64,000 nucleotides of DNA from Microbacterium hydrocarbonoxydans (lineage in GTDB: Bacteria; Actinomycetota; Actinomycetes; Actinomycetales; Microbacteriaceae): the NCBI RefSeq assembly GCF_900105205.1, contig NZ_FNSQ01000005.1, positions 2,790,001 through 2,854,000 of the forward strand. Reading direction: 5' to 3'. The translations under genes and the position numbers were made by a program. The notes under the pieces are model-generated. The model saw only the letters and a program-made list of their open reading frames with translations. It was not told the origin of the DNA and did not search any database. Below, piece after piece: positions 1 through 64,000 of this stretch. Position 1 is the first letter of the stretch; the number at the start of each line of letters is the position of its first letter.

Positions 1-588
1 CTCACCGGATCCGCCGGCGTCTTCGCGGCGGGCGCAGACATCGCGCAGCTCCGCGAGCGCACGGCGGAGGATGCCAGGAAGGGCATCAACGCGATGGCTT
101 TCATCCGCATCCACGAACTGCCCATGCCCGTGATCGCGGCGATCGACGGGTACGCGCTGGGCGGCGGAGCGGAGCTCGCCTACGCCGCCGACATCCGCAT
201 CGCCACGTCCTCGCTGCGCATCGGGAACCCCGAGACGGGACTCGGCATCATCGCCGCCGCCGGTGCGACCTGGCGGCTGCCCGAGATCGTCGGCGAGGCC
301 AGGGCGAGCGAACTGCTGCTCACCGGCCGGTCGCTCGACGCGGAGGAGGCGCTGCAGTGGGGCCTCGTGTCGTCCCTGCATCCGGCCGACGAGCTGCTGG
401 CCGCAGCGCACGGCATCGCCGACCGCATCGCCGCGAACGACCCGTTAGCCACCCAGCAGACCAAACGCGCACTGCGGACGCCCAGGGCCCAGCACCCCGC
501 CGTCGAGCTCGAACTGCAGGCGGAGCTCTTCGACTCGCCGGAGAAGCACCGTCGCATGACCGCATTCCTCGAGAGGAAGAGCCGATGA
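1..588 (+). CDS. paaF: Enoyl-CoA hydratase/isomerase, 5' end outside window
   Basis: The reading frame is open from base 1, so the N-terminus lies outside the window. The product is a crotonase-fold enzyme that would hydrate the 2,3-dehydroadipyl-CoA intermediate of phenylacetate breakdown in the cytoplasm. The first visible residues contain FAAGADI, the family's first oxyanion-hole segment, followed by YALGGGAELA, the second. The C-terminal KHRRMTAFLERK resembles the usual tail of short-chain enoyl-CoA hydratases. Its stop codon overlaps the start of the paaH-like gene by four bases, which indicates translational coupling in a paaF-H-Z-I-K operon. Assignment to PaaF rather than another crotonase rests on these neighbours. 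Confidence 0.85.
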   Translation, partial: LTGSAGVFAAGADIAQLRERTAEDARKGINAMAFIRIHELPMPVIAAIDGYALGGGAELAYAADIRIATSSLRIGNPETGLGIIAAAGATWRLPEIVGEARASELLLTGRSLDAEEALQWGLVSSLHPADELLAAAHGIADRIAANDPLATQQTKRALRTPRAQHPAVELELQAELFDSPEKHRRMTAFLERKSR

Positions 589-1451
589 GTCCCCAGACGA
601 CCGGTCCCGAGACGGTCGGGATCCTCGGCGGCGGCCGCATGGGCGCGGGCATCGCCCACGCATTCCTCCTGGCGGGTTCGAAGGTCATCGTCGTCGAACG
701 CGATGCAGCGAGCGCAGACGCCGCCAGACACCGCATCGAGGAGAGCATCCGTCGTTCCGTCGAACGCGACCCGTCGCTCGATGCGAACCGGATCGCCGAT
801 CGGCTCACCACCGGCATCGACATCGCCGGGTTCTCCGACGCCGCCCTCGTGGTGGAGGCCGTGCCGGAGGACCGGCAGCTCAAGGAGGAGGCACTCGGAC
901 GTGCCGAGGCCGCGATGGACCCGACAGCGGTCCTGGCGAGCAATACCTCCTCGATCTCCATCGACGACCTCGCCGCCGCCCGTGTGCTCCCTGACCGCTT
1001 CCTCGGTCTGCACTTCTTCAATCCGGTGCCGGCGTCGGCGCTGGTCGAGATCGTGCACGGGTCCTCGACCGGTGCCGACACCACCGCCCGTGCACAGGAC
1101 TGGGTGCGCGCTCTCGGCAAGACTCCGATCGTCGTGCGGGACTCCCCCGGCTTCGCGTCGTCCCGCCTCGGGGTGATGCTCGGTCTCGAGGCGATCCGCA
1201 TGCTCGAGGAGGGCGTCGCCTCGGCCGAGGACATCGATGCGGCGATGACCCTGGGGTACCGGCATCCGACGGGTCCGCTGCGCACGACCGACGTGGTGGG
1301 GCTCGATGTGCGGCTGGGTATCGCTGAGGAGCTGGAGCGCACGCTCGGGGAGCGCTTCGCCCCGCCGCCGCTGCTGCGGCGAATGGTCGCGGAGGGCAGG
1401 CTCGGCCGCAAGAGCGGCGAAGGTTTCTACGTATGGAACGAGGAGAGATGA
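585..1451 (+). CDS. paaH: 3-hydroxyacyl-CoA dehydrogenase
   Basis: The 288-residue protein should oxidise 3-hydroxyadipyl-CoA to 3-oxoadipyl-CoA with NAD. The N-terminal Rossmann fold opens with GILGGGRMGAGIAHAF. SNTSSI and GLHFFNPVP carry the conserved serine and the histidine of the catalytic pair, and the C-terminal helical domain contains HPTGPLRTTDVVGLD. The ATG at 585 overlaps the upstream stop as ATGA; a longer frame extends upstream, but the Rossmann motif begins about ten residues after this ATG, so this start is preferred. Its stop overlaps the next start in the same way. No thiolase (paaJ) is visible and it may lie upstream of the window. Confidence 0.92.
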   Translation: MSPQTTGPETVGILGGGRMGAGIAHAFLLAGSKVIVVERDAASADAARHRIEESIRRSVERDPSLDANRIADRLTTGIDIAGFSDAALVVEAVPEDRQLKEEALGRAEAAMDPTAVLASNTSSISIDDLAAARVLPDRFLGLHFFNPVPASALVEIVHGSSTGADTTARAQDWVRALGKTPIVVRDSPGFASSRLGVMLGLEAIRMLEEGVASAEDIDAAMTLGYRHPTGPLRTTDVVGLDVRLGIAEELERTLGERFAPPPLLRRMVAEGRLGRKSGEGFYVWNEER

Positions 1452-3529
1452 CCGAGTATCTGGCGAGCTATGTGCAGGGCGAGTGGTGGACCCCGTCGTC
1501 CGACGCTCGAGCATCCGAGGTCCGTGACGCATCCACCGGCGAGGTGATCACGCGGGTCTCCACCGACGGCCTCGACCTCGCCGGCGCGCTCGAGTACGGT
1601 CGCACCGTGGGGCACCGCAGTTTGGCCGCGCTCACCTTCCACCAGCGCGCCGTGCTCCTCAAGCAGTTCGCCCTCGCGCTCACCGCCCGCAAGGACGAGC
1701 TCTACGCACTGTCGGCGCGCACGGGCGCGACCACCTCCGACTCGTGGGTCGACATCGACGGCGGCATCGGCGTCCTCTTCTCGTACTCGGGCAAGGGCCG
1801 GCGCGAGCTGCCGAACAGCCGGGTGCACGTCGACGGCCCGGTCGAGCCGCTGTCGAAGGACGGCTCGTTCCTCGGCCGCCACGTCTACACGACGCTGCCC
1901 GGCATCGCTGTGCAGATCAACGCCTTCAACTTCCCCGTCTGGGGCTCGCTCGAGAAGCTCGCCCCCGCCTTCCTCGCGGGCATGCCGACTCTCGTGAAGC
2001 CCGCGACGCCCACCGGCTACGTCGCCGAGGCGATGGTGCGCATCCTGGTCGAGTCGGGGCTGCTCCCCGAGGGATCGCTGCAGCTTGTCAGCGGCAGCGT
2101 GCCCGACCTGTTCGAGAACCTGCGCCTGGGCGACATCGTCGGCTTCACCGGCAGCGCATCGACGGCGGAGAGCCTGAAGGCGCATGCCGTCGTGCAGACC
2201 GGCGGGGTGCGGTTCACCGCGGAGACCGATTCCATCAACGCCTCGGTGCTCGGCACGGACGCGGTCGAGGGCACGCCGGAGTTCGACGCCTACGTCCGCC
2301 AGCTCGTCACGGAGATGACGACGAAGGCAGGGCAGAAGTGCACGGCGATCCGCCGTGCGATCGTGCCCGAGAACACGGCGGATGCGGTGATCGCCGCCGT
2401 CCAGGCGCGCATCACGACGAAGACCGTGCTCGGGGACCCCCGTGCGGAGGGGGTCACGATGGGGCCTCTCGCATCGACCACTCAGCGCGACGAGGTACTG
2501 CGCCAGGTGGGCCGGCTGCAGGATGCCGGCGGACGCATCGTCGTCGGCACGACGGACGCTCCCGAGGTGCGCCGGATCGACGGCAGCACAGGACCGTCCC
2601 CCGACGGCGCCTTCGTCTCTCCCGTGCTCCTGCGCTTCGATGACGCGCAGGCCGACGCGGTGCACTCGATCGAGGCCTTCGGTCCTGTCTCGTCTCTGGT
2701 CACCTACACGAGCATCGACGAGGCCGCCGCACTGGTCGCACGCGGAGGAGGTTCGCTCGTGACCAGCATCGCCACGCACGATCCGCTCCAGGCCGTCGAG
2801 CTCGCCACCCGCATCGCCCCGTTCAACGGCCGCATGCTGCTGCTCGACCGCGACGACGCCCGGTCCTCGACCGGGCACGGATCGCCGCTCCCCAACCTCG
2901 TGCACGGTGGGCCGGGGCGCGCGGGCGGCGGCGAGGAGCTCGGCGGCATCCGGGCCGTGCTGCACCACATGCAGCGCACCGCGGTGCAGGGCTCGCCGGA
3001 GATGCTCACGGCGCTGACCGGCGTATGGCACGCAGGGGCGGCATCGCAGTCCGGCGGGCGGCATCCGTTCCGCAAATCCCTCGCCGAGCTGCGGATCGGC
3101 GACCAGATCGTGTCCGTGTCCCGCGAGGTCACGCTCGACGACATCGAGACGTTCGCGCGATTCACCGGCGACACGTTCTACGCCCACATGGACGAGGATG
3201 CCGCGGCAGCGAACCCGTTCTTCCCCGGACGCGTCGCCCACGGATATCTGCTCGTGTCCTGGGCTGCCGGCCTCTTCGTCGACCCGGAGCCCGGCCCGGT
3301 GCTGGCGAACTACGGGCTCGAGAACCTGAGGTTCCTGACGCCGGTCTCCCCCGGCGACACGATCCGCGTCGAGCTCACCGCCAAGCAGATCACGCCGCGC
3401 GAGACCGACGAGTACGGCGAGGTGCGCTGGGATGCCGTGATCCGCAACCAGGGCGATGAGGTCGTCGCGACCTACGACGTGCTCACTCTGGTGAACAAGG
3501 AGCCGACGCCAGAGGCAGTGCCCGCATGA
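1448..3529 (+). CDS. paaZ: Bifunctional oxepin-CoA hydrolase/aldehyde dehydrogenase
   Basis: This 693-residue protein matches the ring-opening enzyme PaaZ, normally about 680 residues. Residues 1 to about 515 form an aldehyde dehydrogenase domain with the catalytic cysteine in AGQKCTAIRR (near C298) and the general base in FTAETDS. From about residue 540 a MaoC-type hotdog hydratase domain follows, with FTGDTFYAHMDEDAA and GRVAHGYL. The hydratase opens the oxepin ring and the dehydrogenase oxidises the resulting semialdehyde. The start at 1448 overlaps the paaH stop (ATGA); an in-frame ATG at 1433 would give a less usual overlap. The stop overlaps the paaI start. Confidence 0.95.
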   Translation: MTEYLASYVQGEWWTPSSDARASEVRDASTGEVITRVSTDGLDLAGALEYGRTVGHRSLAALTFHQRAVLLKQFALALTARKDELYALSARTGATTSDSWVDIDGGIGVLFSYSGKGRRELPNSRVHVDGPVEPLSKDGSFLGRHVYTTLPGIAVQINAFNFPVWGSLEKLAPAFLAGMPTLVKPATPTGYVAEAMVRILVESGLLPEGSLQLVSGSVPDLFENLRLGDIVGFTGSASTAESLKAHAVVQTGGVRFTAETDSINASVLGTDAVEGTPEFDAYVRQLVTEMTTKAGQKCTAIRRAIVPENTADAVIAAVQARITTKTVLGDPRAEGVTMGPLASTTQRDEVLRQVGRLQDAGGRIVVGTTDAPEVRRIDGSTGPSPDGAFVSPVLLRFDDAQADAVHSIEAFGPVSSLVTYTSIDEAAALVARGGGSLVTSIATHDPLQAVELATRIAPFNGRMLLLDRDDARSSTGHGSPLPNLVHGGPGRAGGGEELGGIRAVLHHMQRTAVQGSPEMLTALTGVWHAGAASQSGGRHPFRKSLAELRIGDQIVSVSREVTLDDIETFARFTGDTFYAHMDEDAAAANPFFPGRVAHGYLLVSWAAGLFVDPEPGPVLANYGLENLRFLTPVSPGDTIRVELTAKQITPRETDEYGEVRWDAVIRNQGDEVVATYDVLTLVNKEPTPEAVPA

Positions 3530-3918
3530 GGCCGATGATGCAGCGCGACGCGGCCTCGACGATGCTCGGGATGACGGTCGAGCACGATGCCCCCGGCGAG
3601 GCCGTCGTCTCGATGACCGTGCGCGAGGACATGCTCAACGGCTTCGCGATCACACACGGCGGCCTCGTGTTCACCCTGGCGGACACGGCCTTCGCGATCG
3701 CCTGCAACGAGGACGAGCGGGTCACCGTCGCCGGCGGCGCCGACATCGCCTTCCTGAAGTCCACGACGGTCGGTCAGCGCCTCACTGCACGAGCGATCCG
3801 TCGTGTGGTCAGCGGTCGCAACGGCCTCTACGACGTCACGGTGACGGACGAGTCGGGCGACGTGGTCGCGGAGGTGCGCGGGCGCTCGCTCACGACGAAC
3901 CGACCGCATCCCCGCTGA
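3526..3918 (+). CDS. paaI: Hydroxyphenylacetyl-CoA thioesterase
   Basis: A 130-residue hotdog-fold thioesterase, the usual PaaI size. The motif HGGLVFTLADTAFAIACN near residues 45-62 contains the conserved HGG and the catalytic aspartate of the family. PaaI is thought to release CoA from dead-end ring-hydroxylated thioesters when the epoxidase misfires. The ATG at 3526 overlaps the paaZ stop by four bases, so translation is probably coupled. It ends 35 bases before the phenylacetate-CoA ligase gene. Confidence 0.92.
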   Translation: MRPMMQRDAASTMLGMTVEHDAPGEAVVSMTVREDMLNGFAITHGGLVFTLADTAFAIACNEDERVTVAGGADIAFLKSTTVGQRLTARAIRRVVSGRNGLYDVTVTDESGDVVAEVRGRSLTTNRPHPR

Positions 3919-3953
3919 CCTCTGCCTGATCCACCACGACGAAGGAGTCGACG

Positions 3954-5249
3954 ATGAAGGGAATCCACGCCGAGATCGGCGTCGAGACCGAGCTGCACTC
4001 CCCCGATGCGCTCGGGCGACTGCAGCTGCAGCGACTGCAGTGGACCGTACACCACGCCTACGAGAACGTGCCGCTCTACAGGCGGACCTTCGACGAGCGC
4101 GGTGTTCGTCCCGACGACATCCGCACCCTCGACGACGTGCAGCGGTTGCCGTTCACGACCAAGGCCGACCTGCGCGACACTTACCCGTTCGGCATGTTCG
4201 CGGTGCCGATGGCCGATGTGCGGCGCATCCACGCGTCCTCGGGGACGACCGGGCGCCCCACCGTGGTGGGGTACACCGAGGGCGACTTGGGGCGCTGGAG
4301 CGACCTCGTCGCGCGGTCGCTGCACGCCGCGGGCATCCGCGCGGGAATGAAGGTCCACAATGCCTACGGCTACGGGCTGTTCACCGGCGGTCTCGGGGCC
4401 CACGCGGGGATCGAGCGCCTGGGCGCGACGGTCATCCCGGTCTCCGGAGGCCAGACGGCTCGCCAGGCGCAGCTCATCACCGACTTCCGCCCCGATGCGA
4501 TCCTCTGCACGCCGAGCTACCTGCTCACGATCGCGGACGCGTTGGAGGCTGCCGGGATCGACCCGACGACCACCTCCCTGCGAGTCGCCGTGCTGGGCGC
4601 CGAGCCGTGGACGAATGAGATGCGACGCGAGATCGAACGGCGGCTCGCCATCGACGCGGTGGACATCTACGGGCTCAGCGAGGTGATGGGACCCGGCGTC
4701 GCCAGCGAGAGCGTGCTGACCAAGGACGGACCGCACATCTGGGAGGACCATTTCCTTCCTGAGGTCATCGACGCCGACACGGGCGACCGGCTGCCGGACG
4801 GCGAGCTCGGCGAGCTCGTGTTCACCTCGCTCACCAAGGAGGCGTTCCCCGTCATCCGCTATCGCACGCGAGATCTCACGCGCCTGCTGCCGGGGACGAC
4901 GTATCCGGCGCTGCGGCGCATGGAGAAGATCACCGGGCGCAACGACGACATGATCATCCTGCGCGGTGTGAACCTGTTCCCGACGCAGATCGAGGAGCTC
5001 GTGATGGGGATCGAGACGCTGACTCCGCACTTCGTGCTCGAGCTGCACCACGTCGCGCAGCTCGACACGCTCACGGTGCGCATCGAACGGCATCCGTCGT
5101 TGAGCGCCGAGGAGTGCGATGCCGCGGCCGCCGTCCTCACTCATCGCATCAAGATGCACATCGGCACGAGCGTCGACGTGCGCGTCGAGGAGCCGGGGGC
5201 GCTCCCGCGCAGCGAGGGGAAGTACCAGCGGGTGTACGACCTGCGCTGA
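3954..5249 (+). CDS. paaK: Phenylacetate-CoA ligase
   Basis: The 431-residue adenylate-forming enzyme activates phenylacetate to phenylacetyl-CoA with ATP and is the entry step of the pathway. The phosphate-binding loop SSGTTGRPTVVGYT lies near residue 95, GAEPWTNEMR and DIYGLSEVMGPGVA carry the adenylate-binding region, and GRNDDMIILRGVNLFPTQIE marks the hinge to the C-terminal domain. Length and motifs match PaaK. A strong Shine-Dalgarno sequence (GAAGGAG) lies 6 bases before the ATG. It is the last gene of the first paa block; what follows is a toxin-antitoxin pair rather than paaA. Confidence 0.95.
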   Translation: MKGIHAEIGVETELHSPDALGRLQLQRLQWTVHHAYENVPLYRRTFDERGVRPDDIRTLDDVQRLPFTTKADLRDTYPFGMFAVPMADVRRIHASSGTTGRPTVVGYTEGDLGRWSDLVARSLHAAGIRAGMKVHNAYGYGLFTGGLGAHAGIERLGATVIPVSGGQTARQAQLITDFRPDAILCTPSYLLTIADALEAAGIDPTTTSLRVAVLGAEPWTNEMRREIERRLAIDAVDIYGLSEVMGPGVASESVLTKDGPHIWEDHFLPEVIDADTGDRLPDGELGELVFTSLTKEAFPVIRYRTRDLTRLLPGTTYPALRRMEKITGRNDDMIILRGVNLFPTQIEELVMGIETLTPHFVLELHHVAQLDTLTVRIERHPSLSAEECDAAAAVLTHRIKMHIGTSVDVRVEEPGALPRSEGKYQRVYDLR

Positions 5250-5297
5250 GCGATATCGCGGATGTGCTATATCGCTTATTCGCGATATCATCGGACC
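5250..5297 (+). promoter_or_regulatory. Leaderless promoter surrounded by three GATATC-type sites
   Basis: Three copies of one short motif lie directly before the antitoxin gene: the perfect palindrome GCGATATCGC at 5250-5259, GCTATATCGC at 5266-5275, and GCGATATC at 5282-5289. The sequence TATCAT at 5286-5291 is a good -10 element and is separated by six bases from the ATG at 5298, which fits a leaderless transcript. The third motif copy overlaps this -10. This is the expected layout for autorepression by the XRE domain of the downstream protein. The sites are seen; the binding is inferred. Confidence 0.65.
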
Positions 5298-5792
5298 ATG
5301 AGTCGTGCCGCCGAACTGATCCGTCACGCCCGTCGCCAGAGCGGGCTGACGCAGTCGACTCTGGCGAGACTTGCGAACACCCCTCAGAGTGTGATCAGCG
5401 AGTATGAGACCGGACGGCGTGAGCCGTCCTTCGATGCGGTCGACAGACTGATCTCGGCCGCGGGTCTCGTCATCGAGGTCGCTTCGCGACCTGTGGATGA
5501 GGAGAGCGAGCGCGCCAGGGTGATCGCTCGATCGAGCGAGTTGCGACGCACCCTCGTCCCGCTCGGGGCACAGCGCATCCGCCTGTTCGGCAGCGTGGCA
5601 CGCGGCGAGGACTCCGAGACCAGTGATATCGATCTGGCCGTGGACGTCGCACCGACGGTGGGCGTGTTCGATCTGCTGCGGATGAGGCACGAGGCCGAGC
5701 GGATACTCGGACGAACGGTCGATCTCGTACCTTTCGACGGCCTCAAACCGGCGGTCGCAGAGAGTGTCGAGCGCGAAGCCATCACCCTGTGA
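5298..5792 (+). CDS. XRE helix-turn-helix/MntA-type nucleotidyltransferase antitoxin
   Basis: This 164-residue protein joins two domains. Residues 5-65 form an XRE helix-turn-helix (RQSGLTQSTLARLANTPQSV, then YETGRREPSFDAVDRL). Residues 75-164 form a minimal nucleotidyltransferase with the GSX10DXD signature at G98-S99 and D110/D112. In the characterised MntA-HepT system such an enzyme silences the HEPN toxin by AMPylating a tyrosine near its active site. Here the DNA-binding domain is part of the same chain, so one protein could neutralise the toxin and repress the operon. A longer start at 5262 is rejected because it would translate the promoter. The stop overlaps the toxin start (GTGA). 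Confidence 0.85.
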   Translation: MSRAAELIRHARRQSGLTQSTLARLANTPQSVISEYETGRREPSFDAVDRLISAAGLVIEVASRPVDEESERARVIARSSELRRTLVPLGAQRIRLFGSVARGEDSETSDIDLAVDVAPTVGVFDLLRMRHEAERILGRTVDLVPFDGLKPAVAESVEREAITL

Positions 5793-6136
5793 GCAGACGT
5801 CTGTCCGAACGGCTCCGCGACATCGTTCGCGCCTGCGAAGCGATCGCTCGCTACGAGCAACGAGTCGACAGCGACGACGAGATCGTCTTCGATGCGATTC
5901 GAGCGCGGCTCATCGAGATCGGCGAAGCTGTGAAGGACCTCGGCGAGGCTGCGGTCGCGACGGAACCGGAGATCCCGTGGACAGAGATCGCCGGCATGCG
6001 CGACTACCTCGCCCACCGCTACTTCGATTCGACGCACGCCATCGTCATGACGACGGCTCGATCCGACGTCCCACTGCTCGCCTCTGCAGCTCGGAGAATG
6101 CTGGCGCGGGAGGCCACCCCGCCCCCGAAGCTGTGA
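5789..6136 (+). CDS. HepT-like HEPN ribonuclease toxin
   Basis: A 115-residue all-helical protein of the DUF86/HepT class. The motif RDYLAHRY at residues 71-78 is exactly the RX4HXY signature: R71 and H76 are expected to be the RNase active site, and Y78 the residue modified by the partner nucleotidyltransferase. The GTG start overlaps the antitoxin stop by four bases, giving an antitoxin-first, co-translated pair. It ends 21 bases from the convergent recQ gene. Toxin function is inferred from the family. The module sits between two halves of the paa pathway. Confidence 0.85.
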   Translation: MSRRLSERLRDIVRACEAIARYEQRVDSDDEIVFDAIRARLIEIGEAVKDLGEAAVATEPEIPWTEIAGMRDYLAHRYFDSTHAIVMTTARSDVPLLASAARRMLAREATPPPKL

Positions 6137-6157
6137 CGATTCAGCCGGGCGCCGTCG

Positions 6158-8281
6158 TCAGCCGCGCAGGGCGAGGGCGAACGGGAGCACCTCGGTGGCG
6201 CCGGCCTCGCGGAGCGTTCGCGCGGCGACCGTGAGCGTCCAGCGGCTGTCGGCCAGATCGTCGACCAGCAGCACGGCCCCTGCGGGCACGTCGAGGTGTG
6301 CGGCGCTGAACCTGTCCCACAGCCCGGCCAGACGGAACACGCTGTTGCCTCCCGGCTGACCGGTCGGTCCGCCGTTCACGAGGTCGAGCGCGCCGAGATA
6401 CGGCAGTCGTCCGATCTCGGCGATGCCCCTGGCGAGGGAGTCGACGAGCAGCGGATGCGACCGCGAGGGCATCGCGATCACCGCGACCGGACGCTGCTGC
6501 CATCCCCAGTCGGCGAGCACCCGCACGCAGCCGGCGAGCACCTGCGGCGAGACGGCCGCGTCGGGCGCGCCCGCTGCGAAGAGCTCACGCAGGGTTCCGC
6601 CCCATCCGAGGTCGGTGAGCCGGGCGAGCGCTCGGCCCTCGCCGGCCTGCTCGCCGGCCGGGATGCGACCCTTGACCGGGACGTCGAGCCGGTCCGCGCC
6701 GGTCGGCCAGGCCTTGCGCGGCTCGATCGGAACACCCACGCGGTCGAGGGAGGCCGCCGCCTGAGTCGTGGCGGAAGCCCCCACCTCGCTCGGGAACCAG
6801 ACCCCAGCGCAGTTGTCGCACCGGCCGCACGGGGCCGCCGTGTCGTCATCCAGCGTGCGCTGCAGGAACTCCATCCGGCATCCGTCGGTCTGCTCGTAAT
6901 CGATCATGTGTTGCTGCTCGGCGCGGCGTTCGGCAGCGATGCGCTCATAGCGCTCGGCGTCATAGGTCCAGGGCTCTCCGGTCGAGACCCACCCGCCCTG
7001 CACGCGGCGGACCGCGCCGTCGACATCGAGCACCTTCAGCAGGAGCTCGAGCGGGGTGCGCCGGATGTCGACCATCGCCTCGAGCGCCGGCGTCGAGATC
7101 GGCTCCGGCCCGAGAGCGGCGATGACACGCTCGGCGCGCTCACGATCGGGCATGGACGCGGTCGCGAAGTAGTGCCAGATGTCGCGGTCCTCGACCCCCG
7201 GCAGCAGGAGCACATCGGCGCTCTCGCTCGCACGACCGGCACGACCCACCTGCTGGTAGTAGGCCACCGGCGAGGAGGGCGCACCCAGGTGCAGGACGAA
7301 GCCGAGGTCGGGTTTGTCGAAGCCCATCCCCAGCGCGCTCGTCGCCACGAGCGCCTTGACCTCGTTGCGCTTGAGCATCCCCTCGCTCTCCGTGCGCTCG
7401 TCCGTGTCGGTCTGGCCCGTGTAGGCGCGGACCTCGTGCCCGTGCTCGCGCAGCAGTCGAGCCGTGTCGACGGCCGCTGCGACGGTGAGCGTGTAGATGA
7501 TGCCGGAGCCCGGCAGGTCGTCGATATGGCTGAGCAGCCAGGCCAGACGGCTCGCCGAATCGCGCAGCCGCAGGACGCCGAGGCGCAGCGAGGTCCGAGC
7601 CAGAGGCCCGCGGATCGTGAGCACCTCTGCCTGCTCGCTCCCGCGATCGACCGCACCGCTGCCGAGCTGCTCGGCGACGTCCGCGACCACCCTGCTGTTC
7701 GCCGTCGCCGTGGTCGCGAGCACCGGCACCTCGGCCGGCATCTGGTCGATGAGGTCGCGGAGTCGGCGGTAGTCGGGACGGAAGTCATGACCCCAGTCGC
7801 TGATGCAGTGCGCCTCGTCGACCACGAGCATGCCGAGCCGACGGACGAGAGCCGGCAGCTGCTGCTCCCGGAAGGCGGGATTGTTCAGACGCTCCGGCGA
7901 GACGAGCAGCACGTCGACCTCGTCGCGGTCGAGCCGCCCGAGCACCTCGGTCCACTCGTGCGCGTTGGTCGAGTTGATCGCGACGGCCCGCACACCTGCG
8001 CGCTCCGCGGCGGCGATCTGATCCCGCATCAGCGCCAGCAGCGGCGAGACGAGCACCGTCGGTCCTGCTCCCTGTCGACGCAGCAGCAGTGTGGCGACGA
8101 AGTAGACGGCGGACTTTCCCCAGCCGGTGCGCTGCACGACCAGCGCGCGGCGTCGGCGTTCGACGAGCGCTTCGATCGCCTCGTACTGACCGTCGTGGAA
8201 ATCGGCGTCGGATCGACCGACGAGTTCCCGCAGCGCTGCCAGTGCGGCACTGCGTGTATCGGCGGGGGCGGGAGAAGTCAT
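6158..8281 (-). CDS. RecQ-family DNA helicase with C-terminal phosphoribosyltransferase-like domain
   Basis: The 707-residue protein has an SF2 helicase core: Walker A RTGWGKS with K56, DEAH box VVDEAHCISDWGHDFRP near 155-158, and motif VI YYQQVGRAGR. A RecQ zinc-binding region with CGRCDNC follows near residue 480. RecQ normally continues into winged-helix and HRDC domains, but here the last 110 or so residues resemble a type I phosphoribosyltransferase, with the PRPP-loop-like segment AVLLVDDLADSRWTL. It should unwind DNA 3' to 5' during repair; the role of the tail is unknown. The start at 8281 has CAGAGT six bases upstream, consistent with a leaderless mRNA; earlier in-frame codons are less likely. 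Confidence 0.88.
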   Translation of the reverse strand: MTSPAPADTRSAALAALRELVGRSDADFHDGQYEAIEALVERRRRALVVQRTGWGKSAVYFVATLLLRRQGAGPTVLVSPLLALMRDQIAAAERAGVRAVAINSTNAHEWTEVLGRLDRDEVDVLLVSPERLNNPAFREQQLPALVRRLGMLVVDEAHCISDWGHDFRPDYRRLRDLIDQMPAEVPVLATTATANSRVVADVAEQLGSGAVDRGSEQAEVLTIRGPLARTSLRLGVLRLRDSASRLAWLLSHIDDLPGSGIIYTLTVAAAVDTARLLREHGHEVRAYTGQTDTDERTESEGMLKRNEVKALVATSALGMGFDKPDLGFVLHLGAPSSPVAYYQQVGRAGRASESADVLLLPGVEDRDIWHYFATASMPDRERAERVIAALGPEPISTPALEAMVDIRRTPLELLLKVLDVDGAVRRVQGGWVSTGEPWTYDAERYERIAAERRAEQQHMIDYEQTDGCRMEFLQRTLDDDTAAPCGRCDNCAGVWFPSEVGASATTQAAASLDRVGVPIEPRKAWPTGADRLDVPVKGRIPAGEQAGEGRALARLTDLGWGGTLRELFAAGAPDAAVSPQVLAGCVRVLADWGWQQRPVAVIAMPSRSHPLLVDSLARGIAEIGRLPYLGALDLVNGGPTGQPGGNSVFRLAGLWDRFSAAHLDVPAGAVLLVDDLADSRWTLTVAARTLREAGATEVLPFALALRG

Positions 8282-8375
8282 GCCCCCACTCTGCCCGAGG
8301 TGGCAGACACTGGGGTCCGATCCGTCCACAGGGCCGTATCGCCCCGCACCCTGCTGCGTCGTCTAGCGTGGAACG

Positions 8376-8795
8376 ATGATCACCCGAGAACTGGCCGTGG
8401 CCCTGCGTGATGCCGGACTCGGGTGGCATCCTGCCGAGGGCGACCGGTTCCAGCTGGATCTTCCCGACGACGTCGAGCTCGAGGCGGAGGCCGACGTCTT
8501 CACGGTCAGCGCGATGACCATCGAGGCCCGTCAGACGCCGAGCGGCACCGATCTCGCCTTCAACGGGACGACGGAGTGGGCGCTCGACGCGGTCACCCTC
8601 GCCGACGCGGTGTGGCTCCCCCTCGAGGATCAGCTGCGCGAGCTGCTGCGCGGCACCTTCCGCTCGCTGACGCGCGTGAGCGACGCGTTCGTGGTCGAGG
8701 TCGAGATCGCCGGGGAGACGCTGAGCTTCGAGCATCCGGATCCCTCAGAGGCCTACGGACGCGCTTTGCTGGACCTGGTCTCCCGCTCGCGCTGA
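8376..8795 (+). CDS. Conserved hypothetical protein, 139 aa
   Basis: I do not recognise a characterised family. The protein is acidic and soluble, with no signal peptide or membrane segment. It begins MITRELAVALRDAGLGWHPA and contains an LADAVWLPLEDQLRELL segment in the middle. The start is supported by TAGCGT six bases before the ATG, the leaderless promoter pattern found throughout this window. It is divergent from recQ with 94 bp between the starts and is followed by the paaA promoter region. Similar small genes occur next to unrelated genes in Microbacteriaceae, as far as I recall, so the context gives little functional guidance. Confidence 0.75.
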   Translation: MITRELAVALRDAGLGWHPAEGDRFQLDLPDDVELEAEADVFTVSAMTIEARQTPSGTDLAFNGTTEWALDAVTLADAVWLPLEDQLRELLRGTFRSLTRVSDAFVVEVEIAGETLSFEHPDPSEAYGRALLDLVSRSR

Positions 8796-8845
8796 CGCGC
8801 CGCAGATCCCGCTCGCCTTGCGTGCCGTCGACCGTCATGTCAGAA

Positions 8846-8867
8846 TTACCTAACGAGCGGTCAGTAA
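8846..8867. promoter_or_regulatory. Candidate TetR-family (PaaR) operator before paaA
   Basis: A 22-bp imperfect palindrome begins TTACCTAACG and ends GGTCAGTAA, with matching TTAC/GTAA outer ends and a central CG-rich core. TetR-family repressors such as PaaR control paa operons in many bacteria by binding palindromes with GGTC-like half sites, responding to phenylacetyl-CoA. It lies 28 bp before the paaA start, within a likely promoter region. The regulator gene is not in this window. Confidence 0.55.
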
Positions 8868-8895
8868 AGACGGATCGCGAACCGAGGAGTCGATG

Positions 8896-9873
8896 ATGAC
8901 CAGCCCCGCAGATCTCTCCCTCGCCGGCAGCGAGGTGTCGGACGATGAGCGACGCTTCGACGAGCTCATCGCGAACGAGCAGCGCATCGAACCGCGCGAC
9001 TGGATGCCGGAGGCCTACCGCCGCACCCTCGTCCGCCAGATCTCGCAGCACGCCCATTCCGAGATCATCGGCATGCAGCCCGAGGGCAACTGGATCACCC
9101 GCGCCCCGAGCCTCAAGCGCAAGGCGATCCTGATGGCGAAGGTGCAGGACGAGGCCGGTCACGGGCTCTACCTCTATTCCGCCGCGCAGACCCTCGGCAT
9201 CACCCGCGACGAGATGATGGACCAGCTCATCAGCGGCAAGGCCAAGTACTCCTCGATCTTCAACTACCCCACCCCGACCTGGGCCGACATGGGGGCAATC
9301 GGATGGCTCGTCGACGGCGCGGCGATCTGCAACCAGGTGCCGCTGTGCCGGGCATCCTACGGCCCATACGGCCGTGCGATGGTGCGCGTGTGCAAGGAGG
9401 AGTCGTTCCACCAGCGCCAGGGGTTCGAGATCCTGCTGTCGCTGATGCAGGGCACCGATGAGCAGAGGAAGATGGCCCAGGATGCGGTGGACCGCTGGTA
9501 CTGGCCGAGCCTTGCGATGTTCGGTCCGCCCGACGACCAGTCCCCGAACTCCGCGCAGTCGATGAAGTGGAAGATCAAACGCTTCTCGAACGACGAGCTG
9601 CGCCAGCGCTTCGTCGGGATGCTCGTGCCCCAGGCCGAGATCCTGGGGGTCACGCTCCCCGACCCCGACCTCCGATTCGACGACGAGACCGGGCAGTACG
9701 TCATCGGCGAGATCGACTGGGACGAGTTCTTCGAGGTCCTGCGGGGCAACGGCCCGTGCAACGCCGAACGGCTCGAACGACGCCGCACCGCTCACGAAGA
9801 CGGAGCCTGGGTGCGCGAGGCGGCCGCCGAGTACGCCCGGAAGCAGGCGCTGAAGACGGAGGTCGCCGCGTGA
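8896..9873 (+). CDS. paaA: 1,2-phenylacetyl-CoA epoxidase, catalytic subunit A
   Basis: The 325-residue ferritin-like diiron protein is the oxygenase subunit that epoxidises the ring of phenylacetyl-CoA. Diiron-ligand motifs are visible as [13 protein letters not shown] and [13 protein letters not shown], and [15 protein letters not shown] is typical of PaaA. Two ATG codons are adjacent, at 8893 and 8896. AGGAG at 8885-8889 lies three bases from the first and six from the second, so I prefer 8896. It is the first gene of paaABCDE-G, preceded by a TetR-type palindrome. Confidence 0.96.
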
Positions 9874-10178
9874 TGGCGACGCCGGGCGCCGACGAGCGCG
9901 AGCCCTGGCCGCTCTGGGAGGTCTTCGTCCGCGCCAATCGGGGCCTCAGCCACGTACACGTCGGCTCGCTGCACGCACCGGACGCCGACATGGCGATCCG
10001 CAACGCCCGCGACCTCTACACCCGTCGGGGCGAGGGCGTGTCGATCTGGGCCGTCCCCGCCGATGCCATCACGACCAGCGACCCCGACGCCAAGGGCGCG
10101 TACTTCGAGAGTCCGGCGGGCAAGAACTACCGTCACGCCGTCTACTACACGGCCTCCGAGGGGGTGCCGCACCTGTGA
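9873..10178 (+). CDS. paaB: 1,2-phenylacetyl-CoA epoxidase, subunit B
   Basis: The 101-residue protein begins with WPLWEVFVRANRGLSHVHVG, the characteristic opening of PaaB, and ends with NYRHAVYYTASEG. PaaB bridges PaaAC heterodimers in the epoxidase complex. The ATG at 9873 overlaps the paaA stop codon by one base; GGAGGT nine bases upstream supports it, although a GTG at 9870 is also possible. The stop overlaps the paaC start by four bases. Confidence 0.95.
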   Translation: MATPGADEREPWPLWEVFVRANRGLSHVHVGSLHAPDADMAIRNARDLYTRRGEGVSIWAVPADAITTSDPDAKGAYFESPAGKNYRHAVYYTASEGVPHL

Positions 10179-10993
10179 GCGATGTCCATGGCGACGTCTC
10201 CGTCGATGAACTCCGGCTGAGCGAGGAGCTCACCGGAACCGGCACCGCTGCGGCCTCCGCGGACATCGCCGAGTACGCCCTGTGGCTGGGTGACGATGCG
10301 CTCATCCTGTCCCAGCAGCTCGGCGCATGGATCTCGCGCGCTCCCGAGCTCGAGGAGGACGTGGCCCTCGGCAACATCGCCCTCGACCTGCTCGGTCACG
10401 CGCGTTCGCTGCTCCACTTCGCGGGCAGCTACGACGGCCGCTCCGAAGACGACCTCGCCTACTTCCGCGACGAGCCGGAGTTCCGGAGCTCCTGGATCGT
10501 CGAGCAGCCCAACGGCGACTTCGCACAGACGATCGCGCGTCAGTTCGTGGCGTCGACCTTCATGTTCGAGCTGTACTCCGCGTTGCGGGCGAGCACGGAG
10601 CCGACCCTCGCCGCGATCGCGGAGAAGTCGCTCAAGGAGGTCGACTACCACCGCGACCACGCCGTGCAGTGGGTGCTGCGGCTCGCCGGTGGCACCGACG
10701 AGTCACGGCGACGGATGATCCGGGCGCTCGACGACGTCTGGCCGTACGTTGACGAGCTGTTCCGCGACGAGCCGCTCATCGACCGCCTCGGCGCTGCAGC
10801 CGTGCGCCCGTCGTCGCTCCGCGACGGCTTCGACGCCGTCGTCGACGCGGTCCTCACGGAGGCGGAGCTGGCCGAGCCCACCGTGGCGGCGTCCTCGGCC
10901 GGCGGCAGGAGGGGTGCGCATTCGACGTCGCTCGGTCATCTGCTCGCAGAGATGCAGGTCCTCGCACGACGGCATCCGGGGGCATCATGGTGA
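10175..10993 (+). CDS. paaC: 1,2-phenylacetyl-CoA epoxidase, structural subunit C
   Basis: A 272-residue ferritin-like protein, the non-catalytic partner of PaaA. DLLGHARSLLHFAG and SLKEVDYHRDHAVQWVLRLA are typical of PaaC, and the length matches the family. It helps form the PaaAC core and the substrate site. The GTG start at 10175 overlaps the paaB stop (GTGA). Its 3' end overlaps the paaD start by seven bases. Confidence 0.94.
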   Translation: MSDVHGDVSVDELRLSEELTGTGTAAASADIAEYALWLGDDALILSQQLGAWISRAPELEEDVALGNIALDLLGHARSLLHFAGSYDGRSEDDLAYFRDEPEFRSSWIVEQPNGDFAQTIARQFVASTFMFELYSALRASTEPTLAAIAEKSLKEVDYHRDHAVQWVLRLAGGTDESRRRMIRALDDVWPYVDELFRDEPLIDRLGAAAVRPSSLRDGFDAVVDAVLTEAELAEPTVAASSAGGRRGAHSTSLGHLLAEMQVLARRHPGASW

Positions 10994-11481
10994 GCCGATC
11001 CGCTCCTGCCGATGCCTGGCGGATCGCGGCGTCGGTGCCCGACCCTGAGGTTCCCGTGCTCACGATCGAGGACCTCGGCGTGCTCCGTGACGTCTCCGTC
11101 GAGGGCGACGCGGTGCGGGTGGACATCACTCCCACGTACAGCGGATGCCCGGCGATGGACACTATCCGCGATGATGTCATCCTGGCGCTGAACGCGGCGG
11201 GGTACGCGCACGTCGACGTGCGACTCGTGCTCTCCCCCGCTTGGACGACGGACTGGATGTCGGATGCCGGCAAGCGGAAGCTGTCCGAGTACGGCATCGC
11301 CCCGCCGACGGGACGCGCGTCGCTCTCTTCCGGGCCGATCCGTCTCGGCATCAGCGTGCGCTGCCCGCAGTGCGGCTCCCTCGACACCCGCGAGGTCTCG
11401 CGCTTCGGATCCACCTCGTGCAAGGCGCTGTTCGAATGCCGCGCCTGCCTCGAGCCCTTCGATCACTTCAAGGTGCACTGA
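10987..11481 (+). CDS. paaD: Phenylacetate degradation protein PaaD (Fe-S assembly type)
   Basis: The 164-residue protein has an N-terminal MIP18/DUF59-like domain (SVPDPEVPVLTIEDLGVLRD, then TYSGCPAMDTI with a conserved cysteine). A C-terminal zinc-ribbon-like segment follows, with CPQCGS and FECRACLEPF. PaaD is required for epoxidase activity and is thought to help iron-sulfur or diiron maturation of the complex. The ATG overlaps paaC; an alternative GTG at 10990 would remove one residue. Its stop TGA overlaps the paaE ATG by one base. Confidence 0.93.
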   Translation: MVSRSAPADAWRIAASVPDPEVPVLTIEDLGVLRDVSVEGDAVRVDITPTYSGCPAMDTIRDDVILALNAAGYAHVDVRLVLSPAWTTDWMSDAGKRKLSEYGIAPPTGRASLSSGPIRLGISVRCPQCGSLDTREVSRFGSTSCKALFECRACLEPFDHFKVH

Positions 11482-12677
11482 TGTCGCTGTTCGCCACGCC
11501 CGCGAAGACGACGGGTGCTCCGGGACGCGCCGCTTCCGTGCCAGCCCCCGCCGCGTCATCCGCGTCGAAGCGCGCCCGATTCCACACCCTCGCGGTCGAG
11601 GAGGTGCGCCCGCTCACCGAGGATTCGGTCGAGGTGACCTTCACGGTTCCGGCCGAGCTCGCCGAGGACTACGCCCATCTGCCTGGCCAGTACGTGGCTC
11701 TGCGCACCACACTCGACGGCACCGAGGTGCGCCGGTCGTACTCGCTGTGCCGCGCGCCCGAGCACCGCAGCCCCGCGCAGGTCGCTGCGGGCCTTCCCAC
11801 CCGACTGAGCGTGGCGGTCAAGCGCGACGAGGGCGGACTCTTCTCGACATGGGCGCAGACCGCACTGCATCCGGGTTTCGAGATCGACGTGATGAGCCCG
11901 CAGGGCACATTCACCTCCGCACTGTCCGACCTCGACCGGCGCCATGTCGTCGGCATCGCCGCGGGTTCGGGGATCACGCCGCTCATGGCGCTCGCCCACA
12001 CCGTCCTCACGCGGTCGGACACCTCGCGCTTCACGCTCCTCTACACGAACCGCTCGACGCTGGACGTGATGTTCCTCGAGGATCTCGCGGATCTGAAGGA
12101 CCGGTATCCGACGCGCCTCACGCTGCACCACGTGCTCTCCCGCGAGCAGCGCACCGCCCCGGTGCTGTCCGGTCGGATCGACGAGGAGAAGCTGCGGACG
12201 ATCCTGCGGGTGCTGATCGACCCGGCGGATGTGGACGAATGGTTCCTGTGCGGCCCCCTCTCGCTGGTCGACCTGTGTCGCACGGTGCTGGGCGATGTCG
12301 GCGTGCCGAAGGAGCATGTGCGGTTCGAGCTCTTCACGACCGGAGACGAGCCGAAGCATGCCGCGCGCCCCGTGACCGTGCGCGCCGGCGAGAAGACGAT
12401 CCGCATCGAGGTGAACCTCGACGGGGTCTCCTCCACCGTGGAGAGCCCTGTCGATGCCCGGGAGTCGGTGCTCAACGCGGCACTGCGCGTGCGGCCGGAC
12501 GCCCCGTTCGCGTGCGCGGGAGGCGTGTGCGGCACGTGCAGGGCCCGGGTGATCGAGGGCAGCGTGACGATGACCGAGAACTACGCGCTCGAACCCGACG
12601 AGCTCGAGCGCGGATACGTGCTGACCTGCCAATCCCACCCAACCAGCGACCGCGTCGTGGTCGACTACGACGTCTGA
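11481..12677 (+). CDS. paaE: 1,2-phenylacetyl-CoA epoxidase reductase subunit E
   Basis: The 398-residue electron-transfer protein has three parts. An FAD-binding barrel carries RRSYSLCRAP; an NADPH-binding domain carries GIAAGSGITPLMALA; a C-terminal plant-type [2Fe-2S] ferredoxin domain carries CAGGVCGTCRARV and a fourth cysteine in YVLTCQSHP. It passes electrons from NADPH to the PaaA diiron centre. The first 30 residues are an Ala/Pro-rich extension before RFHTLAVEEVRPL, where homologues usually begin. The start is set by the TGATG overlap with paaD. Confidence 0.95.
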   Translation: MSLFATPAKTTGAPGRAASVPAPAASSASKRARFHTLAVEEVRPLTEDSVEVTFTVPAELAEDYAHLPGQYVALRTTLDGTEVRRSYSLCRAPEHRSPAQVAAGLPTRLSVAVKRDEGGLFSTWAQTALHPGFEIDVMSPQGTFTSALSDLDRRHVVGIAAGSGITPLMALAHTVLTRSDTSRFTLLYTNRSTLDVMFLEDLADLKDRYPTRLTLHHVLSREQRTAPVLSGRIDEEKLRTILRVLIDPADVDEWFLCGPLSLVDLCRTVLGDVGVPKEHVRFELFTTGDEPKHAARPVTVRAGEKTIRIEVNLDGVSSTVESPVDARESVLNAALRVRPDAPFACAGGVCGTCRARVIEGSVTMTENYALEPDELERGYVLTCQSHPTSDRVVVDYDV

Positions 12678-12687
12678 GGAGCATCCG

Positions 12688-13458
12688 ATGATCGATCTCA
12701 CGCTCGACGGCGACGTCGCGACGGTCGTGCTCAACGCCCCCGCGAGACTGAACGCCCTCGACGAACAGGCGCTGCGAGACCTCGGTCGCGCCTACGACGA
12801 GGCGGAGGCCGCCGGGGTGCGGGCACTCGTGCTGCGCGGTGAAGGACGAGCCTTCTGCGCCGGCCGCGACATCTCGACGGTCGACCCCCGCGACGATGAC
12901 GTGATGGGTTACCTCGGCGGACTCGTGACGCCGCTCCTGCAGCGGATGTCGCGATTCCCCGCTCCGACCTTCGCGGTGGCGCACGGCGCCTGCCTGGGCG
13001 TCGGCCTTGGGCTGCTCATCGCGACGGACGTGGTGTACGTCGCGGAATCCGCCAAGATCGGCTCGCCGTTCGCCGCTCTCGGCGCCACTCTCGACTCGGG
13101 AGGGCACGCGCTCTTCGTCGACCGCCTCGGCGCGCACCGCACTCTCGACCTCATCTACACGGGGCGATTGATGACCGGCGCGGAGGCGGTCGCCGCCGGG
13201 CTCTTCTCCCGCGCGCTGCCCGACGAGGAGGTCGTGCAGGCGACGACGGATGCCGCGGCGAAGGCGGCGCGCGGCGCGACCGCCGCGTTCCTCGCGAGCA
13301 AGCAGCTGGTGGCGCGCATCCGCGACGAGCGACTGGCGCTCTGGGACTCCCTCGACATCGAGAACGCTGCGCAGGCGGCGCTCTGCGACACCGACGACTA
13401 CCGCGAGGGCTTCGCCGCTTTCCAGGAGAAGCGGACACCGGAGTTCCGCGGGCACTGA
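12688..13458 (+). CDS. paaG: 1,2-epoxyphenylacetyl-CoA isomerase
   Basis: A 256-residue crotonase-fold enzyme expected to convert the ring epoxide to oxepin-CoA. FCAGRDIS and HGACLGVGLGLLIATDVV form the oxyanion hole. The C-terminal REGFAAFQEKRTPEFRGH is the typical end of PaaG proteins and distinguishes it from the paaF-like gene at the left end of the window. GAGGAG lies ten bases upstream of the ATG. It is the last gene of the second paa block. Confidence 0.88.
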   Translation: MIDLTLDGDVATVVLNAPARLNALDEQALRDLGRAYDEAEAAGVRALVLRGEGRAFCAGRDISTVDPRDDDVMGYLGGLVTPLLQRMSRFPAPTFAVAHGACLGVGLGLLIATDVVYVAESAKIGSPFAALGATLDSGGHALFVDRLGAHRTLDLIYTGRLMTGAEAVAAGLFSRALPDEEVVQATTDAAAKAARGATAAFLASKQLVARIRDERLALWDSLDIENAAQAALCDTDDYREGFAAFQEKRTPEFRGH

Positions 13459-13544
13459 GCGAGGGATCGCACGGTCACTAGCGGCGGGATGCGGCTCGAC
13501 GCAAGGGCGTCGCCGATGTCGGATGCCGGTGACAGACTGCACGC

Positions 13545-15068
13545 ATGATGCTCTCGGAGCTCGTCTCCACCGCCGACGCCGTCACGGCGACCTCCTCGCG
13601 CCTCGCCAAGATCGAGGCACTCGCGCAGCTCCTCTCGAACGCGGATGCCGACGAGCTGCCGACGGTGGTGGGGATCCTCCTCGCCACACCGCGTCAGGGC
13701 AGACTCGGCGTCGGATGGCGCGGCATCGGCGCACTGGACGTCACGCACTCCGACACTCCGACACTGTCGATCGACGATGTCGACCAGGCGTTCGGATCGC
13801 TCGCCCAGGCATCCGGCTCCGGCTCTGCGGGTGCGCGCACCGCCACGCTGGTCTCGCTGGCCACCCGCGCCACGGCCACCGAGTGGGATCTGCTCGCGCG
13901 GGCGATGCTCGGCGAACTCCGCACCGGCGCCCTCGGTGGTGTGCTGCAGGATGCGATCGCTCGCGCCTCCGGTCGCGCTCCGGCTGCGGTCAGGCGAGCG
14001 GCGATGCTGTCCGGTGACCTGGGCGAGACGGCCGTGCTCGCACTGACGGGCACCGAAGCCGACCTCGACGACGTCGGGCTCGTGGTCGGCCGACCGGTGC
14101 TGCCGATGCTGGCCTCGACGGCCGCGACTCCCACCGCCGCGCTCGAGATCACCGGCCGCGCGTCGGTCGAGTACAAGCTCGACGGCGCGCGCATCCAGGT
14201 GCACCGCCACGGCGACGAGGTCGGGGTGTACACGCGGAGCCTGGCCGACATCACGCACCGCGTGCCCGAGATCGTCGAGATCGTGCGCGGCCTCCCCGCC
14301 CACGACCTGATCCTCGACGGCGAGACCCTGTCCCTCGACGAAGACGGAGGGCCTCGCCCGTTCCAGGAGACGATGTCGCGGTTCGGCGCCGACGTCTCGC
14401 GCGACCTCGTGCTGCGTCCCTGGTTCTTCGACGTCCTGCACGTCGACGGACGCGATCTGCTCGACGAGCCGCTCTCCACCCGCCTCGCGGAACTCGAGCG
14501 CGTAGTGGGCGAATGGCGGATGCCCGGCATCGTCACCGACGACCCCGAGGCGGCCGAGCGGCTGTCGCGCGAGGCACTGATCGCCGGCCACGAGGGAGTC
14601 GTCGTCAAGGGGGTCGATGCTGCGTACGCCGCAGGGCGACGCGGCAAGTCCTGGGTGAAGGTCAAGCCCGTGCTGACCTTCGATCTGGTCGTGCTCGCAG
14701 CGGAATGGGGGTCTGGGCGACGAGCGGGATGGCTGTCGAACCTGCACCTCGGAGCGCTCGACCCGAGCGGGGAGTTCGGCGAACCGGGCGGACTGGTCAT
14801 GGTCGGCAAGACCTTCAAGGGGCTGAGCGACGAACTGCTGCGGTGGCAGACCGAGCAGTTCCCGCCCCTCGAGACGAGGCGCACCCAGAGCACGGTCTTC
14901 CTGCGCCCGCACTTCGTGGTCGAGATCGCGATCGACGGTGTGCAGCGCTCCCCGCGCTACCCCGGTGGTATCGCCCTGCGTTTCGCCCGGGTGAAGGGCT
15001 ACCGCCCCGACAAGACCCTGGCGGAGGCCGACACCATCCAGACCCTGCGCGCGCTCCTGCGCGGGTGA
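13545..15068 (+). CDS. ATP-dependent DNA ligase
   Basis: The 507-residue protein resembles the LigB/archaeal-type ATP-dependent ligases found beside NAD-dependent LigA in Actinobacteria. An N-terminal DNA-binding domain (residues 1-195) is followed by the nucleotidyltransferase motif YKLDGARIQ with the adenylated lysine K211. Motif III-like PWFFDVLHVDG, motif IV EGVVVKG and motif V WVKVKP follow, then an OB-fold. It seals nicks during repair. CAGACT lies six bases before the ATG, matching the leaderless promoter pattern. It is convergent with the phosphoribosyltransferase gene, 25 bp away. Confidence 0.92.
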   Translation: MMLSELVSTADAVTATSSRLAKIEALAQLLSNADADELPTVVGILLATPRQGRLGVGWRGIGALDVTHSDTPTLSIDDVDQAFGSLAQASGSGSAGARTATLVSLATRATATEWDLLARAMLGELRTGALGGVLQDAIARASGRAPAAVRRAAMLSGDLGETAVLALTGTEADLDDVGLVVGRPVLPMLASTAATPTAALEITGRASVEYKLDGARIQVHRHGDEVGVYTRSLADITHRVPEIVEIVRGLPAHDLILDGETLSLDEDGGPRPFQETMSRFGADVSRDLVLRPWFFDVLHVDGRDLLDEPLSTRLAELERVVGEWRMPGIVTDDPEAAERLSREALIAGHEGVVVKGVDAAYAAGRRGKSWVKVKPVLTFDLVVLAAEWGSGRRAGWLSNLHLGALDPSGEFGEPGGLVMVGKTFKGLSDELLRWQTEQFPPLETRRTQSTVFLRPHFVVEIAIDGVQRSPRYPGGIALRFARVKGYRPDKTLAEADTIQTLRALLRG

Positions 15069-15093
15069 GCGCGCACGCGCGATCCAGCCTGCT

Positions 15094-15603
15094 TCAGGCG
15101 GTGGGCGTCAGTCCGAGGTCCTCTTCGCGGACCGTGCCCTGGAACGACCACGGGAAGTCGATCCAGAGGTCGGTGTCCTTCCAGGCGTAATCCGGCTGGA
15201 TGATGGTCGACGGTTTCGTGTAGATCGTGACGGAGCGCACCTCGGCGCCCTTGTCCTCGAGCAGCTGCACGGCGAGTGCGAGGGTGCGCCCTGAGTCCGC
15301 GACATCGTCGACGAGCAGCACCCGACGGCCGTCCAGATAGGCCATGTCGAGCTCGGGCGGCAGCACCTCGGGAGCATCCAGCACCGTGCCGATGCCGGTG
15401 TAGAACTCGACGTTGATCGCGCCGCAGTTCTTCGCGCCGAGGCCGTACGCGATGGCCCCGGCCGGCAGCAGACCGCCGCGGGCGATGGCCACCACGACCT
15501 CCGGCATGAAGCCGCTGTCGAGGATCCGGCGGGCGAGGTCCCTCGTCGCCGCTCCGAAGCCGTCCCAGGTCAGCGTCTCGCGCTCGATCGATGCATCCGT
15601 CAT
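15094..15603 (-). CDS. Purine-type phosphoribosyltransferase
   Basis: The 169-residue protein is a type I phosphoribosyltransferase. The PRPP loop is RVLLVDDVADSGRTLALAV, and EVVVAIARGGLLPAG is the N-terminal PRPP-contacting loop. The C-terminal hood contains DYAWKDTDLWIDFPW, typical of xanthine/guanine/hypoxanthine salvage enzymes. The precise base specificity cannot be read from the sequence. The start at 15603 is chosen because GAGGAG precedes it directly and the longer frame upstream has no family similarity. Confidence 0.85.
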   Translation of the reverse strand: MTDASIERETLTWDGFGAATRDLARRILDSGFMPEVVVAIARGGLLPAGAIAYGLGAKNCGAINVEFYTGIGTVLDAPEVLPPELDMAYLDGRRVLLVDDVADSGRTLALAVQLLEDKGAEVRSVTIYTKPSTIIQPDYAWKDTDLWIDFPWSFQGTVREEDLGLTPTA

Positions 15604-15632
15604 CTCCTCATTCTCCTGCACCGTCGGCGCGA

Positions 15633-15761
15633 TAGGATCGACGCGTCCGGCGTTCTGACGCCGGTGCCTGAAAAAGAGGCACGAAGCACCTCGCGATGAC
15701 GCGGGAGCGAGACACATACGGAATGCGCACGATCTCCGTCCCTGTCTCGAAAGGCTCTCGC
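15633..15761 (+). promoter_or_regulatory. Promoter and structured 5' leader of the TPP-enzyme gene
   Basis: TAGGAT at 15633-15638 is a possible -10 element. It would place transcription start just before a run of paired segments: CCGGCGT/ACGCCGG (15647-15664, loop TCTG), GTGCCT/AGGCAC (15664-15682, loop GAAAAAG), and CGAGACA/TGTCTCG (15708-15714 with 15743-15749). The last arm abuts the AAAGG ribosome binding site at 15750-15754. I do not recognise a known riboswitch class. The hairpins are seen in the sequence; a regulatory role is inferred. Confidence 0.45.
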
Positions 15762-17495
15762 ATGCCCACCGTCTCCGCGCACGTCGCTCTCACCCTCGCC
15801 CAGCACATCGACGCCGTCTTCGGCGTGATGGGCAACGGCAACGCCTACTTCCTCGACGCGATCGAAACCCAGACGGATGCCGTCTTCACCGCCGTCCGCC
15901 ATGAGCAGGGCGCGGTGGTCGCCGCCGACGCGCACTTCCGCGCGTCCGGTCGCATCGCCGCCGGCACCTCGACGTACGGGGCCGGCTTCACGAACACCCT
16001 CACCGCACTCGCCGAGGCCGTGCAGGCGCACGTGCCGCTCGTGCTCGTCGTCGGCGACGAGCCGACTTCTGGTCCACGGCCGTGGGACGTCGACCAGATC
16101 GCCCTGGCCTCGGCGGTCGGTGCCCGCACCTATACCGTCGGGCACGCGGATGCCGCAGCCACCACCGTCATCGCGATCGGGCACGCACTGACCTACCGCG
16201 TGCCCGTCGTACTGGCGATCCCCTACGACGTGGCCTCGCGCGAGGCCGGCCCGGTGCCGGAGGCGCCCGCGCCCCGCATCCCTGCACCGCTCGCTCCCCG
16301 CGGCGAGTTCGCCGAGGGGATGCTGGACGACATCGCCGCCGCGCTGCGCGGAGCATCCCGCCCCTTCCTGCTCGCAGGACGCGGTGCCTGGCTGGCGGGC
16401 GCCGGTGATGCCCTCGGTCGTCTCGCGGAGCTGACCGGTGCGCTGACGGCCTCGTCGGCTCTCGGCCGCGGGGTCTTCCCCGAGACGCAGTACGACCTCG
16501 GCGTCACGGGCGGCTTCGGCGCGGACGGTGCCATGGACCTGGTCCACACCGCGGATGTCGCGGTCGTGTTCGGGGCGTCCCTGAACCAGTTCACGATGCG
16601 CTTCGGCGAGCTGTTCGCGCCGGGGACCCGCGTGTTCCAGATCGACATCGCCCCGGCCGCCACCCACCCGCACGTCGGCGGGTTCGTCCGCGCGGACGCC
16701 CGTGTCGCGGCCGAGGCCCTGGTCGCCCGCCTCGACGCCCGCCTCGACGGGCACGGCTTCGGACCTGACGCTCGCCACGCCGAGGCGACGGCGGATGCAC
16801 CCGGCGTGTCGGCCGCGGCATCCGAAGCTGTGCCCCGGGCATGGCGTGAGAGCGTCGACGTCGCCGCCGCACGCGCCTACGACGAGGGCGACGAGCTCGC
16901 CGCGGACGGCCGGCTGGACCCGCGGTCGGCCGCGCGACGCATCGCCGAGCTCCTCCCCAGCGACCGGGTCGTCGTCTCGGACGGCGGGCACTTCATCGGC
17001 TGGGCGAACATGTACTGGCCGGTCGAGGCACCCGATCGCATGATGATGGTCGGCACAGCGTTCCAGTCGATCGGGCAGGGGTGGCCGAGCGTCGTCGGCG
17101 CGGCTCTGGCCCGCCGCGACTCGACCGTCGTGCTCACCTCGGGAGACGGCGGTGGGCTCATGGCGATCGCCGACCTCGAGTCCGCGGTGCGTGCCGCGCA
17201 GGGCCGGGGCATCGCCGTGATCTGGAACGACGCCGCGTACGGCGCCGAGGTGAACCTCTACGGTCTCAAGGGACTCGCCGAGGGCCCGATGCGGATCCCC
17301 GAGGTCGACTTCGCAGCGTTCGGCGCTGCCGTGGGCGCGGAGGGCGTGGCCGTGAAGACCCTCGCGGACCTCGATCGCCTCGCTGCGTGGACCCAGGAGG
17401 ATCCGGCCTCGCGGCGGTTCCTGCTGCTCGACCTGCGCATCTCCGGCGACGTGATCGCGCCGTACCAGCAGGAGATCATCCGCGTGAACTCCTGA
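15762..17495 (+). CDS. Thiamine-diphosphate-dependent enzyme (acetolactate synthase-like)
   Basis: The 577-residue protein has the three-domain layout of the pyruvate oxidase/acetolactate synthase superfamily. The N-terminal PYR domain carries RHEQGAVVAADA with the activating glutamate. The C-terminal PP domain carries TSGDGGGLMAIADLES, with IAVIWND about 24 residues later, which is the GDG-X24-N motif that binds ThDP and Mg. The middle domain is poorly conserved, so I cannot name the substrate; decarboxylase, carboligase and synthase activities are all possible. The start at 15762 follows AAAGG; an ATG at 15723 is possible but falls inside the structured leader. Confidence 0.8.
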   Translation: MPTVSAHVALTLAQHIDAVFGVMGNGNAYFLDAIETQTDAVFTAVRHEQGAVVAADAHFRASGRIAAGTSTYGAGFTNTLTALAEAVQAHVPLVLVVGDEPTSGPRPWDVDQIALASAVGARTYTVGHADAAATTVIAIGHALTYRVPVVLAIPYDVASREAGPVPEAPAPRIPAPLAPRGEFAEGMLDDIAAALRGASRPFLLAGRGAWLAGAGDALGRLAELTGALTASSALGRGVFPETQYDLGVTGGFGADGAMDLVHTADVAVVFGASLNQFTMRFGELFAPGTRVFQIDIAPAATHPHVGGFVRADARVAAEALVARLDARLDGHGFGPDARHAEATADAPGVSAAASEAVPRAWRESVDVAAARAYDEGDELAADGRLDPRSAARRIAELLPSDRVVVSDGGHFIGWANMYWPVEAPDRMMMVGTAFQSIGQGWPSVVGAALARRDSTVVLTSGDGGGLMAIADLESAVRAAQGRGIAVIWNDAAYGAEVNLYGLKGLAEGPMRIPEVDFAAFGAAVGAEGVAVKTLADLDRLAAWTQEDPASRRFLLLDLRISGDVIAPYQQEIIRVNS

Positions 17496-17507
17496 CGGCG
17501 GGTATCG

Positions 17508-17555
17508 AGGTGTCCGGCGGCGCCTTCCGTCTGGAGTGACGCGCGCCGGACACCT
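17508..17555. terminator. Bidirectional hairpin between convergent genes
   Basis: A perfect 12-bp inverted repeat (AGGTGTCCGGCG at 17508-17519 and its complement at 17544-17555) lies between the TPP-enzyme gene on the plus strand and the VOC gene on the minus strand. No long T-run follows on either side, which is common for actinobacterial terminators. Confidence 0.6.
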
Positions 17556-17572
17556 GTGTCCCTCAGCGCAGG

Positions 17573-17956
17573 TCAGGCCTGTGCGCTGTAGTCCGGGAGC
17601 TCCTGCAGCGTCCAGGTGTTGCCGTCGGGGTCGTCGAACCAGACGAACCGGCCCCAGCCGAGGTCTTCGACACCCTTCGTCGTCACACCGAGGGCCTCAA
17701 GGTGAGCCTTGGCATCGTCGGCGTTCGGAACCACGACCTGGATCGTCTTCTGCTGCCCCGGTTCGAGCGGGATCTCCAGCCCCGTGCCGAAGGCGATCGA
17801 GCAGGCGGACCCCGGCGGGGTCATCTGCACGAATCGCAGACCCTCGTACGGCACCTGATCGTGATCGGGATTGAACCCGATCTTCGTGTAGAACTCCTTC
17901 GACCGGTCGACATCCGAGACCGGGACGAAGATCAGCTCGATCTTCCAGTCCATCAT
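17573..17956 (-). CDS. VOC (glyoxalase/bleomycin resistance) family protein
   Basis: This 127-residue protein contains one complete vicinal-oxygen-chelate fold. It begins ELIFVPVSDVDRSKEFYTKI and ends FDDPDGNTWTLQELPDY, the usual last strand of the family. Such single-domain proteins include glyoxalase-like lyases, antibiotic-binding proteins and uncharacterised enzymes; nothing here fixes the substrate. Two adjacent ATG codons (17956 and 17953) follow a strong GGAGGAG, and I chose the first. Confidence 0.85.
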   Translation of the reverse strand: MMDWKIELIFVPVSDVDRSKEFYTKIGFNPDHDQVPYEGLRFVQMTPPGSACSIAFGTGLEIPLEPGQQKTIQVVVPNADDAKAHLEALGVTTKGVEDLGWGRFVWFDDPDGNTWTLQELPDYSAQA

Positions 17957-18191
17957 GCACTCCTCCTGTCGGGGCTCCCTCGCCCGTCGGCCCTCAGAGT
18001 ACGCGGAGCCTCCGACACCCGCCAGAGCCACAGCACCTCGCATCTCACGCGGGCCCGAGCGCGGCCGCCGCATCCACACCCGTTACGAAGGAGAACTCCC
18101 CTCGGGAGGAGCGACGGCTCGAATCCCTCCTCCCCACAGGGCTTTCTCCTCCCGAACGGGCGGAAGAGCGAGACGCGCTCACCAGACGGAT

Positions 18192-20063
18192 TCAGGATGC
18201 CGGCAGCAGTGCTCCGTCGAAGAACGCCGCCAGCTCCTCCGTCGCGTCGAGCGGCAGGACCGCGGCGACGTACTGATCGGGGCGCACCACGACGACGACA
18301 CCGTCGCGGGACAGCTCCCGCGCCTCGAAGATGTCGGTCTCGGTCCACTTCGACGGACCTGCGGCGTAGACCTTCTCCCAGTCGGTGAGCCCCAGGGGAC
18401 CCGTCTTCGGCTGGAAGAGCTCGGGCGCTGAGGTGACCTCGATCTCCTCGTACGGCTGCTGATAGACGGCCTTCACGTCGAAGACGGCATCCGCGTCCGC
18501 ATCCGCCGGCGTGAACCGGGCGAACACCGGAGCGGCCGACTCGGCCCACGCGTCGAGCGTCGCCGCATCGCGACCCGCGAAGGCGTACACGCGCCAACGC
18601 CCATCGGCCTTGGCGTGGTGTCCGAGGTGCACGGCGTTCCCGTCGCCGACACGCACGACCTCGGCCGACTTGAAGCGCTTGCCGAGCGGGAATCCTGCGG
18701 CGAGCGCCTGATGCGCGTCCGAGCCGGTGATCATCGACGCCGTGTACTGCGTCATGAAGCCCGACGGGAACTCCGCTGTCGCGAGATAGTACGTCGCGAG
18801 GTCCGTGGGGTCGGTGATCTCCGAGGGCTTGCGCGCCATGAGGGTCGACCACTCGCGGTCGAAGTCGATCAGCTGCTGCGCGACAGGGCGACGCTCGGCC
18901 CCGTACGTCGCGAGGAGGGTCTCCGGCGCGCGCCCGGTGAGCACGGAGCCGAGCTTCCACCCGAGGTTGAAGCCGTCCTGCATCGACACGTTCATGCCCT
19001 GCCCCGCCTTGGCGCTGTGGGTGTGGCAGGCATCGCCCGTGAGGAACACGTGCGGCGTGCGACCCGATCCGTCGATCACGTCGTCGAAGCCGTCGGTGAC
19101 GCGGTGTCCGACCTCGTAGACGCTGTGCCAGGCGACTTCCTTGACGTCGAGCGTGTACGGGCTGAGGATCGCGTTCGCCTTGCGGATGATCTCCTCGATC
19201 GGCGTCTGCCTGACGCGATGGTCGTCGTCCTCGGCGACCTCACCGAGGTCGATGTACATCCGGCTGAGATATCCGCCTTCACGCGGGATGTGCAGGATGT
19301 TGCCGGCCTCGGAGTTGATCGCGCACTTGGTGCGCCAGTCCGGGAAGTCGGTGTTGACCAGCACGTCCATGACGCCCCACGCGTGCGCGGCGCTGCCACC
19401 GACGTGGGTGCGTCCGATCGCCTGGCGCACGCCGCTGCGCGCTCCGTCGCAACCCACGACGTACCGGGCGCGCACGGTGCGCTCCTCGCCGGCGCGCTCC
19501 CCGGCGACATACCGCAGCGAGACCTCGACCGGGTACTCGCCGTCGTCGTGCACGGTGAGACCTGCGAACTCGATGCCGTAGTCGGGAGCGATGCGCCCTG
19601 GGCCGTTCGCGGCTGCTTCGGCGAAATAGTCGAGCACGCGCGCCTGATTGACGATCAGGTGCGGGAACTCGCAGATGTCGTAGGCGTAGTCGGCCGTGCG
19701 CGAGGTGCGGACGATCTCGTCTGGCCTGTCGGGGTTCGGGCCCCAGAAGTTCATCCAGCCGATGTTGTACGCCTCCGCGATGATGCGCTCGGCGAACCCG
19801 AAGGCCTGGAAGGTCTCGACGCTGCGCGGCTGGATGCCGTCGGCCTGACCGAGGACCAGCCGGCCGTCGCGCTTCTCGATGATGCGCGTGGAGACATCGG
19901 GGTACTGCGACATCTGCGCCGCGAGCAGCATCCCGGCCGGTCCCGAACCGACGATCAGCACGTCGATCTGATCCGGTACGTCGTCCGGGCGCTCTGCGCC
20001 GATGCCGGCGGCATCCTTCACGCGCGGGTCTCCGGACACGTAGCCGTGGTGGTGGAACTGCAT
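18192..20063 (-). CDS. FAD-dependent aromatic monooxygenase (phenol hydroxylase-like)
   Basis: The 623-residue class A flavoprotein monooxygenase has FAD-binding motifs VLIVGSGPAGMLLA near residue 36, GCDGARSGVR near 205 and FLTGDACHTHSAKAGQGMN near 345. A thioredoxin-like C-terminal domain follows, as in phenol 2-monooxygenase and 3-hydroxybenzoate 4-hydroxylase. Position beside a homoprotocatechuate meta-cleavage operon suggests that it hydroxylates 3- or 4-hydroxyphenylacetate, or a close relative, to the catechol. No HpaBC-type hydroxylase is present in the window. It is divergent from an IclR regulator with two tandem palindromes between them. GGAAGGA precedes the ATG. Confidence 0.85.
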   Translation of the reverse strand: MQFHHHGYVSGDPRVKDAAGIGAERPDDVPDQIDVLIVGSGPAGMLLAAQMSQYPDVSTRIIEKRDGRLVLGQADGIQPRSVETFQAFGFAERIIAEAYNIGWMNFWGPNPDRPDEIVRTSRTADYAYDICEFPHLIVNQARVLDYFAEAAANGPGRIAPDYGIEFAGLTVHDDGEYPVEVSLRYVAGERAGEERTVRARYVVGCDGARSGVRQAIGRTHVGGSAAHAWGVMDVLVNTDFPDWRTKCAINSEAGNILHIPREGGYLSRMYIDLGEVAEDDDHRVRQTPIEEIIRKANAILSPYTLDVKEVAWHSVYEVGHRVTDGFDDVIDGSGRTPHVFLTGDACHTHSAKAGQGMNVSMQDGFNLGWKLGSVLTGRAPETLLATYGAERRPVAQQLIDFDREWSTLMARKPSEITDPTDLATYYLATAEFPSGFMTQYTASMITGSDAHQALAAGFPLGKRFKSAEVVRVGDGNAVHLGHHAKADGRWRVYAFAGRDAATLDAWAESAAPVFARFTPADADADAVFDVKAVYQQPYEEIEVTSAPELFQPKTGPLGLTDWEKVYAAGPSKWTETDIFEARELSRDGVVVVVRPDQYVAAVLPLDATEELAAFFDGALLPAS

Positions 20064-20116
20064 CGTCGTCGATTCCTTCCGGACGTTTCTGTCGGGTCTT
20101 GCGTCCGTAGATCTCG

Positions 20117-20153
20117 TGTTCTATATTCGAACACGACGTTCTACTATTGAACA
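20117..20153. promoter_or_regulatory. Tandem IclR-type operators
   Basis: Two 17-bp sites occur in the divergent intergenic region. The first is TGTTC-N7-GAACA at 20117-20133, a perfect inverted repeat. The second is CGTTC-N7-GAACA at 20137-20153, differing by one base. Their centres are 20 bp apart, close to two helical turns, which suits cooperative binding by a dimer of dimers as known for IclR proteins. They sit between the monooxygenase and iclR starts and probably serve both genes. Confidence 0.7.
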
Positions 20154-20195
20154 AAGCTTAGAGACGCCCGTCTCGGAACGCAAGGGAGCGCACGC

Positions 20196-20897
20196 ATGCC
20201 AGAGGGCACACCGGCCTCGCAGACTCTCAGCCGCGGCATCCGGATCCTCGAGGTCCTCGCCGACGCGCGTGTCCCCCTCACGATCGACGAGATCGCCGCC
20301 CGGCTCGAGGTGCATCGCTCGGTCGCCTACCGGCTCCTGCGCACACTCGAGGACCACCGCCTCGTCGGACGGGACGCGTCAGGCTCCGTGACGCTCGGCG
20401 CTCGCATGGCGGCCCTCGCCGCTGGCGTCGCCCACGACCTGCAGGCCGAGGCGCTGCCCGAGCTCACCGCCATCGCGAACGAGCTCGGGATGACCTGCTT
20501 CCTGGGCGTCCTCGACGGCGACGACTGCATCACGCTCGCCAGCATCGAACCGCGCCACGCCATCGCGAGTGTCGCGCAGCGGCCCGGTGCCCGTCACCCC
20601 GTCACTGTCGGCGCGCCGGGCAAGGCCATCCTCGCGCAGCTGAGGCCGTCGGAATGGCCGACCGGCATCGAGCAGACCCTCCGTGACGAGGTCGAGCGCG
20701 CCCGCACCCGCGGATATGCGACGAGTCACGACGAGGTCATCCCCACCGTGCAGTCGGTGGCGGTGCCCCTCGTGCTCCGCGGGCAGCGACCGGCGGCGAT
20801 CGCCGTCGTGCACGTCGCGACCGACCTCGAGGACGCCGAGATCGCCGCGAGGTTGCAGCGTTCGGCATCCGCGATCCGCGACGCCCTCGACGGCTGA
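20196..20897 (+). CDS. IclR-family transcriptional regulator
   Basis: The 233-residue protein has an N-terminal winged helix (SRGIRILEVLADARVPLTID, then AARLEVHRSVAYRLLRTLED) and a C-terminal GAF-like ligand domain with GAPGKAILA and a DEVIPTVQSVAVPL segment. IclR proteins of this kind commonly control aromatic catabolism and bind a pathway acid. It is divergent from the monooxygenase gene with tandem palindromes in between, so it is the likely regulator of that gene and possibly of the nearby hpa operon. AAGGGAG precedes the ATG. Confidence 0.9.
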   Translation: MPEGTPASQTLSRGIRILEVLADARVPLTIDEIAARLEVHRSVAYRLLRTLEDHRLVGRDASGSVTLGARMAALAAGVAHDLQAEALPELTAIANELGMTCFLGVLDGDDCITLASIEPRHAIASVAQRPGARHPVTVGAPGKAILAQLRPSEWPTGIEQTLRDEVERARTRGYATSHDEVIPTVQSVAVPLVLRGQRPAAIAVVHVATDLEDAEIAARLQRSASAIRDALDG

Positions 20898-20904
20898 CGT
20901 CGTT

Positions 20905-20997
20905 CACAATTCAGCATGAATGAGAGACGGCAGATGCGTCGCCCCCGAAAGAACCGGAGCGACGCATCGCCTGCACCATCGTCGATGCTGAATTGTG
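20905..20997. repeat. Nested inverted repeat between convergent genes
   Basis: An outer perfect 13-bp inverted repeat (20905-20917 CACAATTCAGCAT and its complement at 20985-20997) encloses an inner perfect 10-bp one (20933-20942 GATGCGTCGC and its complement at 20959-20968). The outer arm is AT-rich compared with its surroundings. It lies between iclR (plus strand) and the transporter gene (minus strand), so it could be a bidirectional terminator, but its two-tier structure is larger than most terminators and could be a small intergenic mobile repeat. Confidence 0.65.
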
Positions 20998-21012
20998 GAC
21001 GTCTGAGCGAGA

Positions 21013-22392
21013 TCAGGCCCTGGCGAGACCCCGGATCGGGCTCACGGACTGCTCCTCCTCGTGGTCCGGTCCCAGTGGGATGCCGGAGCGGTCGCGCAGC
21101 AGCAGCGTCGCGACGAGACCGAGCACCGTCATGCCGGCGAGGTACCAGGTGACCGCCTGCGTCGAACCGGTCGCCTGCACGATGGCGGTCGCGATGGTCG
21201 GGGCGAAGGCGCCACCGGCGATCGCTCCGATCGCGTACGAGATCGAGACGCCCGAGAAGCGGATGCTGGCCGGGAACAGCTCGGTGTACAGCGCCGCCTG
21301 CGGCCCGTACGTGAAGCCCAGGCCGATCGTCAGGATCGCAAGGCCGGCGAACAGCAGGCCGACCTGGCCGGTGTTGACCAGCGGGAACAGCGTGAAGACC
21401 CCGACGAGCTGCATCACCCAGCCGATGATGTACGTGGTGCGCCGGCCGATGCGGTCGGACAGCCAGCCGGCGATGAGCGTCGTGATGAGCCAGGTGACGG
21501 CAGAGCCGGTGACAGCCCACAGCACGGGTCCGCGTTCGAGGCCGATCGGGCCTTCGGGGTTGGTGGCGTAGCCCTGGATGTATCCACCGGTCGTCATGTA
21601 CCCGACCGCGTTGTTGCCCGCGAAGACGAGGGCGGCCACGATCACGAGCAGGAGGTGCTTGCGGAAGAGCTGCACGATCGGCATGCTCGCCTTCTCCTTG
21701 CGCTCGGCGAGCTCGATGAACACCGGGCTCTCCTCCACCTTGCGTCGCACGTAGTAGCCCACGAGGATCAGGACGACGCTGAGCAGGAACGGCACCCGCC
21801 AGCCCCACTGCAGGAACTGGTCTCCCGGAGCGATCGCGGTCATGAGTGCCATCACGCCGGAGGCGAGCAGCAGGCCGAGCGGCACACCGATCTGCGGGGA
21901 GGCGCCGAAGATCCCGCGCTTCGCCTTCGGGGCGTGCTCGACGGCCATCAGCACCGCGCCACCCCACTCGCCACCGGCCGAGATGCCCTGCAGGATGCGC
22001 AGCAGCACGAGGAGGACCGGTGCCGCGATGCCGATCGCCTGGTACGTCGGCAGGACTCCGATGAGGGCGGTCGCCGCGCCCATCAGGATGAGCGTCCACA
22101 TGAGCACGGCCTTGCGTCCGAGCTTGTCTCCGAAGTGGCCGGCGAGGAATGCCCCGAGGGGGCGGAAGAGGAAGCTCACGCCGACGGTGGCGAACGCGAT
22201 GAGGGCGCTGTTCGCACCGAGCGGCTCGAAGAAGAGCTGCCCGAACACCAGGCCGACGGCCGTGGCGTAGATGAAGAAGTCGTACCACTCGACCGTGGTG
22301 CCGACGACTGTCGCGAAGACGACGCGGCGCCGATCGGCCGCTGTCGCGATGGTTCCGGTGGGCGTGAACCCAGCCTGTGACTGCCCGCTCAT
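21013..22392 (-). CDS. MFS transporter, metabolite:H+ symporter family
   Basis: The 459-residue membrane protein belongs to the MHS group (ShiA/ProP/KgtP-like). VVGTTVEWYDFFIYATAVG at the first helix is the group's signature, and the two halves carry GHFGDKLGRKAVL and GWLSDRIGRRTTY loop motifs. About twelve hydrophobic segments are visible. Its position between the IclR regulator and the hpa operon suggests import of the aromatic acid (for example a hydroxyphenylacetate) or a related carboxylate. GGAGAC precedes the ATG. It is divergent from the FAH-RraA gene with about 140 bp between the starts. Confidence 0.88.
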   Translation of the reverse strand: MSGQSQAGFTPTGTIATAADRRRVVFATVVGTTVEWYDFFIYATAVGLVFGQLFFEPLGANSALIAFATVGVSFLFRPLGAFLAGHFGDKLGRKAVLMWTLILMGAATALIGVLPTYQAIGIAAPVLLVLLRILQGISAGGEWGGAVLMAVEHAPKAKRGIFGASPQIGVPLGLLLASGVMALMTAIAPGDQFLQWGWRVPFLLSVVLILVGYYVRRKVEESPVFIELAERKEKASMPIVQLFRKHLLLVIVAALVFAGNNAVGYMTTGGYIQGYATNPEGPIGLERGPVLWAVTGSAVTWLITTLIAGWLSDRIGRRTTYIIGWVMQLVGVFTLFPLVNTGQVGLLFAGLAILTIGLGFTYGPQAALYTELFPASIRFSGVSISYAIGAIAGGAFAPTIATAIVQATGSTQAVTWYLAGMTVLGLVATLLLRDRSGIPLGPDHEEEQSVSPIRGLARA

Positions 22393-22454
22393 GGGGTGTC
22401 TCCTTTGATTGTGACCGCATTGTCACGGCTCGCGTACGAGGGGTGTCGAGTTGC

Positions 22455-22497
22455 TTGCCGAGGGGTGACACGATGATATATGATTTCGAATACGACG
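22455..22497 (+). promoter_or_regulatory. hpa operon promoter and candidate operator
   Basis: TTGCCG (22455-22460) and TATATG (22477-22482) are separated by 16 bp and form a plausible promoter. Immediately after it, TTCGAATACGACG (22485-22497) differs by one base from TTCGAACACGACG (20126-20138) in the iclR operator region. A common regulator could therefore bind both, although the left half of the IclR palindrome is not conserved here. The GntR protein encoded downstream is another candidate. Confidence 0.5.
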
Positions 22498-22533
22498 CAC
22501 AAGGCGTCGATCCACAGCGCGAGGAGGCGCCCC

Positions 22534-24003
22534 GTGACGGCATCCATGACCCGCCCCGGCAAGATCATCGCGATCCACCTGAGCTACGCCTCCCGCGCCG
22601 ATCAGCGCGGGCGTCGACCCGCAGCTCCCTCCTACTTCTTCAAGCCGGCGAGTTCGGTCGGCGTCTCGGGCGGCACCGTCGAGCGGCCGGCCGGCACCGA
22701 GCTGCTCGCCTTCGAGGGCGAGATCGCCCTCGTGATCGGCGCCCCGGCCCGCCGCGTCTCACTCGGCGACGCCTGGAACCACGTCGGCTGGGTCACTGCG
22801 TCGAACGACCTCGGCCTCTACGACCTCCGCGCGAACGACAAGGGGTCCAACGTCCGCTCCAAGGGCGGCGACGGCTACACCCCGCTCGGCCCCGAGCTCA
22901 TCGACGCCAGGACCGTCGACCCGGCAGCACTGCGAGTCCGCGCCTGGGTCAACGGCGAGCTGCGGCAGGACGACACGACCGCAGGGCTGATCTTCCCGCT
23001 CGCCCAGCTCGTGGCGGACCTCTCGCAGCATTTCACGCTCGAACCCGGCGACGTGATACTGACGGGCACCCCCGCAGGATCGTCCGTCATCGTCCCCGGC
23101 GACGTGGTCGAGATCGAGGTGGATGCTCCGGATGCCGACGGCGCACCGTCCTCCGGCCGGCTCGTCACCACCGTCACCCAGGGCGACGTGCCCTTCGACG
23201 CCGAGCTCGGGTCTCTCCCCGCAGTCGACGACCTGCAGCGCACGGAGGCCTGGGGATCCCGCGAAGAGGCCGGCCTCCCACCCGAGACGACCACGCCCGC
23301 CCTCTCCCCCGAACTGCGCGCGAAGCTCCTCGAGGCGCCGACCGCCGGCCTCTCCGCCCAGCTGCGCAAGCGCGGGCACCACTCCTGCTTCGTCGACGGG
23401 GTCGCGGCGAACATCCCGGGCAGCAAGATCGTCGGCACCGCCAAGACGCTGCGCTTCGTGCCCTTCCGCGAGGACCTGTTCGCCTCTCACGGCGGCGGCT
23501 ACAACGCCCAGAAGCGCGCCTTCGACGCCGTCGAGGAGGGCGAGGTCATCGTGATCGAGGCCCGCGGCGACGCGACCACCGGCACCCTCGGCGACATCCT
23601 CGCCCTGCGGGCCCGGGCTCGCGGTGCGGCGGCCGTCGTGACCGACGGCGGCGTGCGCGACTTCGACGCGGTCGCCGAGATCGGACTCCCCGTCTTCTCG
23701 CAGGGCGCTCACCCCTCGGTCCTCGGGCGCAAGCACGTGCCGTGGGATGTCGACGTCACGATCTCGTGCGGCGGGGCGACCGTGCAGCCGGGCGACATCA
23801 TCGTCGGCGACGGAGACGGTGTGATCGTCATCCCTCCGGCTCTGGCCGAGGAGGTCGCCGACGCCGCTCTCGCCCAGGAGGTCGAGGATGCCTGGATCGC
23901 CGAGCAGGTCGCCGCAGGGCACCCGGTCGACGGACTCTTCCCCCTGAACGCGGCGTGGCGCGAGAAGTACGAGTCGGCGACAGGGACCGGTGCCGGCTCA
24001 TGA
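22534..24003 (+). CDS. Fumarylacetoacetate hydrolase-RraA fusion (HpaG-like isomerase/decarboxylase)
   Basis: The 489-residue protein joins two enzyme domains. Residues 1-230 are a fumarylacetoacetate hydrolase fold with metal-binding FEGEIALVIG, TASNDLGLYDLR and GDVILTGTPAG. Residues 255-460 resemble RraA/HMG aldolase proteins, with GSKIVGTAKTLRF, GDILALRARARGAAAVVTDG and GVRDF. In enterobacteria HpaG is a tandem of two FAH domains that decarboxylates and isomerises the ring-cleavage product; here an RraA domain takes the second place and might act as a decarboxylase. The GTG at 22534 follows GAGGAGG by six bases. An upstream ATG at 22480 would overlap the operator. The stop overlaps the GntR gene. 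Confidence 0.82.
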   Translation: MTASMTRPGKIIAIHLSYASRADQRGRRPAAPSYFFKPASSVGVSGGTVERPAGTELLAFEGEIALVIGAPARRVSLGDAWNHVGWVTASNDLGLYDLRANDKGSNVRSKGGDGYTPLGPELIDARTVDPAALRVRAWVNGELRQDDTTAGLIFPLAQLVADLSQHFTLEPGDVILTGTPAGSSVIVPGDVVEIEVDAPDADGAPSSGRLVTTVTQGDVPFDAELGSLPAVDDLQRTEAWGSREEAGLPPETTTPALSPELRAKLLEAPTAGLSAQLRKRGHHSCFVDGVAANIPGSKIVGTAKTLRFVPFREDLFASHGGGYNAQKRAFDAVEEGEVIVIEARGDATTGTLGDILALRARARGAAAVVTDGGVRDFDAVAEIGLPVFSQGAHPSVLGRKHVPWDVDVTISCGGATVQPGDIIVGDGDGVIVIPPALAEEVADAALAQEVEDAWIAEQVAAGHPVDGLFPLNAAWREKYESATGTGAGS

Positions 24004-24686
24004 CGACGGTCGCGAGCTCCAGCAAGTCCGAACGGGCATACGCCTGGATCCGCTCACGCATCTCGGCACACACCTTCGGTCCCGGCTACCGACTCGTCCT
24101 GGGTTCCCTCGCCGATGAGCTCGGCATGAGCGTCGTCCCGGTGCGCGAAGCCATCCGGCGCCTCGAGGCCGAAGGACTTGTGACCTTCGAGCGCAACGTC
24201 GGCGCTCGCGTCACGCTCGTCGACGAGAGCGAGTACGCGCACACCATGCAGACGCTCGGACTCGTCGAGGGAGCGGCGACCGCACTGTCGGCACCGCTGC
24301 TCGACGACGAGGCGCTGGCTGCCGCCGAGGCCGTCAACGAGCGGATGACGCAGATGCTCGGCCACCTCGACGCGCACGCCTTCACCGAGCTCAACCGCCA
24401 GTTCCACTCTCTGCTCTTCGAGCCCTGCCCCAACCCGCACCTGCTCGACCTCGTGCACCGCGGATGGGCCCGCCTGTCCGGCATCCGCGATTCGACGTTC
24501 GCGTACGTGCCTGGCCGCGCGCAGCACTCCGTCGAGGAGCACACCCAGATCCTCGAGCTCATCAGGGCGGGTGCCGATCCGCTCGAGATCGAGCTCGCCG
24601 CCCGCAACCACCGCCTGCGCACGAGGGATGCCTTCCTCGACGCGCTCCACACCCGCTCTCACCACAACTCAGGAGACGAGTCATGA
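24000..24686 (+). CDS. GntR-family regulator with FCD domain
   Basis: A 228-residue protein with an N-terminal GntR winged helix (AYAWIRSRISAHTFGPGYRL, LADELGMSVVPVREAIRRLE, FERNVGARV) and a helical FCD effector domain with the metal-binding ELNRQFHSLLF and SVEEHTQILELI histidine motifs. FCD proteins commonly sense organic acids from the pathway they control. It overlaps hpaG upstream and hpaE downstream by four bases each, so it is produced as part of the hpa operon and likely feeds back on it. Confidence 0.9.
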   Translation: MTTVASSSKSERAYAWIRSRISAHTFGPGYRLVLGSLADELGMSVVPVREAIRRLEAEGLVTFERNVGARVTLVDESEYAHTMQTLGLVEGAATALSAPLLDDEALAAAEAVNERMTQMLGHLDAHAFTELNRQFHSLLFEPCPNPHLLDLVHRGWARLSGIRDSTFAYVPGRAQHSVEEHTQILELIRAGADPLEIELAARNHRLRTRDAFLDALHTRSHHNSGDES

Positions 24687-26179
24687 CCGATTCCCGCATC
24701 CCCGCAGACCTGCCCGATCACATCCAGCACTACATCGACGGCGCGTTCGTCGACTCGGTCGACGGCGACACGTTCGATGTGCTCGATCCGGTGACGAACA
24801 AGACCTACACGACCGCAGCCGCGGGCAAGAAGGCCGACATCGAGCTCGCCGTCGCCGCCGCCAAGCGTGCGTTCGACGAAGGGCCGTGGCCGCGGATGCT
24901 CCCTCGCGAGCGCTCACGCGTGCTGCACCGGATCGCCGACCTCGTCGAGTCACGGGATGCCCGCCTCGCCGAGCTCGAGTCGTACGACTCCGGCCTGCCG
25001 ATCACGCAGGCGCTGGGTCAGGCCCGCCGTGCGGCCGAGAACTTCCGCTTCTTCGCCGACCTGATCGTCGCGCAGTCCGACGACGCCTTCAAGGTGCCGG
25101 GCAAGCAGATGAACTACGTCAACCGCAAGCCGATCGGCGTCGCCGGTCTCATCACGCCGTGGAACACGCCGTTCATGCTCGAGTCCTGGAAGCTCGGCCC
25201 GGCGCTCGCCACCGGCAACACCGTCGTGCTGAAGCCTGCCGAGTTCACGCCGCTCTCGGCGTCGCTGTGGGCGGGCATCTTCGAGGAGGCCGGGCTGCCG
25301 CAGGGCGTCTTCAACCTCGTGAACGGGCTCGGCGAGGACGCCGGAGACGCGCTCGTCAAGCACCCCGACGTACCGCTCATCTCGTTCACGGGCGAGAGCT
25401 CGACCGGACAGCTGATCTTCGGGAACGCGGCACCCTTCCTGAAGGGGCTCTCGATGGAGCTGGGCGGCAAGTCCCCCGCCGTCGTCTTCGCCGACGCCGA
25501 CCTCGAGGCCGCGGTCGACGCGACGATCTTCGGCGTGTTCTCCCTCAACGGCGAGCGCTGCACCGCCGGCTCCCGCATCCTCGTCGAACGCTCGGTCTAC
25601 GAGGAGTTCGTCGAGCGCTACGCCGCCCAGGCGAAGCGCGTGAAGGTCGGATACCCGCACGACCCGGCCACCGAGGTCGGCGCACTCGTGCACCCCGAGC
25701 ACTACGACAAGGTGATGAGCTACGTCGAGATCGGCAAGACCGAGGGTCGCCTCGTGGCCGGCGGCGGTCGTCCGGAGGGCTTCGATGAGGGCAACTTCGT
25801 CGCGCCGACGGTGTTCGCCGACGTCTCCCCCGATGCCCGCATCTTCCAGGAGGAGATCTTCGGCCCGGTCGTCGCCATCACGCCGTTCGACTCCGACCAG
25901 GAGGCGCTGGCACTCGCCAACAACACGAAGTACGGGCTCGCCGCGTACATCTGGACGAACGACCTGAAGCGCGCCCACAACTTCGCCCAGTCCGTCGAGG
26001 CGGGCATGGTGTGGCTGAACAGCAACAACGTGCGGGACCTTCGCACCCCGTTCGGCGGCGTCAAGGCCTCGGGACTCGGCCACGAGGGCGGGTACCGCTC
26101 GATCGACTTCTACACCGACCAGCAGAGTGTGCACATCACGCTCGGCGGCGCGCACAACCCGACCTTCGGCAAGAACTGA
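24683..26179 (+). CDS. hpaE: 5-carboxymethyl-2-hydroxymuconate semialdehyde dehydrogenase
   Basis: A 498-residue NAD-dependent aldehyde dehydrogenase. It has ITPWNTPFMLESWKLGPALA, the glutamate in SMELGGKSP and the catalytic cysteine in NGERCTAGSRILVE. The conserved C-terminal PFGGVKASGLGHEGG and a QQSVHITLG tail fit HpaE-type enzymes. It oxidises the semialdehyde produced by extradiol cleavage of homoprotocatechuate. Start and stop are set by the ATGA overlap with the GntR gene and by hpaD 14 bp downstream. Confidence 0.9.
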   Translation: MTDSRIPADLPDHIQHYIDGAFVDSVDGDTFDVLDPVTNKTYTTAAAGKKADIELAVAAAKRAFDEGPWPRMLPRERSRVLHRIADLVESRDARLAELESYDSGLPITQALGQARRAAENFRFFADLIVAQSDDAFKVPGKQMNYVNRKPIGVAGLITPWNTPFMLESWKLGPALATGNTVVLKPAEFTPLSASLWAGIFEEAGLPQGVFNLVNGLGEDAGDALVKHPDVPLISFTGESSTGQLIFGNAAPFLKGLSMELGGKSPAVVFADADLEAAVDATIFGVFSLNGERCTAGSRILVERSVYEEFVERYAAQAKRVKVGYPHDPATEVGALVHPEHYDKVMSYVEIGKTEGRLVAGGGRPEGFDEGNFVAPTVFADVSPDARIFQEEIFGPVVAITPFDSDQEALALANNTKYGLAAYIWTNDLKRAHNFAQSVEAGMVWLNSNNVRDLRTPFGGVKASGLGHEGGYRSIDFYTDQQSVHITLGGAHNPTFGKN

Positions 26180-26193
26180 GCAAGGACCCTGCA

Positions 26194-27357
26194 ATGACCG
26201 ACAAGACTGCGAAGACGCTGACCTCCTCGGGCTACTACGTGAGCCAGGAGGCTCCGATCCAGACCGACAACCCCATCGCGACGCCCACGAGCACCCCTCC
26301 CGACGTGCTGCGCTGCGCCTACATGGAGCTCGTCGTCACCGACCTGGCCGCCTCGCGGGTGTTCTATGTCGATGTCCTCGGCCTGTACGTCACGGAAGAG
26401 GACGACGAGGCGATCTACCTCCGCTCGACGGAGGAGTTCATCCACCACAACCTCGTGCTGCGCAAGGGGCCGATCGCCGCTGTCGCCGCGTTCTCCTACC
26501 GCGTGCGCTCGGCTGAGGATCTCGACCTCGCCGTGGCGTTCTACACCGAGCTCGGCTGCGACGTGCGCCGCAACCCGGAGGGCTTCGTCAAGGGCGTCGG
26601 CGACTCGGTGCGCGTGGTCGACCCGCTGGGCTTCCCCATCGAGTTCTTCCACCAGTCCGACCACGTCGAGCGCATGTCGTGGCGCTACGACCTGCACATC
26701 CCGGGCGAGCTCGTTCGACTCGACCACTTCAACCAGGTCACCCCCGACGTGCCCCGCGCCGTGAAGTTCATGCAGGATCTGGGGTTCCGCGTCACGGAGG
26801 ACATCCAGGACGATGAGGGCACCGTGTATGCGGCGTGGATGCGTCGCAAGCCCACCGTGCACGACACCGCGATGACCGGCGGCGACGGTCCGCGTATGCA
26901 CCACGTCTGCTTCGCGACGCACGAGAAGCACAACATCTTGGCGATCTGCGACAAGCTCGGAGCCCTCCGCCGCTCCGACGCGATCGAGCGGGGCCCGGGC
27001 CGTCACGGCGTCTCGAACGCGTTCTACCTCTACCTCCGCGACCCCGACGGTCACCGTGTCGAGGTCTACACGCAGGACTACTACACGGGCGACCCCGACA
27101 ACCCCGTCATCACCTGGGATGTGCACGACAACCAGCGCCGTGACTGGTGGGGCAACCCGGTCGTCCCGTCCTGGTACACCGAGGCCTCGCTCGTGCTCGA
27201 CCTCGACGGCAACCCGCAGCCCGTCGTCGCCCGCACCGACGACTCCGAGATGGCCGTCACGATCGGTGCCGACGGCTTCTCGTACACGCGACCCGGCGAC
27301 GACGAGGCCATGCCGGAATACAAGCAGGGCGAGTACAAGCTCGGCCACCAGCTCTGA
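26194..27357 (+). CDS. hpaD: Homoprotocatechuate 2,3-dioxygenase (extradiol, type I)
   Basis: The 387-residue protein has two repeated VOC modules. The metal ligands expected for this class are visible in the C-terminal half: H178 in RLDHFNQVT, H237 in RMHHVCFA and E290 in HRVEVYTQDY. Their spacing (59 and 53 residues) equals what I recall for the Brevibacterium fuscum enzyme (H155, H214, E267). It cleaves 3,4-dihydroxyphenylacetate next to the diol to give the muconic semialdehyde. The start at 26194 follows AAGGA. The N-terminal 35 residues precede the first VOC strand. Confidence 0.93.
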   Translation: MTDKTAKTLTSSGYYVSQEAPIQTDNPIATPTSTPPDVLRCAYMELVVTDLAASRVFYVDVLGLYVTEEDDEAIYLRSTEEFIHHNLVLRKGPIAAVAAFSYRVRSAEDLDLAVAFYTELGCDVRRNPEGFVKGVGDSVRVVDPLGFPIEFFHQSDHVERMSWRYDLHIPGELVRLDHFNQVTPDVPRAVKFMQDLGFRVTEDIQDDEGTVYAAWMRRKPTVHDTAMTGGDGPRMHHVCFATHEKHNILAICDKLGALRRSDAIERGPGRHGVSNAFYLYLRDPDGHRVEVYTQDYYTGDPDNPVITWDVHDNQRRDWWGNPVVPSWYTEASLVLDLDGNPQPVVARTDDSEMAVTIGADGFSYTRPGDDEAMPEYKQGEYKLGHQL

Positions 27358-27415
27358 CCGCCTCTTTCACAGGGTCGCACGCAGGTTCGCACGTTCGCAT
27401 ACAGAGGAGAGACGG

Positions 27416-28201
27416 ATGCTGTCAGCAGACATCGTCGCGCAGATCGCGGCGGAACTCGCCGAGGCCGACCGGACCCACGGGGTGATCCCTCGCATCACCG
27501 CGCGGTACCCCGAGGCCACGGTCGAGGACTCGTACGCGATCCAGGGCGTGTGGCGTGACTCGCAGATCGCCGCCGGGCGTCGACTGGTCGGGCGCAAGAT
27601 CGGACTCACGTCGAAGGCCATGCAGCAGGCGACGGGCATCACCGAGCCCGACTACGGCGTCATGTTCGACGACACCGTGTACGAGTCGGGGGCCGAGATC
27701 CCGGTCGATCACTTCTCGAACGTACGCATCGAGGTCGAGCTCGCATTCGTGCTCAAGCATCCGCTCGAAGGCCCTGACTGCACGCTGGAGGACGCGCTCG
27801 CCGCGATCGACTACGCCGTCCCCGCGCTCGAGGTGCTGAACTCGCACATCGAGCTCGAGGGGCGCACGATCGTCGACACGATCAGCGACAACGCCGCCTA
27901 CGGGGCCATGGTGCTGGGCACGGTGCGCAAGCGCCCCGACGAGATCGACCTGCGATGGGTGCCCGGTGTGCTCTCGCGCAACGGCGAGATCGAGGAGACC
28001 GGGGTCGCCGCCGGCGTGCTTGGCCATCCCGCCACCGGTGTCGCGTGGCTCGCGAACAAGTTCCACCAGCACGGCGCGCGTCTGGAGCCGGGCGAGATCA
28101 TCCTGGCAGGATCGTTCACACGCCCGATGTGGGTGTCGCGCGGCGACCAGGTGCTGTGCGACTACGGACCGATGGGAACGATCGAATGCCGCTTCATCTG
28201 A
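27416..28201 (+). CDS. hpaH: 2-oxo-hept-4-ene-1,7-dioate hydratase
   Basis: The 261-residue protein belongs to the MhpD/HpaH hydratase group of the FAH superfamily. It shows GRKIGLTSKAMQQATGI, DYGVMFDDTVY, the metal-binding RIEVELAFVLKHPL and ALEVLNSHIE. It adds water to the 2-oxo-heptenedioate formed after isomerisation and decarboxylation. GAGGAGAGAC precedes the ATG. A 58-bp gap separates it from hpaD. Its 3' end overlaps hpaI by 16 bases. Confidence 0.92.
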   Translation: MLSADIVAQIAAELAEADRTHGVIPRITARYPEATVEDSYAIQGVWRDSQIAAGRRLVGRKIGLTSKAMQQATGITEPDYGVMFDDTVYESGAEIPVDHFSNVRIEVELAFVLKHPLEGPDCTLEDALAAIDYAVPALEVLNSHIELEGRTIVDTISDNAAYGAMVLGTVRKRPDEIDLRWVPGVLSRNGEIEETGVAAGVLGHPATGVAWLANKFHQHGARLEPGEIILAGSFTRPMWVSRGDQVLCDYGPMGTIECRFI

Positions 28202-28989
28202 GACCGTCCCTCCGCGAGCAGCTCGCATCGGCCGACCGCCCGCTGATCGGGATGTGGGCGTGCTCCGGCAGCTCCCTCGTCACCGAGGTCGCCGCAGGCT
28301 CCGGCCTCGACTGGCTCCTCATCGACATGGAACACTCCGCGAACACGCTCGAGTCGACACTGGTGCAGCTGCAGGTGGTCGCCGGCTACCCGATCACCCC
28401 GGTCGTGCGCGTCCCGTCGAACGACACCGTGGCGATCAAGCAGGTGCTCGACCTGGGCGCGCAGAACCTCATCGTCCCGATGGTCTCGTCGGCCGAGGAG
28501 GCGCGCGCTGCGGTCGCCGCGACCCGCTACCCGCCAGAGGGCGTGCGCGGCGTCGGCAGCGCTCTCGCGCGCAGCGCCCGCTGGAACCGCGTCGACGGCT
28601 ACCTGCAGGACTCCGCGCGGCACACGTCTCTGACGGTTCAGATCGAGACCGCAGCCGGCGTGGAGGCTGCAGCCGAGATCGCTGCCGTCGACGGGGTGGA
28701 CGCCGTGTTCGTGGGCCCGTCCGACCTGTCGGCGTCGATGGGGCTGCTCGGTCAGCAGACGCATCCCGAGGTCGTCGCAGCGGTCGAGCGCGTCTTCGTC
28801 GCGGCGAAGGATTCCGGCACTCCGGTGGGTGTGAACGCCTTCGATCCCTCCGCCGCCGATGCGTACATCGCCGCGGGTGCGGACTTCGTGGCCGTCGGGG
28901 CCGACGTGGCGATGCTGGCACGCGCATCCGAGGCCCTGGCCGCCCGCTTCATCCCGGCATCCGACGACACGACCCGCGCCAGCTACTGA
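28186..28989 (+). CDS. hpaI: 4-hydroxy-2-oxo-heptane-1,7-dioate aldolase
   Basis: A 267-residue class II aldolase of the HpaI/HpcH family, which cleaves the hydratase product to pyruvate and succinate semialdehyde. WLLIDMEHSANT carries the metal-region glutamate-histidine pair. VQIETAAGVEAAAEIAAVDG holds the metal-binding glutamate, and VFVGPSDLSASMG holds the metal-binding aspartate. YPPEGVRGVGSALAR is a typical active-site loop. The start overlaps hpaH by 16 bases. It is the last recognisable gene of the hpa operon. Confidence 0.92.
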   Translation: MPLHLRPSLREQLASADRPLIGMWACSGSSLVTEVAAGSGLDWLLIDMEHSANTLESTLVQLQVVAGYPITPVVRVPSNDTVAIKQVLDLGAQNLIVPMVSSAEEARAAVAATRYPPEGVRGVGSALARSARWNRVDGYLQDSARHTSLTVQIETAAGVEAAAEIAAVDGVDAVFVGPSDLSASMGLLGQQTHPEVVAAVERVFVAAKDSGTPVGVNAFDPSAADAYIAAGADFVAVGADVAMLARASEALAARFIPASDDTTRASY

Positions 28990-29050
28990 CTCCTGCTGCC
29001 GCTGCCCTCGGGTGGCAGGATGGACGGATGCAGAGCAGCGAGCACCCGCG

Positions 29051-30297
29051 ATGATCCGCGCGCTCGCGGCTATGCAGGACCGAGGATTCCGCTGGTTCTT
29101 CCTCGCGCGTGCCATCACGCTCATCGCCGGCTCGATGTCGTCGATCGCGCTGGCCTTCGCCGTGCTCGAGATCGACAACGACGCGCGATCGCTGTCGATC
29201 GTGCTGGCGGCGTTCACGGTGAGCAACATCGTCTTCCTGCTGTTCGGCGGCGTGGTCGCCGATCGACTTCCTCGGGCCCTCATCATCCAGTCCTGCTACG
29301 TCATCGACATCCTGACGATCGGTGCGATGGCCGTACTGCTGTTCACCGGAGCGGCCACGGTTCCGCTGCTCGCGCTGCTGTCGGTCGTGAACGGTGCGTC
29401 CACCGCGTTCGTCCTCCCCGCCATGCAGGGGATCATCCCGCAGCTGACCTCCCCGAGCACCTGCAGCAGGCCAACGCGATGCTGTCGTTCGTGCGCTCCG
29501 CGACCACGATCGGCGGTCCCATCATCGCCGGCATCGTGGTCGCCACCGCCGGACCCGCCTGGGCCATGGTCGTGCAGGCGATCGGCTGGGTCATCGCGAT
29601 CCCGGTGCTGGCGATGGTCAGGCTTCCTCCGCCGGATCATGGCGGCGGAACCACGATGTTCCACGACCTCCGGGTCGGGTGGCGCGAGTTCTGGAGCCGC
29701 ACCTGGCTGTGGGTGATCGTGCTCGCCTTCATGGTGATGAATGCGATCCACATCGGGGCCTGGGGCGTGGTCGGCCCGTACATCGCCAAGAACGACGAGA
29801 GGCTGGGCATCGCCGGGTGGGGGTGGGTCGTCAGCGCCGAGGGCGTCGGCATCCTGCTGATGACCCTGATACTGCTGTGGTTCCCGCTGAAACGACCGCT
29901 GCGCTACGGGATGATCGGCATGGCCGCCTTCGCCATCCCGCTCACGGTGCTGGGCGTGCATCCCGCCGTCGTCCTGCTCGCCATCGCCGCGTTCCTGGCC
30001 GGTGCCGGAGCCGAGGTGTTCAGCACCGGATGGAACCTCGCGATGATGGAGAACATCCCCGGCGACAAGCTCTCGCGCGTCGCCAGCTACGACATGCTCG
30101 GCAGCTTCGTGGTGATGCCGATCGGGACGCTCGTCTACGGCTGGCTGCTCACGCACAGCGACGTCGAGACCGTGCTCGTCACCTCGGGGATCCTGTACGC
30201 CGTACTCGCCGCCGTGACGCTGTTGGTGCCGAGCGTCTGGCGGATGGGGCGACCGGTGGATGCGCTGACCGGCCGCACGGCGTTGGCGGATTCATAG
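29051..30297 (+). pseudogene. MFS transporter interrupted by a one-base frameshift
   Basis: Two overlapping frames together encode one multidrug-efflux-like MFS protein of about 415 residues. The first, from 29051, contains FGGVVADRLPRALII and ends its similarity at IIPQLTSP. The second continues with LQQANAMLSFVRSATT. The join lies in the run TCCCCG at 29450-29455: one more C would restore the common sequence LTSPEHLQQANAML. So a single base is missing, either as a real mutation or as a sequencing error in a homopolymer. A nine-codon reading frame at 29028-29054 precedes it and overlaps its start as ATGA. Confidence 0.8.
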
Positions 30298-30319
30298 CAA
30301 TCCGGGCGAGACTGTGGGC

Positions 30320-31042
30320 ATGACCTTCGCCGCGCTCCAGCCGCTCGCAGACCGTGCCGCACTGTTCTCCGCCCTCCGTCAGGACTCCCTCACGACCGCC
30401 CTCGAGGACCTCGGTGACAATCGATGGGATGCCGACATGGCTGCCGGCACGCTCACCTTCACGTCGAACGCCGACCCGTCCCGACAGCTCGTGACGCGTG
30501 CACACCTGGTGGCGACCATCGCCCCAGGACCCCGCTCACTGCTGTGGGCGTGGGCCCACCCGCAGGGCGATCCCGCCGGCGTGGCGGCCCAGTTGCGCGA
30601 CTACGGCCGCGAGCACGGGATCGCCGAGCTCAGCGAGACGGAGCTCCCCTTCCCCGCCGACGCCGCAGGCGACGCCGACTGGATCACCGCAGCAGCGCAC
30701 ACGGTCGGCGCCGTCGCCGTGGAGCTGACGGGCCGTGCGCCGTACTACCTGGCTCCGGTCGGCGGCGGCACGTACGCCGTGTTCCTGCTCGACGCGCCGC
30801 TGCCGCCACTCACGGTCGCGGCCGCCGCCATCGTCCTGCCGCGCATCCTCTCGACCGTCGCGCTGCCCGACGCGCGCACCTCGGTGTGGGATGCCGCGCG
30901 CCTCGCCGGCTGGAACCTCACCTGGACGGACGAGTCGTTCTCCGGCGCCACGGTGGCCGACAGCACCGGCACGGCGACCTTCCGGTTCGACGAGCGGGCG
31001 CGCATCACGAACATCGAGAGCAGTCTGCACCCGCAGGCCTGA
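30320..31042 (+). CDS. DUF6882-like hypothetical protein
   Basis: The 240-residue soluble protein begins AALQPLADRAALFSALRQ and contains LLWAWAHPQGDPAGVAAQLR, which recalls the WAW-containing segment of DUF6882 proteins. No signal peptide or membrane segment is visible and the function is unknown. GAGACT lies six bases before the ATG at 30320, matching the leaderless pattern; a GTG at 30314 would add two residues. It sits between the broken transporter gene and a small membrane protein gene on the same strand. Confidence 0.7.
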   Translation: MTFAALQPLADRAALFSALRQDSLTTALEDLGDNRWDADMAAGTLTFTSNADPSRQLVTRAHLVATIAPGPRSLLWAWAHPQGDPAGVAAQLRDYGREHGIAELSETELPFPADAAGDADWITAAAHTVGAVAVELTGRAPYYLAPVGGGTYAVFLLDAPLPPLTVAAAAIVLPRILSTVALPDARTSVWDAARLAGWNLTWTDESFSGATVADSTGTATFRFDERARITNIESSLHPQA

Positions 31043-31089
31043 CGCTCGGCGAGGTGCCGCAGCATCCGGGATTATGGGATTCTGGTCGC

Positions 31090-31653
31090 ATGAAGAACGC
31101 CATCGTCCGATTCGCCGCCCTGTACGTGTTCAACGTCGCGGTGCTGCTGCTCATCGGCCTGCTGTTCCCCGGCGTCTCCGTGGGATTCAACGCACTCTGG
31201 GCCGCTGTGATCCTCACGCTCGCCGCGCTCCTGGTGAAGCCGACGCTGACCGCGGCCTTCCGAAAGGCGGCAGCCAAGTCGGCGGCCGATCGCACGCGCC
31301 TCGGCGAGAAGGTCGTGCAGTACGTGTTGGTCTACCTGGTCGAGCTCATCATCTGGGTGCTCACCGTCTGGCTGACCGGGGTACGCGCATCCGGATTCTG
31401 GGATTTCGCCCTGCCCCCGCTCTTCCTGCTGTTCGTGTGGATGATCTACGACCAGGTCGACGACCGGCTCCAGGCGAAGGCCGGCGAACTCTACGACGCC
31501 GTGCAGGCGAGGGTCGGGCGAGGCGGGGCGAAGGGAACCACTCCCGGGGCATCGTCCGGGGCATCCGCCGCTCGGGACACGTCAGCCGCCCGCGACGAGT
31601 TGAACGACGGGCTCACGCCCGAGCAGCGGCGGATGCTCGACGAACTGGGCTGA
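31090..31653 (+). CDS. Small four-helix membrane protein
   Basis: The 187-residue protein has four predicted membrane helices, near residues 8-28, 32-53, 74-98 and 106-124 (for example VAVLLLIGLLFPG and LVELIIWVLTVWLTG). A polar, Ala/Gly-rich cytoplasmic tail ending LTPEQRRMLDELG follows. I do not recognise a characterised family; it is loosely reminiscent of phage-holin-like or YvlD-type proteins. No Shine-Dalgarno sequence is evident; GATTCT six bases before the ATG could be a weak leaderless -10. The stop codon falls in a GC-rich repeat patch. Confidence 0.75.
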   Translation: MKNAIVRFAALYVFNVAVLLLIGLLFPGVSVGFNALWAAVILTLAALLVKPTLTAAFRKAAAKSAADRTRLGEKVVQYVLVYLVELIIWVLTVWLTGVRASGFWDFALPPLFLLFVWMIYDQVDDRLQAKAGELYDAVQARVGRGGAKGTTPGASSGASAARDTSAARDELNDGLTPEQRRMLDELG

Positions 31654-31872
31654 CCACACCCCGTCCCGTCCCGTCCCGTCCCGCACACGTTGCCCCGTTC
31701 CGACCCGACCCATCCCGTCCCGTCTCGCACACCCGGCTGACCACACCCCGTCCCGATCCGCACACACTGTCCCGTTCCGCGCACGAAATGGGGCGAAAGG
31801 TGTGCAGACCGGGACAAGGTGTGCAGATCGGGACCGGATCCACCCGGGACAAGGTGTGCAGATCGGGACCGG
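31648..31872. repeat. GC-rich direct and inverted repeat patch
   Basis: The 3' end of the preceding gene and the gap before folD hold several short repeats. A 20-bp word starting GGCTGACCACACC occurs at 31648 and 31736. CCCGT is iterated four times at 31661-31682. A 27-bp unit starting GGGACAAGGTGTGCAG occurs at 31811-31837 and 31846-31872, with a partial copy at 31797. The first group is partly complementary to the second, so the region could fold into long hairpins. The folD gene ends 34 bp beyond; the patch may act as a terminator for both strands. Confidence 0.7.
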
Positions 31873-31905
31873 GACCGAGATCCACCCCGAACGGCCGGGA
31901 CCGGG

Positions 31906-32784
31906 TCAGACGAGTCGTTCGGCCGCCTCGACGACGTTGGTCATCAGCAGGGCGACGGTCATGGGCCCGACTCCGCCGGGATTCGGCGAGACCCAGCCGG
32001 CGACCTCGGCGACATCCGGATGCACGTCGCCGAATACCAGGTTCTTCCCGGACTCGGGATCGGCCTCGCGGGTGACGCCCACGTCGAGCACGGCGGCTCC
32101 CGGCTTGACGTCCTCGGCGCGGATGAGGTGCTTGACGCCCGCTGCCGCCACGATCACGTCGGCCTCGCGCAGGTAGCGCGGCATGTCGACGGTACCGGTG
32201 TGGGTCAGCGTGACGGTCGCGTTCAGGTCGCGCCGCGTGAGCAGCAGGCCGATGGAGCGGCCGATCGTGACACCGCGCCCGACGACCACGACATGCTTGC
32301 CCTTGAGGTCGTAGTCGTTGCGCAGCAGCAGCTCGATCACACCGCGCGGCGTGCAGGGCAACGGGGTATGGATCGGGCTGTTGACGTTGAGCACGAGCCG
32401 CCCGAGGTTGGTCGGGTGCAGGCCGTCTGCGTCCTTCGCCGGGTCGATCCGCTCGAGGATCGCGTCGGTGTCGATGTGCTTCGGCAGCGGCAGCTGGACG
32501 ATGTAGCCGTGGCAGTCCGGATCGGCGTTGAGCTCGTCGATCAACGCCTCGACGTCGGCCTGCGTGGCATCGGCCGGCAGCTCGCGCTGGATCGAGTTCA
32601 TCCCGATCGCCTCGGACTGACGGTGCTTCATCCCGACGTAGAGCTGGGATGCCGGGTCGGCGCCGACGAGCACCGTGGCGATCCCCGGCACGATGCCCTT
32701 CGCCTTCAGCGCGGCGACGCGCTCGGTCAGCTCGGCCTTGATCGCGGCCGACGCCGCCTTGCCGTCGAGGATCTTCGCGGTCAC
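31906..32784 (-). CDS. folD: Methylenetetrahydrofolate dehydrogenase/cyclohydrolase
   Basis: The 292-residue bifunctional enzyme interconverts methylene-, methenyl- and formyl-tetrahydrofolate. [14 protein letters not shown] carries the catalytic lysine region, [10 protein letters not shown] and [10 protein letters not shown] are conserved, and [17 protein letters not shown] binds NADP. The C-terminal [12 protein letters not shown] is typical. It lies directly downstream of glyA with a four-base overlap, so both genes share the upstream riboswitch and supply one-carbon units. Confidence 0.96.
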
Positions 32785-34055
32785 TGCTGCAGGTCCGGGT
32801 AGAGCGGGAAGCCTGCGGCGAGCGCGTCGACACGGGCACGGAGCGCCTCGACGTCGGCGCCGGGGAGCAGGGCGAGCGCGATCACGTCGGCGACCTCGGT
32901 GAACTCGGCGTCGCCGAAGCCACGCGTCGCGAGTGCCGGCGTTCCGATGCGCAGACCCGAGGTGACCATCGGCGGACGCGGGTCGTTCGGCACCGCGTTG
33001 CGGTTCACGGTGATGTGGATGTCGTGCAGCAGGTCTTCAGCCTGCTTGCCGTCGATCTCGGCGTCGCGCAGGTCGACGAGCACCAGGTGCACGTCGGTGC
33101 CGCCGGAGCGCACGCCGATGCCGGCATCCTGCACGTCCTGCTGGGAGAGGCGCTCGGCGAGGATGGATGCTCCGCGCAGCGTCCGCTCCTGGCGCTCCTT
33201 GAACTCGGGGGTGCCGGCCAGCTTGAACGCGGTCGCCTTCGCGGCGATCACGTGCATGAGGGGGCCGCCCTGCTGTCCTGGGAAGACAGCCGTGTTGATC
33301 TTCTTGGCGAGGTCGGCGTCGTTCGTGAGGATGAAGCCCGAACGCGGGCCGCCGATCGTCTTGTGCACGGTCGAGGAGACGACGTGCGCGTGCGGCACCG
33401 GGTTCGGGTGCAGACCCGCAGCGACGAGACCGGCGAAGTGCGCCATGTCGACCCAGAGCAGCGCGCCCACCTCGTCGGCGATGGCACGGAACGCAGCGAA
33501 GTCGAGCGTGCGGGGGTAGGCCGACCAGCCGGCGATGATGACCTTGGGCTTGTGCTCGACCGCGAGGCGACGCACCTCGTCCATGTCGATCGTCGAGGTC
33601 TCGGGGTCAACGCCGTAGGCGACGATGTCGTAGAGGCGACCGGAGAAGTTGATCTTCATGCCGTGGGTCAGGTGGCCGCCCTGGTCGAGAGCGAGGCCGA
33701 GCAGCGTGTCTCCCGGGCGGGCGATCGCGTGCAGCACGGCGGCATTGGCGGATGCTCCCGAGTGCGGCTGAACGTTGGCGAACTCGGAGCCGAACAGGTC
33801 CTTGGCGCGCTGGATCGCGAGCTCTTCCGCGACGTCGACCTCTTCGCAGCCGCCGTAGTAGCGACGACCCGGGTAGCCCTCGGCGTACTTGTTCGTCAGC
33901 ACGGAGCCCTGCGACTGCAGCACCGACACCGGGACGAAGTTCTCGGAGGCGATCATCTCGAGGAACGTCTGCTGACGCTTCAGTTCGCGATCCAGGACCT
34001 GCGCGATCTCGGGATCGACCTCGGAGAGTGGGGCGTTGAAGTAACGGTCGGTCAT
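32781..34055 (-). CDS. glyA: Serine hydroxymethyltransferase
   Basis: A 424-residue PLP enzyme that converts serine and tetrahydrofolate to glycine and methylene-tetrahydrofolate. [30 protein letters not shown] and the PLP-lysine motif [13 protein letters not shown] are all present. The ATG at 34055 follows AGAGGAG by six bases; an upstream TTG at 34073 would include that ribosome-binding site and is rejected. A ZTP riboswitch lies in the leader. folD follows with a four-base overlap. Confidence 0.97.
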
Positions 34056-34096
34056 GACTTGCTCCTCTGACAACGGATTCGAAGGGTGTACCTATC

Positions 34097-34169
34097 GGCC
34101 CAGGCGCGCGGTCGAAGTCCGTGGTCAGTCGCTCCCCGGTGGTAGTCCACCCAGACGCCAGTCGCGACG
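34097..34169 (-). ncRNA. ZTP (pfl) riboswitch upstream of glyA-folD
   Basis: On the minus strand the glyA leader contains the hallmarks of the ZTP/ZMP riboswitch in order. First comes GTCGCGACTGGCG, then the hairpin GGTGGACTACCACC, then GGGGAGCGAC closing the first stem by pairing with GTCGC. A linker follows, then CGCGCGCCTGGGCC, whose CGCC can form the pseudoknot with GGCG. ZTP riboswitches sense the purine intermediate ZTP/ZMP that builds up when 10-formyl-tetrahydrofolate is short, and they switch on folate-cycle genes. The glyA-folD target is the classic context. The expression platform between 34096 and the AGAGGAG is short, which suggests control of translation. Confidence 0.9.
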
Positions 34170-34175
34170 GTTACG

Positions 34176-34181
34176 AGCATA
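34176..34181 (-). promoter_or_regulatory. -10 element of the glyA-folD promoter
   Basis: TATGCT on the minus strand lies seven or eight bases before the first stem of the ZTP riboswitch, so transcription would begin at or just before the aptamer. No strong -35 is visible. The divergent GH20 promoter (TAGGTT at 34216-34221 on the plus strand) lies 35 bp away, so the two promoters share the same short interval. Confidence 0.55.
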
Positions 34182-34227
34182 GCGGATTTCCCTGTGCTCC
34201 CGACCGTCCGCAGGGTAGGTTTTGTTC

Positions 34228-35754
34228 ATGGTCCTTCCCCATTCACTGCCCCTCGTTCCCCTGCCCTCCTCGGCCATCGCCGGAGAGGGCCGGATGCCGG
34301 TCTCGGAAGCCACGCGCGTCAGCGGCGACGCTCGGCTGACGACTCACCTGATCGAGGCGGTCGCGCAGCGCAGCGGCATCCGCCTCTCGGCCTCCCCCGA
34401 CCAGCCGAGCCCTGACCGGTCGAGCGAGATCGCGCTGCGCCTCGACCCGTCGGTGGGCGGCCCGGAGAGCTACGCACTCACGATCGACGAGACGGTCGAC
34501 ATCGCCGGTGCCGACGAGGCCGGTCTCTTCTACGGCGTGCAGACGCTGCTGCAGCTGCTGCGCGAGGACGACGACGGATGGGGCCTGCTCCGCGCCGAGA
34601 TCTCCGACTCCCCGCGCTTCGGCCGACGCGGCGTGATGCTCGACGTGACCCGCCACTTCTTCGACGTCGACGAGGTGAAGAAGTTCATCGACAGCACGAG
34701 CGCACTGAAGTTCAACCACCTGCATCTGCACCTGAGCGACGACCAGGGCTGGCGCATCCAGATCGACTCGTGGCCGAAGCTCACCGAGCTCGCCTCATCG
34801 ACCGCGTCGCTCGGCGACCGCGGCGGTTTCTACACCAAAGACGACTACCGCGAGATCGTCGCGTACGCGGCCGAGAGGCACATGGTGGTGATCCCCGAGA
34901 TCGACCTGCCCGGGCACACGCACGCGATCGGCGTCGCCTACCCGGAGCTCGTCGAGGAACCCGTCATGAACGACGGTCTGCTCTCCGAATCGGCGCGTCT
35001 CGGCCAGCCGCTTCCGGTCGCCGGTGAGCCGTATCTCGGCTGGGGCGTGGGGCACTCCAGCGTCCGCATCCACGAGGAGCGTACCTACGAGTTCGTGCGG
35101 GATGTCGTCCGCGAACTCGCCGAGATGACTCCCGGCCCCTACATCCACATCGGCGGGGATGAGTCCCTCGGCACCCCGCAGGACGACTTCGACCTCTTCG
35201 TCGAGCGTGCGACGGCGATCGTCGTCGAGGAGGGCAAGATCCCGCTCGCCTGGCATGAGGTCGGTGCGGCGAAGGACATCGCCGAGGGCACGATCGGGCA
35301 GTACTGGGGCAAGACGACGCCGGAGGGCACGCACGCTGCAGAGGCCGCTCACTTCGTCGAGCGCGGTGGCGCGCTGATCATGTCGGCGGCAGACGTCGCC
35401 TACCTCGACATGAAGTACGACGCCGACTTCCCGCTCGGGCTCACCTGGGCCGGGGTCATCGATGTCCGCACGGCCTACGAGTGGGAGCCCACCTCGATCC
35501 TCGATGTCCCGGAGAGTGCGATCCTCGGGATCGAGGCCCCGCTGTGGAGCGAGACCACCCGCACCTTCGGCGAGGTCGAGCAGCTGGTCTTCCCCCGAGC
35601 GGCGGCGCAGGCCGAGATCGGCTGGTCGCCGCGCGAGGGGGCTGGACGCGAGTGGGTATCGTTCCGCGAGCGGCTCGGCTCCCTCGCTCCGCTGTGGAAG
35701 GCTGGTCGGGTCGACTTCCACCCCGCAGCAGAGATCCCCTGGAGCGAGCGATGA
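34228..35754 (+). CDS. Beta-N-acetylhexosaminidase, GH20
   Basis: The 508-residue enzyme has an N-terminal GH20b domain (residues 1-125) and a TIM-barrel catalytic domain. It contains FGRRGVMLDVTRHFF, HLHLSDDQGWRIQID and the catalytic pair D311-E312 in HIGGDES, which works by substrate-assisted catalysis on terminal GlcNAc. No signal peptide is seen, so it probably acts on imported chitooligosaccharides or muropeptide fragments. TAGGTT six bases before the ATG supports a leaderless start. nagA follows with a four-base overlap, so the released sugar feeds straight into deacetylation after phosphorylation. Confidence 0.93.
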   Translation: MVLPHSLPLVPLPSSAIAGEGRMPVSEATRVSGDARLTTHLIEAVAQRSGIRLSASPDQPSPDRSSEIALRLDPSVGGPESYALTIDETVDIAGADEAGLFYGVQTLLQLLREDDDGWGLLRAEISDSPRFGRRGVMLDVTRHFFDVDEVKKFIDSTSALKFNHLHLHLSDDQGWRIQIDSWPKLTELASSTASLGDRGGFYTKDDYREIVAYAAERHMVVIPEIDLPGHTHAIGVAYPELVEEPVMNDGLLSESARLGQPLPVAGEPYLGWGVGHSSVRIHEERTYEFVRDVVRELAEMTPGPYIHIGGDESLGTPQDDFDLFVERATAIVVEEGKIPLAWHEVGAAKDIAEGTIGQYWGKTTPEGTHAAEAAHFVERGGALIMSAADVAYLDMKYDADFPLGLTWAGVIDVRTAYEWEPTSILDVPESAILGIEAPLWSETTRTFGEVEQLVFPRAAAQAEIGWSPREGAGREWVSFRERLGSLAPLWKAGRVDFHPAAEIPWSER

Positions 35755-36917
35755 CATCCGATCCCGCGGCGAGCGGCTCGCTCGTCATCCACTCGGTCCG
35801 GCTCGTCGACGGCGGCGTGGTCGTGCCGGACGCCTGGGTACGCATCGAGCACGGCATCATCGTCGACCGCGGCACCGGAGGCACCTGGGCAGCTGCCGAT
35901 GAGGTGGTGGATGCTGCGGCACTCGCCGGCCCAGGCGCCGTACTCACTGCGGGCTTCGTCGACATCCACGGGCACGGCGGCGCGGGGGCGTCCTTCGATG
36001 ACGGCGTCGAGGCGATCCGCACAGCGCGGGCGCTGCACCGGCAGCACGGCACCACGCGCGCGGTCGTCTCCCTCGTCACTGCTCCGCTCGACGACCTGGC
36101 GCGCCGAGTCGCCGACATCGCGGATCTCACGGAGACGGACACCGACATCCTCGGTTCCCACCTCGAGGGCCCGTTCCTGGACCCCGCCCATCACGGCGCG
36201 CACGAGCCGACGCTGCTGCGGCACCCCGCGGCCGATGACGTGACGCGACTGCTCGGTGCGGGTCGCGGCACGATCAGGCAGGTCACGCTCGCCCCCGAGC
36301 TCCCCGGCGGCCTCGACGCGGTCCGACTGATCGTGGAATCGGGCGCGGTGGCCGCCGTCGGGCACACGAGCGCGGATGCCGGACTCGCCGTCCAGGCGTT
36401 CGAGGCCGGAGCCACACTGCTCACGCACGCGTTCAATGCGATGCCCGGCATCCATCATCGTGCGCCGGGTCCTGTGCTGGCCGCCGCAGCCGATCACCGC
36501 GTGGTCCTGGAGGTGATCGCGGACAACGTGCACCTCGATCCGCACGTGATCAAGCTCGTCTTCGATTCGGCGCCAGGCCGGGTCGCACTCATCACGGATG
36601 CGATGGCCGCAGCGGGCAGCGCAGACGGTCACTACGACCTCGGCGCCGTCAGCGTGACAGTCGAGGGCGGGATCGCGCGAGCGGACGACACGGGGTCGAT
36701 CGCGGGATCGACCCTCACTCAAGACCTGGCGCTCCGGCGCGCTGTCGATGCGGGCGTGGCACTGGCCGACGCTGTTCGCGCGCTCACCGAGACGCCTGCG
36801 GATGCGATCGGTGTGGGCGACAGGTTCGGACGCCTCACCGTCGGGCACGTCGGCGACGCCGTGCTGCTCGACGCGCAGCTGCACGTCGCGCGCGTGTGGG
36901 TGGACGGCCGGCACTGA
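35751..36917 (+). CDS. nagA: N-acetylglucosamine-6-phosphate deacetylase
   Basis: A 388-residue amidohydrolase. DIHGHGGAGASFDDG carries the conserved HGH, GSHLEGPFLDPAHHGAH carries the metal-binding glutamate, GHTSADAG and THAFNAMPGIHHRAPG provide further ligands and substrate contacts, and ALITDAMAAAG carries the catalytic aspartate. It removes acetate from GlcNAc-6-phosphate, the step before NagB. The start overlaps the GH20 stop. A strong hairpin terminator follows 65 bp downstream. Confidence 0.93.
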   Translation: MTSDPAASGSLVIHSVRLVDGGVVVPDAWVRIEHGIIVDRGTGGTWAAADEVVDAAALAGPGAVLTAGFVDIHGHGGAGASFDDGVEAIRTARALHRQHGTTRAVVSLVTAPLDDLARRVADIADLTETDTDILGSHLEGPFLDPAHHGAHEPTLLRHPAADDVTRLLGAGRGTIRQVTLAPELPGGLDAVRLIVESGAVAAVGHTSADAGLAVQAFEAGATLLTHAFNAMPGIHHRAPGPVLAAAADHRVVLEVIADNVHLDPHVIKLVFDSAPGRVALITDAMAAAGSADGHYDLGAVSVTVEGGIARADDTGSIAGSTLTQDLALRRAVDAGVALADAVRALTETPADAIGVGDRFGRLTVGHVGDAVLLDAQLHVARVWVDGRH

Positions 36918-36981
36918 CCCGCACGGTCCTGCGCTACGCGCGACGACGCGCAGCTCTGCGCACTCCGGTTCGGATGGGTGA

Positions 36982-37011
36982 GGGGCCGCCGTTCCCCAGA
37001 TCGGCGGCCCC
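36982..37011 (+). terminator. Hairpin terminator after nagA
   Basis: GGGGCCGCCG at 36982-36991 pairs perfectly with CGGCGGCCCC at 37002-37011 across a ten-base loop. It lies 65 bp after the nagA stop and probably ends the GH20-nagA transcript. The downstream sequence is not T-rich. Confidence 0.75.
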
Positions 37012-37391
37012 ATCACGATTCCCCCTTGTCGAGAGCTGGCGGGTCGAGCACTCCTCCCCCGAGGCGCCCGACCCGCCATGCCGGTGCACTTACCCCTTGC
37101 ACCAGCGCCAGGACCCCGCCCCCCGGTGGAGCCCCATGGCTGTCTCTATGGATGAGACGAAGAGGATCCCGATTCATTACGCGACTTCTCAGATTTTTTT
37201 CGAGAATGTTCGACCAGGATGATCGATTCGGCCATGACCGGCCATTTCTCTGCGCAGACCGATCTCTGCACGGATTCTCACCAGGGGTGGCGACGCTGGG
37301 AGATTGGAGAGAGAATGGAACAGGCGCGTGATGAAAATGGGGTTCACGCGTCTCTTCATGTGGAGGCGCATTCGCGCTCCGCGACAGATGG
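37012..37391. other. Long non-coding leader before the sigma factor gene
   Basis: This 380-bp stretch holds no convincing gene. It contains two further hairpins, GGCGGGTCG/CGACCCGCC (37038-37077) and GGTGCA/TGCACC (37083-37103). A run of seven T at 37194-37200 stands out in this GC-rich genome. The second half (37150-37370) is unusually AT-rich for the window, which suits a promoter region and long 5' untranslated leader for the sigma factor gene. No clear ECF-type -35 (GGAAC) with a correctly spaced -10 was found. Confidence 0.5.
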
Positions 37392-39593
37392 ATGACAGTG
37401 GACCACGACAGCACTTCGCACGACGAGTCGATCGCCGACGCCGATCTCGTACTGCGCACCCGCTCGGGTGACGCAGCGGCGTTCGGTGAACTCTGGAGGC
37501 GGCACTATCCCTCCGGCATGTCCGTGGCCCGGTCCATCACCTCGTCGATCGATCCCGACGACCTCGTGCAGGAGTCGTACACCCGGATCTACCAGGCCAT
37601 CATCAAGGGCGGCGGGCCCAACGGCTCGTTCCGCGCCTACCTGTTCACCAGCATCCGCAACACCGCGGCCGCCTGGGGCCGTTCGCGACGCGACACGGCG
37701 ATCGATGAGCTCGACACCGTGGCGGACCCCGACAGCACGGAGCAGGCCGCGAACGAGGCGCTTGATCGCAGCCTCACGGCGCAGGCGTTCCGCAGCCTCC
37801 CCTCCCGCTGGCAGGAGGTGCTCTGGTACACCGAGATCGAGCAGATGAAGCCCCAGGAGGCCGCGACCCTGCTCGGCATGAAGGCCGGCGCGGTATCGCA
37901 GCTCGCCTTCCGCGCCCGAGAGGGTCTGCGCGAAGCATGGATCCAGGCTCACCTGCGCAGCGCAGAACCGGGGTCGGACTGCCAGTGGACCATCGAGCAC
38001 CTCGGTGCCTACTCGCGAGGCAACCTGAGCACCCGCGACCACAAGCGCCTCGAGCAGCACCTCGAAGACTGCGCACGCTGCATGATCGTCGCCGCCGAAG
38101 CGAAAGACGTCTCGAAGCGGCTCGCCCTCGTCCTTCTCCCTCTGGTGCTCGGCGTCTCAGGGTCTGCCGGATACCTGGCCGCCCTGCAGGGCGGCGGGAC
38201 TCCGATCGTGGCACTCGCTGCCATGCCGTCGACCATCACCCAGGGTGCGGTCGTCGCCGGCGGAAGCGGGCCCGCCGGTGGATCCACCGGTACCGGCGGT
38301 TCGGCCGGAGCCGGTGGCGCGGGAGCGACGACAGGTGGAGCAGGGACGGCAGGCGGAGCGGCATCCGGTGGCGGATTCCTGAGCGGTGTCGGCGCACTCG
38401 TCGGTGCCGGCTCGGCTGCACTGGTCGTCGCCGGTGTGGTGGCCGCGTCCACCATCATCCCCGGTCTCGCCGGAGCGAACCCCGCAGCATCCTTGCCGAG
38501 CGCGGGCGACACCGACTCCTCGGCGATCAGCGCGGACGTCGGACCGGACGATTCGATGTCGTCCGATGAGAAGACGGTGCTGATCGAGGACTCCGACGAC
38601 GACGCCGACGAACTCGTCGAGCCGCCGGTAGAGGCTCCCATCACTCCGCAGCCCGCCGAAGACACGGCGCCCGCTCTTGCTCCTCCCGTGATCCCGGTCG
38701 ACCCGGTGACCCCGGCTCCGCCCGTCGACCCGACCGATCCCGGAGACGGTGAGCCCGGAGGAGAGAACCCCGGAGGAGAGAACCCCGGAGGGGAAAACCC
38801 CGGAGGAGAGAACCCCGGAGGGGAAAACCCCGGAGGAGAGAACCCCGGAGGAGAGAACCCCGGAGGGGAAAACCCCGGAGGAGAGAACCCCGGAGGGGAG
38901 AACCCCGGAGAGGGCGAGAACGGCGGCGGGCTCCCGGCGGGCACGCCTTCGGTAGGCGGCGCAGACGTCACGTTCATCATCGACCTCGACAACATCGTGA
39001 CCACCCACTACGTCGTCCCGGTCGCCGGAATCGTCGGCTCTGTGGTGAGCACGACGATCGGCGGAGGCACGGGCGGAAACGGCACGACGACGCTCTCGCC
39101 GCACCGCGACGACCCGTCGGTCGGATACGGAGAGATCGACCTCCGCCCGTCGCTCCAGCAGATCTGCGAGAACGCGACCGTGGAGTTCTTCTACGTCGCC
39201 GGCGACAGGGTCGGCCCCTCGACAAGTGTGACGCTGCGCGACCTGGGCGGATTCGATCCGGGCGCCCTCTGTCTCCTCACGCTCGACGACGCACAGAGCG
39301 TTGCCGCACCCGCCGATCAGGCATCACTCGCTCCGGCGGAGGTCGCCCCTGTCGAAGAGGCTCCCCCTGCTGCGCCCGCCGAGGCTCCTGCGCCGGTCAC
39401 GGAGGAGCCCGCACCCGCGGTCGAACCGGCTCCGGTCGCCGAACCCGCTCCCGTCACGGAGCCCGCACCGGCCGCGGAGCCCGCGCCGGTCGAGGCGCCC
39501 GCTCCCGTGGAGGAGCCCGTGACCGCACCCGCGCAGAAGGCTGTCGCCGACCAGACAGTCGCGGTCGTCGACGAGACCGTCCCGGCACTCTGA
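37392..39593 (+). CDS. ECF sigma factor fused to zinc-finger, membrane and repeat-rich C-terminal regions
   Basis: The 733-residue protein starts as an ECF sigma factor. Sigma-2 spans about 20-95 (SIDPDDLVQESYTRIYQAI, LFTSIRNTAAAW). Sigma-4 spans about 130-190 (LPSRWQEVLWYTEIEQM, AATLLGMKAGAVSQL). Next is an anti-sigma-type zinc finger, H223-x3-C227-x2-C230. One hydrophobic segment follows near 241-262, then a Gly-rich linker and a second near 330-360. Beyond it are an acidic stretch, ten ENPGG units, a folded region of about 130 residues with two cysteines, and a Pro/Ala/Glu-rich tail. Sigma and its regulator are thus one membrane-tethered chain, as in a few actinobacterial ECF groups. Signal and regulon are unknown. 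A GTG at 37398 is an alternative start. Confidence 0.85.
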   Translation: MTVDHDSTSHDESIADADLVLRTRSGDAAAFGELWRRHYPSGMSVARSITSSIDPDDLVQESYTRIYQAIIKGGGPNGSFRAYLFTSIRNTAAAWGRSRRDTAIDELDTVADPDSTEQAANEALDRSLTAQAFRSLPSRWQEVLWYTEIEQMKPQEAATLLGMKAGAVSQLAFRAREGLREAWIQAHLRSAEPGSDCQWTIEHLGAYSRGNLSTRDHKRLEQHLEDCARCMIVAAEAKDVSKRLALVLLPLVLGVSGSAGYLAALQGGGTPIVALAAMPSTITQGAVVAGGSGPAGGSTGTGGSAGAGGAGATTGGAGTAGGAASGGGFLSGVGALVGAGSAALVVAGVVAASTIIPGLAGANPAASLPSAGDTDSSAISADVGPDDSMSSDEKTVLIEDSDDDADELVEPPVEAPITPQPAEDTAPALAPPVIPVDPVTPAPPVDPTDPGDGEPGGENPGGENPGGENPGGENPGGENPGGENPGGENPGGENPGGENPGGENPGEGENGGGLPAGTPSVGGADVTFIIDLDNIVTTHYVVPVAGIVGSVVSTTIGGGTGGNGTTTLSPHRDDPSVGYGEIDLRPSLQQICENATVEFFYVAGDRVGPSTSVTLRDLGGFDPGALCLLTLDDAQSVAAPADQASLAPAEVAPVEEAPPAAPAEAPAPVTEEPAPAVEPAPVAEPAPVTEPAPAAEPAPVEAPAPVEEPVTAPAQKAVADQTVAVVDETVPAL
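38761..38910 (+). repeat. Ten tandem 15-bp repeats coding for ENPGG
   Basis: Ten uninterrupted 15-bp units lie inside the sigma factor gene. Each encodes the pentapeptide Glu-Asn-Pro-Gly-Gly. Two main sequence variants alternate, starting GAGAGAACC (A) and GGGAAAACC (B), in the order A A B A B A A B A, with a last hybrid unit starting GGGAGAACC. The near identity of the units suggests recent expansion by slippage or unequal exchange, so the copy number probably varies between strains. Confidence 0.95.
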
Positions 39594-39622
39594 CCGGTCA
39601 CCGCGGCGAATAGACTGGGGGT

Positions 39623-39994
39623 ATGCCCCAGGATTCCGCCACCGTCCCCGGCGTCGACCGCCCGAACATCACCGCGCTCGACATCGTGCGCTCGATCGTC
39701 CTGGTCACAGCCGTCGGCTCGCTCGCGCTGTGGGGCTTCGCCACGTGGCCCTTCCCGTGGAACGTCGTCCTCGGCATCGGCGCCCCGGTCGTCGTGATCC
39801 TGGTGTGGGCGCTGTTCCTCTCCCCCCGCCCCGTGCTGCGGCTGCACCCGTTCCTGCGCGCGGCCGTCGAGCTCCTCATCTACGTCGGCGTCACGATCGC
39901 CTGGTGGCTGATGGACCAGCCGGTCGTCGGCACCGCCTTCGCCGTGGTCGCCGTCGGAACGGGCGTGGTGAGCGGACGGCGCCGGATCGCATGA
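39623..39994 (+). CDS. YrdB-like membrane protein (DUF2568)
   Basis: The 123-residue protein has four hydrophobic helices, including IVRSIVLVTAVGSLALWGFA and LRAAVELLIYVGVTIAWWLM, a pattern typical of DUF2568/YrdB proteins of unknown function. TAGACT lies six bases before the ATG, in agreement with a leaderless mRNA. Its stop overlaps the start of the FAD oxidase gene by four bases, so the two are probably co-expressed. Confidence 0.8.
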   Translation: MPQDSATVPGVDRPNITALDIVRSIVLVTAVGSLALWGFATWPFPWNVVLGIGAPVVVILVWALFLSPRPVLRLHPFLRAAVELLIYVGVTIAWWLMDQPVVGTAFAVVAVGTGVVSGRRRIA

Positions 39995-41358
39995 CCGCCG
40001 CCCTCGACCTCCTCGTCTCCGCCCTCGGCGACCTCGTCGACACCGACGCCGCATCCCTCGACGACGCACGCGCGGACCAGTCCGGCCACGCGGCGCCGGG
40101 GCGCCCGATCGCCGTCATCCACGCCGAGACCGTCGAACACGTCCAGACCGTCATGCGCATCGCCACCGAGACTCGCACGCCGGTCGTCGTGCGAGGGGCG
40201 GGCACCGGTCTCGCCGGCGCCGCGAACGGCGGAGAGGGCGAGATCGTGCTCTCCACCCGCCGCATGACGGCGATCCGCGAGATCCGCGCCGATGACCTCC
40301 TCGCGGTGGTCGAACCCGGCATCCTGAACGCCGAGCTCAACGACGTGCTCGCCGCGCACGGGCTCTGGTGGGCACCGGACCCGGCCAGCCGGGCGATCTC
40401 GACCGTCGGCGGCAACATCGCCACGGGCGCAGGCGGACTGCTGTGCGCGAAGTACGGCGTCGTCAGAGATGCCGTGCTCGGCGTCGACCTCGTGCTCGCC
40501 GACGGCCGACTGCTGCATCTCGGCCACCGCAGCGTCAAGGGCGTGACCGGACTCGACCTCACCTCGCTGGTGATCGGCTCCGAGGGGACACTCGGCGTCG
40601 TCGTCGGCGCCACCCTCAAGCTGCGCAGACTCGTCGAGGGCACGACCTGCACGATCGCCGCGACGTTCCCCGACGTCCGTGCCGCCGCAGCGGCCTCTGC
40701 CGCGGTGACCGCCTCCGGCATCCAGCCCGCCATCATGGAGCTGATGGACTCCGCGAGCCTCGCCGCCGTCGCCGCGCTGCTCCAGCTGCCAGCCCCGACA
40801 CCGGGGAGCGCGCAGCTGACGATCCAGACCGACGGCCCGGCCTCCGTCGCGGAGGCGACCACGATCGCGACCATTCTCGCCGCGCATCACGGCGTGCCGC
40901 AGGTCTCCCACGACCGCGAGGAGGGCGAGCGGCTGCTCGCGATCCGTCGCGCTATGCACCCGGCGATGTCAGCCCTCGGTACCACTCTGATCGAGGACGT
41001 GTCGGTGCCCCGCAGTGCGATGCCCGCGATGTTCGACGAGATCGCCCGCATCGAGAAGGCCTACTCGATGACCATCCCGACGGTCGCGCACGCGGGTGAC
41101 GGCAACCTGCACCCGAACTTCATCTTCGAGGGTTCCGAGCCTCCCGCCCAGGTCTGGGCGGCCGCCGACGAGCTCTTCCGCGCCGCGATCGCGCTCGGCG
41201 GGACGCTGACCGGCGAGCACGGCATCGGCACGCTCAAGAGCCGCTGGCTGGCTGACGAGCTGGGCGACGATCAGTGGGAGCTGCAGCGGCAGATCACACG
41301 CGTGTTCGATCCGCTCGGCATCCTCAACCCCGGCAAGGTCTTCGCCGTCGATGCCTGA
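39991..41358 (+). CDS. FAD-linked oxidase, GlcD/D-lactate dehydrogenase-like
   Basis: A 455-residue flavoprotein of the vanillyl-alcohol oxidase/GlcD group. The N-terminal FAD-binding domain has PVVVRGAGTGLAGAANGG and ISTVGGNIATGAGGL. VTGLDLTSLVIGSEGTLGVV lies in the middle. The C-terminal cap has VAHAGDGNLHPN and GGTLTGEHGIGTLK, with conserved histidines. Such enzymes oxidise 2-hydroxyacids such as glycolate or D-lactate; D-lactate is an attractive substrate here because muropeptide recycling releases it, but this is inference. It overlaps neighbouring genes at both ends. Confidence 0.88.
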   Translation: MTAALDLLVSALGDLVDTDAASLDDARADQSGHAAPGRPIAVIHAETVEHVQTVMRIATETRTPVVVRGAGTGLAGAANGGEGEIVLSTRRMTAIREIRADDLLAVVEPGILNAELNDVLAAHGLWWAPDPASRAISTVGGNIATGAGGLLCAKYGVVRDAVLGVDLVLADGRLLHLGHRSVKGVTGLDLTSLVIGSEGTLGVVVGATLKLRRLVEGTTCTIAATFPDVRAAAAASAAVTASGIQPAIMELMDSASLAAVAALLQLPAPTPGSAQLTIQTDGPASVAEATTIATILAAHHGVPQVSHDREEGERLLAIRRAMHPAMSALGTTLIEDVSVPRSAMPAMFDEIARIEKAYSMTIPTVAHAGDGNLHPNFIFEGSEPPAQVWAAADELFRAAIALGGTLTGEHGIGTLKSRWLADELGDDQWELQRQITRVFDPLGILNPGKVFAVDA

Positions 41359-41755
41359 CATCCACGTCAGCGCCGCGGTGATCGTCGACGATGCCGGCAG
41401 GGTCCTCGTCGTCCGCAAGAAGGGCACGACGCGCTTCATGCAGCCGGGAGGCAAGCCGGAGCCAGGAGAGACACCCGCGCAGACGCTCGTAAGGGAGCTG
41501 CACGAAGAACTCGGTCTGCGCCTCGACGAGGGCGACCTCGTGCACCTCGGGACCTTCGTGTCAGCCGCAGCGAACGAGCCGGGTCACCGTGTGATCGCGG
41601 AGGCGTTCTCCGTGTCCATCGCCGCAGCCGAGGTGGCAGCCCAGGCAGAACTCGCCGAGCTCCGGTGGATCACGCCGGCCGACGCCGAGACGCTGCCGCT
41701 CGCACCGCTCAGCGTCGAGCACCTGCTGCCGCTCGCCTGGCCGACGACGCGCTGA
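41351..41755 (+). CDS. Nudix hydrolase
   Basis: The 134-residue protein contains a complete Nudix box, GKPEPGETPAQTLVREL followed by HEELGL, near residues 35-57. It should hydrolyse a nucleoside diphosphate linked to another group, with Mg; the substrate cannot be deduced. HVSAAVIVDDAGRVLVVRKKG is the usual first strand pair. The ATG at 41351 overlaps the oxidase gene by eight bases. It is convergent with nagB. Confidence 0.92.
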   Translation: MPDIHVSAAVIVDDAGRVLVVRKKGTTRFMQPGGKPEPGETPAQTLVRELHEELGLRLDEGDLVHLGTFVSAAANEPGHRVIAEAFSVSIAAAEVAAQAELAELRWITPADAETLPLAPLSVEHLLPLAWPTTR

Positions 41756-41765
41756 CCGCGCAGCG

Positions 41766-42545
41766 TCAGATGCCCTGCCAGGAGGGCTTGTTGGCGAAGG
41801 TGTACCGGTAGTAGTCCGCGAGGCGGAGGCGCGATGCCGCCGCCTCATCGACGACGACGGTCGCATGCGGATGCAGCTGGATGGCCGATCCGGGCAGGAT
41901 CGCCGAGAGCGGCCCCTCGACGGCATCCGCCACCGCCTGTGCCTTGCCCTCCCCGAAGGCCAGCAGCACGAGGTGACGCGCCCGCAGGATCGTTCCGAGC
42001 CCCTGGGTGATGCAGTGCCTGGGCACGTCGCCGATCGAGTCGAAGAAGCGCGCGTTGTCCTCGCGCGTCTGCTCGGTGAGGGTCTTCACCCTTGTGCGCG
42101 ATGCGAACGACGAACCGGGCTCGTTGAAGCCGATGTGTCCGTCGGTGCCGATCCCGAGGATCTGCAGGTCGACCCCTCCAGCCGCGTCGATGGCCGACTC
42201 GTAGTCGTCGCCGGCGTGCTGGATGGTCGCCTCTGCGCCGTTGGGCACATGAATGCGGCGCGGGTCGAGTCCGAGCGGCTCGACGACCTCGCGGGTGATC
42301 ACCGAACGGTAGCTCTCGGGGTGGGCGGGGTCGAGCCCGACATACTCGTCGAGGGCGAATCCACGCACCTGCGAGACATCCCGTCCCTCGAGCCGTGCGC
42401 GGAGCGCCTGATAGACCGGCAGCGGCGTGGAGCCGGTCGCGAGACCCAGCACGGCGTCCGGACGAGCGTCGATCAGCTCGGCGATCTCGGCGGCGACGAG
42501 CGCACCAGCCGCTTCCGCGTTCTGGACGATGACGACTTCAGCCAT
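41766..42545 (-). CDS. nagB: Glucosamine-6-phosphate deaminase
   Basis: A 259-residue sugar-phosphate isomerase-fold enzyme that converts glucosamine-6-phosphate to fructose-6-phosphate and ammonia. GLATGSTPLPVYQAL binds the phosphate, FALDEYVGL carries the general base, and GIGTDGHIGFNEPGSSF carries the ring-opening histidine. The ATG at 42545 follows GGAGATCG. It overlaps the upstream ROK kinase gene by eight bases; together with the divergent nagA they complete GlcNAc use. Confidence 0.95.
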   Translation of the reverse strand: MAEVVIVQNAEAAGALVAAEIAELIDARPDAVLGLATGSTPLPVYQALRARLEGRDVSQVRGFALDEYVGLDPAHPESYRSVITREVVEPLGLDPRRIHVPNGAEATIQHAGDDYESAIDAAGGVDLQILGIGTDGHIGFNEPGSSFASRTRVKTLTEQTREDNARFFDSIGDVPRHCITQGLGTILRARHLVLLAFGEGKAQAVADAVEGPLSAILPGSAIQLHPHATVVVDEAAASRLRLADYYRYTFANKPSWQGI

Positions 42546-43503
42546 GGGAAACGATCTCCTTGGAGGGGGTGGTGGCGCCCACGATCGCCGCGCCGAACGC
42601 GGCGGCCGGCGAGCCGGCGGGGAGCAGTTCGATTCTGTCATCCAGGTGCAGCGAGCGCATGAACGGCGAGGCGGCAGCCTCCGCTGCGAGAGCGGACCGC
42701 ACGCCCACGATCAGCCGGTCGCCGAGCGAGGTGAGCCCACCGCCGATGATCACACGTTCGACGTCGGCCGAGAGCACCAGCGCACGAACGGCCGCCGCGG
42801 CGCCGTGGAAGAGGTCGGTGCGGAGTTCGCCCGCACGCTCGTCGCCGGCATCTGCGGCATCGAGGATGTCCCGCACAGGCAGCGCACCAGGACGCCCCCA
42901 GGCCCTCGCCAGGGCTCCCCCGCCGCAGAAGGTCTCGATGCAGCCGCGTTGGCCGCATCCGCACAGCCGCCCGTTCGGATCGACAGAGAGGTGTCCGACC
43001 TCGCCGGCGGTGCCTCGAGAGCCGCGCCAGATCGTGCCGTCGACGACGATCCCCGCCGCCACCCCGGTGCCGAGGTTCAGGTACGCCATGGAGCCGACAA
43101 TGCCTCGGAGCACGGCTGCCCCGAGGGCCGCCGCCTTCACGTCGTTCTCGACGCGCACCGGTGTGCCGAGACGGCCGCCGACAAGGCCGGCCAGGTCGAG
43201 CGACTCGACGCCGAGGTTCACCGCGTGCAGCACTCGCCCGGATTCGGCATCGACGAGCCCGGGGATCCCGACTCCGACCGACTCGATGTCGGAGCGATCG
43301 AATCCGCCCTCGTCAGACAGCGCGTCGACGGTGTCGAGGATGCTGACGATGACCGCGTCCTCGCCCCATCCGGTGGGGCGGCGCAGCCGTGCCAGGATCT
43401 CCCCGGAGCGCGACACGGCGACGGCGTCGATCTTGGTGCCGCCGACATCCAGACCCACTCGAATCTGCCGACCGGCGAGGTCGGCGTCGATGGCATCCGT
43501 CAT
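42538..43503 (-). CDS. ROK-family sugar kinase, probable N-acetylglucosamine kinase
   Basis: The 321-residue protein has the ROK ATP-binding GLDVGGTKIDAVAV at the N-terminus, VENDVKAAALG with the catalytic aspartate, and GEVGHLSVDPNGRLCGCG. The zinc-binding CGCGQRGCIE is a ROK hallmark. No DNA-binding domain is present, so it is an enzyme rather than a repressor. Placement between nagB and the ROK repressor makes GlcNAc the most likely substrate; glucose or N-acetylmannosamine remain possible. GGAG precedes the ATG. Confidence 0.88.
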   Translation of the reverse strand: MTDAIDADLAGRQIRVGLDVGGTKIDAVAVSRSGEILARLRRPTGWGEDAVIVSILDTVDALSDEGGFDRSDIESVGVGIPGLVDAESGRVLHAVNLGVESLDLAGLVGGRLGTPVRVENDVKAAALGAAVLRGIVGSMAYLNLGTGVAAGIVVDGTIWRGSRGTAGEVGHLSVDPNGRLCGCGQRGCIETFCGGGALARAWGRPGALPVRDILDAADAGDERAGELRTDLFHGAAAAVRALVLSADVERVIIGGGLTSLGDRLIVGVRSALAAEAAASPFMRSLHLDDRIELLPAGSPAAAFGAAIVGATTPSKEIVSHG

Positions 43504-43543
43504 CGGATGTCGCTCCTGCTCATCATCGGGGCTGCAGCGCGGG

Positions 43544-44731
43544 TCACGACACGCCCAGCTGGCTGGACAGGACCATCACCGCGGCGCCGCGCAGGACGAT
43601 GTCCTCCTGGAGCGTCCGTCGGATCAGCGCGTCCTCGAAGACGCCCTCGAGTGTGCGTGCGTGCAGTGTCTCCACAGCAGCATCGACGAACACTCCGTCG
43701 AGCAGGTCCCCGGGTCCGGAGAGGACGACTTCGGAGAGGTCGAGGGCTGCGACGATCGGGGCGATCGCGATCGCCATCCTGGTGCCGGCATCCCTCAGGA
43801 TCTCGTCGCGCGATCCGGGCGCCGCGTCGATCTCGGGGCGCAGGCGGGTCTCGGTGAGCCAGGCCTCGAGGCAGCCGTCCTTGCCGCACGCGCACCGGGG
43901 CCCGCCGTCGGTTCCGACGACGACGTGACCGATCTCCCCCGCCGCGAACCGGCTGCCGAGCAGCGGCTGGCTGCCGGTGATGACTCCTGCTCCGACACCA
44001 CGACCGATCTTGATCAGCATGAAGTCGGCCTTGGCCTCGCCGAAGGTGTACTCGGCGAGCACGGCAGCGTTGGCGTCGTTGCGGACGAGGACGGGAAGGT
44101 CCAGTTCGATCCCCAGCTTCGCCTCGAGAGGCAGGTTGCTCCACCCCAGGTTGGGCGAGCTGAGCACCACGCCGTCCGGACGGACGACGCCGGGCGTGCC
44201 GATGCCGACCCCGAGGATCGGCTGGGTCGCCGTATCGGCGAGTGCGCGCGCGAGCTCCAGCGTCGCAGCATAGGCTGCGTCTCCGTCCGCGGACTCGGGG
44301 CGCGGGACCTCCCGACGCTCCAGCACGTCGCCGTCGAGACTGAGCAGTGCGCCGACGAAGGCATGCGGTCCCGAGAGGTCGAGCCCGATGATCTGGTGAC
44401 CGACGCGGTCGATGTCGATGAGGATCGGCGGCTTGCCCGGTCCGACGGTCTCACGCACGCCCATCTCGATGACGATGCCGTCGGCGATGAACTCGGCGAC
44501 CAGATCGGAGATGGTGACACGGGTCAGTCCGGTCTCCCTCGACAGATCGGCGCGGCTCATCGCCCCCGAGTGGTACAGGGTCTGCAGCACCAATGCCCGG
44601 TTGTGCCCGCGCGCGTGCTCGGGAAGGACCTTCGAACGGGAGCGCAGATGGCGTCCGGGGCCGAAGGCGTGGGCGTTCGCACCGACGTAGTCTGACGACG
44701 TCGATGGACGTGATTCACCCGAAACGGACAT
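43544..44731 (-). CDS. ROK-family transcriptional repressor (NagC-like)
   Basis: The 395-residue protein has an N-terminal winged helix near residues 45-100 (LQTLYHSGAMSRADLSRETG and LTRVTISDLVAEFI) and a C-terminal ROK sugar-binding domain with the zinc motif CACGKDGCLEAW. NagC-type proteins release DNA on binding an amino-sugar phosphate. A palindrome, TTTGTT-N13-AACAAA, directly abuts its start codon, so it probably represses itself and the nagK-nagB genes downstream. No Shine-Dalgarno sequence is visible between the palindrome and the ATG, which suggests a leaderless or very short leader. Confidence 0.9.
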   Translation of the reverse strand: MSVSGESRPSTSSDYVGANAHAFGPGRHLRSRSKVLPEHARGHNRALVLQTLYHSGAMSRADLSRETGLTRVTISDLVAEFIADGIVIEMGVRETVGPGKPPILIDIDRVGHQIIGLDLSGPHAFVGALLSLDGDVLERREVPRPESADGDAAYAATLELARALADTATQPILGVGIGTPGVVRPDGVVLSSPNLGWSNLPLEAKLGIELDLPVLVRNDANAAVLAEYTFGEAKADFMLIKIGRGVGAGVITGSQPLLGSRFAAGEIGHVVVGTDGGPRCACGKDGCLEAWLTETRLRPEIDAAPGSRDEILRDAGTRMAIAIAPIVAALDLSEVVLSGPGDLLDGVFVDAAVETLHARTLEGVFEDALIRRTLQEDIVLRGAAVMVLSSQLGVS

Positions 44732-44732
44732 G

Positions 44733-44757
44733 TTTGTTAGTAGACCTTACGAACAAA
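44733..44757. promoter_or_regulatory. ROK-type operator before the repressor gene
   Basis: The 25-bp imperfect palindrome TTTGTTAGTA-N5-TTACGAACAA-A has matching TTTGTT and AACAAA ends with GTA/TAC inside. Such AT-rich ends are typical of NagC/XylR-type ROK operators. On the minus strand, TACTAA five bases before the ATG could be a -10 element, so the operator would cover the promoter itself. Confidence 0.7.
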
Positions 44758-44810
44758 AATTGTGCAACCCCCGCTCCGTGTAGCACAGGGAGGGTTACGG
44801 AAACGTTACA

Positions 44811-47800
44811 TTACGCTGAGTGCGCCCCGTCGGCGCCTCGCGCACGGTCTCGCAGACGGGCGACGAGACCCTCGACGATCTCCTCCCTGGCCTGCCGCGT
44901 CAGCGGCTTTCCCGGGACCCCCTGACGCCTCTGCACGGGCGTCGGACCGTCGAGAGGACGATACCGCACCCCTGATTCGGCGAGCCTTTGCAGATGCACC
45001 GGCAGACGAAGCGCGAACCCGTCGAACGGCGGCGCCTCTCCGCCCTCCCACAGCCGCTCGGCGATCGCCGCCAGACGCGGGAACACGGCGAAGTCGACGC
45101 GGTCGCGAGTCGGCAGATGCTCCGTCCAGACGTTCGCCTGGCCGCCGGCCGCGCCCTCCGGGACTCGTAGCGTGTATGCCCGTTCGATCGACAGCGGCGG
45201 CCCGACCCTGATCGGCTCCTCCGCCGACTCCGACTGCGGGTAGTCGAGATAGACCTCGAGGTCGGGGCACGCGATCACCGGGATGCCGCGGCGCAGCGCC
45301 TCCTGCATCGCGACGGGGCCTCTCCACGCGAGGATCTCGACGCCGTCGGGCACGTCGCCCTCGAGGACCTCGTCCCACGCGAGGGCGGTACGCCCCCGCC
45401 GTCGCACGTGCTCCACGAATCGAGCCGTGAACCACGGCTGCACCTCGTGCGGTGTCGCGAGGCCGAGCTCCTGCATCCGCCGGCGGGCGGCGGCACTCTG
45501 CTCCCATTCGGTCACGGGCACCTCGTCTCCGCCGATCCCGATCCACGGGGAGTCGAACAGGTCGCACAGGGCGTCGATCGCCGCGCGGCCGAAGTCGAGG
45601 GCGTCCTCGGTCGGTGCGAGCGTGCGGGGGTTCACGCCGAAGCGCTCCCACGGCGCGGTCGGCGCCTCGCCCAGGTCGGTGTTGCCGAGCTCCGGGTAGG
45701 CGGCGAGCGCGGCCTGGATGTGTCCCGGCAGCTCGACCTCGGGCACGATCGTGACGAACCGCTCAGCGGCGTACGCCACGAGATCCCGGATCTCGACATC
45801 CGTGTAGTACCCCTCGTGCACGCCCTGCTCCACCGTCGCGAGCGGACCGTGTCCGAGCTGGGTCGCCTCCCGACGCGCGCCGATCTCGGTGAGCCTCGGG
45901 AAGCCGGGCACGGCGAAGCGCCAGCCCTGATCATCGGTCAGATGCAGATGCAGGATCGACAGATGGTGATCGGCCAGCAGATCGACCAGACGGCGCACGT
46001 CCTCGACGGGACGGAAGTGCCGCGCCACATCGAGCATGACGCCGCGCCAGCGGTGAGCCGGTGCCCCTTCCCAGACCCCGGACGGGATGCGCGCATGCTC
46101 CGCTCCGGGCTCCCGCAGCTGACGCAGCACCGTCGCGCCGCGGAACACTCCGGCCTCGCTCGCGCCGATCACCTCGACTCCGTCGGCCGTGACCCGAAGA
46201 CGGAACGCCTCGGAGGTGACCCTGCCGTCGGCGAACGGCTCTGATGCAAGGGCCTCATCGACGCTCAGCGTGATCGCGGGCGCCGAGTCGTCCGGCACAT
46301 GTCCGGACCGCAGGCGCGCCGCAGTGGCATCCAGCGCATCTGGGGCGACGACCGGGGTGCGGACCGACCACTCGAACGCTCCCGCCAGGGGATCGATGGT
46401 CGAGTCGATCGACGGCACGGTGGCGCGATGCGCGGGCGGGGTCATCCGCAGTGCCCGTCCGGGGGCGGCCCCGGTCACGTCTGCGCCCCGGACCACCGGC
46501 ACTCCCGCCACCAGCACCTCGGCGATGCCGGACGGCGGGGCGTGCGGCGACTCGAACGTCGCGCCTGCATCGATCGACCCGGGGTCGAACAGCACAAGGT
46601 CGGCGGTGGCCCCCTCCCTGATCACACCGCGGGGTGAATCTCCGCGGTCGAGGCCCAGCCGCGCGGCCGGGGTGCCGGCGAGATGGCGCACCGCCTCTTC
46701 GAGAGTGAGCACACCGAGCTCTCGCACGTAGTGGCCGAGGTAGCGCGGGAAAGTCCCCCGCCCTCGCGGATGGGGCTTCGCGCCCACGAGGATGCCGTCA
46801 CTCCCCCCGCTGTGGCGAGGATGACGCATGATCGCCCTGACGTTGTCCTCGTCGCCGATGTGCATGAGGATCCCCGTCGCGCCGGCATCCTCGAGGATCG
46901 TGTCGAGCACGACGTCGATCGCGCGCGTCCCCGACGACGCGGCGATCTCGGCGACGGTCCGACCGACGAGTCCAGCGAGCCGCGCCGAGCGCGTGCCGGA
47001 GATCTCGATCGCCGTCCAGTCCGCGCGCTCCCCGTGGAAGCCGTCGCATCCGACCTCCTCGAGCTCGACCCGTACGGCTTCGCGACCGTCGTCGTCGAGA
47101 GCGGCGATCGCCCCCAGCAGGTCTCCGCCCGCAGCGAGCCTGCTCGGCAGGAGCGCCGCGAGGGTGGTCGCCCCCGGCAGGTAGGGATAGGTGTCGAGGG
47201 TGACGTCCACGCCGTCGCTGATCGCGTCGTCCACGAGCGCCAGGAGCTCCCCCGCCCGCCCGCGATTAGGAGCGAAGTTCATCGTCGCGTGCGTCAGATG
47301 GATCGGGCAGCCCGTGCGCCGGCCGATGTCGAGCGCCTCGCGGTAGGCATCCAGTGCGGCGCCGCCGTAGCTGCGGGTGTGCGGCGCCCAGTACCCGCCG
47401 CGCTCGGCCACGATCCGGCAGAGGATCTCGAGCTCCCCGGTGTCGGCGTACATCCCCGGCGTATAGGTCAGGCCGCTCGACATCCCGAAGGCACCGGCAT
47501 CCATCGCCGCACCCAGGAGCGCGCACATCTCGGCGACCTCCTCCACGGTGGCGGGCCGATCCTCGTGCCCCACGACCATCATGCGCAGGTTGCCCTGGGG
47601 CACCAGCACGGCGGCGTTGGCCACTGCGGCTGCGTCGATCGCGGCGAGGAGATCATCCATCGACCGCCACGGCACCGCAGCCGGCGTGCCGTTCCACCCG
47701 GCGATCTGGGCAGGGATGACGGCGGCGGTCGCATCGTCGAGGGGCGCGTAGCCGAGACCGTCCTGCCCGAGAACCTCGGTGGTGACCCCTTGGCGGATCT

Positions 47801-48065
47801 TGGCGTCGTGCGCCGCGCCGCTCAGCACCGCCAGCTCGCTGTGCGCGTGCATGTCGATGAAACCGGGTGAGAGCACGAGACCTGTCGCATCGATCTCGAC
47901 GGCGCCGTCCGGCAGGTCGAGTCGACGCGCGTCTCCCTCGCGGAGCACGGCGACGACCCTCGCACCCTCGATGGCCACGTCCGCGGTGAAGCGCTCGGCC
48001 CCGGTGCCGTCGACGACCGTGGCTCCCCGGTAGACCCTGACAGTCTTCTCGCTGCTCAGAAGCAC
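44811..48065 (-). CDS. N-acyl-D-amino-acid deacylase fused to GH20 beta-N-acetylhexosaminidase
   Basis: One open frame encodes about 1084 residues. Residues 1-540 are an amidohydrolase of the D-aminoacylase family: metal-binding MHAHSEL near residue 72, IHLTHATMNFAP, GILMHIGDEDN and GGSDGI with the catalytic aspartate. Residues 541-1084 are a full GH20 hexosaminidase: HLHLTDDQGWRFAVPG and the catalytic pair D847-E848 in GIGGDEVP. The junction reads GRALR followed by a methionine (46445); removing one G there would give a stop overlapping that ATG, the usual two-gene layout. So the fusion is either genuine or made by a one-base insertion. No signal peptide is visible. The GTG start overlaps the upstream gene. 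Confidence 0.8.
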   Translation of the reverse strand: MLLSSEKTVRVYRGATVVDGTGAERFTADVAIEGARVVAVLREGDARRLDLPDGAVEIDATGLVLSPGFIDMHAHSELAVLSGAAHDAKIRQGVTTEVLGQDGLGYAPLDDATAAVIPAQIAGWNGTPAAVPWRSMDDLLAAIDAAAVANAAVLVPQGNLRMMVVGHEDRPATVEEVAEMCALLGAAMDAGAFGMSSGLTYTPGMYADTGELEILCRIVAERGGYWAPHTRSYGGAALDAYREALDIGRRTGCPIHLTHATMNFAPNRGRAGELLALVDDAISDGVDVTLDTYPYLPGATTLAALLPSRLAAGGDLLGAIAALDDDGREAVRVELEEVGCDGFHGERADWTAIEISGTRSARLAGLVGRTVAEIAASSGTRAIDVVLDTILEDAGATGILMHIGDEDNVRAIMRHPRHSGGSDGILVGAKPHPRGRGTFPRYLGHYVRELGVLTLEEAVRHLAGTPAARLGLDRGDSPRGVIREGATADLVLFDPGSIDAGATFESPHAPPSGIAEVLVAGVPVVRGADVTGAAPGRALRMTPPAHRATVPSIDSTIDPLAGAFEWSVRTPVVAPDALDATAARLRSGHVPDDSAPAITLSVDEALASEPFADGRVTSEAFRLRVTADGVEVIGASEAGVFRGATVLRQLREPGAEHARIPSGVWEGAPAHRWRGVMLDVARHFRPVEDVRRLVDLLADHHLSILHLHLTDDQGWRFAVPGFPRLTEIGARREATQLGHGPLATVEQGVHEGYYTDVEIRDLVAYAAERFVTIVPEVELPGHIQAALAAYPELGNTDLGEAPTAPWERFGVNPRTLAPTEDALDFGRAAIDALCDLFDSPWIGIGGDEVPVTEWEQSAAARRRMQELGLATPHEVQPWFTARFVEHVRRRGRTALAWDEVLEGDVPDGVEILAWRGPVAMQEALRRGIPVIACPDLEVYLDYPQSESAEEPIRVGPPLSIERAYTLRVPEGAAGGQANVWTEHLPTRDRVDFAVFPRLAAIAERLWEGGEAPPFDGFALRLPVHLQRLAESGVRYRPLDGPTPVQRRQGVPGKPLTRQAREEIVEGLVARLRDRARGADGAHSA

Positions 48066-49273
48066 GTCGCCACCGCCCCGACGACCCGAGGGTCGTCGGC
48101 ATCGGGGTCGTCGATGACCGCCACCACACGCCACTTGTCGAAGGCCGTGCACGGGTGCGACAGTCCGAGGCGCACGACGTCACCTGGCTCCACGGATGAC
48201 CCGTCGGCGAGGGCGAGGAAGGCGTGCTGGTCGTTGAGCGCCGTGATCCGCCCCGCGACGGTCTGCGGCACCGGGAGGTCGAGGTCGAACGGGACATCCC
48301 TGCGTCCCGCATCGAGGAGCGCGAGCCCTGGCTCCGGCTGCGAGACGACGCGCGACCAGGCGTGCATCGCAGAGCGCAGCGGATCGGTCGATGTCAGGGG
48401 CCCGAACGGCGACATGCGGGCGTAGAAGCCGTCGTCGTGGATCTGGAACGCCCCTGAACGCAGCACGATGTCGGCTTCGTCCCGGTGGGGCGACAGGACG
48501 GCGGCTGCGCGATCCGGGAACGCGCTCCCACCGGCGCTGAGGACAGGTCGGAGCCCCGACTCGTAGTCCAGACGCTCGTGCAGGGTGACGAGCGTCTGAA
48601 GGTACGCGTCGACAGCCGACACGGAAGCATCGCCGCGGTCGGGTCCGAACGGCCCCTCGTATCCCGTGACCCCCGCAAGCCGCAGCCCGGGCGCCGCGGT
48701 GATGGCCGCTGCGATGAGCTCGCCCTCCTCGAGCGTGCGGGCGCCCGTGCGTCCACCGACGCCACCGAGCTCGACGAGCACGTCGAGCGGACGCTCGGCC
48801 TCGACGAGCGCGTCGGCGAGGATCCCGACGGCGGCGACGGAGTCGGCCCAGCAGAGGATGCGCAGAGCGGGGTCGGCAGCGAGGAGTTCACCGAGATGCC
48901 GTGCCGCCGCACGGTCGGTGACCGCGTTCGCGATGAGGACGACCGCGACTCCCGCGTCGACCGCCACCTCGGCCTGCCACGGTGTCGCGACCGAGATGCC
49001 CCATGCGCCGGCGTCGAGCAGCCGCTGCCAGAGCGCGGGCGCCATCGTGGTCTTGCCGTGCGGTGCGAGCAGGACTCCCTCTCTCCGCGCCCAGTCGAAC
49101 ACCGTCGATTCGTTGTGGTCCAGCGCCGCCTCGTGCACCGTCAGCACGGGGGTCACGAGGTCGGACAGATGCAGCCCCGCCGATCCGACCTCTGACAGTC
49201 GCAGCCCCGCAGTGCGCGCCGGGAATCCCTTCGTCCAGGCGCCGAGAACAGGATCCGGGATTTGTAGAGGCAT
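48056..49273 (-). CDS. Fold-type III PLP enzyme, D-serine dehydratase/D-threonine aldolase-like
   Basis: The 405-residue protein has an N-terminal alanine-racemase-like barrel with the PLP lysine K74 in APHGKTTMAP. The C-terminal domain has H373-x-C375 in LSHPCTAFDKW, the zinc pair of eukaryotic-type D-serine dehydratases. It probably deaminates a D-amino acid. The downstream gene contains an N-acyl-D-amino-acid deacylase that could supply the substrate, and the divergent RidA-like protein could clear the reactive enamine product. TAGCCT lies six bases before the ATG, with no ribosome-binding site, so the mRNA is probably leaderless. Confidence 0.85.
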   Translation of the reverse strand: MPLQIPDPVLGAWTKGFPARTAGLRLSEVGSAGLHLSDLVTPVLTVHEAALDHNESTVFDWARREGVLLAPHGKTTMAPALWQRLLDAGAWGISVATPWQAEVAVDAGVAVVLIANAVTDRAAARHLGELLAADPALRILCWADSVAAVGILADALVEAERPLDVLVELGGVGGRTGARTLEEGELIAAAITAAPGLRLAGVTGYEGPFGPDRGDASVSAVDAYLQTLVTLHERLDYESGLRPVLSAGGSAFPDRAAAVLSPHRDEADIVLRSGAFQIHDDGFYARMSPFGPLTSTDPLRSAMHAWSRVVSQPEPGLALLDAGRRDVPFDLDLPVPQTVAGRITALNDQHAFLALADGSSVEPGDVVRLGLSHPCTAFDKWRVVAVIDDPDADDPRVVGAVATCF

Positions 49274-49298
49274 CTAACAAGGCTACTAGGCTGGTCGC
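49274..49298. promoter_or_regulatory. Back-to-back leaderless promoters in a 25-bp gap
   Basis: Only 25 bp separate the start codons of the PLP enzyme and the RidA gene. The minus-strand -10 TAGCCT (49280-49285) and the plus-strand -10 TAGGCT (49287-49292) are one base apart, each six bases before its own ATG. Each -35 region must lie within the start of the opposite gene, so RNA polymerase probably cannot occupy both promoters at once. Confidence 0.7.
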
Positions 49299-49706
49299 AT
49301 GACTGCGAAGATCCGCGTTTCGACCGACGCTGCCCCGGCCCCCGCCCACACCTTCTCGCAGGGGATCCGCAAGGGACCCATCGTCCAGATCTCCGGTCAG
49401 GGGCCGGTGGATCCCCAGACCAACGAGTACCTCCACCCGGGCGATGTCGCCGCGCAGACCACTCGGACACTCGAGAACGTCAAGGCGATCGTCGAGGCCT
49501 CTGGCGCGACCTTCGACGACGTCGTGATGCTGCGCGTCTACCTCACCACCCGCGAGGACTTCGCCGTCATGAACGAGGCATACGGCGCCTTCGTCACCGC
49601 CCACACGCCGAGCGGCGTGCTGCCCTCGCGGACGACGGTCTTCACCGGTCTGCCGCGCGAGGAGATGCTCGTCGAGATCGACGGTCTCGCCGTCGTCACG
49701 GACTGA
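49299..49706 (+). CDS. RidA-family enamine/imine deaminase
   Basis: The 135-residue protein has a chorismate-mutase-like YjgF/RidA fold. It shows PAHTFSQGIRKGPIVQISGQ near the N-terminus, a DVVMLRVYLTTREDF segment with the conserved arginine, and SRTTVFTGLPREEMLVEIDG at the C-terminus. RidA proteins hydrolyse 2-aminoacrylate and related imines released by PLP dehydratases. Divergent pairing with a D-serine-dehydratase-like gene fits this role well. TAGGCT six bases upstream indicates a leaderless start. Confidence 0.88.
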   Translation: MTAKIRVSTDAAPAPAHTFSQGIRKGPIVQISGQGPVDPQTNEYLHPGDVAAQTTRTLENVKAIVEASGATFDDVVMLRVYLTTREDFAVMNEAYGAFVTAHTPSGVLPSRTTVFTGLPREEMLVEIDGLAVVTD

Positions 49707-49801
49707 CTCTCGACTGCGGGCCTCTCGGCCCGGACCGTTGCCTCCCCGTTACCTGCGATCGCGTAGCATATCGCTAAGGACACGTGAGAAACCGGGGGGT
49801 G

Positions 49802-51316
49802 ATGTTCGTGACCGATCTGATCTCAGCGCAGGACGCGAAGACCGAGAAGCTGACCGAGGCGACCGCCTCCGGTGCACAGCTCGATTCGGTCGCGCCTGCC
49901 GGCGATGCACCCACCGACTCCCTGCCGCCCGACAGCGGTGACCAGCCGCTCGCCTGGGCGCCCATCGAACCCGCGCCCAAGAAGAAGCGTCTCGGTCTGT
50001 GGATCGGTCTGGGTGCCGGAGCCGTCGTGCTCGGTGCCGCCGCGGCGTCGATGATCCTCATCGCTCCCGGCACCACGGTCGCCGGGATCCCGGTCGGCTG
50101 GCTGACACCCGGTGCTGCCGCCGAGGCCATCGAGGCGCACGTCGCCGAGACCGAGGTCACCCTCACCGGTGCCGGCGACGGCGTCGTGCTGACGGGCAGC
50201 GAGCTCGGCGCCACCATCGACGCACGCGGCCTCGCCGACGAGGCGTTCGCCGAGCGCCCGCTGTGGAACCTCGGGTCCTGGATGGGCGACCCGGTCGCCG
50301 GAGACATCGCCCTGGACTCGGAGAAGGCGGATGCCGCACTGCGCGATGCCGTGCCCTCCAGCTTCGTCGACCCCGTGGATGCCGGAGTGGTCTTCGACGC
50401 GAAGACCGCGAAGTACGTCGTCACGCCGGCCGAGACCGGAACCGCCGTCGACCTGGACGCTCTCACCGCGGCGATCGTCGACACCGTCGCCGACGGCGGC
50501 AAGACGTTGGAGTTCCCCGGCGGACCGGCAGAGGCTGCCCCCGCGGTCACCGATGAGGAAGCAACGGCCGTCATGACGTCCGTGAACACCATGCTCGGCA
50601 CCATGGGCTTCTACATCGGCGACGAGCGCACCGTGCCCGTCACTCCCGCCGTCGCCGCGACCTGGTTCACCATCGAGGACGTCGACGGCGAGCTGCGCAT
50701 CACCGCCGACCAGGACGCGATCCAGACGACCGTGGACACTCTGGCGGCCTCCGTCGACCGCGCTCCGGTCAACGCCACCAACATCGTCGACTCGGCGGGC
50801 AACATCCTGCGCACCGAGAAGGCCGGGGTCAACGGCCGCGCGATCGGCGACACCACGAACCTGGCCGCCGATGCGGCCGCGAAGATCGAGGCCGGCGAAG
50901 GGGTCTTCCCGATCGAGGTCACGGAGACCAAGTTCGAGTCGGTGAACCTGCTGCGCAAGATCGACGTGAACCTCAGCCGGCAGACGGCCACGCTCTACGA
51001 GAACGGCGCCGTGGTGCGATCCTGGGCGATCTCGTCCGGCAAGAGCGCGACGCCCACGGATACGGGCAACTTTACGGTCTACGCACACGTGCGCGAGCAG
51101 ACCATGAAGAGCCGCGAGCCGGACGGCTCGATCACCGAGACGCCGAACGTCCCCTGGGTGACGTACTTCAACGGCGACGAGGGGTTCCACGGCACCTACT
51201 GGCACAACGACTTCGGCAACCCGCGCAGCCACGGATGCGTGAACATGCCGATCGACGTCGCCCGCTTCGTCTACGAGTGGTCGCCCGTCGGCCTCGAGGT
51301 GGCCGTCCACTACTGA
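49802..51316 (+). CDS. L,D-transpeptidase, membrane-anchored
   Basis: The 504-residue protein has a cytoplasmic N-terminus of about 60 residues, one membrane anchor (LGLWIGLGAGAVVLGAAAAS, near 64-83) and two or more PG4/YkuD-associated repeats. The C-terminal YkuD domain has HGTYWHNDFGNPRSHGCVNM with the catalytic C479. It would form 3-3 cross-links or attach proteins to peptidoglycan outside the membrane. The start is uncertain: GTG 49784, ATG 49802 and GTG 49808 are in frame, and GGGGGG lies just before the ATG. TAGCAT at 49764-49769 is a probable -10. Confidence 0.9.
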   Translation: MFVTDLISAQDAKTEKLTEATASGAQLDSVAPAGDAPTDSLPPDSGDQPLAWAPIEPAPKKKRLGLWIGLGAGAVVLGAAAASMILIAPGTTVAGIPVGWLTPGAAAEAIEAHVAETEVTLTGAGDGVVLTGSELGATIDARGLADEAFAERPLWNLGSWMGDPVAGDIALDSEKADAALRDAVPSSFVDPVDAGVVFDAKTAKYVVTPAETGTAVDLDALTAAIVDTVADGGKTLEFPGGPAEAAPAVTDEEATAVMTSVNTMLGTMGFYIGDERTVPVTPAVAATWFTIEDVDGELRITADQDAIQTTVDTLAASVDRAPVNATNIVDSAGNILRTEKAGVNGRAIGDTTNLAADAAAKIEAGEGVFPIEVTETKFESVNLLRKIDVNLSRQTATLYENGAVVRSWAISSGKSATPTDTGNFTVYAHVREQTMKSREPDGSITETPNVPWVTYFNGDEGFHGTYWHNDFGNPRSHGCVNMPIDVARFVYEWSPVGLEVAVHY

Positions 51317-51354
51317 TCCTCGGCTGTCGGCGTCGCGGCCCGCTCCGCGCGCAG

Positions 51355-51408
51355 GCAGCACGAAGAAGGGGCCGGATGCTCGCGCATCCGGCCCCTTCTT
51401 CGTGCTGC
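51355..51408. terminator. Perfect 25-bp bidirectional hairpin
   Basis: A perfect inverted repeat with 25-bp arms (51355-51379 and 51384-51408) and a TCGC tetraloop lies between the convergent L,D-transpeptidase and isocitrate dehydrogenase genes. The arms begin GCAGCACGAAGAAGGGG and, on either strand, the distal arm contains CCCCTTCTTCG. It should stop transcription in both directions. It is the strongest hairpin in the window. Confidence 0.9.
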
Positions 51409-51414
51409 GGTGTC

Positions 51415-53661
<2,247 letters not shown>

Positions 53662-53812
53662 ATTTGTCTCGATACCAAGATACCTGAGCGGTCCGTCGCG
53701 CGTGGGCGAGGACGCCGTCGAGGCGTCCTGCCACCCCCCCGCGACTCTCTCCTCTCGCGGCAAATGTCGACGTTTGTGGGTGGGATGCCTCAGGAGGGGT
53801 TAGCCTGTGAAC

Positions 53813-54271
53813 ATGTCCGAACTGCGCATGGTCGAACTCTCCGCTGCGACGATCGTCGCCGTGAACAACATGTCGCTCAAGCCCGGACAGGAGCAGTTCC
53901 TCGCTCCGGTGTCCTACGGCATCGCAGCGACCGTCATCGATCCTCAGACGTCCTGGCAGCGTGTCGTCCTCGACGGCGACCAGGTCGTCGGCTTCGTCAG
54001 TGCGAACTTCGACCCCGATGCCCCGGAGGAGCACTTCCGCTCCGTGCTGTGGCGCATCAACGTCGACGCCGACGATCAGGGCAAGGGTGTCGGGCGCTTC
54101 GCCGTGGAGCAGCTGATCGACGAGGCGCGCACGCGCGGGTTCGATCATGTCAACGTCATCTACGAGGCCGGCGAGGACGGACCGGAGGCCTTCTTCCTCC
54201 GCGTCGGGTTCACCCCGGTCGGCGAGACCGAGTACTCCGAGGTCATCGCTCAGATCCGCATCACTTCGTAG
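53813..54271 (+). CDS. GNAT-family N-acetyltransferase
   Basis: The 152-residue protein has the GNAT fold with the acetyl-CoA loop DQGKGVGRFAVEQLIDEA near residues 85-102 and a final YEAGEDGPEAFFLRVGFTPV segment typical of spermidine/spermine-type acetyltransferases. The substrate is not known. TAGCCT lies exactly six bases before this ATG, the leaderless pattern seen elsewhere in the window, so I prefer it over GTG 53807, although AGGAGG nine bases before that GTG makes it a real alternative. Confidence 0.85.
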   Translation: MSELRMVELSAATIVAVNNMSLKPGQEQFLAPVSYGIAATVIDPQTSWQRVVLDGDQVVGFVSANFDPDAPEEHFRSVLWRINVDADDQGKGVGRFAVEQLIDEARTRGFDHVNVIYEAGEDGPEAFFLRVGFTPVGETEYSEVIAQIRITS

Positions 54272-54393
54272 ACCGGCGGCGGGGTCTCGAATCCCCTCCC
54301 CCATCGAGGCCCCGTCGCCCTGTCCGGTCGACCGGTGGGAACCGCGATCGTCGTGCCATCGTCACGGATTTGTTGCGGACAACCACAAAAGCC

Positions 54394-54456
54394 TTGCGCG
54401 GGACACGTTCGGGTGCATATCATCGCTGTCAGCAGCATCGGCGAAACGCTTCGACG
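54394..54456 (+). promoter_or_regulatory. Promoter and operator of the LacI-family regulator gene
   Basis: TTGCGC (54394-54399) and TATCAT (54418-54423) are spaced by 18 bp. Just after the expected start of transcription lies CGGCGAAACGCTTCGACG (54439-54456), which differs by one base from the operator before the downstream transporter operon. Its position suggests autorepression by blocking early transcription. Confidence 0.75.
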
Positions 54457-54485
54457 ATGTGATGACAGTGACGATGGAGTCCCCC

Positions 54486-55499
54486 ATGACGACGATCCAC
54501 CAGGTGGCCGCTGCCGCCGGCGTGTCGATCAGCACGGTCTCCTACGCGCTCAGCGGCAAGAGGCCCGTCTCGGAGAAGACCCGTCTCCGCATCGAAGCAG
54601 CCGTCCAGACCCTCGGCTACGAACCGGACGCCGGAGCCCGGATGCTGGCCGGTCGTCGCACGAACATCTTCGCTCTCACCGAGCCGTTGCGCGCCGACAC
54701 GCACGCGCCGACCCACATGGCCTTCGTGCTCGCGACCGCCGTCGCCGCGCGTCGCAGCGGCTACGACATCCTGCTGCTGACCGATGAGCAGGCCTCCGAG
54801 GGAATGAACCGGGTGGCGGCGAGCAACCTCGTCGACGCCATCCTCGTGCTCGACGTCGCACCGGACGACGAACGGGCCGACATCGCCCGGTCGGTGCGCA
54901 CCCCGACGGTCTTCGTCGGCATCCCCGACGATGCGCACGACCTGACCTGCGTCGACCTCGACTTCGAGTCCGCCGGTCGTCTCGCCGTGGATCGACTCGC
55001 CGACGCCGGACACACCGCCGTCACGCTGCTCGGTCAGACCGAGGTCGCGTACCGCAAGTCGAACTTCCCGCGGCGATTGCTGCGCGGAGTGCAGGATCGC
55101 AGCTCCGAGCGGGACGTCGAGCTCGAGTGGGTCGCGACCGGCGCCACCACCACAGAGCCCGCCACTGTCCGAGCTGCGGCCGAGCGGGCACTCGCACGAG
55201 GCGACTGCGCGTTCATCGTGCATGCCGTCGGCGACGTCCACGAGGCGCTGCTCGAGAGCATCGCCGCACACGGGCTGACCGTCGGCGTGGACGTCTCGGT
55301 GATCTCCGCAGCCGCCTCGTTCGACACCTCGACCCTGCCGGTTCCGATCGACACCATCCCGCTCGTCCCGCAGCAGTCCTGCGACCTCGCGGTCGAACTC
55401 GCACTGCAGCAGCTGGAGAACGCCGGTGCGAGCGCCCGCATCCATCTCATCCCTCCCGAGTACCACGCCGCCGGCTCGATCGCTCCCGCCCGGGAATGA
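54486..55499 (+). CDS. LacI-family transcriptional regulator
   Basis: The 337-residue protein has the LacI helix-turn-helix and hinge at residues 1-55 (IHQVAAAAGVSISTVSYALS) and a periplasmic-binding-protein-like sugar domain. The start at 54486 follows GGAG by six bases; several earlier in-frame ATG and GTG codons precede it but lack such a site. Matching palindromes lie in its own leader and before the ABC transporter operon, so it probably represses both until an oligosaccharide of the alpha-xylosidase pathway binds. Confidence 0.92.
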   Translation: MTTIHQVAAAAGVSISTVSYALSGKRPVSEKTRLRIEAAVQTLGYEPDAGARMLAGRRTNIFALTEPLRADTHAPTHMAFVLATAVAARRSGYDILLLTDEQASEGMNRVAASNLVDAILVLDVAPDDERADIARSVRTPTVFVGIPDDAHDLTCVDLDFESAGRLAVDRLADAGHTAVTLLGQTEVAYRKSNFPRRLLRGVQDRSSERDVELEWVATGATTTEPATVRAAAERALARGDCAFIVHAVGDVHEALLESIAAHGLTVGVDVSVISAAASFDTSTLPVPIDTIPLVPQQSCDLAVELALQQLENAGASARIHLIPPEYHAAGSIAPARE

Positions 55500-55529
55500 C
55501 CACGGCTCAGGCGGCTTCTGCGTCCGCTT

Positions 55530-55547
55530 CGTCGAAACGCTTCGACG
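55530..55547. promoter_or_regulatory. LacI operator before the sugar ABC operon
   Basis: CGTCGAAACGCTTCGACG is an 18-bp palindrome with eight of nine positions matching on each side and the central CG expected for LacI proteins. The same sequence with one change lies at 54439-54456 before the regulator gene. It is 78 bp upstream of the binding-protein start. Confidence 0.82.
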
Positions 55548-55624
55548 ATTCAGATCACACAACTGAACATCCGACCCACTGATGTGTCCGGCCCTCCTGG
55601 GCCACCGAGAAAGGAGTGCCGACG

Positions 55625-56932
55625 ATGGCACGCACGACCCGCAGGACGAAGACGTTGGCGGCTCTGGCCGCTCTCACCGCGACCGGGATCGCACTGAGCG
55701 GCTGCACCGCCGGCTCCGGCGACGAGGGGGGCGACGGCGACACCCTCAAGCTCTGGCACTACGAGGGCGCCGACAGTGCGATGGGCAAGGCCTGGGCCGA
55801 GGCGATCGACATCTTCGAAGAGGAGACCGGAGCGACGGTCGAGTTCGAGGAGAAGTCCTTCGAGCAGATCCAGAAGACCGCGTCCCAGGTGCTCGACACC
55901 GATGCCGCGCCCGACCTCATGGAGTTCAACAAGGGCAACGCGACGGCCGGCTTCCTCGCCTCGACCGGACTCATCTCCGACATCTCCGACGCTGTCGCGG
56001 AGTACGGATGGGATGAGAAGCTCGCCCCCTCCCTCCAGACCACCGCGAAGTACTCGGAAGACGGCGTGATGGGCGGCGACACCTGGTTCGGCGTCCCCAA
56101 CTACGGTGAGTTCGTCGGCGTCTACTACAACCAGGACGCCTTCGCCGCCGCCGGCTTGGAGATCCCGACCACGTACGACGAGTTCGTCGACGTGCTCGAC
56201 GCGTTCGTCGCTCAGGGTGTCACCCCGCTCGCCGAGGCCGGCGCCGAGTACCCGCTCGGACAGCTCTGGTACCAGCTCGCCCTGCTCGAGGGCGACCGCA
56301 GCTTCGTCGACTCGTACCAGCTGTACGACGGCGAGGTCGACTGGCAGGGCCCCGAGGTCACCGCCGCCTCCGAGACGCTCGAGGAGTACGTCGACAAGGG
56401 CTACATCGCCTCGGACGTCTCGTCGGTCAAGGCCGAGGATGCCGGTGTCTCCTTCATCAACGGCACCTCGCCGATCTTCGTGTCGGGCTCCTGGTGGTTC
56501 GGCCGCTTCGTCACGGAGGCCACCGGCTTCGACTGGACGATGACCGCGTTCCCCGGCGCCGATCTCTCGCTCGGCTCCTCGGGGAACCTGTGGGTCGTGC
56601 CCGAGAACGCCGCGAACAAAGAGCTCGCCTACGAGTTCATCGACATCACGATGCGGCCGGAGATCCAGGCGATCATCGGCAACAACGGCGGCCTCCCCGT
56701 CGCCGCGGACACCGCCGACATCACCGATGAGAAGAGCGCGGCCCTGATCGAGACGTTCAACGGCGTGCTCGACGCCGACGGACTCTCGTTCTACCCGGAC
56801 TGGCCCGCGCCCGGATTCTACGACGTGCTCGTGCAGGAGCTCCAGGGCCTGATCACCGGAGCGCAGGACGCGGAGACGACCAACAAGAACCTCGGCGAGC
56901 AGTACGACGAGGGCACCTCGGAATTCCGTTGA
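55625..56932 (+). CDS. Sugar ABC transporter substrate-binding lipoprotein
   Basis: The 435-residue protein begins with a lipoprotein signal peptide: ARTTRRTKTLAALAAL, then a lipobox LSGC at about residues 24-27 whose cysteine would be lipidated. The mature part is a family 1 (MalE-like) solute-binding protein, with LKLWHYEGAD and NLWVVPENAANKELAYEFID. It captures an oligosaccharide outside the membrane for the two permeases encoded downstream. AAAGGAG lies nine bases before the ATG. No ATPase gene is present, so it probably shares a general MsmK-type ATPase. Confidence 0.93.
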   Translation: MARTTRRTKTLAALAALTATGIALSGCTAGSGDEGGDGDTLKLWHYEGADSAMGKAWAEAIDIFEEETGATVEFEEKSFEQIQKTASQVLDTDAAPDLMEFNKGNATAGFLASTGLISDISDAVAEYGWDEKLAPSLQTTAKYSEDGVMGGDTWFGVPNYGEFVGVYYNQDAFAAAGLEIPTTYDEFVDVLDAFVAQGVTPLAEAGAEYPLGQLWYQLALLEGDRSFVDSYQLYDGEVDWQGPEVTAASETLEEYVDKGYIASDVSSVKAEDAGVSFINGTSPIFVSGSWWFGRFVTEATGFDWTMTAFPGADLSLGSSGNLWVVPENAANKELAYEFIDITMRPEIQAIIGNNGGLPVAADTADITDEKSAALIETFNGVLDADGLSFYPDWPAPGFYDVLVQELQGLITGAQDAETTNKNLGEQYDEGTSEFR

Positions 56933-56940
56933 TCCACTCG

Positions 56941-56971
56941 CGGGGGCGACGGCCGCACTTCGTCGCCCCCG
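56941..56971 (+). terminator. Intercistronic hairpin between binding protein and permeases
   Basis: CGGGGGCGACG at 56941-56951 pairs perfectly with CGTCGCCCCCG at 56961-56971 across a nine-base loop, in the gap between the binding-protein stop and the first permease. Such hairpins commonly stop most transcripts or protect the upstream mRNA end, so that binding protein is made in excess over permease. Confidence 0.75.
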
Positions 56972-56990
56972 CATCTTCCTGGAGATGAAC

Positions 56991-57956
56991 ATGTCACTCG
57001 CCACACGCCGCGAGGGCCGCACGAAGCTGCCGCCCGAAGAGCCCTCGATCCCGCAGCGCAGCGGTGGGACGGGCGCCTACTGGATGTACCTGCTGCCCGG
57101 CTTCATCCTGCTGCTCATCGTCGTCATCGTCCCGCTCGTCTGGAACGTCTATCTGACCTTCACGAAGTGGAAGGGCGTGCGCACGCCGGAGTTCATCGGC
57201 CTCGAGAACTGGCAGAAGATCCTCACCGACAGCGACTTCTGGACCTCGTTCACGAACTCGGTGTGGATGATCATCGCCATGGTCGTCGTGCCCACGATCG
57301 TCGGGCTCATCGTCGCCGCGCTCCTGTTCGACGTCGTCGGCCGCAAGTTCGGCGGCCGGGTCGGCAGCTTCCTGCGCGCGACCTACTACCTCCCCCAGAT
57401 CCTGCCCATCGCGGTCGCCGGCATCGTGATCGGCTGGATCGTGCGGCCAGGTGGTGACGGTGCGCTGAACCAGATCCTCGGCTGGTTCGGCATCCCCGCC
57501 TACGACTGGCTCGGCCAGATGCCCTCCGCGCTCATCGTGCTGATGGTGGTCATGGTCTGGGTCCAGCTCGGCTACCCCGTCGTCGTCTTCATGGCGGCGC
57601 TGCAGCGCGTCGACCCCGAGCTCTACGAGGCCGCCGAACTCGACGGCGCCAACTGGTTCCAGCGCTTCTCGGCGATCACCATGAGCATCATCCGCCCGGA
57701 GATCTTCGTCGTGACCCTGACCTGCACGATCGCTGCACTCAAGGTCTTCGGCCCCGTCTACATCATCACCCGCGGCGGCCCCGCCGGCGCCACCCTGGTG
57801 CCCGCGTACTACGCCTACCAGGAGTTCTTCACGAAGCGGAACGTCGGCTACGGCGCGACCATCGCCACCGTGCTGACCATCGTCGTGGTTATCGTGTCGA
57901 TCATCTTCATCCGCGTGCAGAACTCTCTCGAGCGCAAGGAAAGGGCGGGTCTCTGA
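56991..57956 (+). CDS. Sugar ABC transporter permease, MalF type
   Basis: The 321-residue protein has six predicted membrane helices, the first being MYLLPGFILLLIVVIVPLVW. The cytoplasmic EAA loop reads YEAAELDGANWFQRFSAITM, the contact point for the ATPase. It forms a heterodimer with the next gene's product. Two ATGs are close; GGAG at 56981-56984 is spaced six bases from 56991, so that one is preferred over 56985. The stop overlaps the next ATG by one base. Confidence 0.94.
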   Translation: MSLATRREGRTKLPPEEPSIPQRSGGTGAYWMYLLPGFILLLIVVIVPLVWNVYLTFTKWKGVRTPEFIGLENWQKILTDSDFWTSFTNSVWMIIAMVVVPTIVGLIVAALLFDVVGRKFGGRVGSFLRATYYLPQILPIAVAGIVIGWIVRPGGDGALNQILGWFGIPAYDWLGQMPSALIVLMVVMVWVQLGYPVVVFMAALQRVDPELYEAAELDGANWFQRFSAITMSIIRPEIFVVTLTCTIAALKVFGPVYIITRGGPAGATLVPAYYAYQEFFTKRNVGYGATIATVLTIVVVIVSIIFIRVQNSLERKERAGL

Positions 57957-58843
57957 TGCACGCCACCACCGCCATCGTCACCGGCAAACCGGCAACCAGC
58001 CGTCCGCGCGGCGGCATGACCAAGAAGCGTCCGATCGACTGGCTCATGCTCGCCCTCGTCGTGATCGGCGCGCTGCTCATCATCGCGCCGTTCTACCTCG
58101 TCGTCGTGAACTCCTTCAAGTCGCCCGTGGACTACGCGACGTCAGGACCGCTCGCCTTGCCCGAGACTCTGGACTTCGGCGGGATCATCAAGTTCTGGGA
58201 GCGCGTGAACTTCCCCGAGAAGGTGTGGAACTCGCTCTTCATCGCCGGCGTCGTCTCGGTGCTGGCCGTCGTCATCTCGATGCTCAACGCCTTCGCGATC
58301 GGCATCGGCCGCGTGCGCGGACGCAGCTGGATCGTGCTGCTGTTCCTGCTCGCGAACCTGTTGCCGCAGGAGGCGCTGCTCTACCCGCTGTACTACATGT
58401 TCAAATCCGTCGGCCTGTACGACAACGTGTGGTCGGTCATCATCGTCTTCACAGTGATCCAGGCGGCGTTCGGCACGTACCTGTTGTCCTCCGTCTACGG
58501 CACCTTCCCGAAGGAGATCCTCGAGGCGGCGTCCCTCGACGGCGCGAGCCGCTGGCAGATCCTCTGGCGGGTCGTGTTCCCGATCAGCCGTCCGACCCTG
58601 TCGGTGCTGCTCATCTTCTTCTTCATCTGGACGTGGAACGAGTTCCTGATCCCGCTGACCTTCCTCGCGTCGAACGCCAACCAGACGGTTCCCGTGGCGA
58701 TCAGCGTGCTGCAGGGCGACCGGCTCATGGACGTCACGACGACGAGCGCGTCAGCGCTGCTCGGCATCATCCCCACGCTCATCTTCTTCCTCATCTTCCA
58801 GCGCACCCTCACACGCGGCATCACGGCAGGAGCAGTCAAGTAA
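57956..58843 (+). CDS. Sugar ABC transporter permease, MalG type
   Basis: A 295-residue permease with six membrane helices. The EAA loop is LEAASLDGASRWQILWRVVF, and the C-terminal RTLTRGITAGAVK is typical of the MalG branch. It pairs with the upstream permease to import the oligosaccharide. TGATG overlap with the upstream gene and TAATG overlap with the alpha-xylosidase gene indicate a tightly coupled operon. Confidence 0.94.
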   Translation: MHATTAIVTGKPATSRPRGGMTKKRPIDWLMLALVVIGALLIIAPFYLVVVNSFKSPVDYATSGPLALPETLDFGGIIKFWERVNFPEKVWNSLFIAGVVSVLAVVISMLNAFAIGIGRVRGRSWIVLLFLLANLLPQEALLYPLYYMFKSVGLYDNVWSVIIVFTVIQAAFGTYLLSSVYGTFPKEILEAASLDGASRWQILWRVVFPISRPTLSVLLIFFFIWTWNEFLIPLTFLASNANQTVPVAISVLQGDRLMDVTTTSASALLGIIPTLIFFLIFQRTLTRGITAGAVK

Positions 58844-61077
58844 TGAAGTTCACCGACGGGTTCTGGCAGCTGCGCCCAGGGGTCACCGCGCTGTACGCGC
58901 AGGAGGCCTATGACATCGCCGAGACCACCGACACCCCCGACGGGCGAGGAATCGTCATCACGGCGCCCACCATGGTGATCGCCAAGCGCGGCGACACCCT
59001 GAACCGTCCCGTGCTCACGACCACGCTCTCGTCTCCCGCCGAAGGGGTGGTGCGCGTGCGCATCGCCCACCACGAAGGCGGACACTGGCACGGTGGGTTC
59101 GGCCTTCCCGGCGCAGCATCGGGGGCCGCCTCTGTGTCCGCGAGCGAGGCGGGGGGCGTCCTGGATGCCGGTTCGCTCGTCGCCCGGATCGCGCCCGGCG
59201 CGCCCTGGGACCTCTCCTTCGAGGTCGACGGCAGACGTGTGACCGGAAGCGGACACAAGGCCCAGGGCTACATCCGGCTCGCTCCGGACGCGCAGGTGGA
59301 TGCCGGGATCGTCGACAACGCCCGCCAGGGCGGTTCGACCCCCCGCGGATCCGTCTTCGTGCACGAGCAGCTCGACCTCGGGGTCGGCGAGCTGATCTAC
59401 GGTCTCGGCGAGCGCTTCGGCCCGCTGGTGAAGAACGGCCAGTCGGTCGACATCTGGAACGCCGACGGCGGCACGTCCAGCGAGCAGGCGTACAAGAGCA
59501 TCCCCTTCCATCTCTCGAACCGCGGGTACGGAGTGCTCGTGAACGACCCCGGTCACGTGGCATATGAGATCGGCTCGGAGTCGGTCGAGCGCGTGCAGTT
59601 CTCGGTCTCGGGCGAGGTGCTCGAGTACTTCGTCATCGCCGGCCCGACGCCGAAGGAGGTCCTGGGCCGCTACACCGCGCTCACCGGGCGACCGCCGGTG
59701 GTGCCCGCCTGGTCATACGGGCTCTGGCTGTCGACGAGCTTCACGACCGACTACGACGAGCAGACGGTCACCTCCTTCATCGACGAGATGGCGGCGCGGG
59801 AGCTGCCGGTGTCGGTGTTCCACTTCGACTGCTTCTGGATGCGGGAGTTCAACTGGACCGACTTCGTCTGGGATTCGCGGGTGTTCCCCGATCCCGAGGG
59901 CATGCTGTCGCGACTGCACGACAAGGACCTCCGCGTCTGCGTCTGGATCAACCCCTACATCGCGCAGCGCTCCCCCCTGTTCCGCGAAGCCGCCGATCAG
60001 GGCTTCCTCGTGCGGCGCGCCGACGGATCGGTCTGGCAGTGGGACCTGTGGCAGGCGGGGATGGGACTCGTGGACTTCACGAACCCCGATGCCACAGCCT
60101 GGTACCAGGGCAAGCTCCGCGGGCTGATCGCGCAGGGTGTCGACTGCTTCAAGACAGACTTCGGCGAGCGCATCCCGACCGAGGTCGTGTGGGCCGACCG
60201 CTCGGACCCCGCGCGCATGCACAACCTGTACACCGACCTCTACAACCGTGCGGTGCACGACGTGCTGGTCGAAGCCCGTGGCGCCGACGACGCCGTGCTG
60301 TTCGCGCGCTCGGCGACCGCCGGCGGCCAGAGCATGCCTGTGCACTGGGGCGGCGACTCCACGTCGACCTATGCCTCGATGGCCGAGACCCTGCGCGGCG
60401 GGCTCTCCCTGGCGCTCAGCGGGTTCGCGTTCTGGAGCCACGACATCGGCGGGTTCGAGGGCACTCCGGATGCCGGGGTCTTCAAGCGCTGGACGGCCTT
60501 CGGCCTGCTCGGCTCGCACTCCCGCTTCCACGGCTCCAGCTCCTACCGGGTGCCGTGGGCCTTCGACGAAGAGGCCGTAGACGTGACGAGGCGCTTCACG
60601 CACCTCAAGATGCAGCTGATGCCGTACCTGTACCAACAGGGCATCGACGCCTCGCGAACCGGGCTGCCGGTGATGCGCCCGATGCAGCTGGAGTTCCCCG
60701 ACGACCCCGCCGCCGGGTACCTCGACCGTCAGTACATGCTCGGGGCGGACCTGCTCGTCGCTCCCGTGTTCTCGGAGGACGGGGCCGTGGAGTTCTATCT
60801 GCCGGAGGGCGAGTGGACCTCGCTCCTGAGTGGGGAGACGGTGATCGGCGGGGGCTGGCGGCGGGAGACCCATGCCTTCGACTCGCTGCCGCTCTATGTG
60901 CGGCCGGGCACAGCGCTCCCCTGGGGTGCGCGCACCGACAGGCCGGACTACGACTACCACGACGGCCTTCGACTGCGGGTGTTCCCGGGCGGATCAGGAT
61001 CGGCGTCGGTGAGGGTGACGAGCCCCGATGGTCGCGAGCGCGTCTACGAGGTCGATCTCTCGGAGGTGACCGGCTGA
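58843..61077 (+). CDS. Alpha-xylosidase, GH31 (YicI-like)
   Basis: The 744-residue enzyme matches YicI-type alpha-xylosidases (about 770 residues). The nucleophile is D439 in KTDFGERIP and the acid/base is D505 in HWGGDS; the spacing of 66 residues equals that in YicI (D416, D482). FHFDCFWMREFNWTDFVWD is a substrate-binding stretch of this branch. No signal peptide is present, so it removes alpha-xylose from imported isoprimeverose-type xyloglucan fragments in the cytoplasm. The start overlaps the permease stop. Confidence 0.94.
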   Translation: MKFTDGFWQLRPGVTALYAQEAYDIAETTDTPDGRGIVITAPTMVIAKRGDTLNRPVLTTTLSSPAEGVVRVRIAHHEGGHWHGGFGLPGAASGAASVSASEAGGVLDAGSLVARIAPGAPWDLSFEVDGRRVTGSGHKAQGYIRLAPDAQVDAGIVDNARQGGSTPRGSVFVHEQLDLGVGELIYGLGERFGPLVKNGQSVDIWNADGGTSSEQAYKSIPFHLSNRGYGVLVNDPGHVAYEIGSESVERVQFSVSGEVLEYFVIAGPTPKEVLGRYTALTGRPPVVPAWSYGLWLSTSFTTDYDEQTVTSFIDEMAARELPVSVFHFDCFWMREFNWTDFVWDSRVFPDPEGMLSRLHDKDLRVCVWINPYIAQRSPLFREAADQGFLVRRADGSVWQWDLWQAGMGLVDFTNPDATAWYQGKLRGLIAQGVDCFKTDFGERIPTEVVWADRSDPARMHNLYTDLYNRAVHDVLVEARGADDAVLFARSATAGGQSMPVHWGGDSTSTYASMAETLRGGLSLALSGFAFWSHDIGGFEGTPDAGVFKRWTAFGLLGSHSRFHGSSSYRVPWAFDEEAVDVTRRFTHLKMQLMPYLYQQGIDASRTGLPVMRPMQLEFPDDPAAGYLDRQYMLGADLLVAPVFSEDGAVEFYLPEGEWTSLLSGETVIGGGWRRETHAFDSLPLYVRPGTALPWGARTDRPDYDYHDGLRLRVFPGGSGSASVRVTSPDGRERVYEVDLSEVTG

Positions 61078-61106
61078 CCGCCTCCGACCGAGGCCGGGGC
61101 GGGCGG

Positions 61107-61910
61107 TCAGCGCTTGTCAGGACGCTTGCGATCGTTCCACGCGGCGAGAGCGGATGCTGCGGCCCCCGCAGCGCGATCGATCGCCTCGGCTGACCGGCTG
61201 AGCATGTCCTGCGCCGCATCCTGCCAGGCCGATGTCGACTGCGGCGCCTCGCCGGCGCGCACTCTGGCGGCGTACTCGGCCGCCTCGAACGCGCGCTCCA
61301 ACTCCGACACGGCGTCACGATAGGCGGCGAACTCAGCCGGCGCTGCGGCGCTGTCCGCGGCGCGCCGAGCCTCGACGGCGCGACCGGCGGCACGCAGGTA
61401 TTCCGCCGTGGCCGGCTGCTTGACGTCGGTCATCTCCGGGTAGGAGATCTGCAGTGCGGGGTCGGTCTCGTACCGCATCCAGCGCGCGACGAGCGCCTCG
61501 TGCTGCGCGTGCAGCCTCTCCAACGGACGCGGCTCGGAGGCGGCGGGAATCGCGGCGCGAGCGGCATTGACCCGCACCTGCTTGGCACGCACGTCGGCCG
61601 CAGCGGCCTTGGCGTCGTTCTCCTTGGCGCGCAGGATCCGCTTGGCGCCGGCGAGCTGATCCGAGGTCGCGCGGCGCGCGCTGCGCTCCGCCGCGATGCG
61701 AGCGACGTCGGCGCGAGCCAGTTTGACCGACATCCTCCGCTCCACCGAGGTCTGCTGGGCGGCCTTGAGGTCATGGCGAGCCGCGTCGTACTCCAGCCGT
61801 CGTCCGCTCCGCCTGCTGCGGCGTCGCAGACCGTATCCCCCGGCGGCGACTCCGCCGGCTGCGACGGGCGCGATCCACCACCACTCGACGGCGAGCAGCA
61901 ACGGGTCCAT
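61107..61910 (-). CDS. Membrane-anchored coiled-coil protein, unknown function
   Basis: The 267-residue protein has one N-terminal membrane helix (WWWIAPVAAGGVAAGGYGL, near 10-28). A basic segment and a long Ala/Arg/Glu-rich helix, probably a coiled coil at about 40-135, follow. A second helical region near 170-215 precedes a Lys/Arg-rich end. I recognise no family. TAGCAT lies six bases before the ATG on the minus strand, supporting a leaderless start. Intergenic repeats and a terminator separate it from the ABC transporter gene. Confidence 0.72.
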   Translation of the reverse strand: MDPLLLAVEWWWIAPVAAGGVAAGGYGLRRRSRRSGRRLEYDAARHDLKAAQQTSVERRMSVKLARADVARIAAERSARRATSDQLAGAKRILRAKENDAKAAAADVRAKQVRVNAARAAIPAASEPRPLERLHAQHEALVARWMRYETDPALQISYPEMTDVKQPATAEYLRAAGRAVEARRAADSAAAPAEFAAYRDAVSELERAFEAAEYAARVRAGEAPQSTSAWQDAAQDMLSRSAEAIDRAAGAAASALAAWNDRKRPDKR

Positions 61911-61988
61911 GCTTCGATGCTACCCAGCACCGCGCGTCGCCGCGCCGTCAGAGCGCCGACTGGGGCATCCTCTACCGCCCCCGCCGAT

Positions 61989-62044
61989 CCGCTGCGGGGT
62001 CAATAACGCACCGCTGGACCGCTGCGGGGTCAATAACGCACCGC
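61989..62044. repeat. Tandem 26-bp repeat with an inverted third copy
   Basis: A 26-bp unit starting CCGCTGCGGGGTCAATAACG occurs at 61989-62014 and again at 62019-62044, identical and 30 bp apart. A related sequence in inverted orientation, GGTGCTCAATTGACCCC, lies at 62059-62075 and can pair with GGGGTCAAT and ACC of either copy. The alternative pairings may form mutually exclusive hairpins. Confidence 0.85.
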
Positions 62045-62082
62045 AAAAGGCTCCCAGAGGTGCTCAATTGACCCCGACAGGA

Positions 62083-62156
62083 GCGGCGGGCGAGAGGAAA
62101 GGGGGCGGGCGAGAGGAAAGGGGGCGGGCGAGAGGAAGGGCGGCGGGCGAGAGGTA
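62083..62156. repeat. Four imperfect 18-19-bp GC-rich repeats
   Basis: The word GGCGGGCGAGAGG occurs four times, followed by AAAGG, AAAGG, AAGGG and TAGCGG. The spacing is 18 to 20 bp. The array follows the tandem 26-bp repeats and has no open frame with coding character. It lies in a 362-bp gap between the ABC transporter gene and the coiled-coil gene, both on the minus strand. Confidence 0.8.
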
Positions 62157-62208
62157 GCGGCGGACCAAGGGCGGACGAGATCGACGGCGCTCGCGGAGTG
62201 AGCGCACG

Positions 62209-62245
62209 ACTGCGGCCGCGACCGATGATCGGTCGCGGCCGCAGT
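62209..62245 (-). terminator. Perfect hairpin after the ABC transporter gene
   Basis: A perfect inverted repeat with 18-bp arms (62209-62226 and 62228-62245), beginning ACTGCGGCCGCG, lies 28 bp beyond the stop codon of the minus-strand ABC transporter gene. It most likely ends that transcript. No T-run follows on the minus strand. Confidence 0.8.
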
Positions 62246-62272
62246 GCGCTCGTCCTCAGCGGGTCGGCAGTG

Positions 62273-64000
62273 TCACACCAGCGTCTGCTGCCAGGCGGCG
62301 TGGAGCTGGGCGAACTTGCCCGTGCCCCCGATCAGGGAGTCGGGAGTGTCATCCTCGATGATCCGCCCGTGCTCCATGACCAGCACCCGATCGGCGATGG
62401 CCACAGTCGAGAGCCGGTGGGCGATGATGATCGCCGTGCGGTCCTTCAACAGTGTCTGCAGCGCGTCCTGGATGAGCCGCTCCGACGGGATGTCGAGCGA
62501 AGCTGTGGCCTCATCGAGGATCAGCACCGCGGGGTCGGCGAGGAACGCCCGTGCGAACGAGATCAGCTGGCGCTGCCCCGCCGACACGCGGCCGCCGCGC
62601 TTGTTGACGTCGGTGCCGTAGCCGTCAGGGAGCGACGAGATGAATCCATCGGCACCCACCGCCCGCGCAGCCGCCCTGATCTCCTCGAGCGAGGCGTCCG
62701 GCTTGCCGAGCGCGATGTTGTCGGCCACGGTCCCGCTGAACAGGTACGCCTCCTGGGTCACCATGACGATGGCCCGTCGGAGATCCTTCGGATGCAGATC
62801 GCGCAGGTCGACCCCGTCGAGGGTGACGGTACCGATCGAGGGGTCGTAGAACCGCGAGATCAGCTTCGCCAGCGTCGACTTGCCCGCACCCGTCGTCCCG
62901 ACCAGGGCGATCGTCTGACCCGCTGGGATGTCGAGGGAGAAGTTCGGCAGGATCGTCTTCTCGCCGTTGTATCCGAAGGTCACCTCGTCGAACCTGACAT
63001 GCCCGCGCGACTCCCAGAGGTCGACCGGCTTCTCGGGGTCCGGCACCGTCGGCACCTCTTCGAGGACGCCGGAGACCTTCTCCAGGGCGGCCGTCGCCGA
63101 CTGGTAGGAGTTCAGGAACATCGCGATCTCCTGCATCGGCGCGAAGAAGTTGCGCACGTACAGCACGGCGGACAGGAGCACACCGACCGTCAGAGCTCCG
63201 TCGGAGACCCGGATGCCGCCCCACAGCACGACGATGCCGAGCACCAGTGCCGCGACGCCCATCAGGCCCGGCTCGAACGTGCCGAACAGCAGCATCGAGC
63301 GCCGGTTCACGTCCCGGTAGTCTCCGGCGATCTTCTGGAAGGTCGCGTCGTTACGCGGCTCCTTGCGGAACGCCTTGACCGCGCGGATGCCCGTCATGGT
63401 CTCGACGAACTGCACGATGACCTTGGCGCTGATCACCCGCGACTCGCGGTACACGAGCTGCGAGCGCGAATAGAACCAGCGCATCAGGAAGAACAGCGGC
63501 ACGCCGCCGATCGCGAGGATGAGTCCGGACTGCCAATCCCACACGCACAGCGCGATGAAGGTGAACAGGCCGAACAGCACACCCGAGACGAGTTCGTTCA
63601 GGCCGCCGTCGAGCAGCTCCTTGATCGAGTCCAGGTCGCTCGTCTGGCGGGAGATGATGCGCCCCGACGTGTATGACTCGTGGAACTCCAGGCTCAGCCG
63701 CTGCGTGTGCAGGAAGATCCGCTTGCGCAGATCCAGCAGCACGGCCTGGGTGAGCTTTGCCGCGATGATCACGTACCAGGCGATCATCGCCGCGGCCACG
63801 GCACCGGCGAGAAGGTAGATGCCGCCGATCATGAAGGTCGGCATCCAGTCGGCACGCTCGAGCACGGCGGGGAGCGCGCGGTCGAGACCGATGCTGATCA
63901 GGATCGGTCCGGCGACCTGCAGCGCGGTGGAGATCACGAGCACGATCGCGGCGAGCGTGATCTGCGTCTTCAGCGGGCGCACGAGTGAGCCCAGCAGGCG
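62273..64000 (-). CDS. ABC transporter, fused permease and ATPase, N-terminus outside window
   Basis: The frame is open to the right edge (codons read [14 protein letters not shown]), so the first residues are missing. The visible 575 residues are a half-transporter of the exporter (type IV) class: a six-helix membrane domain, then an ATPase with Walker [10 protein letters not shown], signature VSAGQRQL, Walker [13 protein letters not shown] and H-loop IIAHRLS. Such proteins often work as heterodimers encoded by adjacent genes; the partner would lie to the right. Substrate unknown; multidrug or lipid export is possible. The signature serine and catalytic glutamate are intact, so this half should hydrolyse ATP. 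Confidence 0.93.

Follow-up and report, generated by a model that had tools for sequence, protein, structure and literature searches.

A conserved deacylase-GH20 fusion in Microbacterium, probably part of an actinobacterial pathway for C1-oxidised chitin

LPMOs are important in chitin turnover, and in the portions of the literature consulted (PMC9537276, PMC12017989) the fate of the oxidised ends is described only for Proteobacteria. The reference system is the ong cluster, the oxidative chitin pathway of Pseudoalteromonas prydzensis, in which a GH20 enzyme, a D-aminoacylase-like deacetylase, a PLP deaminase and RidA are encoded together; excerpts of the same paper place the whole pathway in Gammaproteobacteria and in a single Betaproteobacterium, and name C1-oxidised chitin as the known source of N-acetyl-hexosaminates (PMC9537276). 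PpOngB (PDB 9kb1) is described, in excerpts, as a GlcNAc1A deacetylase with a Cys/His/His metal site and the specificity residues Ser292 and Gln298 (PMC12017989). Searches of the open-licence literature returned, among the matches listed, no paper on an actinobacterial GlcNAc1A pathway and none on a deacylase-GH20 fusion.

The same four components occur together in the window, the 64,000-nucleotide stretch of Microbacterium hydrocarbonoxydans DNA that was analysed, with the GH20 and the deacylase joined in one gene:

44811..48065, minus strand: fused gene, deacylase then GH20, 1084 aa (open frame, Pfam, genus genomes)
48056..49273, minus strand: PLP enzyme of the D-serine deaminase/D-threonine aldolase type, OngC-like (PF14031, PF01168)
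49299..49706, plus strand: RidA, OngD-like, divergent (PF01042)
43544..44731, minus strand: ROK-family regulator (profile match; synteny)
42538..43503, minus strand: ROK-family sugar kinase (profile match), its substrate probably GlcNAc
41766..42548, minus strand: NagB, glucosamine-6-phosphate deaminase (NF001684, 405.7 bits, cut-off 326; TIGR00502 above cut-off)
35781..36908, plus strand: NagA, GlcNAc-6-phosphate deacetylase (TIGR00221, 231.1 bits, cut-off 225.65)
34222-35754, plus strand: second GH20 gene, adjoining NagA
55616-58843: ABC transporter

The end of the PLP gene overlaps the start of the fusion, and its product is 33% identical to the deaminase of the P. shioyasakiensis ong cluster. 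The gene adjoins 50 of the 60 full-length fusions described below, whereas the other 10 loci lack it, and RidA lies in the locus stretch of all 60. According to the excerpts of PMC9537276, the ong GH20 is separate and periplasmic, its regulator is of the MurR/RpiR type, kdgK lies inside the cluster and the organism carries an AA10 LPMO; here the GH20 is fused to the deacylase, the operon holds a ROK regulator, and no KDG kinase or other KDG gene was found in 16 fused loci of 19 kb. Unlike in the ong cluster, nagB and the ROK kinase share the operon of the fusion, and the likely transporter also differs from the SSS-family GlcNAc1A transporter of the ong pathway. A KDPG aldolase and a PfkB kinase are encoded side by side elsewhere in the genome, and close copies of this aldolase occur in fusion-free genomes too. 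No AA10 LPMO was found in the genome, and an LPMO of its own was consequently rejected as the source of oxidised chitin. Most fusion carriers likewise lack one: AA10 was present in 11 of 295 genomes, seven of them among the 60 with full fusions and an eighth (G065) with its fusion on two contigs. Four of the AA10 carriers (G179, G195, G286, G291) form one clade, and the Fisher and hypergeometric values take no account of such kinship.

The fusion is read without interruption on the minus strand from a GTG start at 48065 to a stop codon at 44811-44813, and Pfam assigns Amidohydro_3 to residues 57-525, GH20b to 557-663 and GH20 to 672-1008. Its parts, all on the minus strand, are:

46446..48065, minus strand: deacylase half, residues 1-540, Amidohydro_3, D-aminoacylase-like
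47859..48038, minus strand: N-terminal beta-sandwich segment of the deacylase, residues 10-69, retained in reduced forms
46701..47858, minus strand: deacylase barrel (catalytic core), residues 70-455, missing or hollowed out in 8 relatives
46446..46700, minus strand: C-terminal segment of the deacylase, residues 456-540, retained in reduced forms
46398..46445, minus strand: junction linker, residues 541-556, MTPPAHRATVP..., mostly MPPPAHRATVP in relatives
46077..46397, minus strand: GH20b domain, residues 557-663 (PF02838, 38.8 bits, cut-off 26.1)
45042..46052, minus strand: GH20 catalytic domain, residues 672-1008 (PF00728, 293.1 bits, cut-off 22.3)
45522-45527, minus strand: D847-E848 pair of GH20

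The beta-sandwich assignment of the flanking segment is one that we presume from the amidohydrolase fold. Membership of the GH20 half in its family is indicated by the PF00728 score and by an Asp-Glu pair; its GGDE motif aligns with that of the Arthrobacter aurescens beta-N-acetylhexosaminidase (PDB 3rcn), and D847-E848, which we take to be the catalytic pair, is invariant across 38 rows. That enzyme is the best PDB sequence match (E 8e-111) and is 39% identical to the GH20 half in the structure alignment, but its 543-residue chain has no deacylase half. The AlphaFold model of the full fusion was weak (mean pLDDT 65.9, pTM 0.50, from an alignment of only 38 similar rows), and the matches listed in structure comparisons were GH20 chains only.

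The deacylase half belongs to the amidohydrolase superfamily by its PF07969 score (96.2 bits, cut-off 29.7) and an HxH motif, H73-A-H75. Its best PDB match is the Alcaligenes faecalis D-aminoacylase (AfDam; 1m7j, 1rjp; E 9e-70), a single-enzyme chain, and PpOngB shares the D-aminoacylase-like fold by sequence (E 2.8e-55). The HxH, the two metal His, the catalytic Asp and the equivalents of PpOngB Tyr194, Tyr285 and Arg379 are all retained, with H73, H75, Y201, H229, H259, Y295, D423 and R434 matching positions named for PpOngB and the D-aminoacylases. In contrast, D102 occupies the position of their metal-binding Cys (Cys97 in PpOngB), here and in a further 14 rows of its clade, so that the Cys/His/His (subtype V) site of the PpOngB family is lacking even though both metal His are kept. 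Lys254, also lost relative to AfDam, is replaced by Thr, Glu226 by Tyr, Ser291 by Ala and the specificity residue Ser292 by Thr; the other specificity residue, Gln298, gives way to Ala or Leu at a site where the alignment is unsure. PpOngB, its P. shioyasakiensis relative and AfDam all fall outside the clade of fusions and standalone deacylases in a tree of 54 rows. The first-pass annotation had described two complete enzymes on one chain of about 1084 residues, which our data confirm with one qualification, namely that an Asp stands where the metal Cys would be.

Our survey of related genomes revealed the same two-domain architecture, a check that the first-pass annotation had proposed, at full length in 60 of 295 Microbacterium genomes, with nine tested deacylase active-site positions identical throughout. 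These 60, together with eight reduced forms, were drawn from 72 opened loci, the window included; outside both counts are G255 (match in two frames; treated as full in the GH20 tree), G183 (frame broken in many places), G277 (GH20 present, N-terminal part absent) and G114 (no GH20). G065, its fusion divided between two contigs, entered the LPMO test only, and G022, whose contig ends within GH20, is among the 60 and was omitted from the GH20 tree. At least 120 database relatives (120 listed of 271) each carry both Pfam domains on one chain, and none of the near-full-length matches listed came from outside the genus. In four pairs of full fusions, pN/pS was 0.14-0.24 for the barrel and 0.16-0.24 for the GH20 domain, showing that both halves are under purifying selection. 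The 54-row tree took in 26 of 33 standalone-deacylase loci and 12 rows labelled fused, including G114, where GH20 has been lost; the 12 fused rows formed one clade nested among standalone deacylases, which shows that the fusion arose once, inside a clade of standalone enzymes. It is the sole deacylase of its kind found in its own genome. The fusion lies well outside what chance would give and is real, conserved and old, a two-enzyme chain. G561, a candidate second deacylase-GH20 fusion, was rejected, as its deacylase shares a reading frame with a PfkB kinase.

The barrel of the deacylase has decayed on three branches, while the flanking beta-sandwich segments are still fused in frame to GH20. 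In all eight of these reduced fusions the local PLP gene is absent, and in seven a second deacylase lies beside a remote PLP gene. The AlphaFold model of a reduced form was also weak (mean pLDDT 69.6, pTM 0.62, alignment of only 26 similar rows), and we take from the two models no more than that six of the first seven ten-residue blocks of the reduced form score 82-90.

The neighbourhoods of standalone relatives were compared with those of GH20-only loci. Among the 33 standalone loci opened, several of them close kin and one (L194) the locus from which queries for kinase, aldolase, symporter and IclR were taken, KDG kinase was present in 22 (vs 1 of 72 GH20-only loci), KDPG aldolase in 21 (vs 1/72), the PLP gene in 32 (vs 4/72), RidA in 29 (vs 1/72) and a gluconate-type symporter in nine (vs 0/72); seven contained a separate GH20.

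We consider it likely, with the chemistry read from gene context, that the product of this gene is a true bifunctional enzyme in which an OngB-like deacylase and an OngA-like GH20 are joined, and that it belongs to an actinobacterial pathway for C1-oxidised chitin. Oxidised chitobiose (GlcNAc-GlcNAc1A) would enter the cell, where the GH20 half would release GlcNAc and leave N-acetyl-D-glucosaminate (GlcNAc1A). This acid is chemically an N-acetyl-D-amino acid, and the deacylase half would deacetylate it. The PLP enzyme encoded next to the fusion, aided by RidA, would then convert glucosaminate to 2-keto-3-deoxygluconate (KDG) and ammonia, and the breakdown would be completed by a KDG kinase and a KDPG aldolase whose genes lie elsewhere. 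The freed GlcNAc would pass to the ROK kinase, NagA and NagB. The proposed order of reactions is that of the ong pathway as given in the excerpts of PMC9537276. In favour of this reading are the conserved fusion with its identical active-site positions, the ong-type gene set, the KDG-pathway genes beside standalone relatives, the missing PLP gene of the reduced fusions and the share of AA10 carriers that have the full fusion. Against it stand the lost Cys ligand and specificity residues, the grouping apart from PpOngB, the lack of AA10 in this genome and in most fusion carriers, the position of the KDG genes outside the fused loci, the 10 full fusions whose locus lacks the PLP gene, and a regulator and likely transporter unlike those of the ong cluster. 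With both activities on one chain the two steps would keep a constant ratio, and GlcNAc1A may pass from one site to the other. The first 70 residues contain no hydrophobic leader and the protein is probably cytoplasmic; the earlier proposal of a cytoplasmic chain coupling GlcNAc removal with N-deacylation appears right.

The first-pass annotation had suggested a peptidoglycan-fragment or glycoconjugate substrate. On such a reading GH20 would remove GlcNAc, the deacylase would free an ordinary D-amino acid and the PLP enzyme would degrade it. We regard this as unlikely, even though the best PDB matches are a D-aminoacylase for the deacylase and a D-serine deaminase for the PLP enzyme, the OngB specificity residues are absent and OngC also takes D-serine and D-threonine in the excerpts available (PMC9537276). 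KDG kinase or KDPG aldolase genes, which have no role in D-serine or D-glutamate breakdown, lie by 24 of the 33 standalone relatives, the symporter found in nine of those loci suits a sugar acid, and nagB and a sugar kinase stand in the operon; this context favours oxidised chitin and a KDG-forming pathway. Members of GH20 are able to use more than one N-acetylhexosamine, and the residues with which PpOngB contacts the sugar are replaced here, which would fit the same scheme acting on a galacto or manno N-acetyl-hexosaminate and yielding a KDG epimer. Such a substrate seems quite improbable, given that the window also contains nagB and nagA, which fit GlcNAc, and that the known source of such acids is C1-oxidised chitin (PMC9537276, excerpts). 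Ordinary hydrolytic chitin use, with the deacylase half replacing NagA on GlcNAc or GlcNAc-6-phosphate, would explain an operon that has nagB and a kinase and lacks nagA. It is very unlikely, however, because nagA is present within the window, and it would leave unexplained the PLP and RidA genes and the KDG genes that accompany standalone relatives.

The junction bears on whether there is one protein at all. The GRALR-MTPP junction and the CGGATGA string reported in the first pass are both present in the window, and an ATG stands exactly at the junction here and in 54 of the 60 full fusions, as expected if the open frame were an artefact or if an internal start yielded two proteins from one message. 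Either is scarcely credible: a single open frame runs through 60 genomes and each of the 120 listed database proteins, the reduced forms remain in frame, and the junction Met is lacking in six of the 60, among them G060 and G038, both full rows of the earliest-splitting branch of the GH20 tree. Conservation and the variable Met led us to reject a sequencing artefact and an internal start, and equally the suggested one-base insertion at a former ATGA overlap; no unfused deacylase/GH20 pair with such an overlap was noticed in the loci opened, which were inspected unsystematically. Since a standalone deacylase ends in GRSLRMTKEGTG, the junction Met may instead belong to the deacylase tail.

A wider reading, which we hold to be evenly balanced, is that Actinobacteria process oxidised chitin by a pathway of their own, whose N-acetylglucosaminate deacetylases form a separate family with an Asp/His/His metal site, that in Microbacterium one of these was fused once to the substrate-making GH20 to give a two-site chitobionic acid enzyme, and that on three later branches the barrel decayed while the discontinuous beta-sandwich persisted in a structural role for GH20. 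Among the decayed forms, the change of a fused domain from enzyme to scaffold can be followed as a natural series. If the oxidised-chitin reading is true, the current database names of fusion chains (among the matches listed: N-acyl-D-amino-acid deacylase, N-acyl-D-glutamate deacylase, family 20 glycosylhydrolase) would need correcting. Microbacterium and many other Actinomycetota would then also consume oxidised chitin ends, an idea that the fused enzyme makes testable with a single protein, and most fusion carriers, having no AA10 LPMO of their own, would therefore feed on products that others release.

Our genome comparison revealed that the two-enzyme chain proposed by the first-pass annotation is genuine. 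The gene and its neighbours are laid out as follows.

44811-48065, minus strand: fused gene, a single open frame of 1084 aa with a GTG start overlapping the end of the preceding gene
Residues 57-525 of the fusion: Amidohydro_3 (Pfam match)
Residues 557-663 of the fusion: GH20b (Pfam match)
Residues 672-1008 of the fusion: GH20 (Pfam match)
Minus strand, in order: PLP enzyme (PF14031 and PF01168), fusion, ROK regulator, ROK kinase, NagB
Divergent from this minus-strand operon: RidA
35781-36908, plus strand: NagA

The search of related genomes that the annotation had called for recovered the full-length, one-frame chain in 60 of 295 Microbacterium genomes, the genus to which named relatives assign this 3.59-Mb, eight-contig genome. 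Both domains were present in every one of 120 listed database relatives (of 271), and no near-full-length match from outside Microbacterium was among those listed for 398 family and 396 order genomes, two draws that share genomes and both include a few Microbacterium. The fusion is therefore real and, within the sampled genomes, restricted to one genus. All 60 full-length fusions agree at nine active-site positions of the deacylase (H,H,D,Y,H,H,Y,D,R). No hydrophobic leader was found (top 19-residue mean within the first 70 residues, 0.86), and a search of the genome returned one other GH20 and no further relative of the deacylase half. The fusion is common in Microbacterium, yet undescribed in print as far as our literature search reached; neither actinobacteria nor a fused protein came up when the main texts of two papers on the proteobacterial oxidative chitin (ong) cluster (PMC9537276, PMC12017989) were searched by word.

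The gene order is retained in most fused relatives. Of the 60 full fusions, all have RidA in the locus stretch and 50 have the PLP gene there. One flank carries genes that, from their sequence, we take to be L,D-transpeptidase-like and isocitrate dehydrogenase-like, and the opposite flank carries Nudix and GlcD-like genes identified by family search. In the window, a GlcD-like FAD oxidase and the Nudix gene (39994-41755, plus strand) face the operon, and most fused relatives have them in this position. The nagA gene follows a second, stand-alone GH20 gene (the two span 34222-36908, plus strand). An ABC sugar importer (solute-binding protein and two permeases) and a LacI regulator are encoded at 54147-58843 (plus strand), with such an importer also close to the locus in several relatives; it is a candidate for uptake of the disaccharide.

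N-acetylglucosaminate (GlcNAc1A) is structurally an N-acetyl-D-amino acid, and the deacylase half matched D-aminoacylase best in the PDB, with PpOngB also matched. PpOngB is described as the enzyme that deacetylates GlcNAc1A in the oxidative chitin pathway (PMC12017989), and OngA as a GH20 that cleaves GlcNAc-GlcNAc1A, in a cluster also encoding OngB, OngC (a PLP deaminase yielding 2-keto-3-deoxygluconate, KDG), OngD (RidA) and KdgK (PMC9537276); a comparable operon around a GH20 is described in PMC7014002, and an annotated ong-type cluster occurs in P. shioyasakiensis. Enzymes of all four kinds, OngA to OngD, are encoded in the window, the first two in a single chain. Aligned with the P. shioyasakiensis deaminase, the PLP enzyme shows 33% identity; its best PDB match is a D-serine deaminase. 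In contrast, our alignment showed the PpOngB metal ligand Cys97 replaced by Asp and Lys254 by Thr in the actinobacterial deacylases, which also lack Ser292 and Gln298 (the letter at 298 being alignment-dependent), the residues reported to determine PpOngB specificity (PMC12017989). Because these residues are not kept and the two form separate groups in the tree, the window deacylase lies, by sequence, outside the published PpOngB family, although it may function like PpOngB. In two Frigoribacterium loci, a GH20 adjoins a deacylase with RidA and PLP genes close by, and the one deacylase aligned retains the Cys97/Lys254 pattern; here the same gene set looks to have been assembled independently. 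Genes named 'D-aminoacylase' occur on many haloarchaeal plasmids, at 36-40% identity to the deacylase half. By analogy with ong, the fusion probably couples an OngB-like deacylase to an OngA-like GH20 for the use of C1-oxidised chitin.

Were KDG the product, standalone relatives of the deacylase would be expected near genes for KDG kinase and KDPG aldolase. Across 33 opened standalone-deacylase loci in Actinomycetota, which include Tsukamurella and Arthrobacter, several close kin and a self-match to the Tsukamurella locus that supplied four queries, a KDG kinase-like gene occurred in 22, KDPG aldolase in 21 and either in 24, along with the PLP gene (32/33), RidA (29/33), a gluconate-type symporter (9/33) and a separate GH20 (7/33). 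The corresponding counts in 72 GH20 loci without such a deacylase, drawn largely from other genera, were 1 (kinase), 1 (aldolase), 4 (PLP), 1 (RidA) and 0 (symporter). The 12 fused rows tested formed a single clade nested within the standalone deacylases, and this nesting together with the KDG-gene association is the strongest argument for GlcNAc1A as the substrate. Against the analogy with ong, KDG genes were absent from all 16 fused 19-kb loci tested; in the window's own genome, a KDPG aldolase adjoins a PfkB kinase at C5:250238-251478, and close copies of this aldolase were found also in genomes without the fusion. At 6750-9650 (plus strand) of locus L277, a related deacylase (45% identical) reads in one frame into a PfkB sugar kinase resembling KDG kinases; GAGGAG precedes an inner GTG, from which the kinase may start separately, and two relatives from the same genus carry the genes apart. 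This chain, if real, would be a second fusion, tying this deacylase type to the KDG step.

A one-base insertion at a former ATGA overlap, suggested earlier as a possible origin of the fusion, found no support, as the junction methionine, present in 54 full fusions, is missing from six, and no unfused pair with an ATGA overlap was seen among the loci opened (by non-systematic reading). The relatives' junction is mostly G-x-ALRMPPPAHRATVP, and the methionine is lacking from both full rows (G060, G038) of the earliest-splitting branch of the GH20 tree. A standalone deacylase relative ends in GRSLRMTKEGTG, so the methionine may instead derive from the deacylase tail. In another genome (G114), the deacylase and the remaining operon are kept and the GH20 is absent; this deacylase nests among fused ones, so here the GH20 half has been lost. 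The entire locus is present in G183 with frame changes in several genes, which look like assembly error rather than decay.

The opposite reduction was found in eight genomes, where 91-363 of 540 deacylase positions align and the barrel is gutted, with the N- and C-terminal deacylase segments and the linker kept in frame ahead of an intact GH20 domain. These reduced forms occupy three separate branches of the GH20 tree (G154, on a long branch; a six-member clade; G132), a placement forced by well-supported forks. Evolutionary rates for three pairs are compared below.

Identity and pN/pS for the three pairwise comparisons among G285, G128 and G162 (reduced forms)
N-terminal segment: 78-85%, 0.20-0.24
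Barrel remnant: 45-54%, 0.49-0.89
C-terminal segment: 60-75%, 0.40-0.56
GH20 domain: 89-91%, 0.14-0.15

Barrel pN/pS was 0.14-0.24 in four full pairs, and this contrast shows that both halves are under selection in full forms and that the barrel is released in reduced ones. It is chiefly the N-terminal segment that argues for selection on what is left of the shell, since the C-terminal segment of the closest reduced pair is scarcely better preserved than the barrel; the more diverged pair G257/G070 gave a weak contrast (N-terminal segment 58%, 0.48; barrel 32%, 0.64).

The PLP gene was missing from the locus stretch in 8/8 reduced versus 10/60 full forms (Fisher 6e-6, kinship ignored). A single PLP gene was found in 22 of 23 genomes tested: five, selected on this ground, have it at the fusion locus, and the other 17 have it elsewhere (44-52% identical). 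G107 (79% complete) had two fragments. The remote loci in their fullest form comprise KDPG aldolase, KDG kinase, PLP, deacylase, IclR and RidA genes, the aldolase being near the PLP gene in 5/8 reduced genomes and 7/9 examined full genomes without a local PLP gene. A second deacylase adjoins the remote PLP gene in 7/8 reduced genomes (the contig ends there in the eighth) versus 2/9 such full genomes (Fisher 0.015), with a further full genome carrying one about 8 kb away; these counts cover the neighbourhood of the remote PLP gene, and paralogues elsewhere could add to them. This pattern fits loss after replacement, the fused deacylase being dispensable once another supplies its step and retained where none does.

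AA10 LPMO genes were detected in 11/295 Microbacterium genomes: seven of the 60 with full fusions, one whose fusion is split over two contigs (G065), two with reduced forms (G075, G162) and one with neither form (G108), an association with the fusion at p 2e-4 (kinship ignored). A search of the window's own genome found none, which likewise departs from the ong pattern. Most carriers of the fusion would thus need oxidised chitin ends produced by others.
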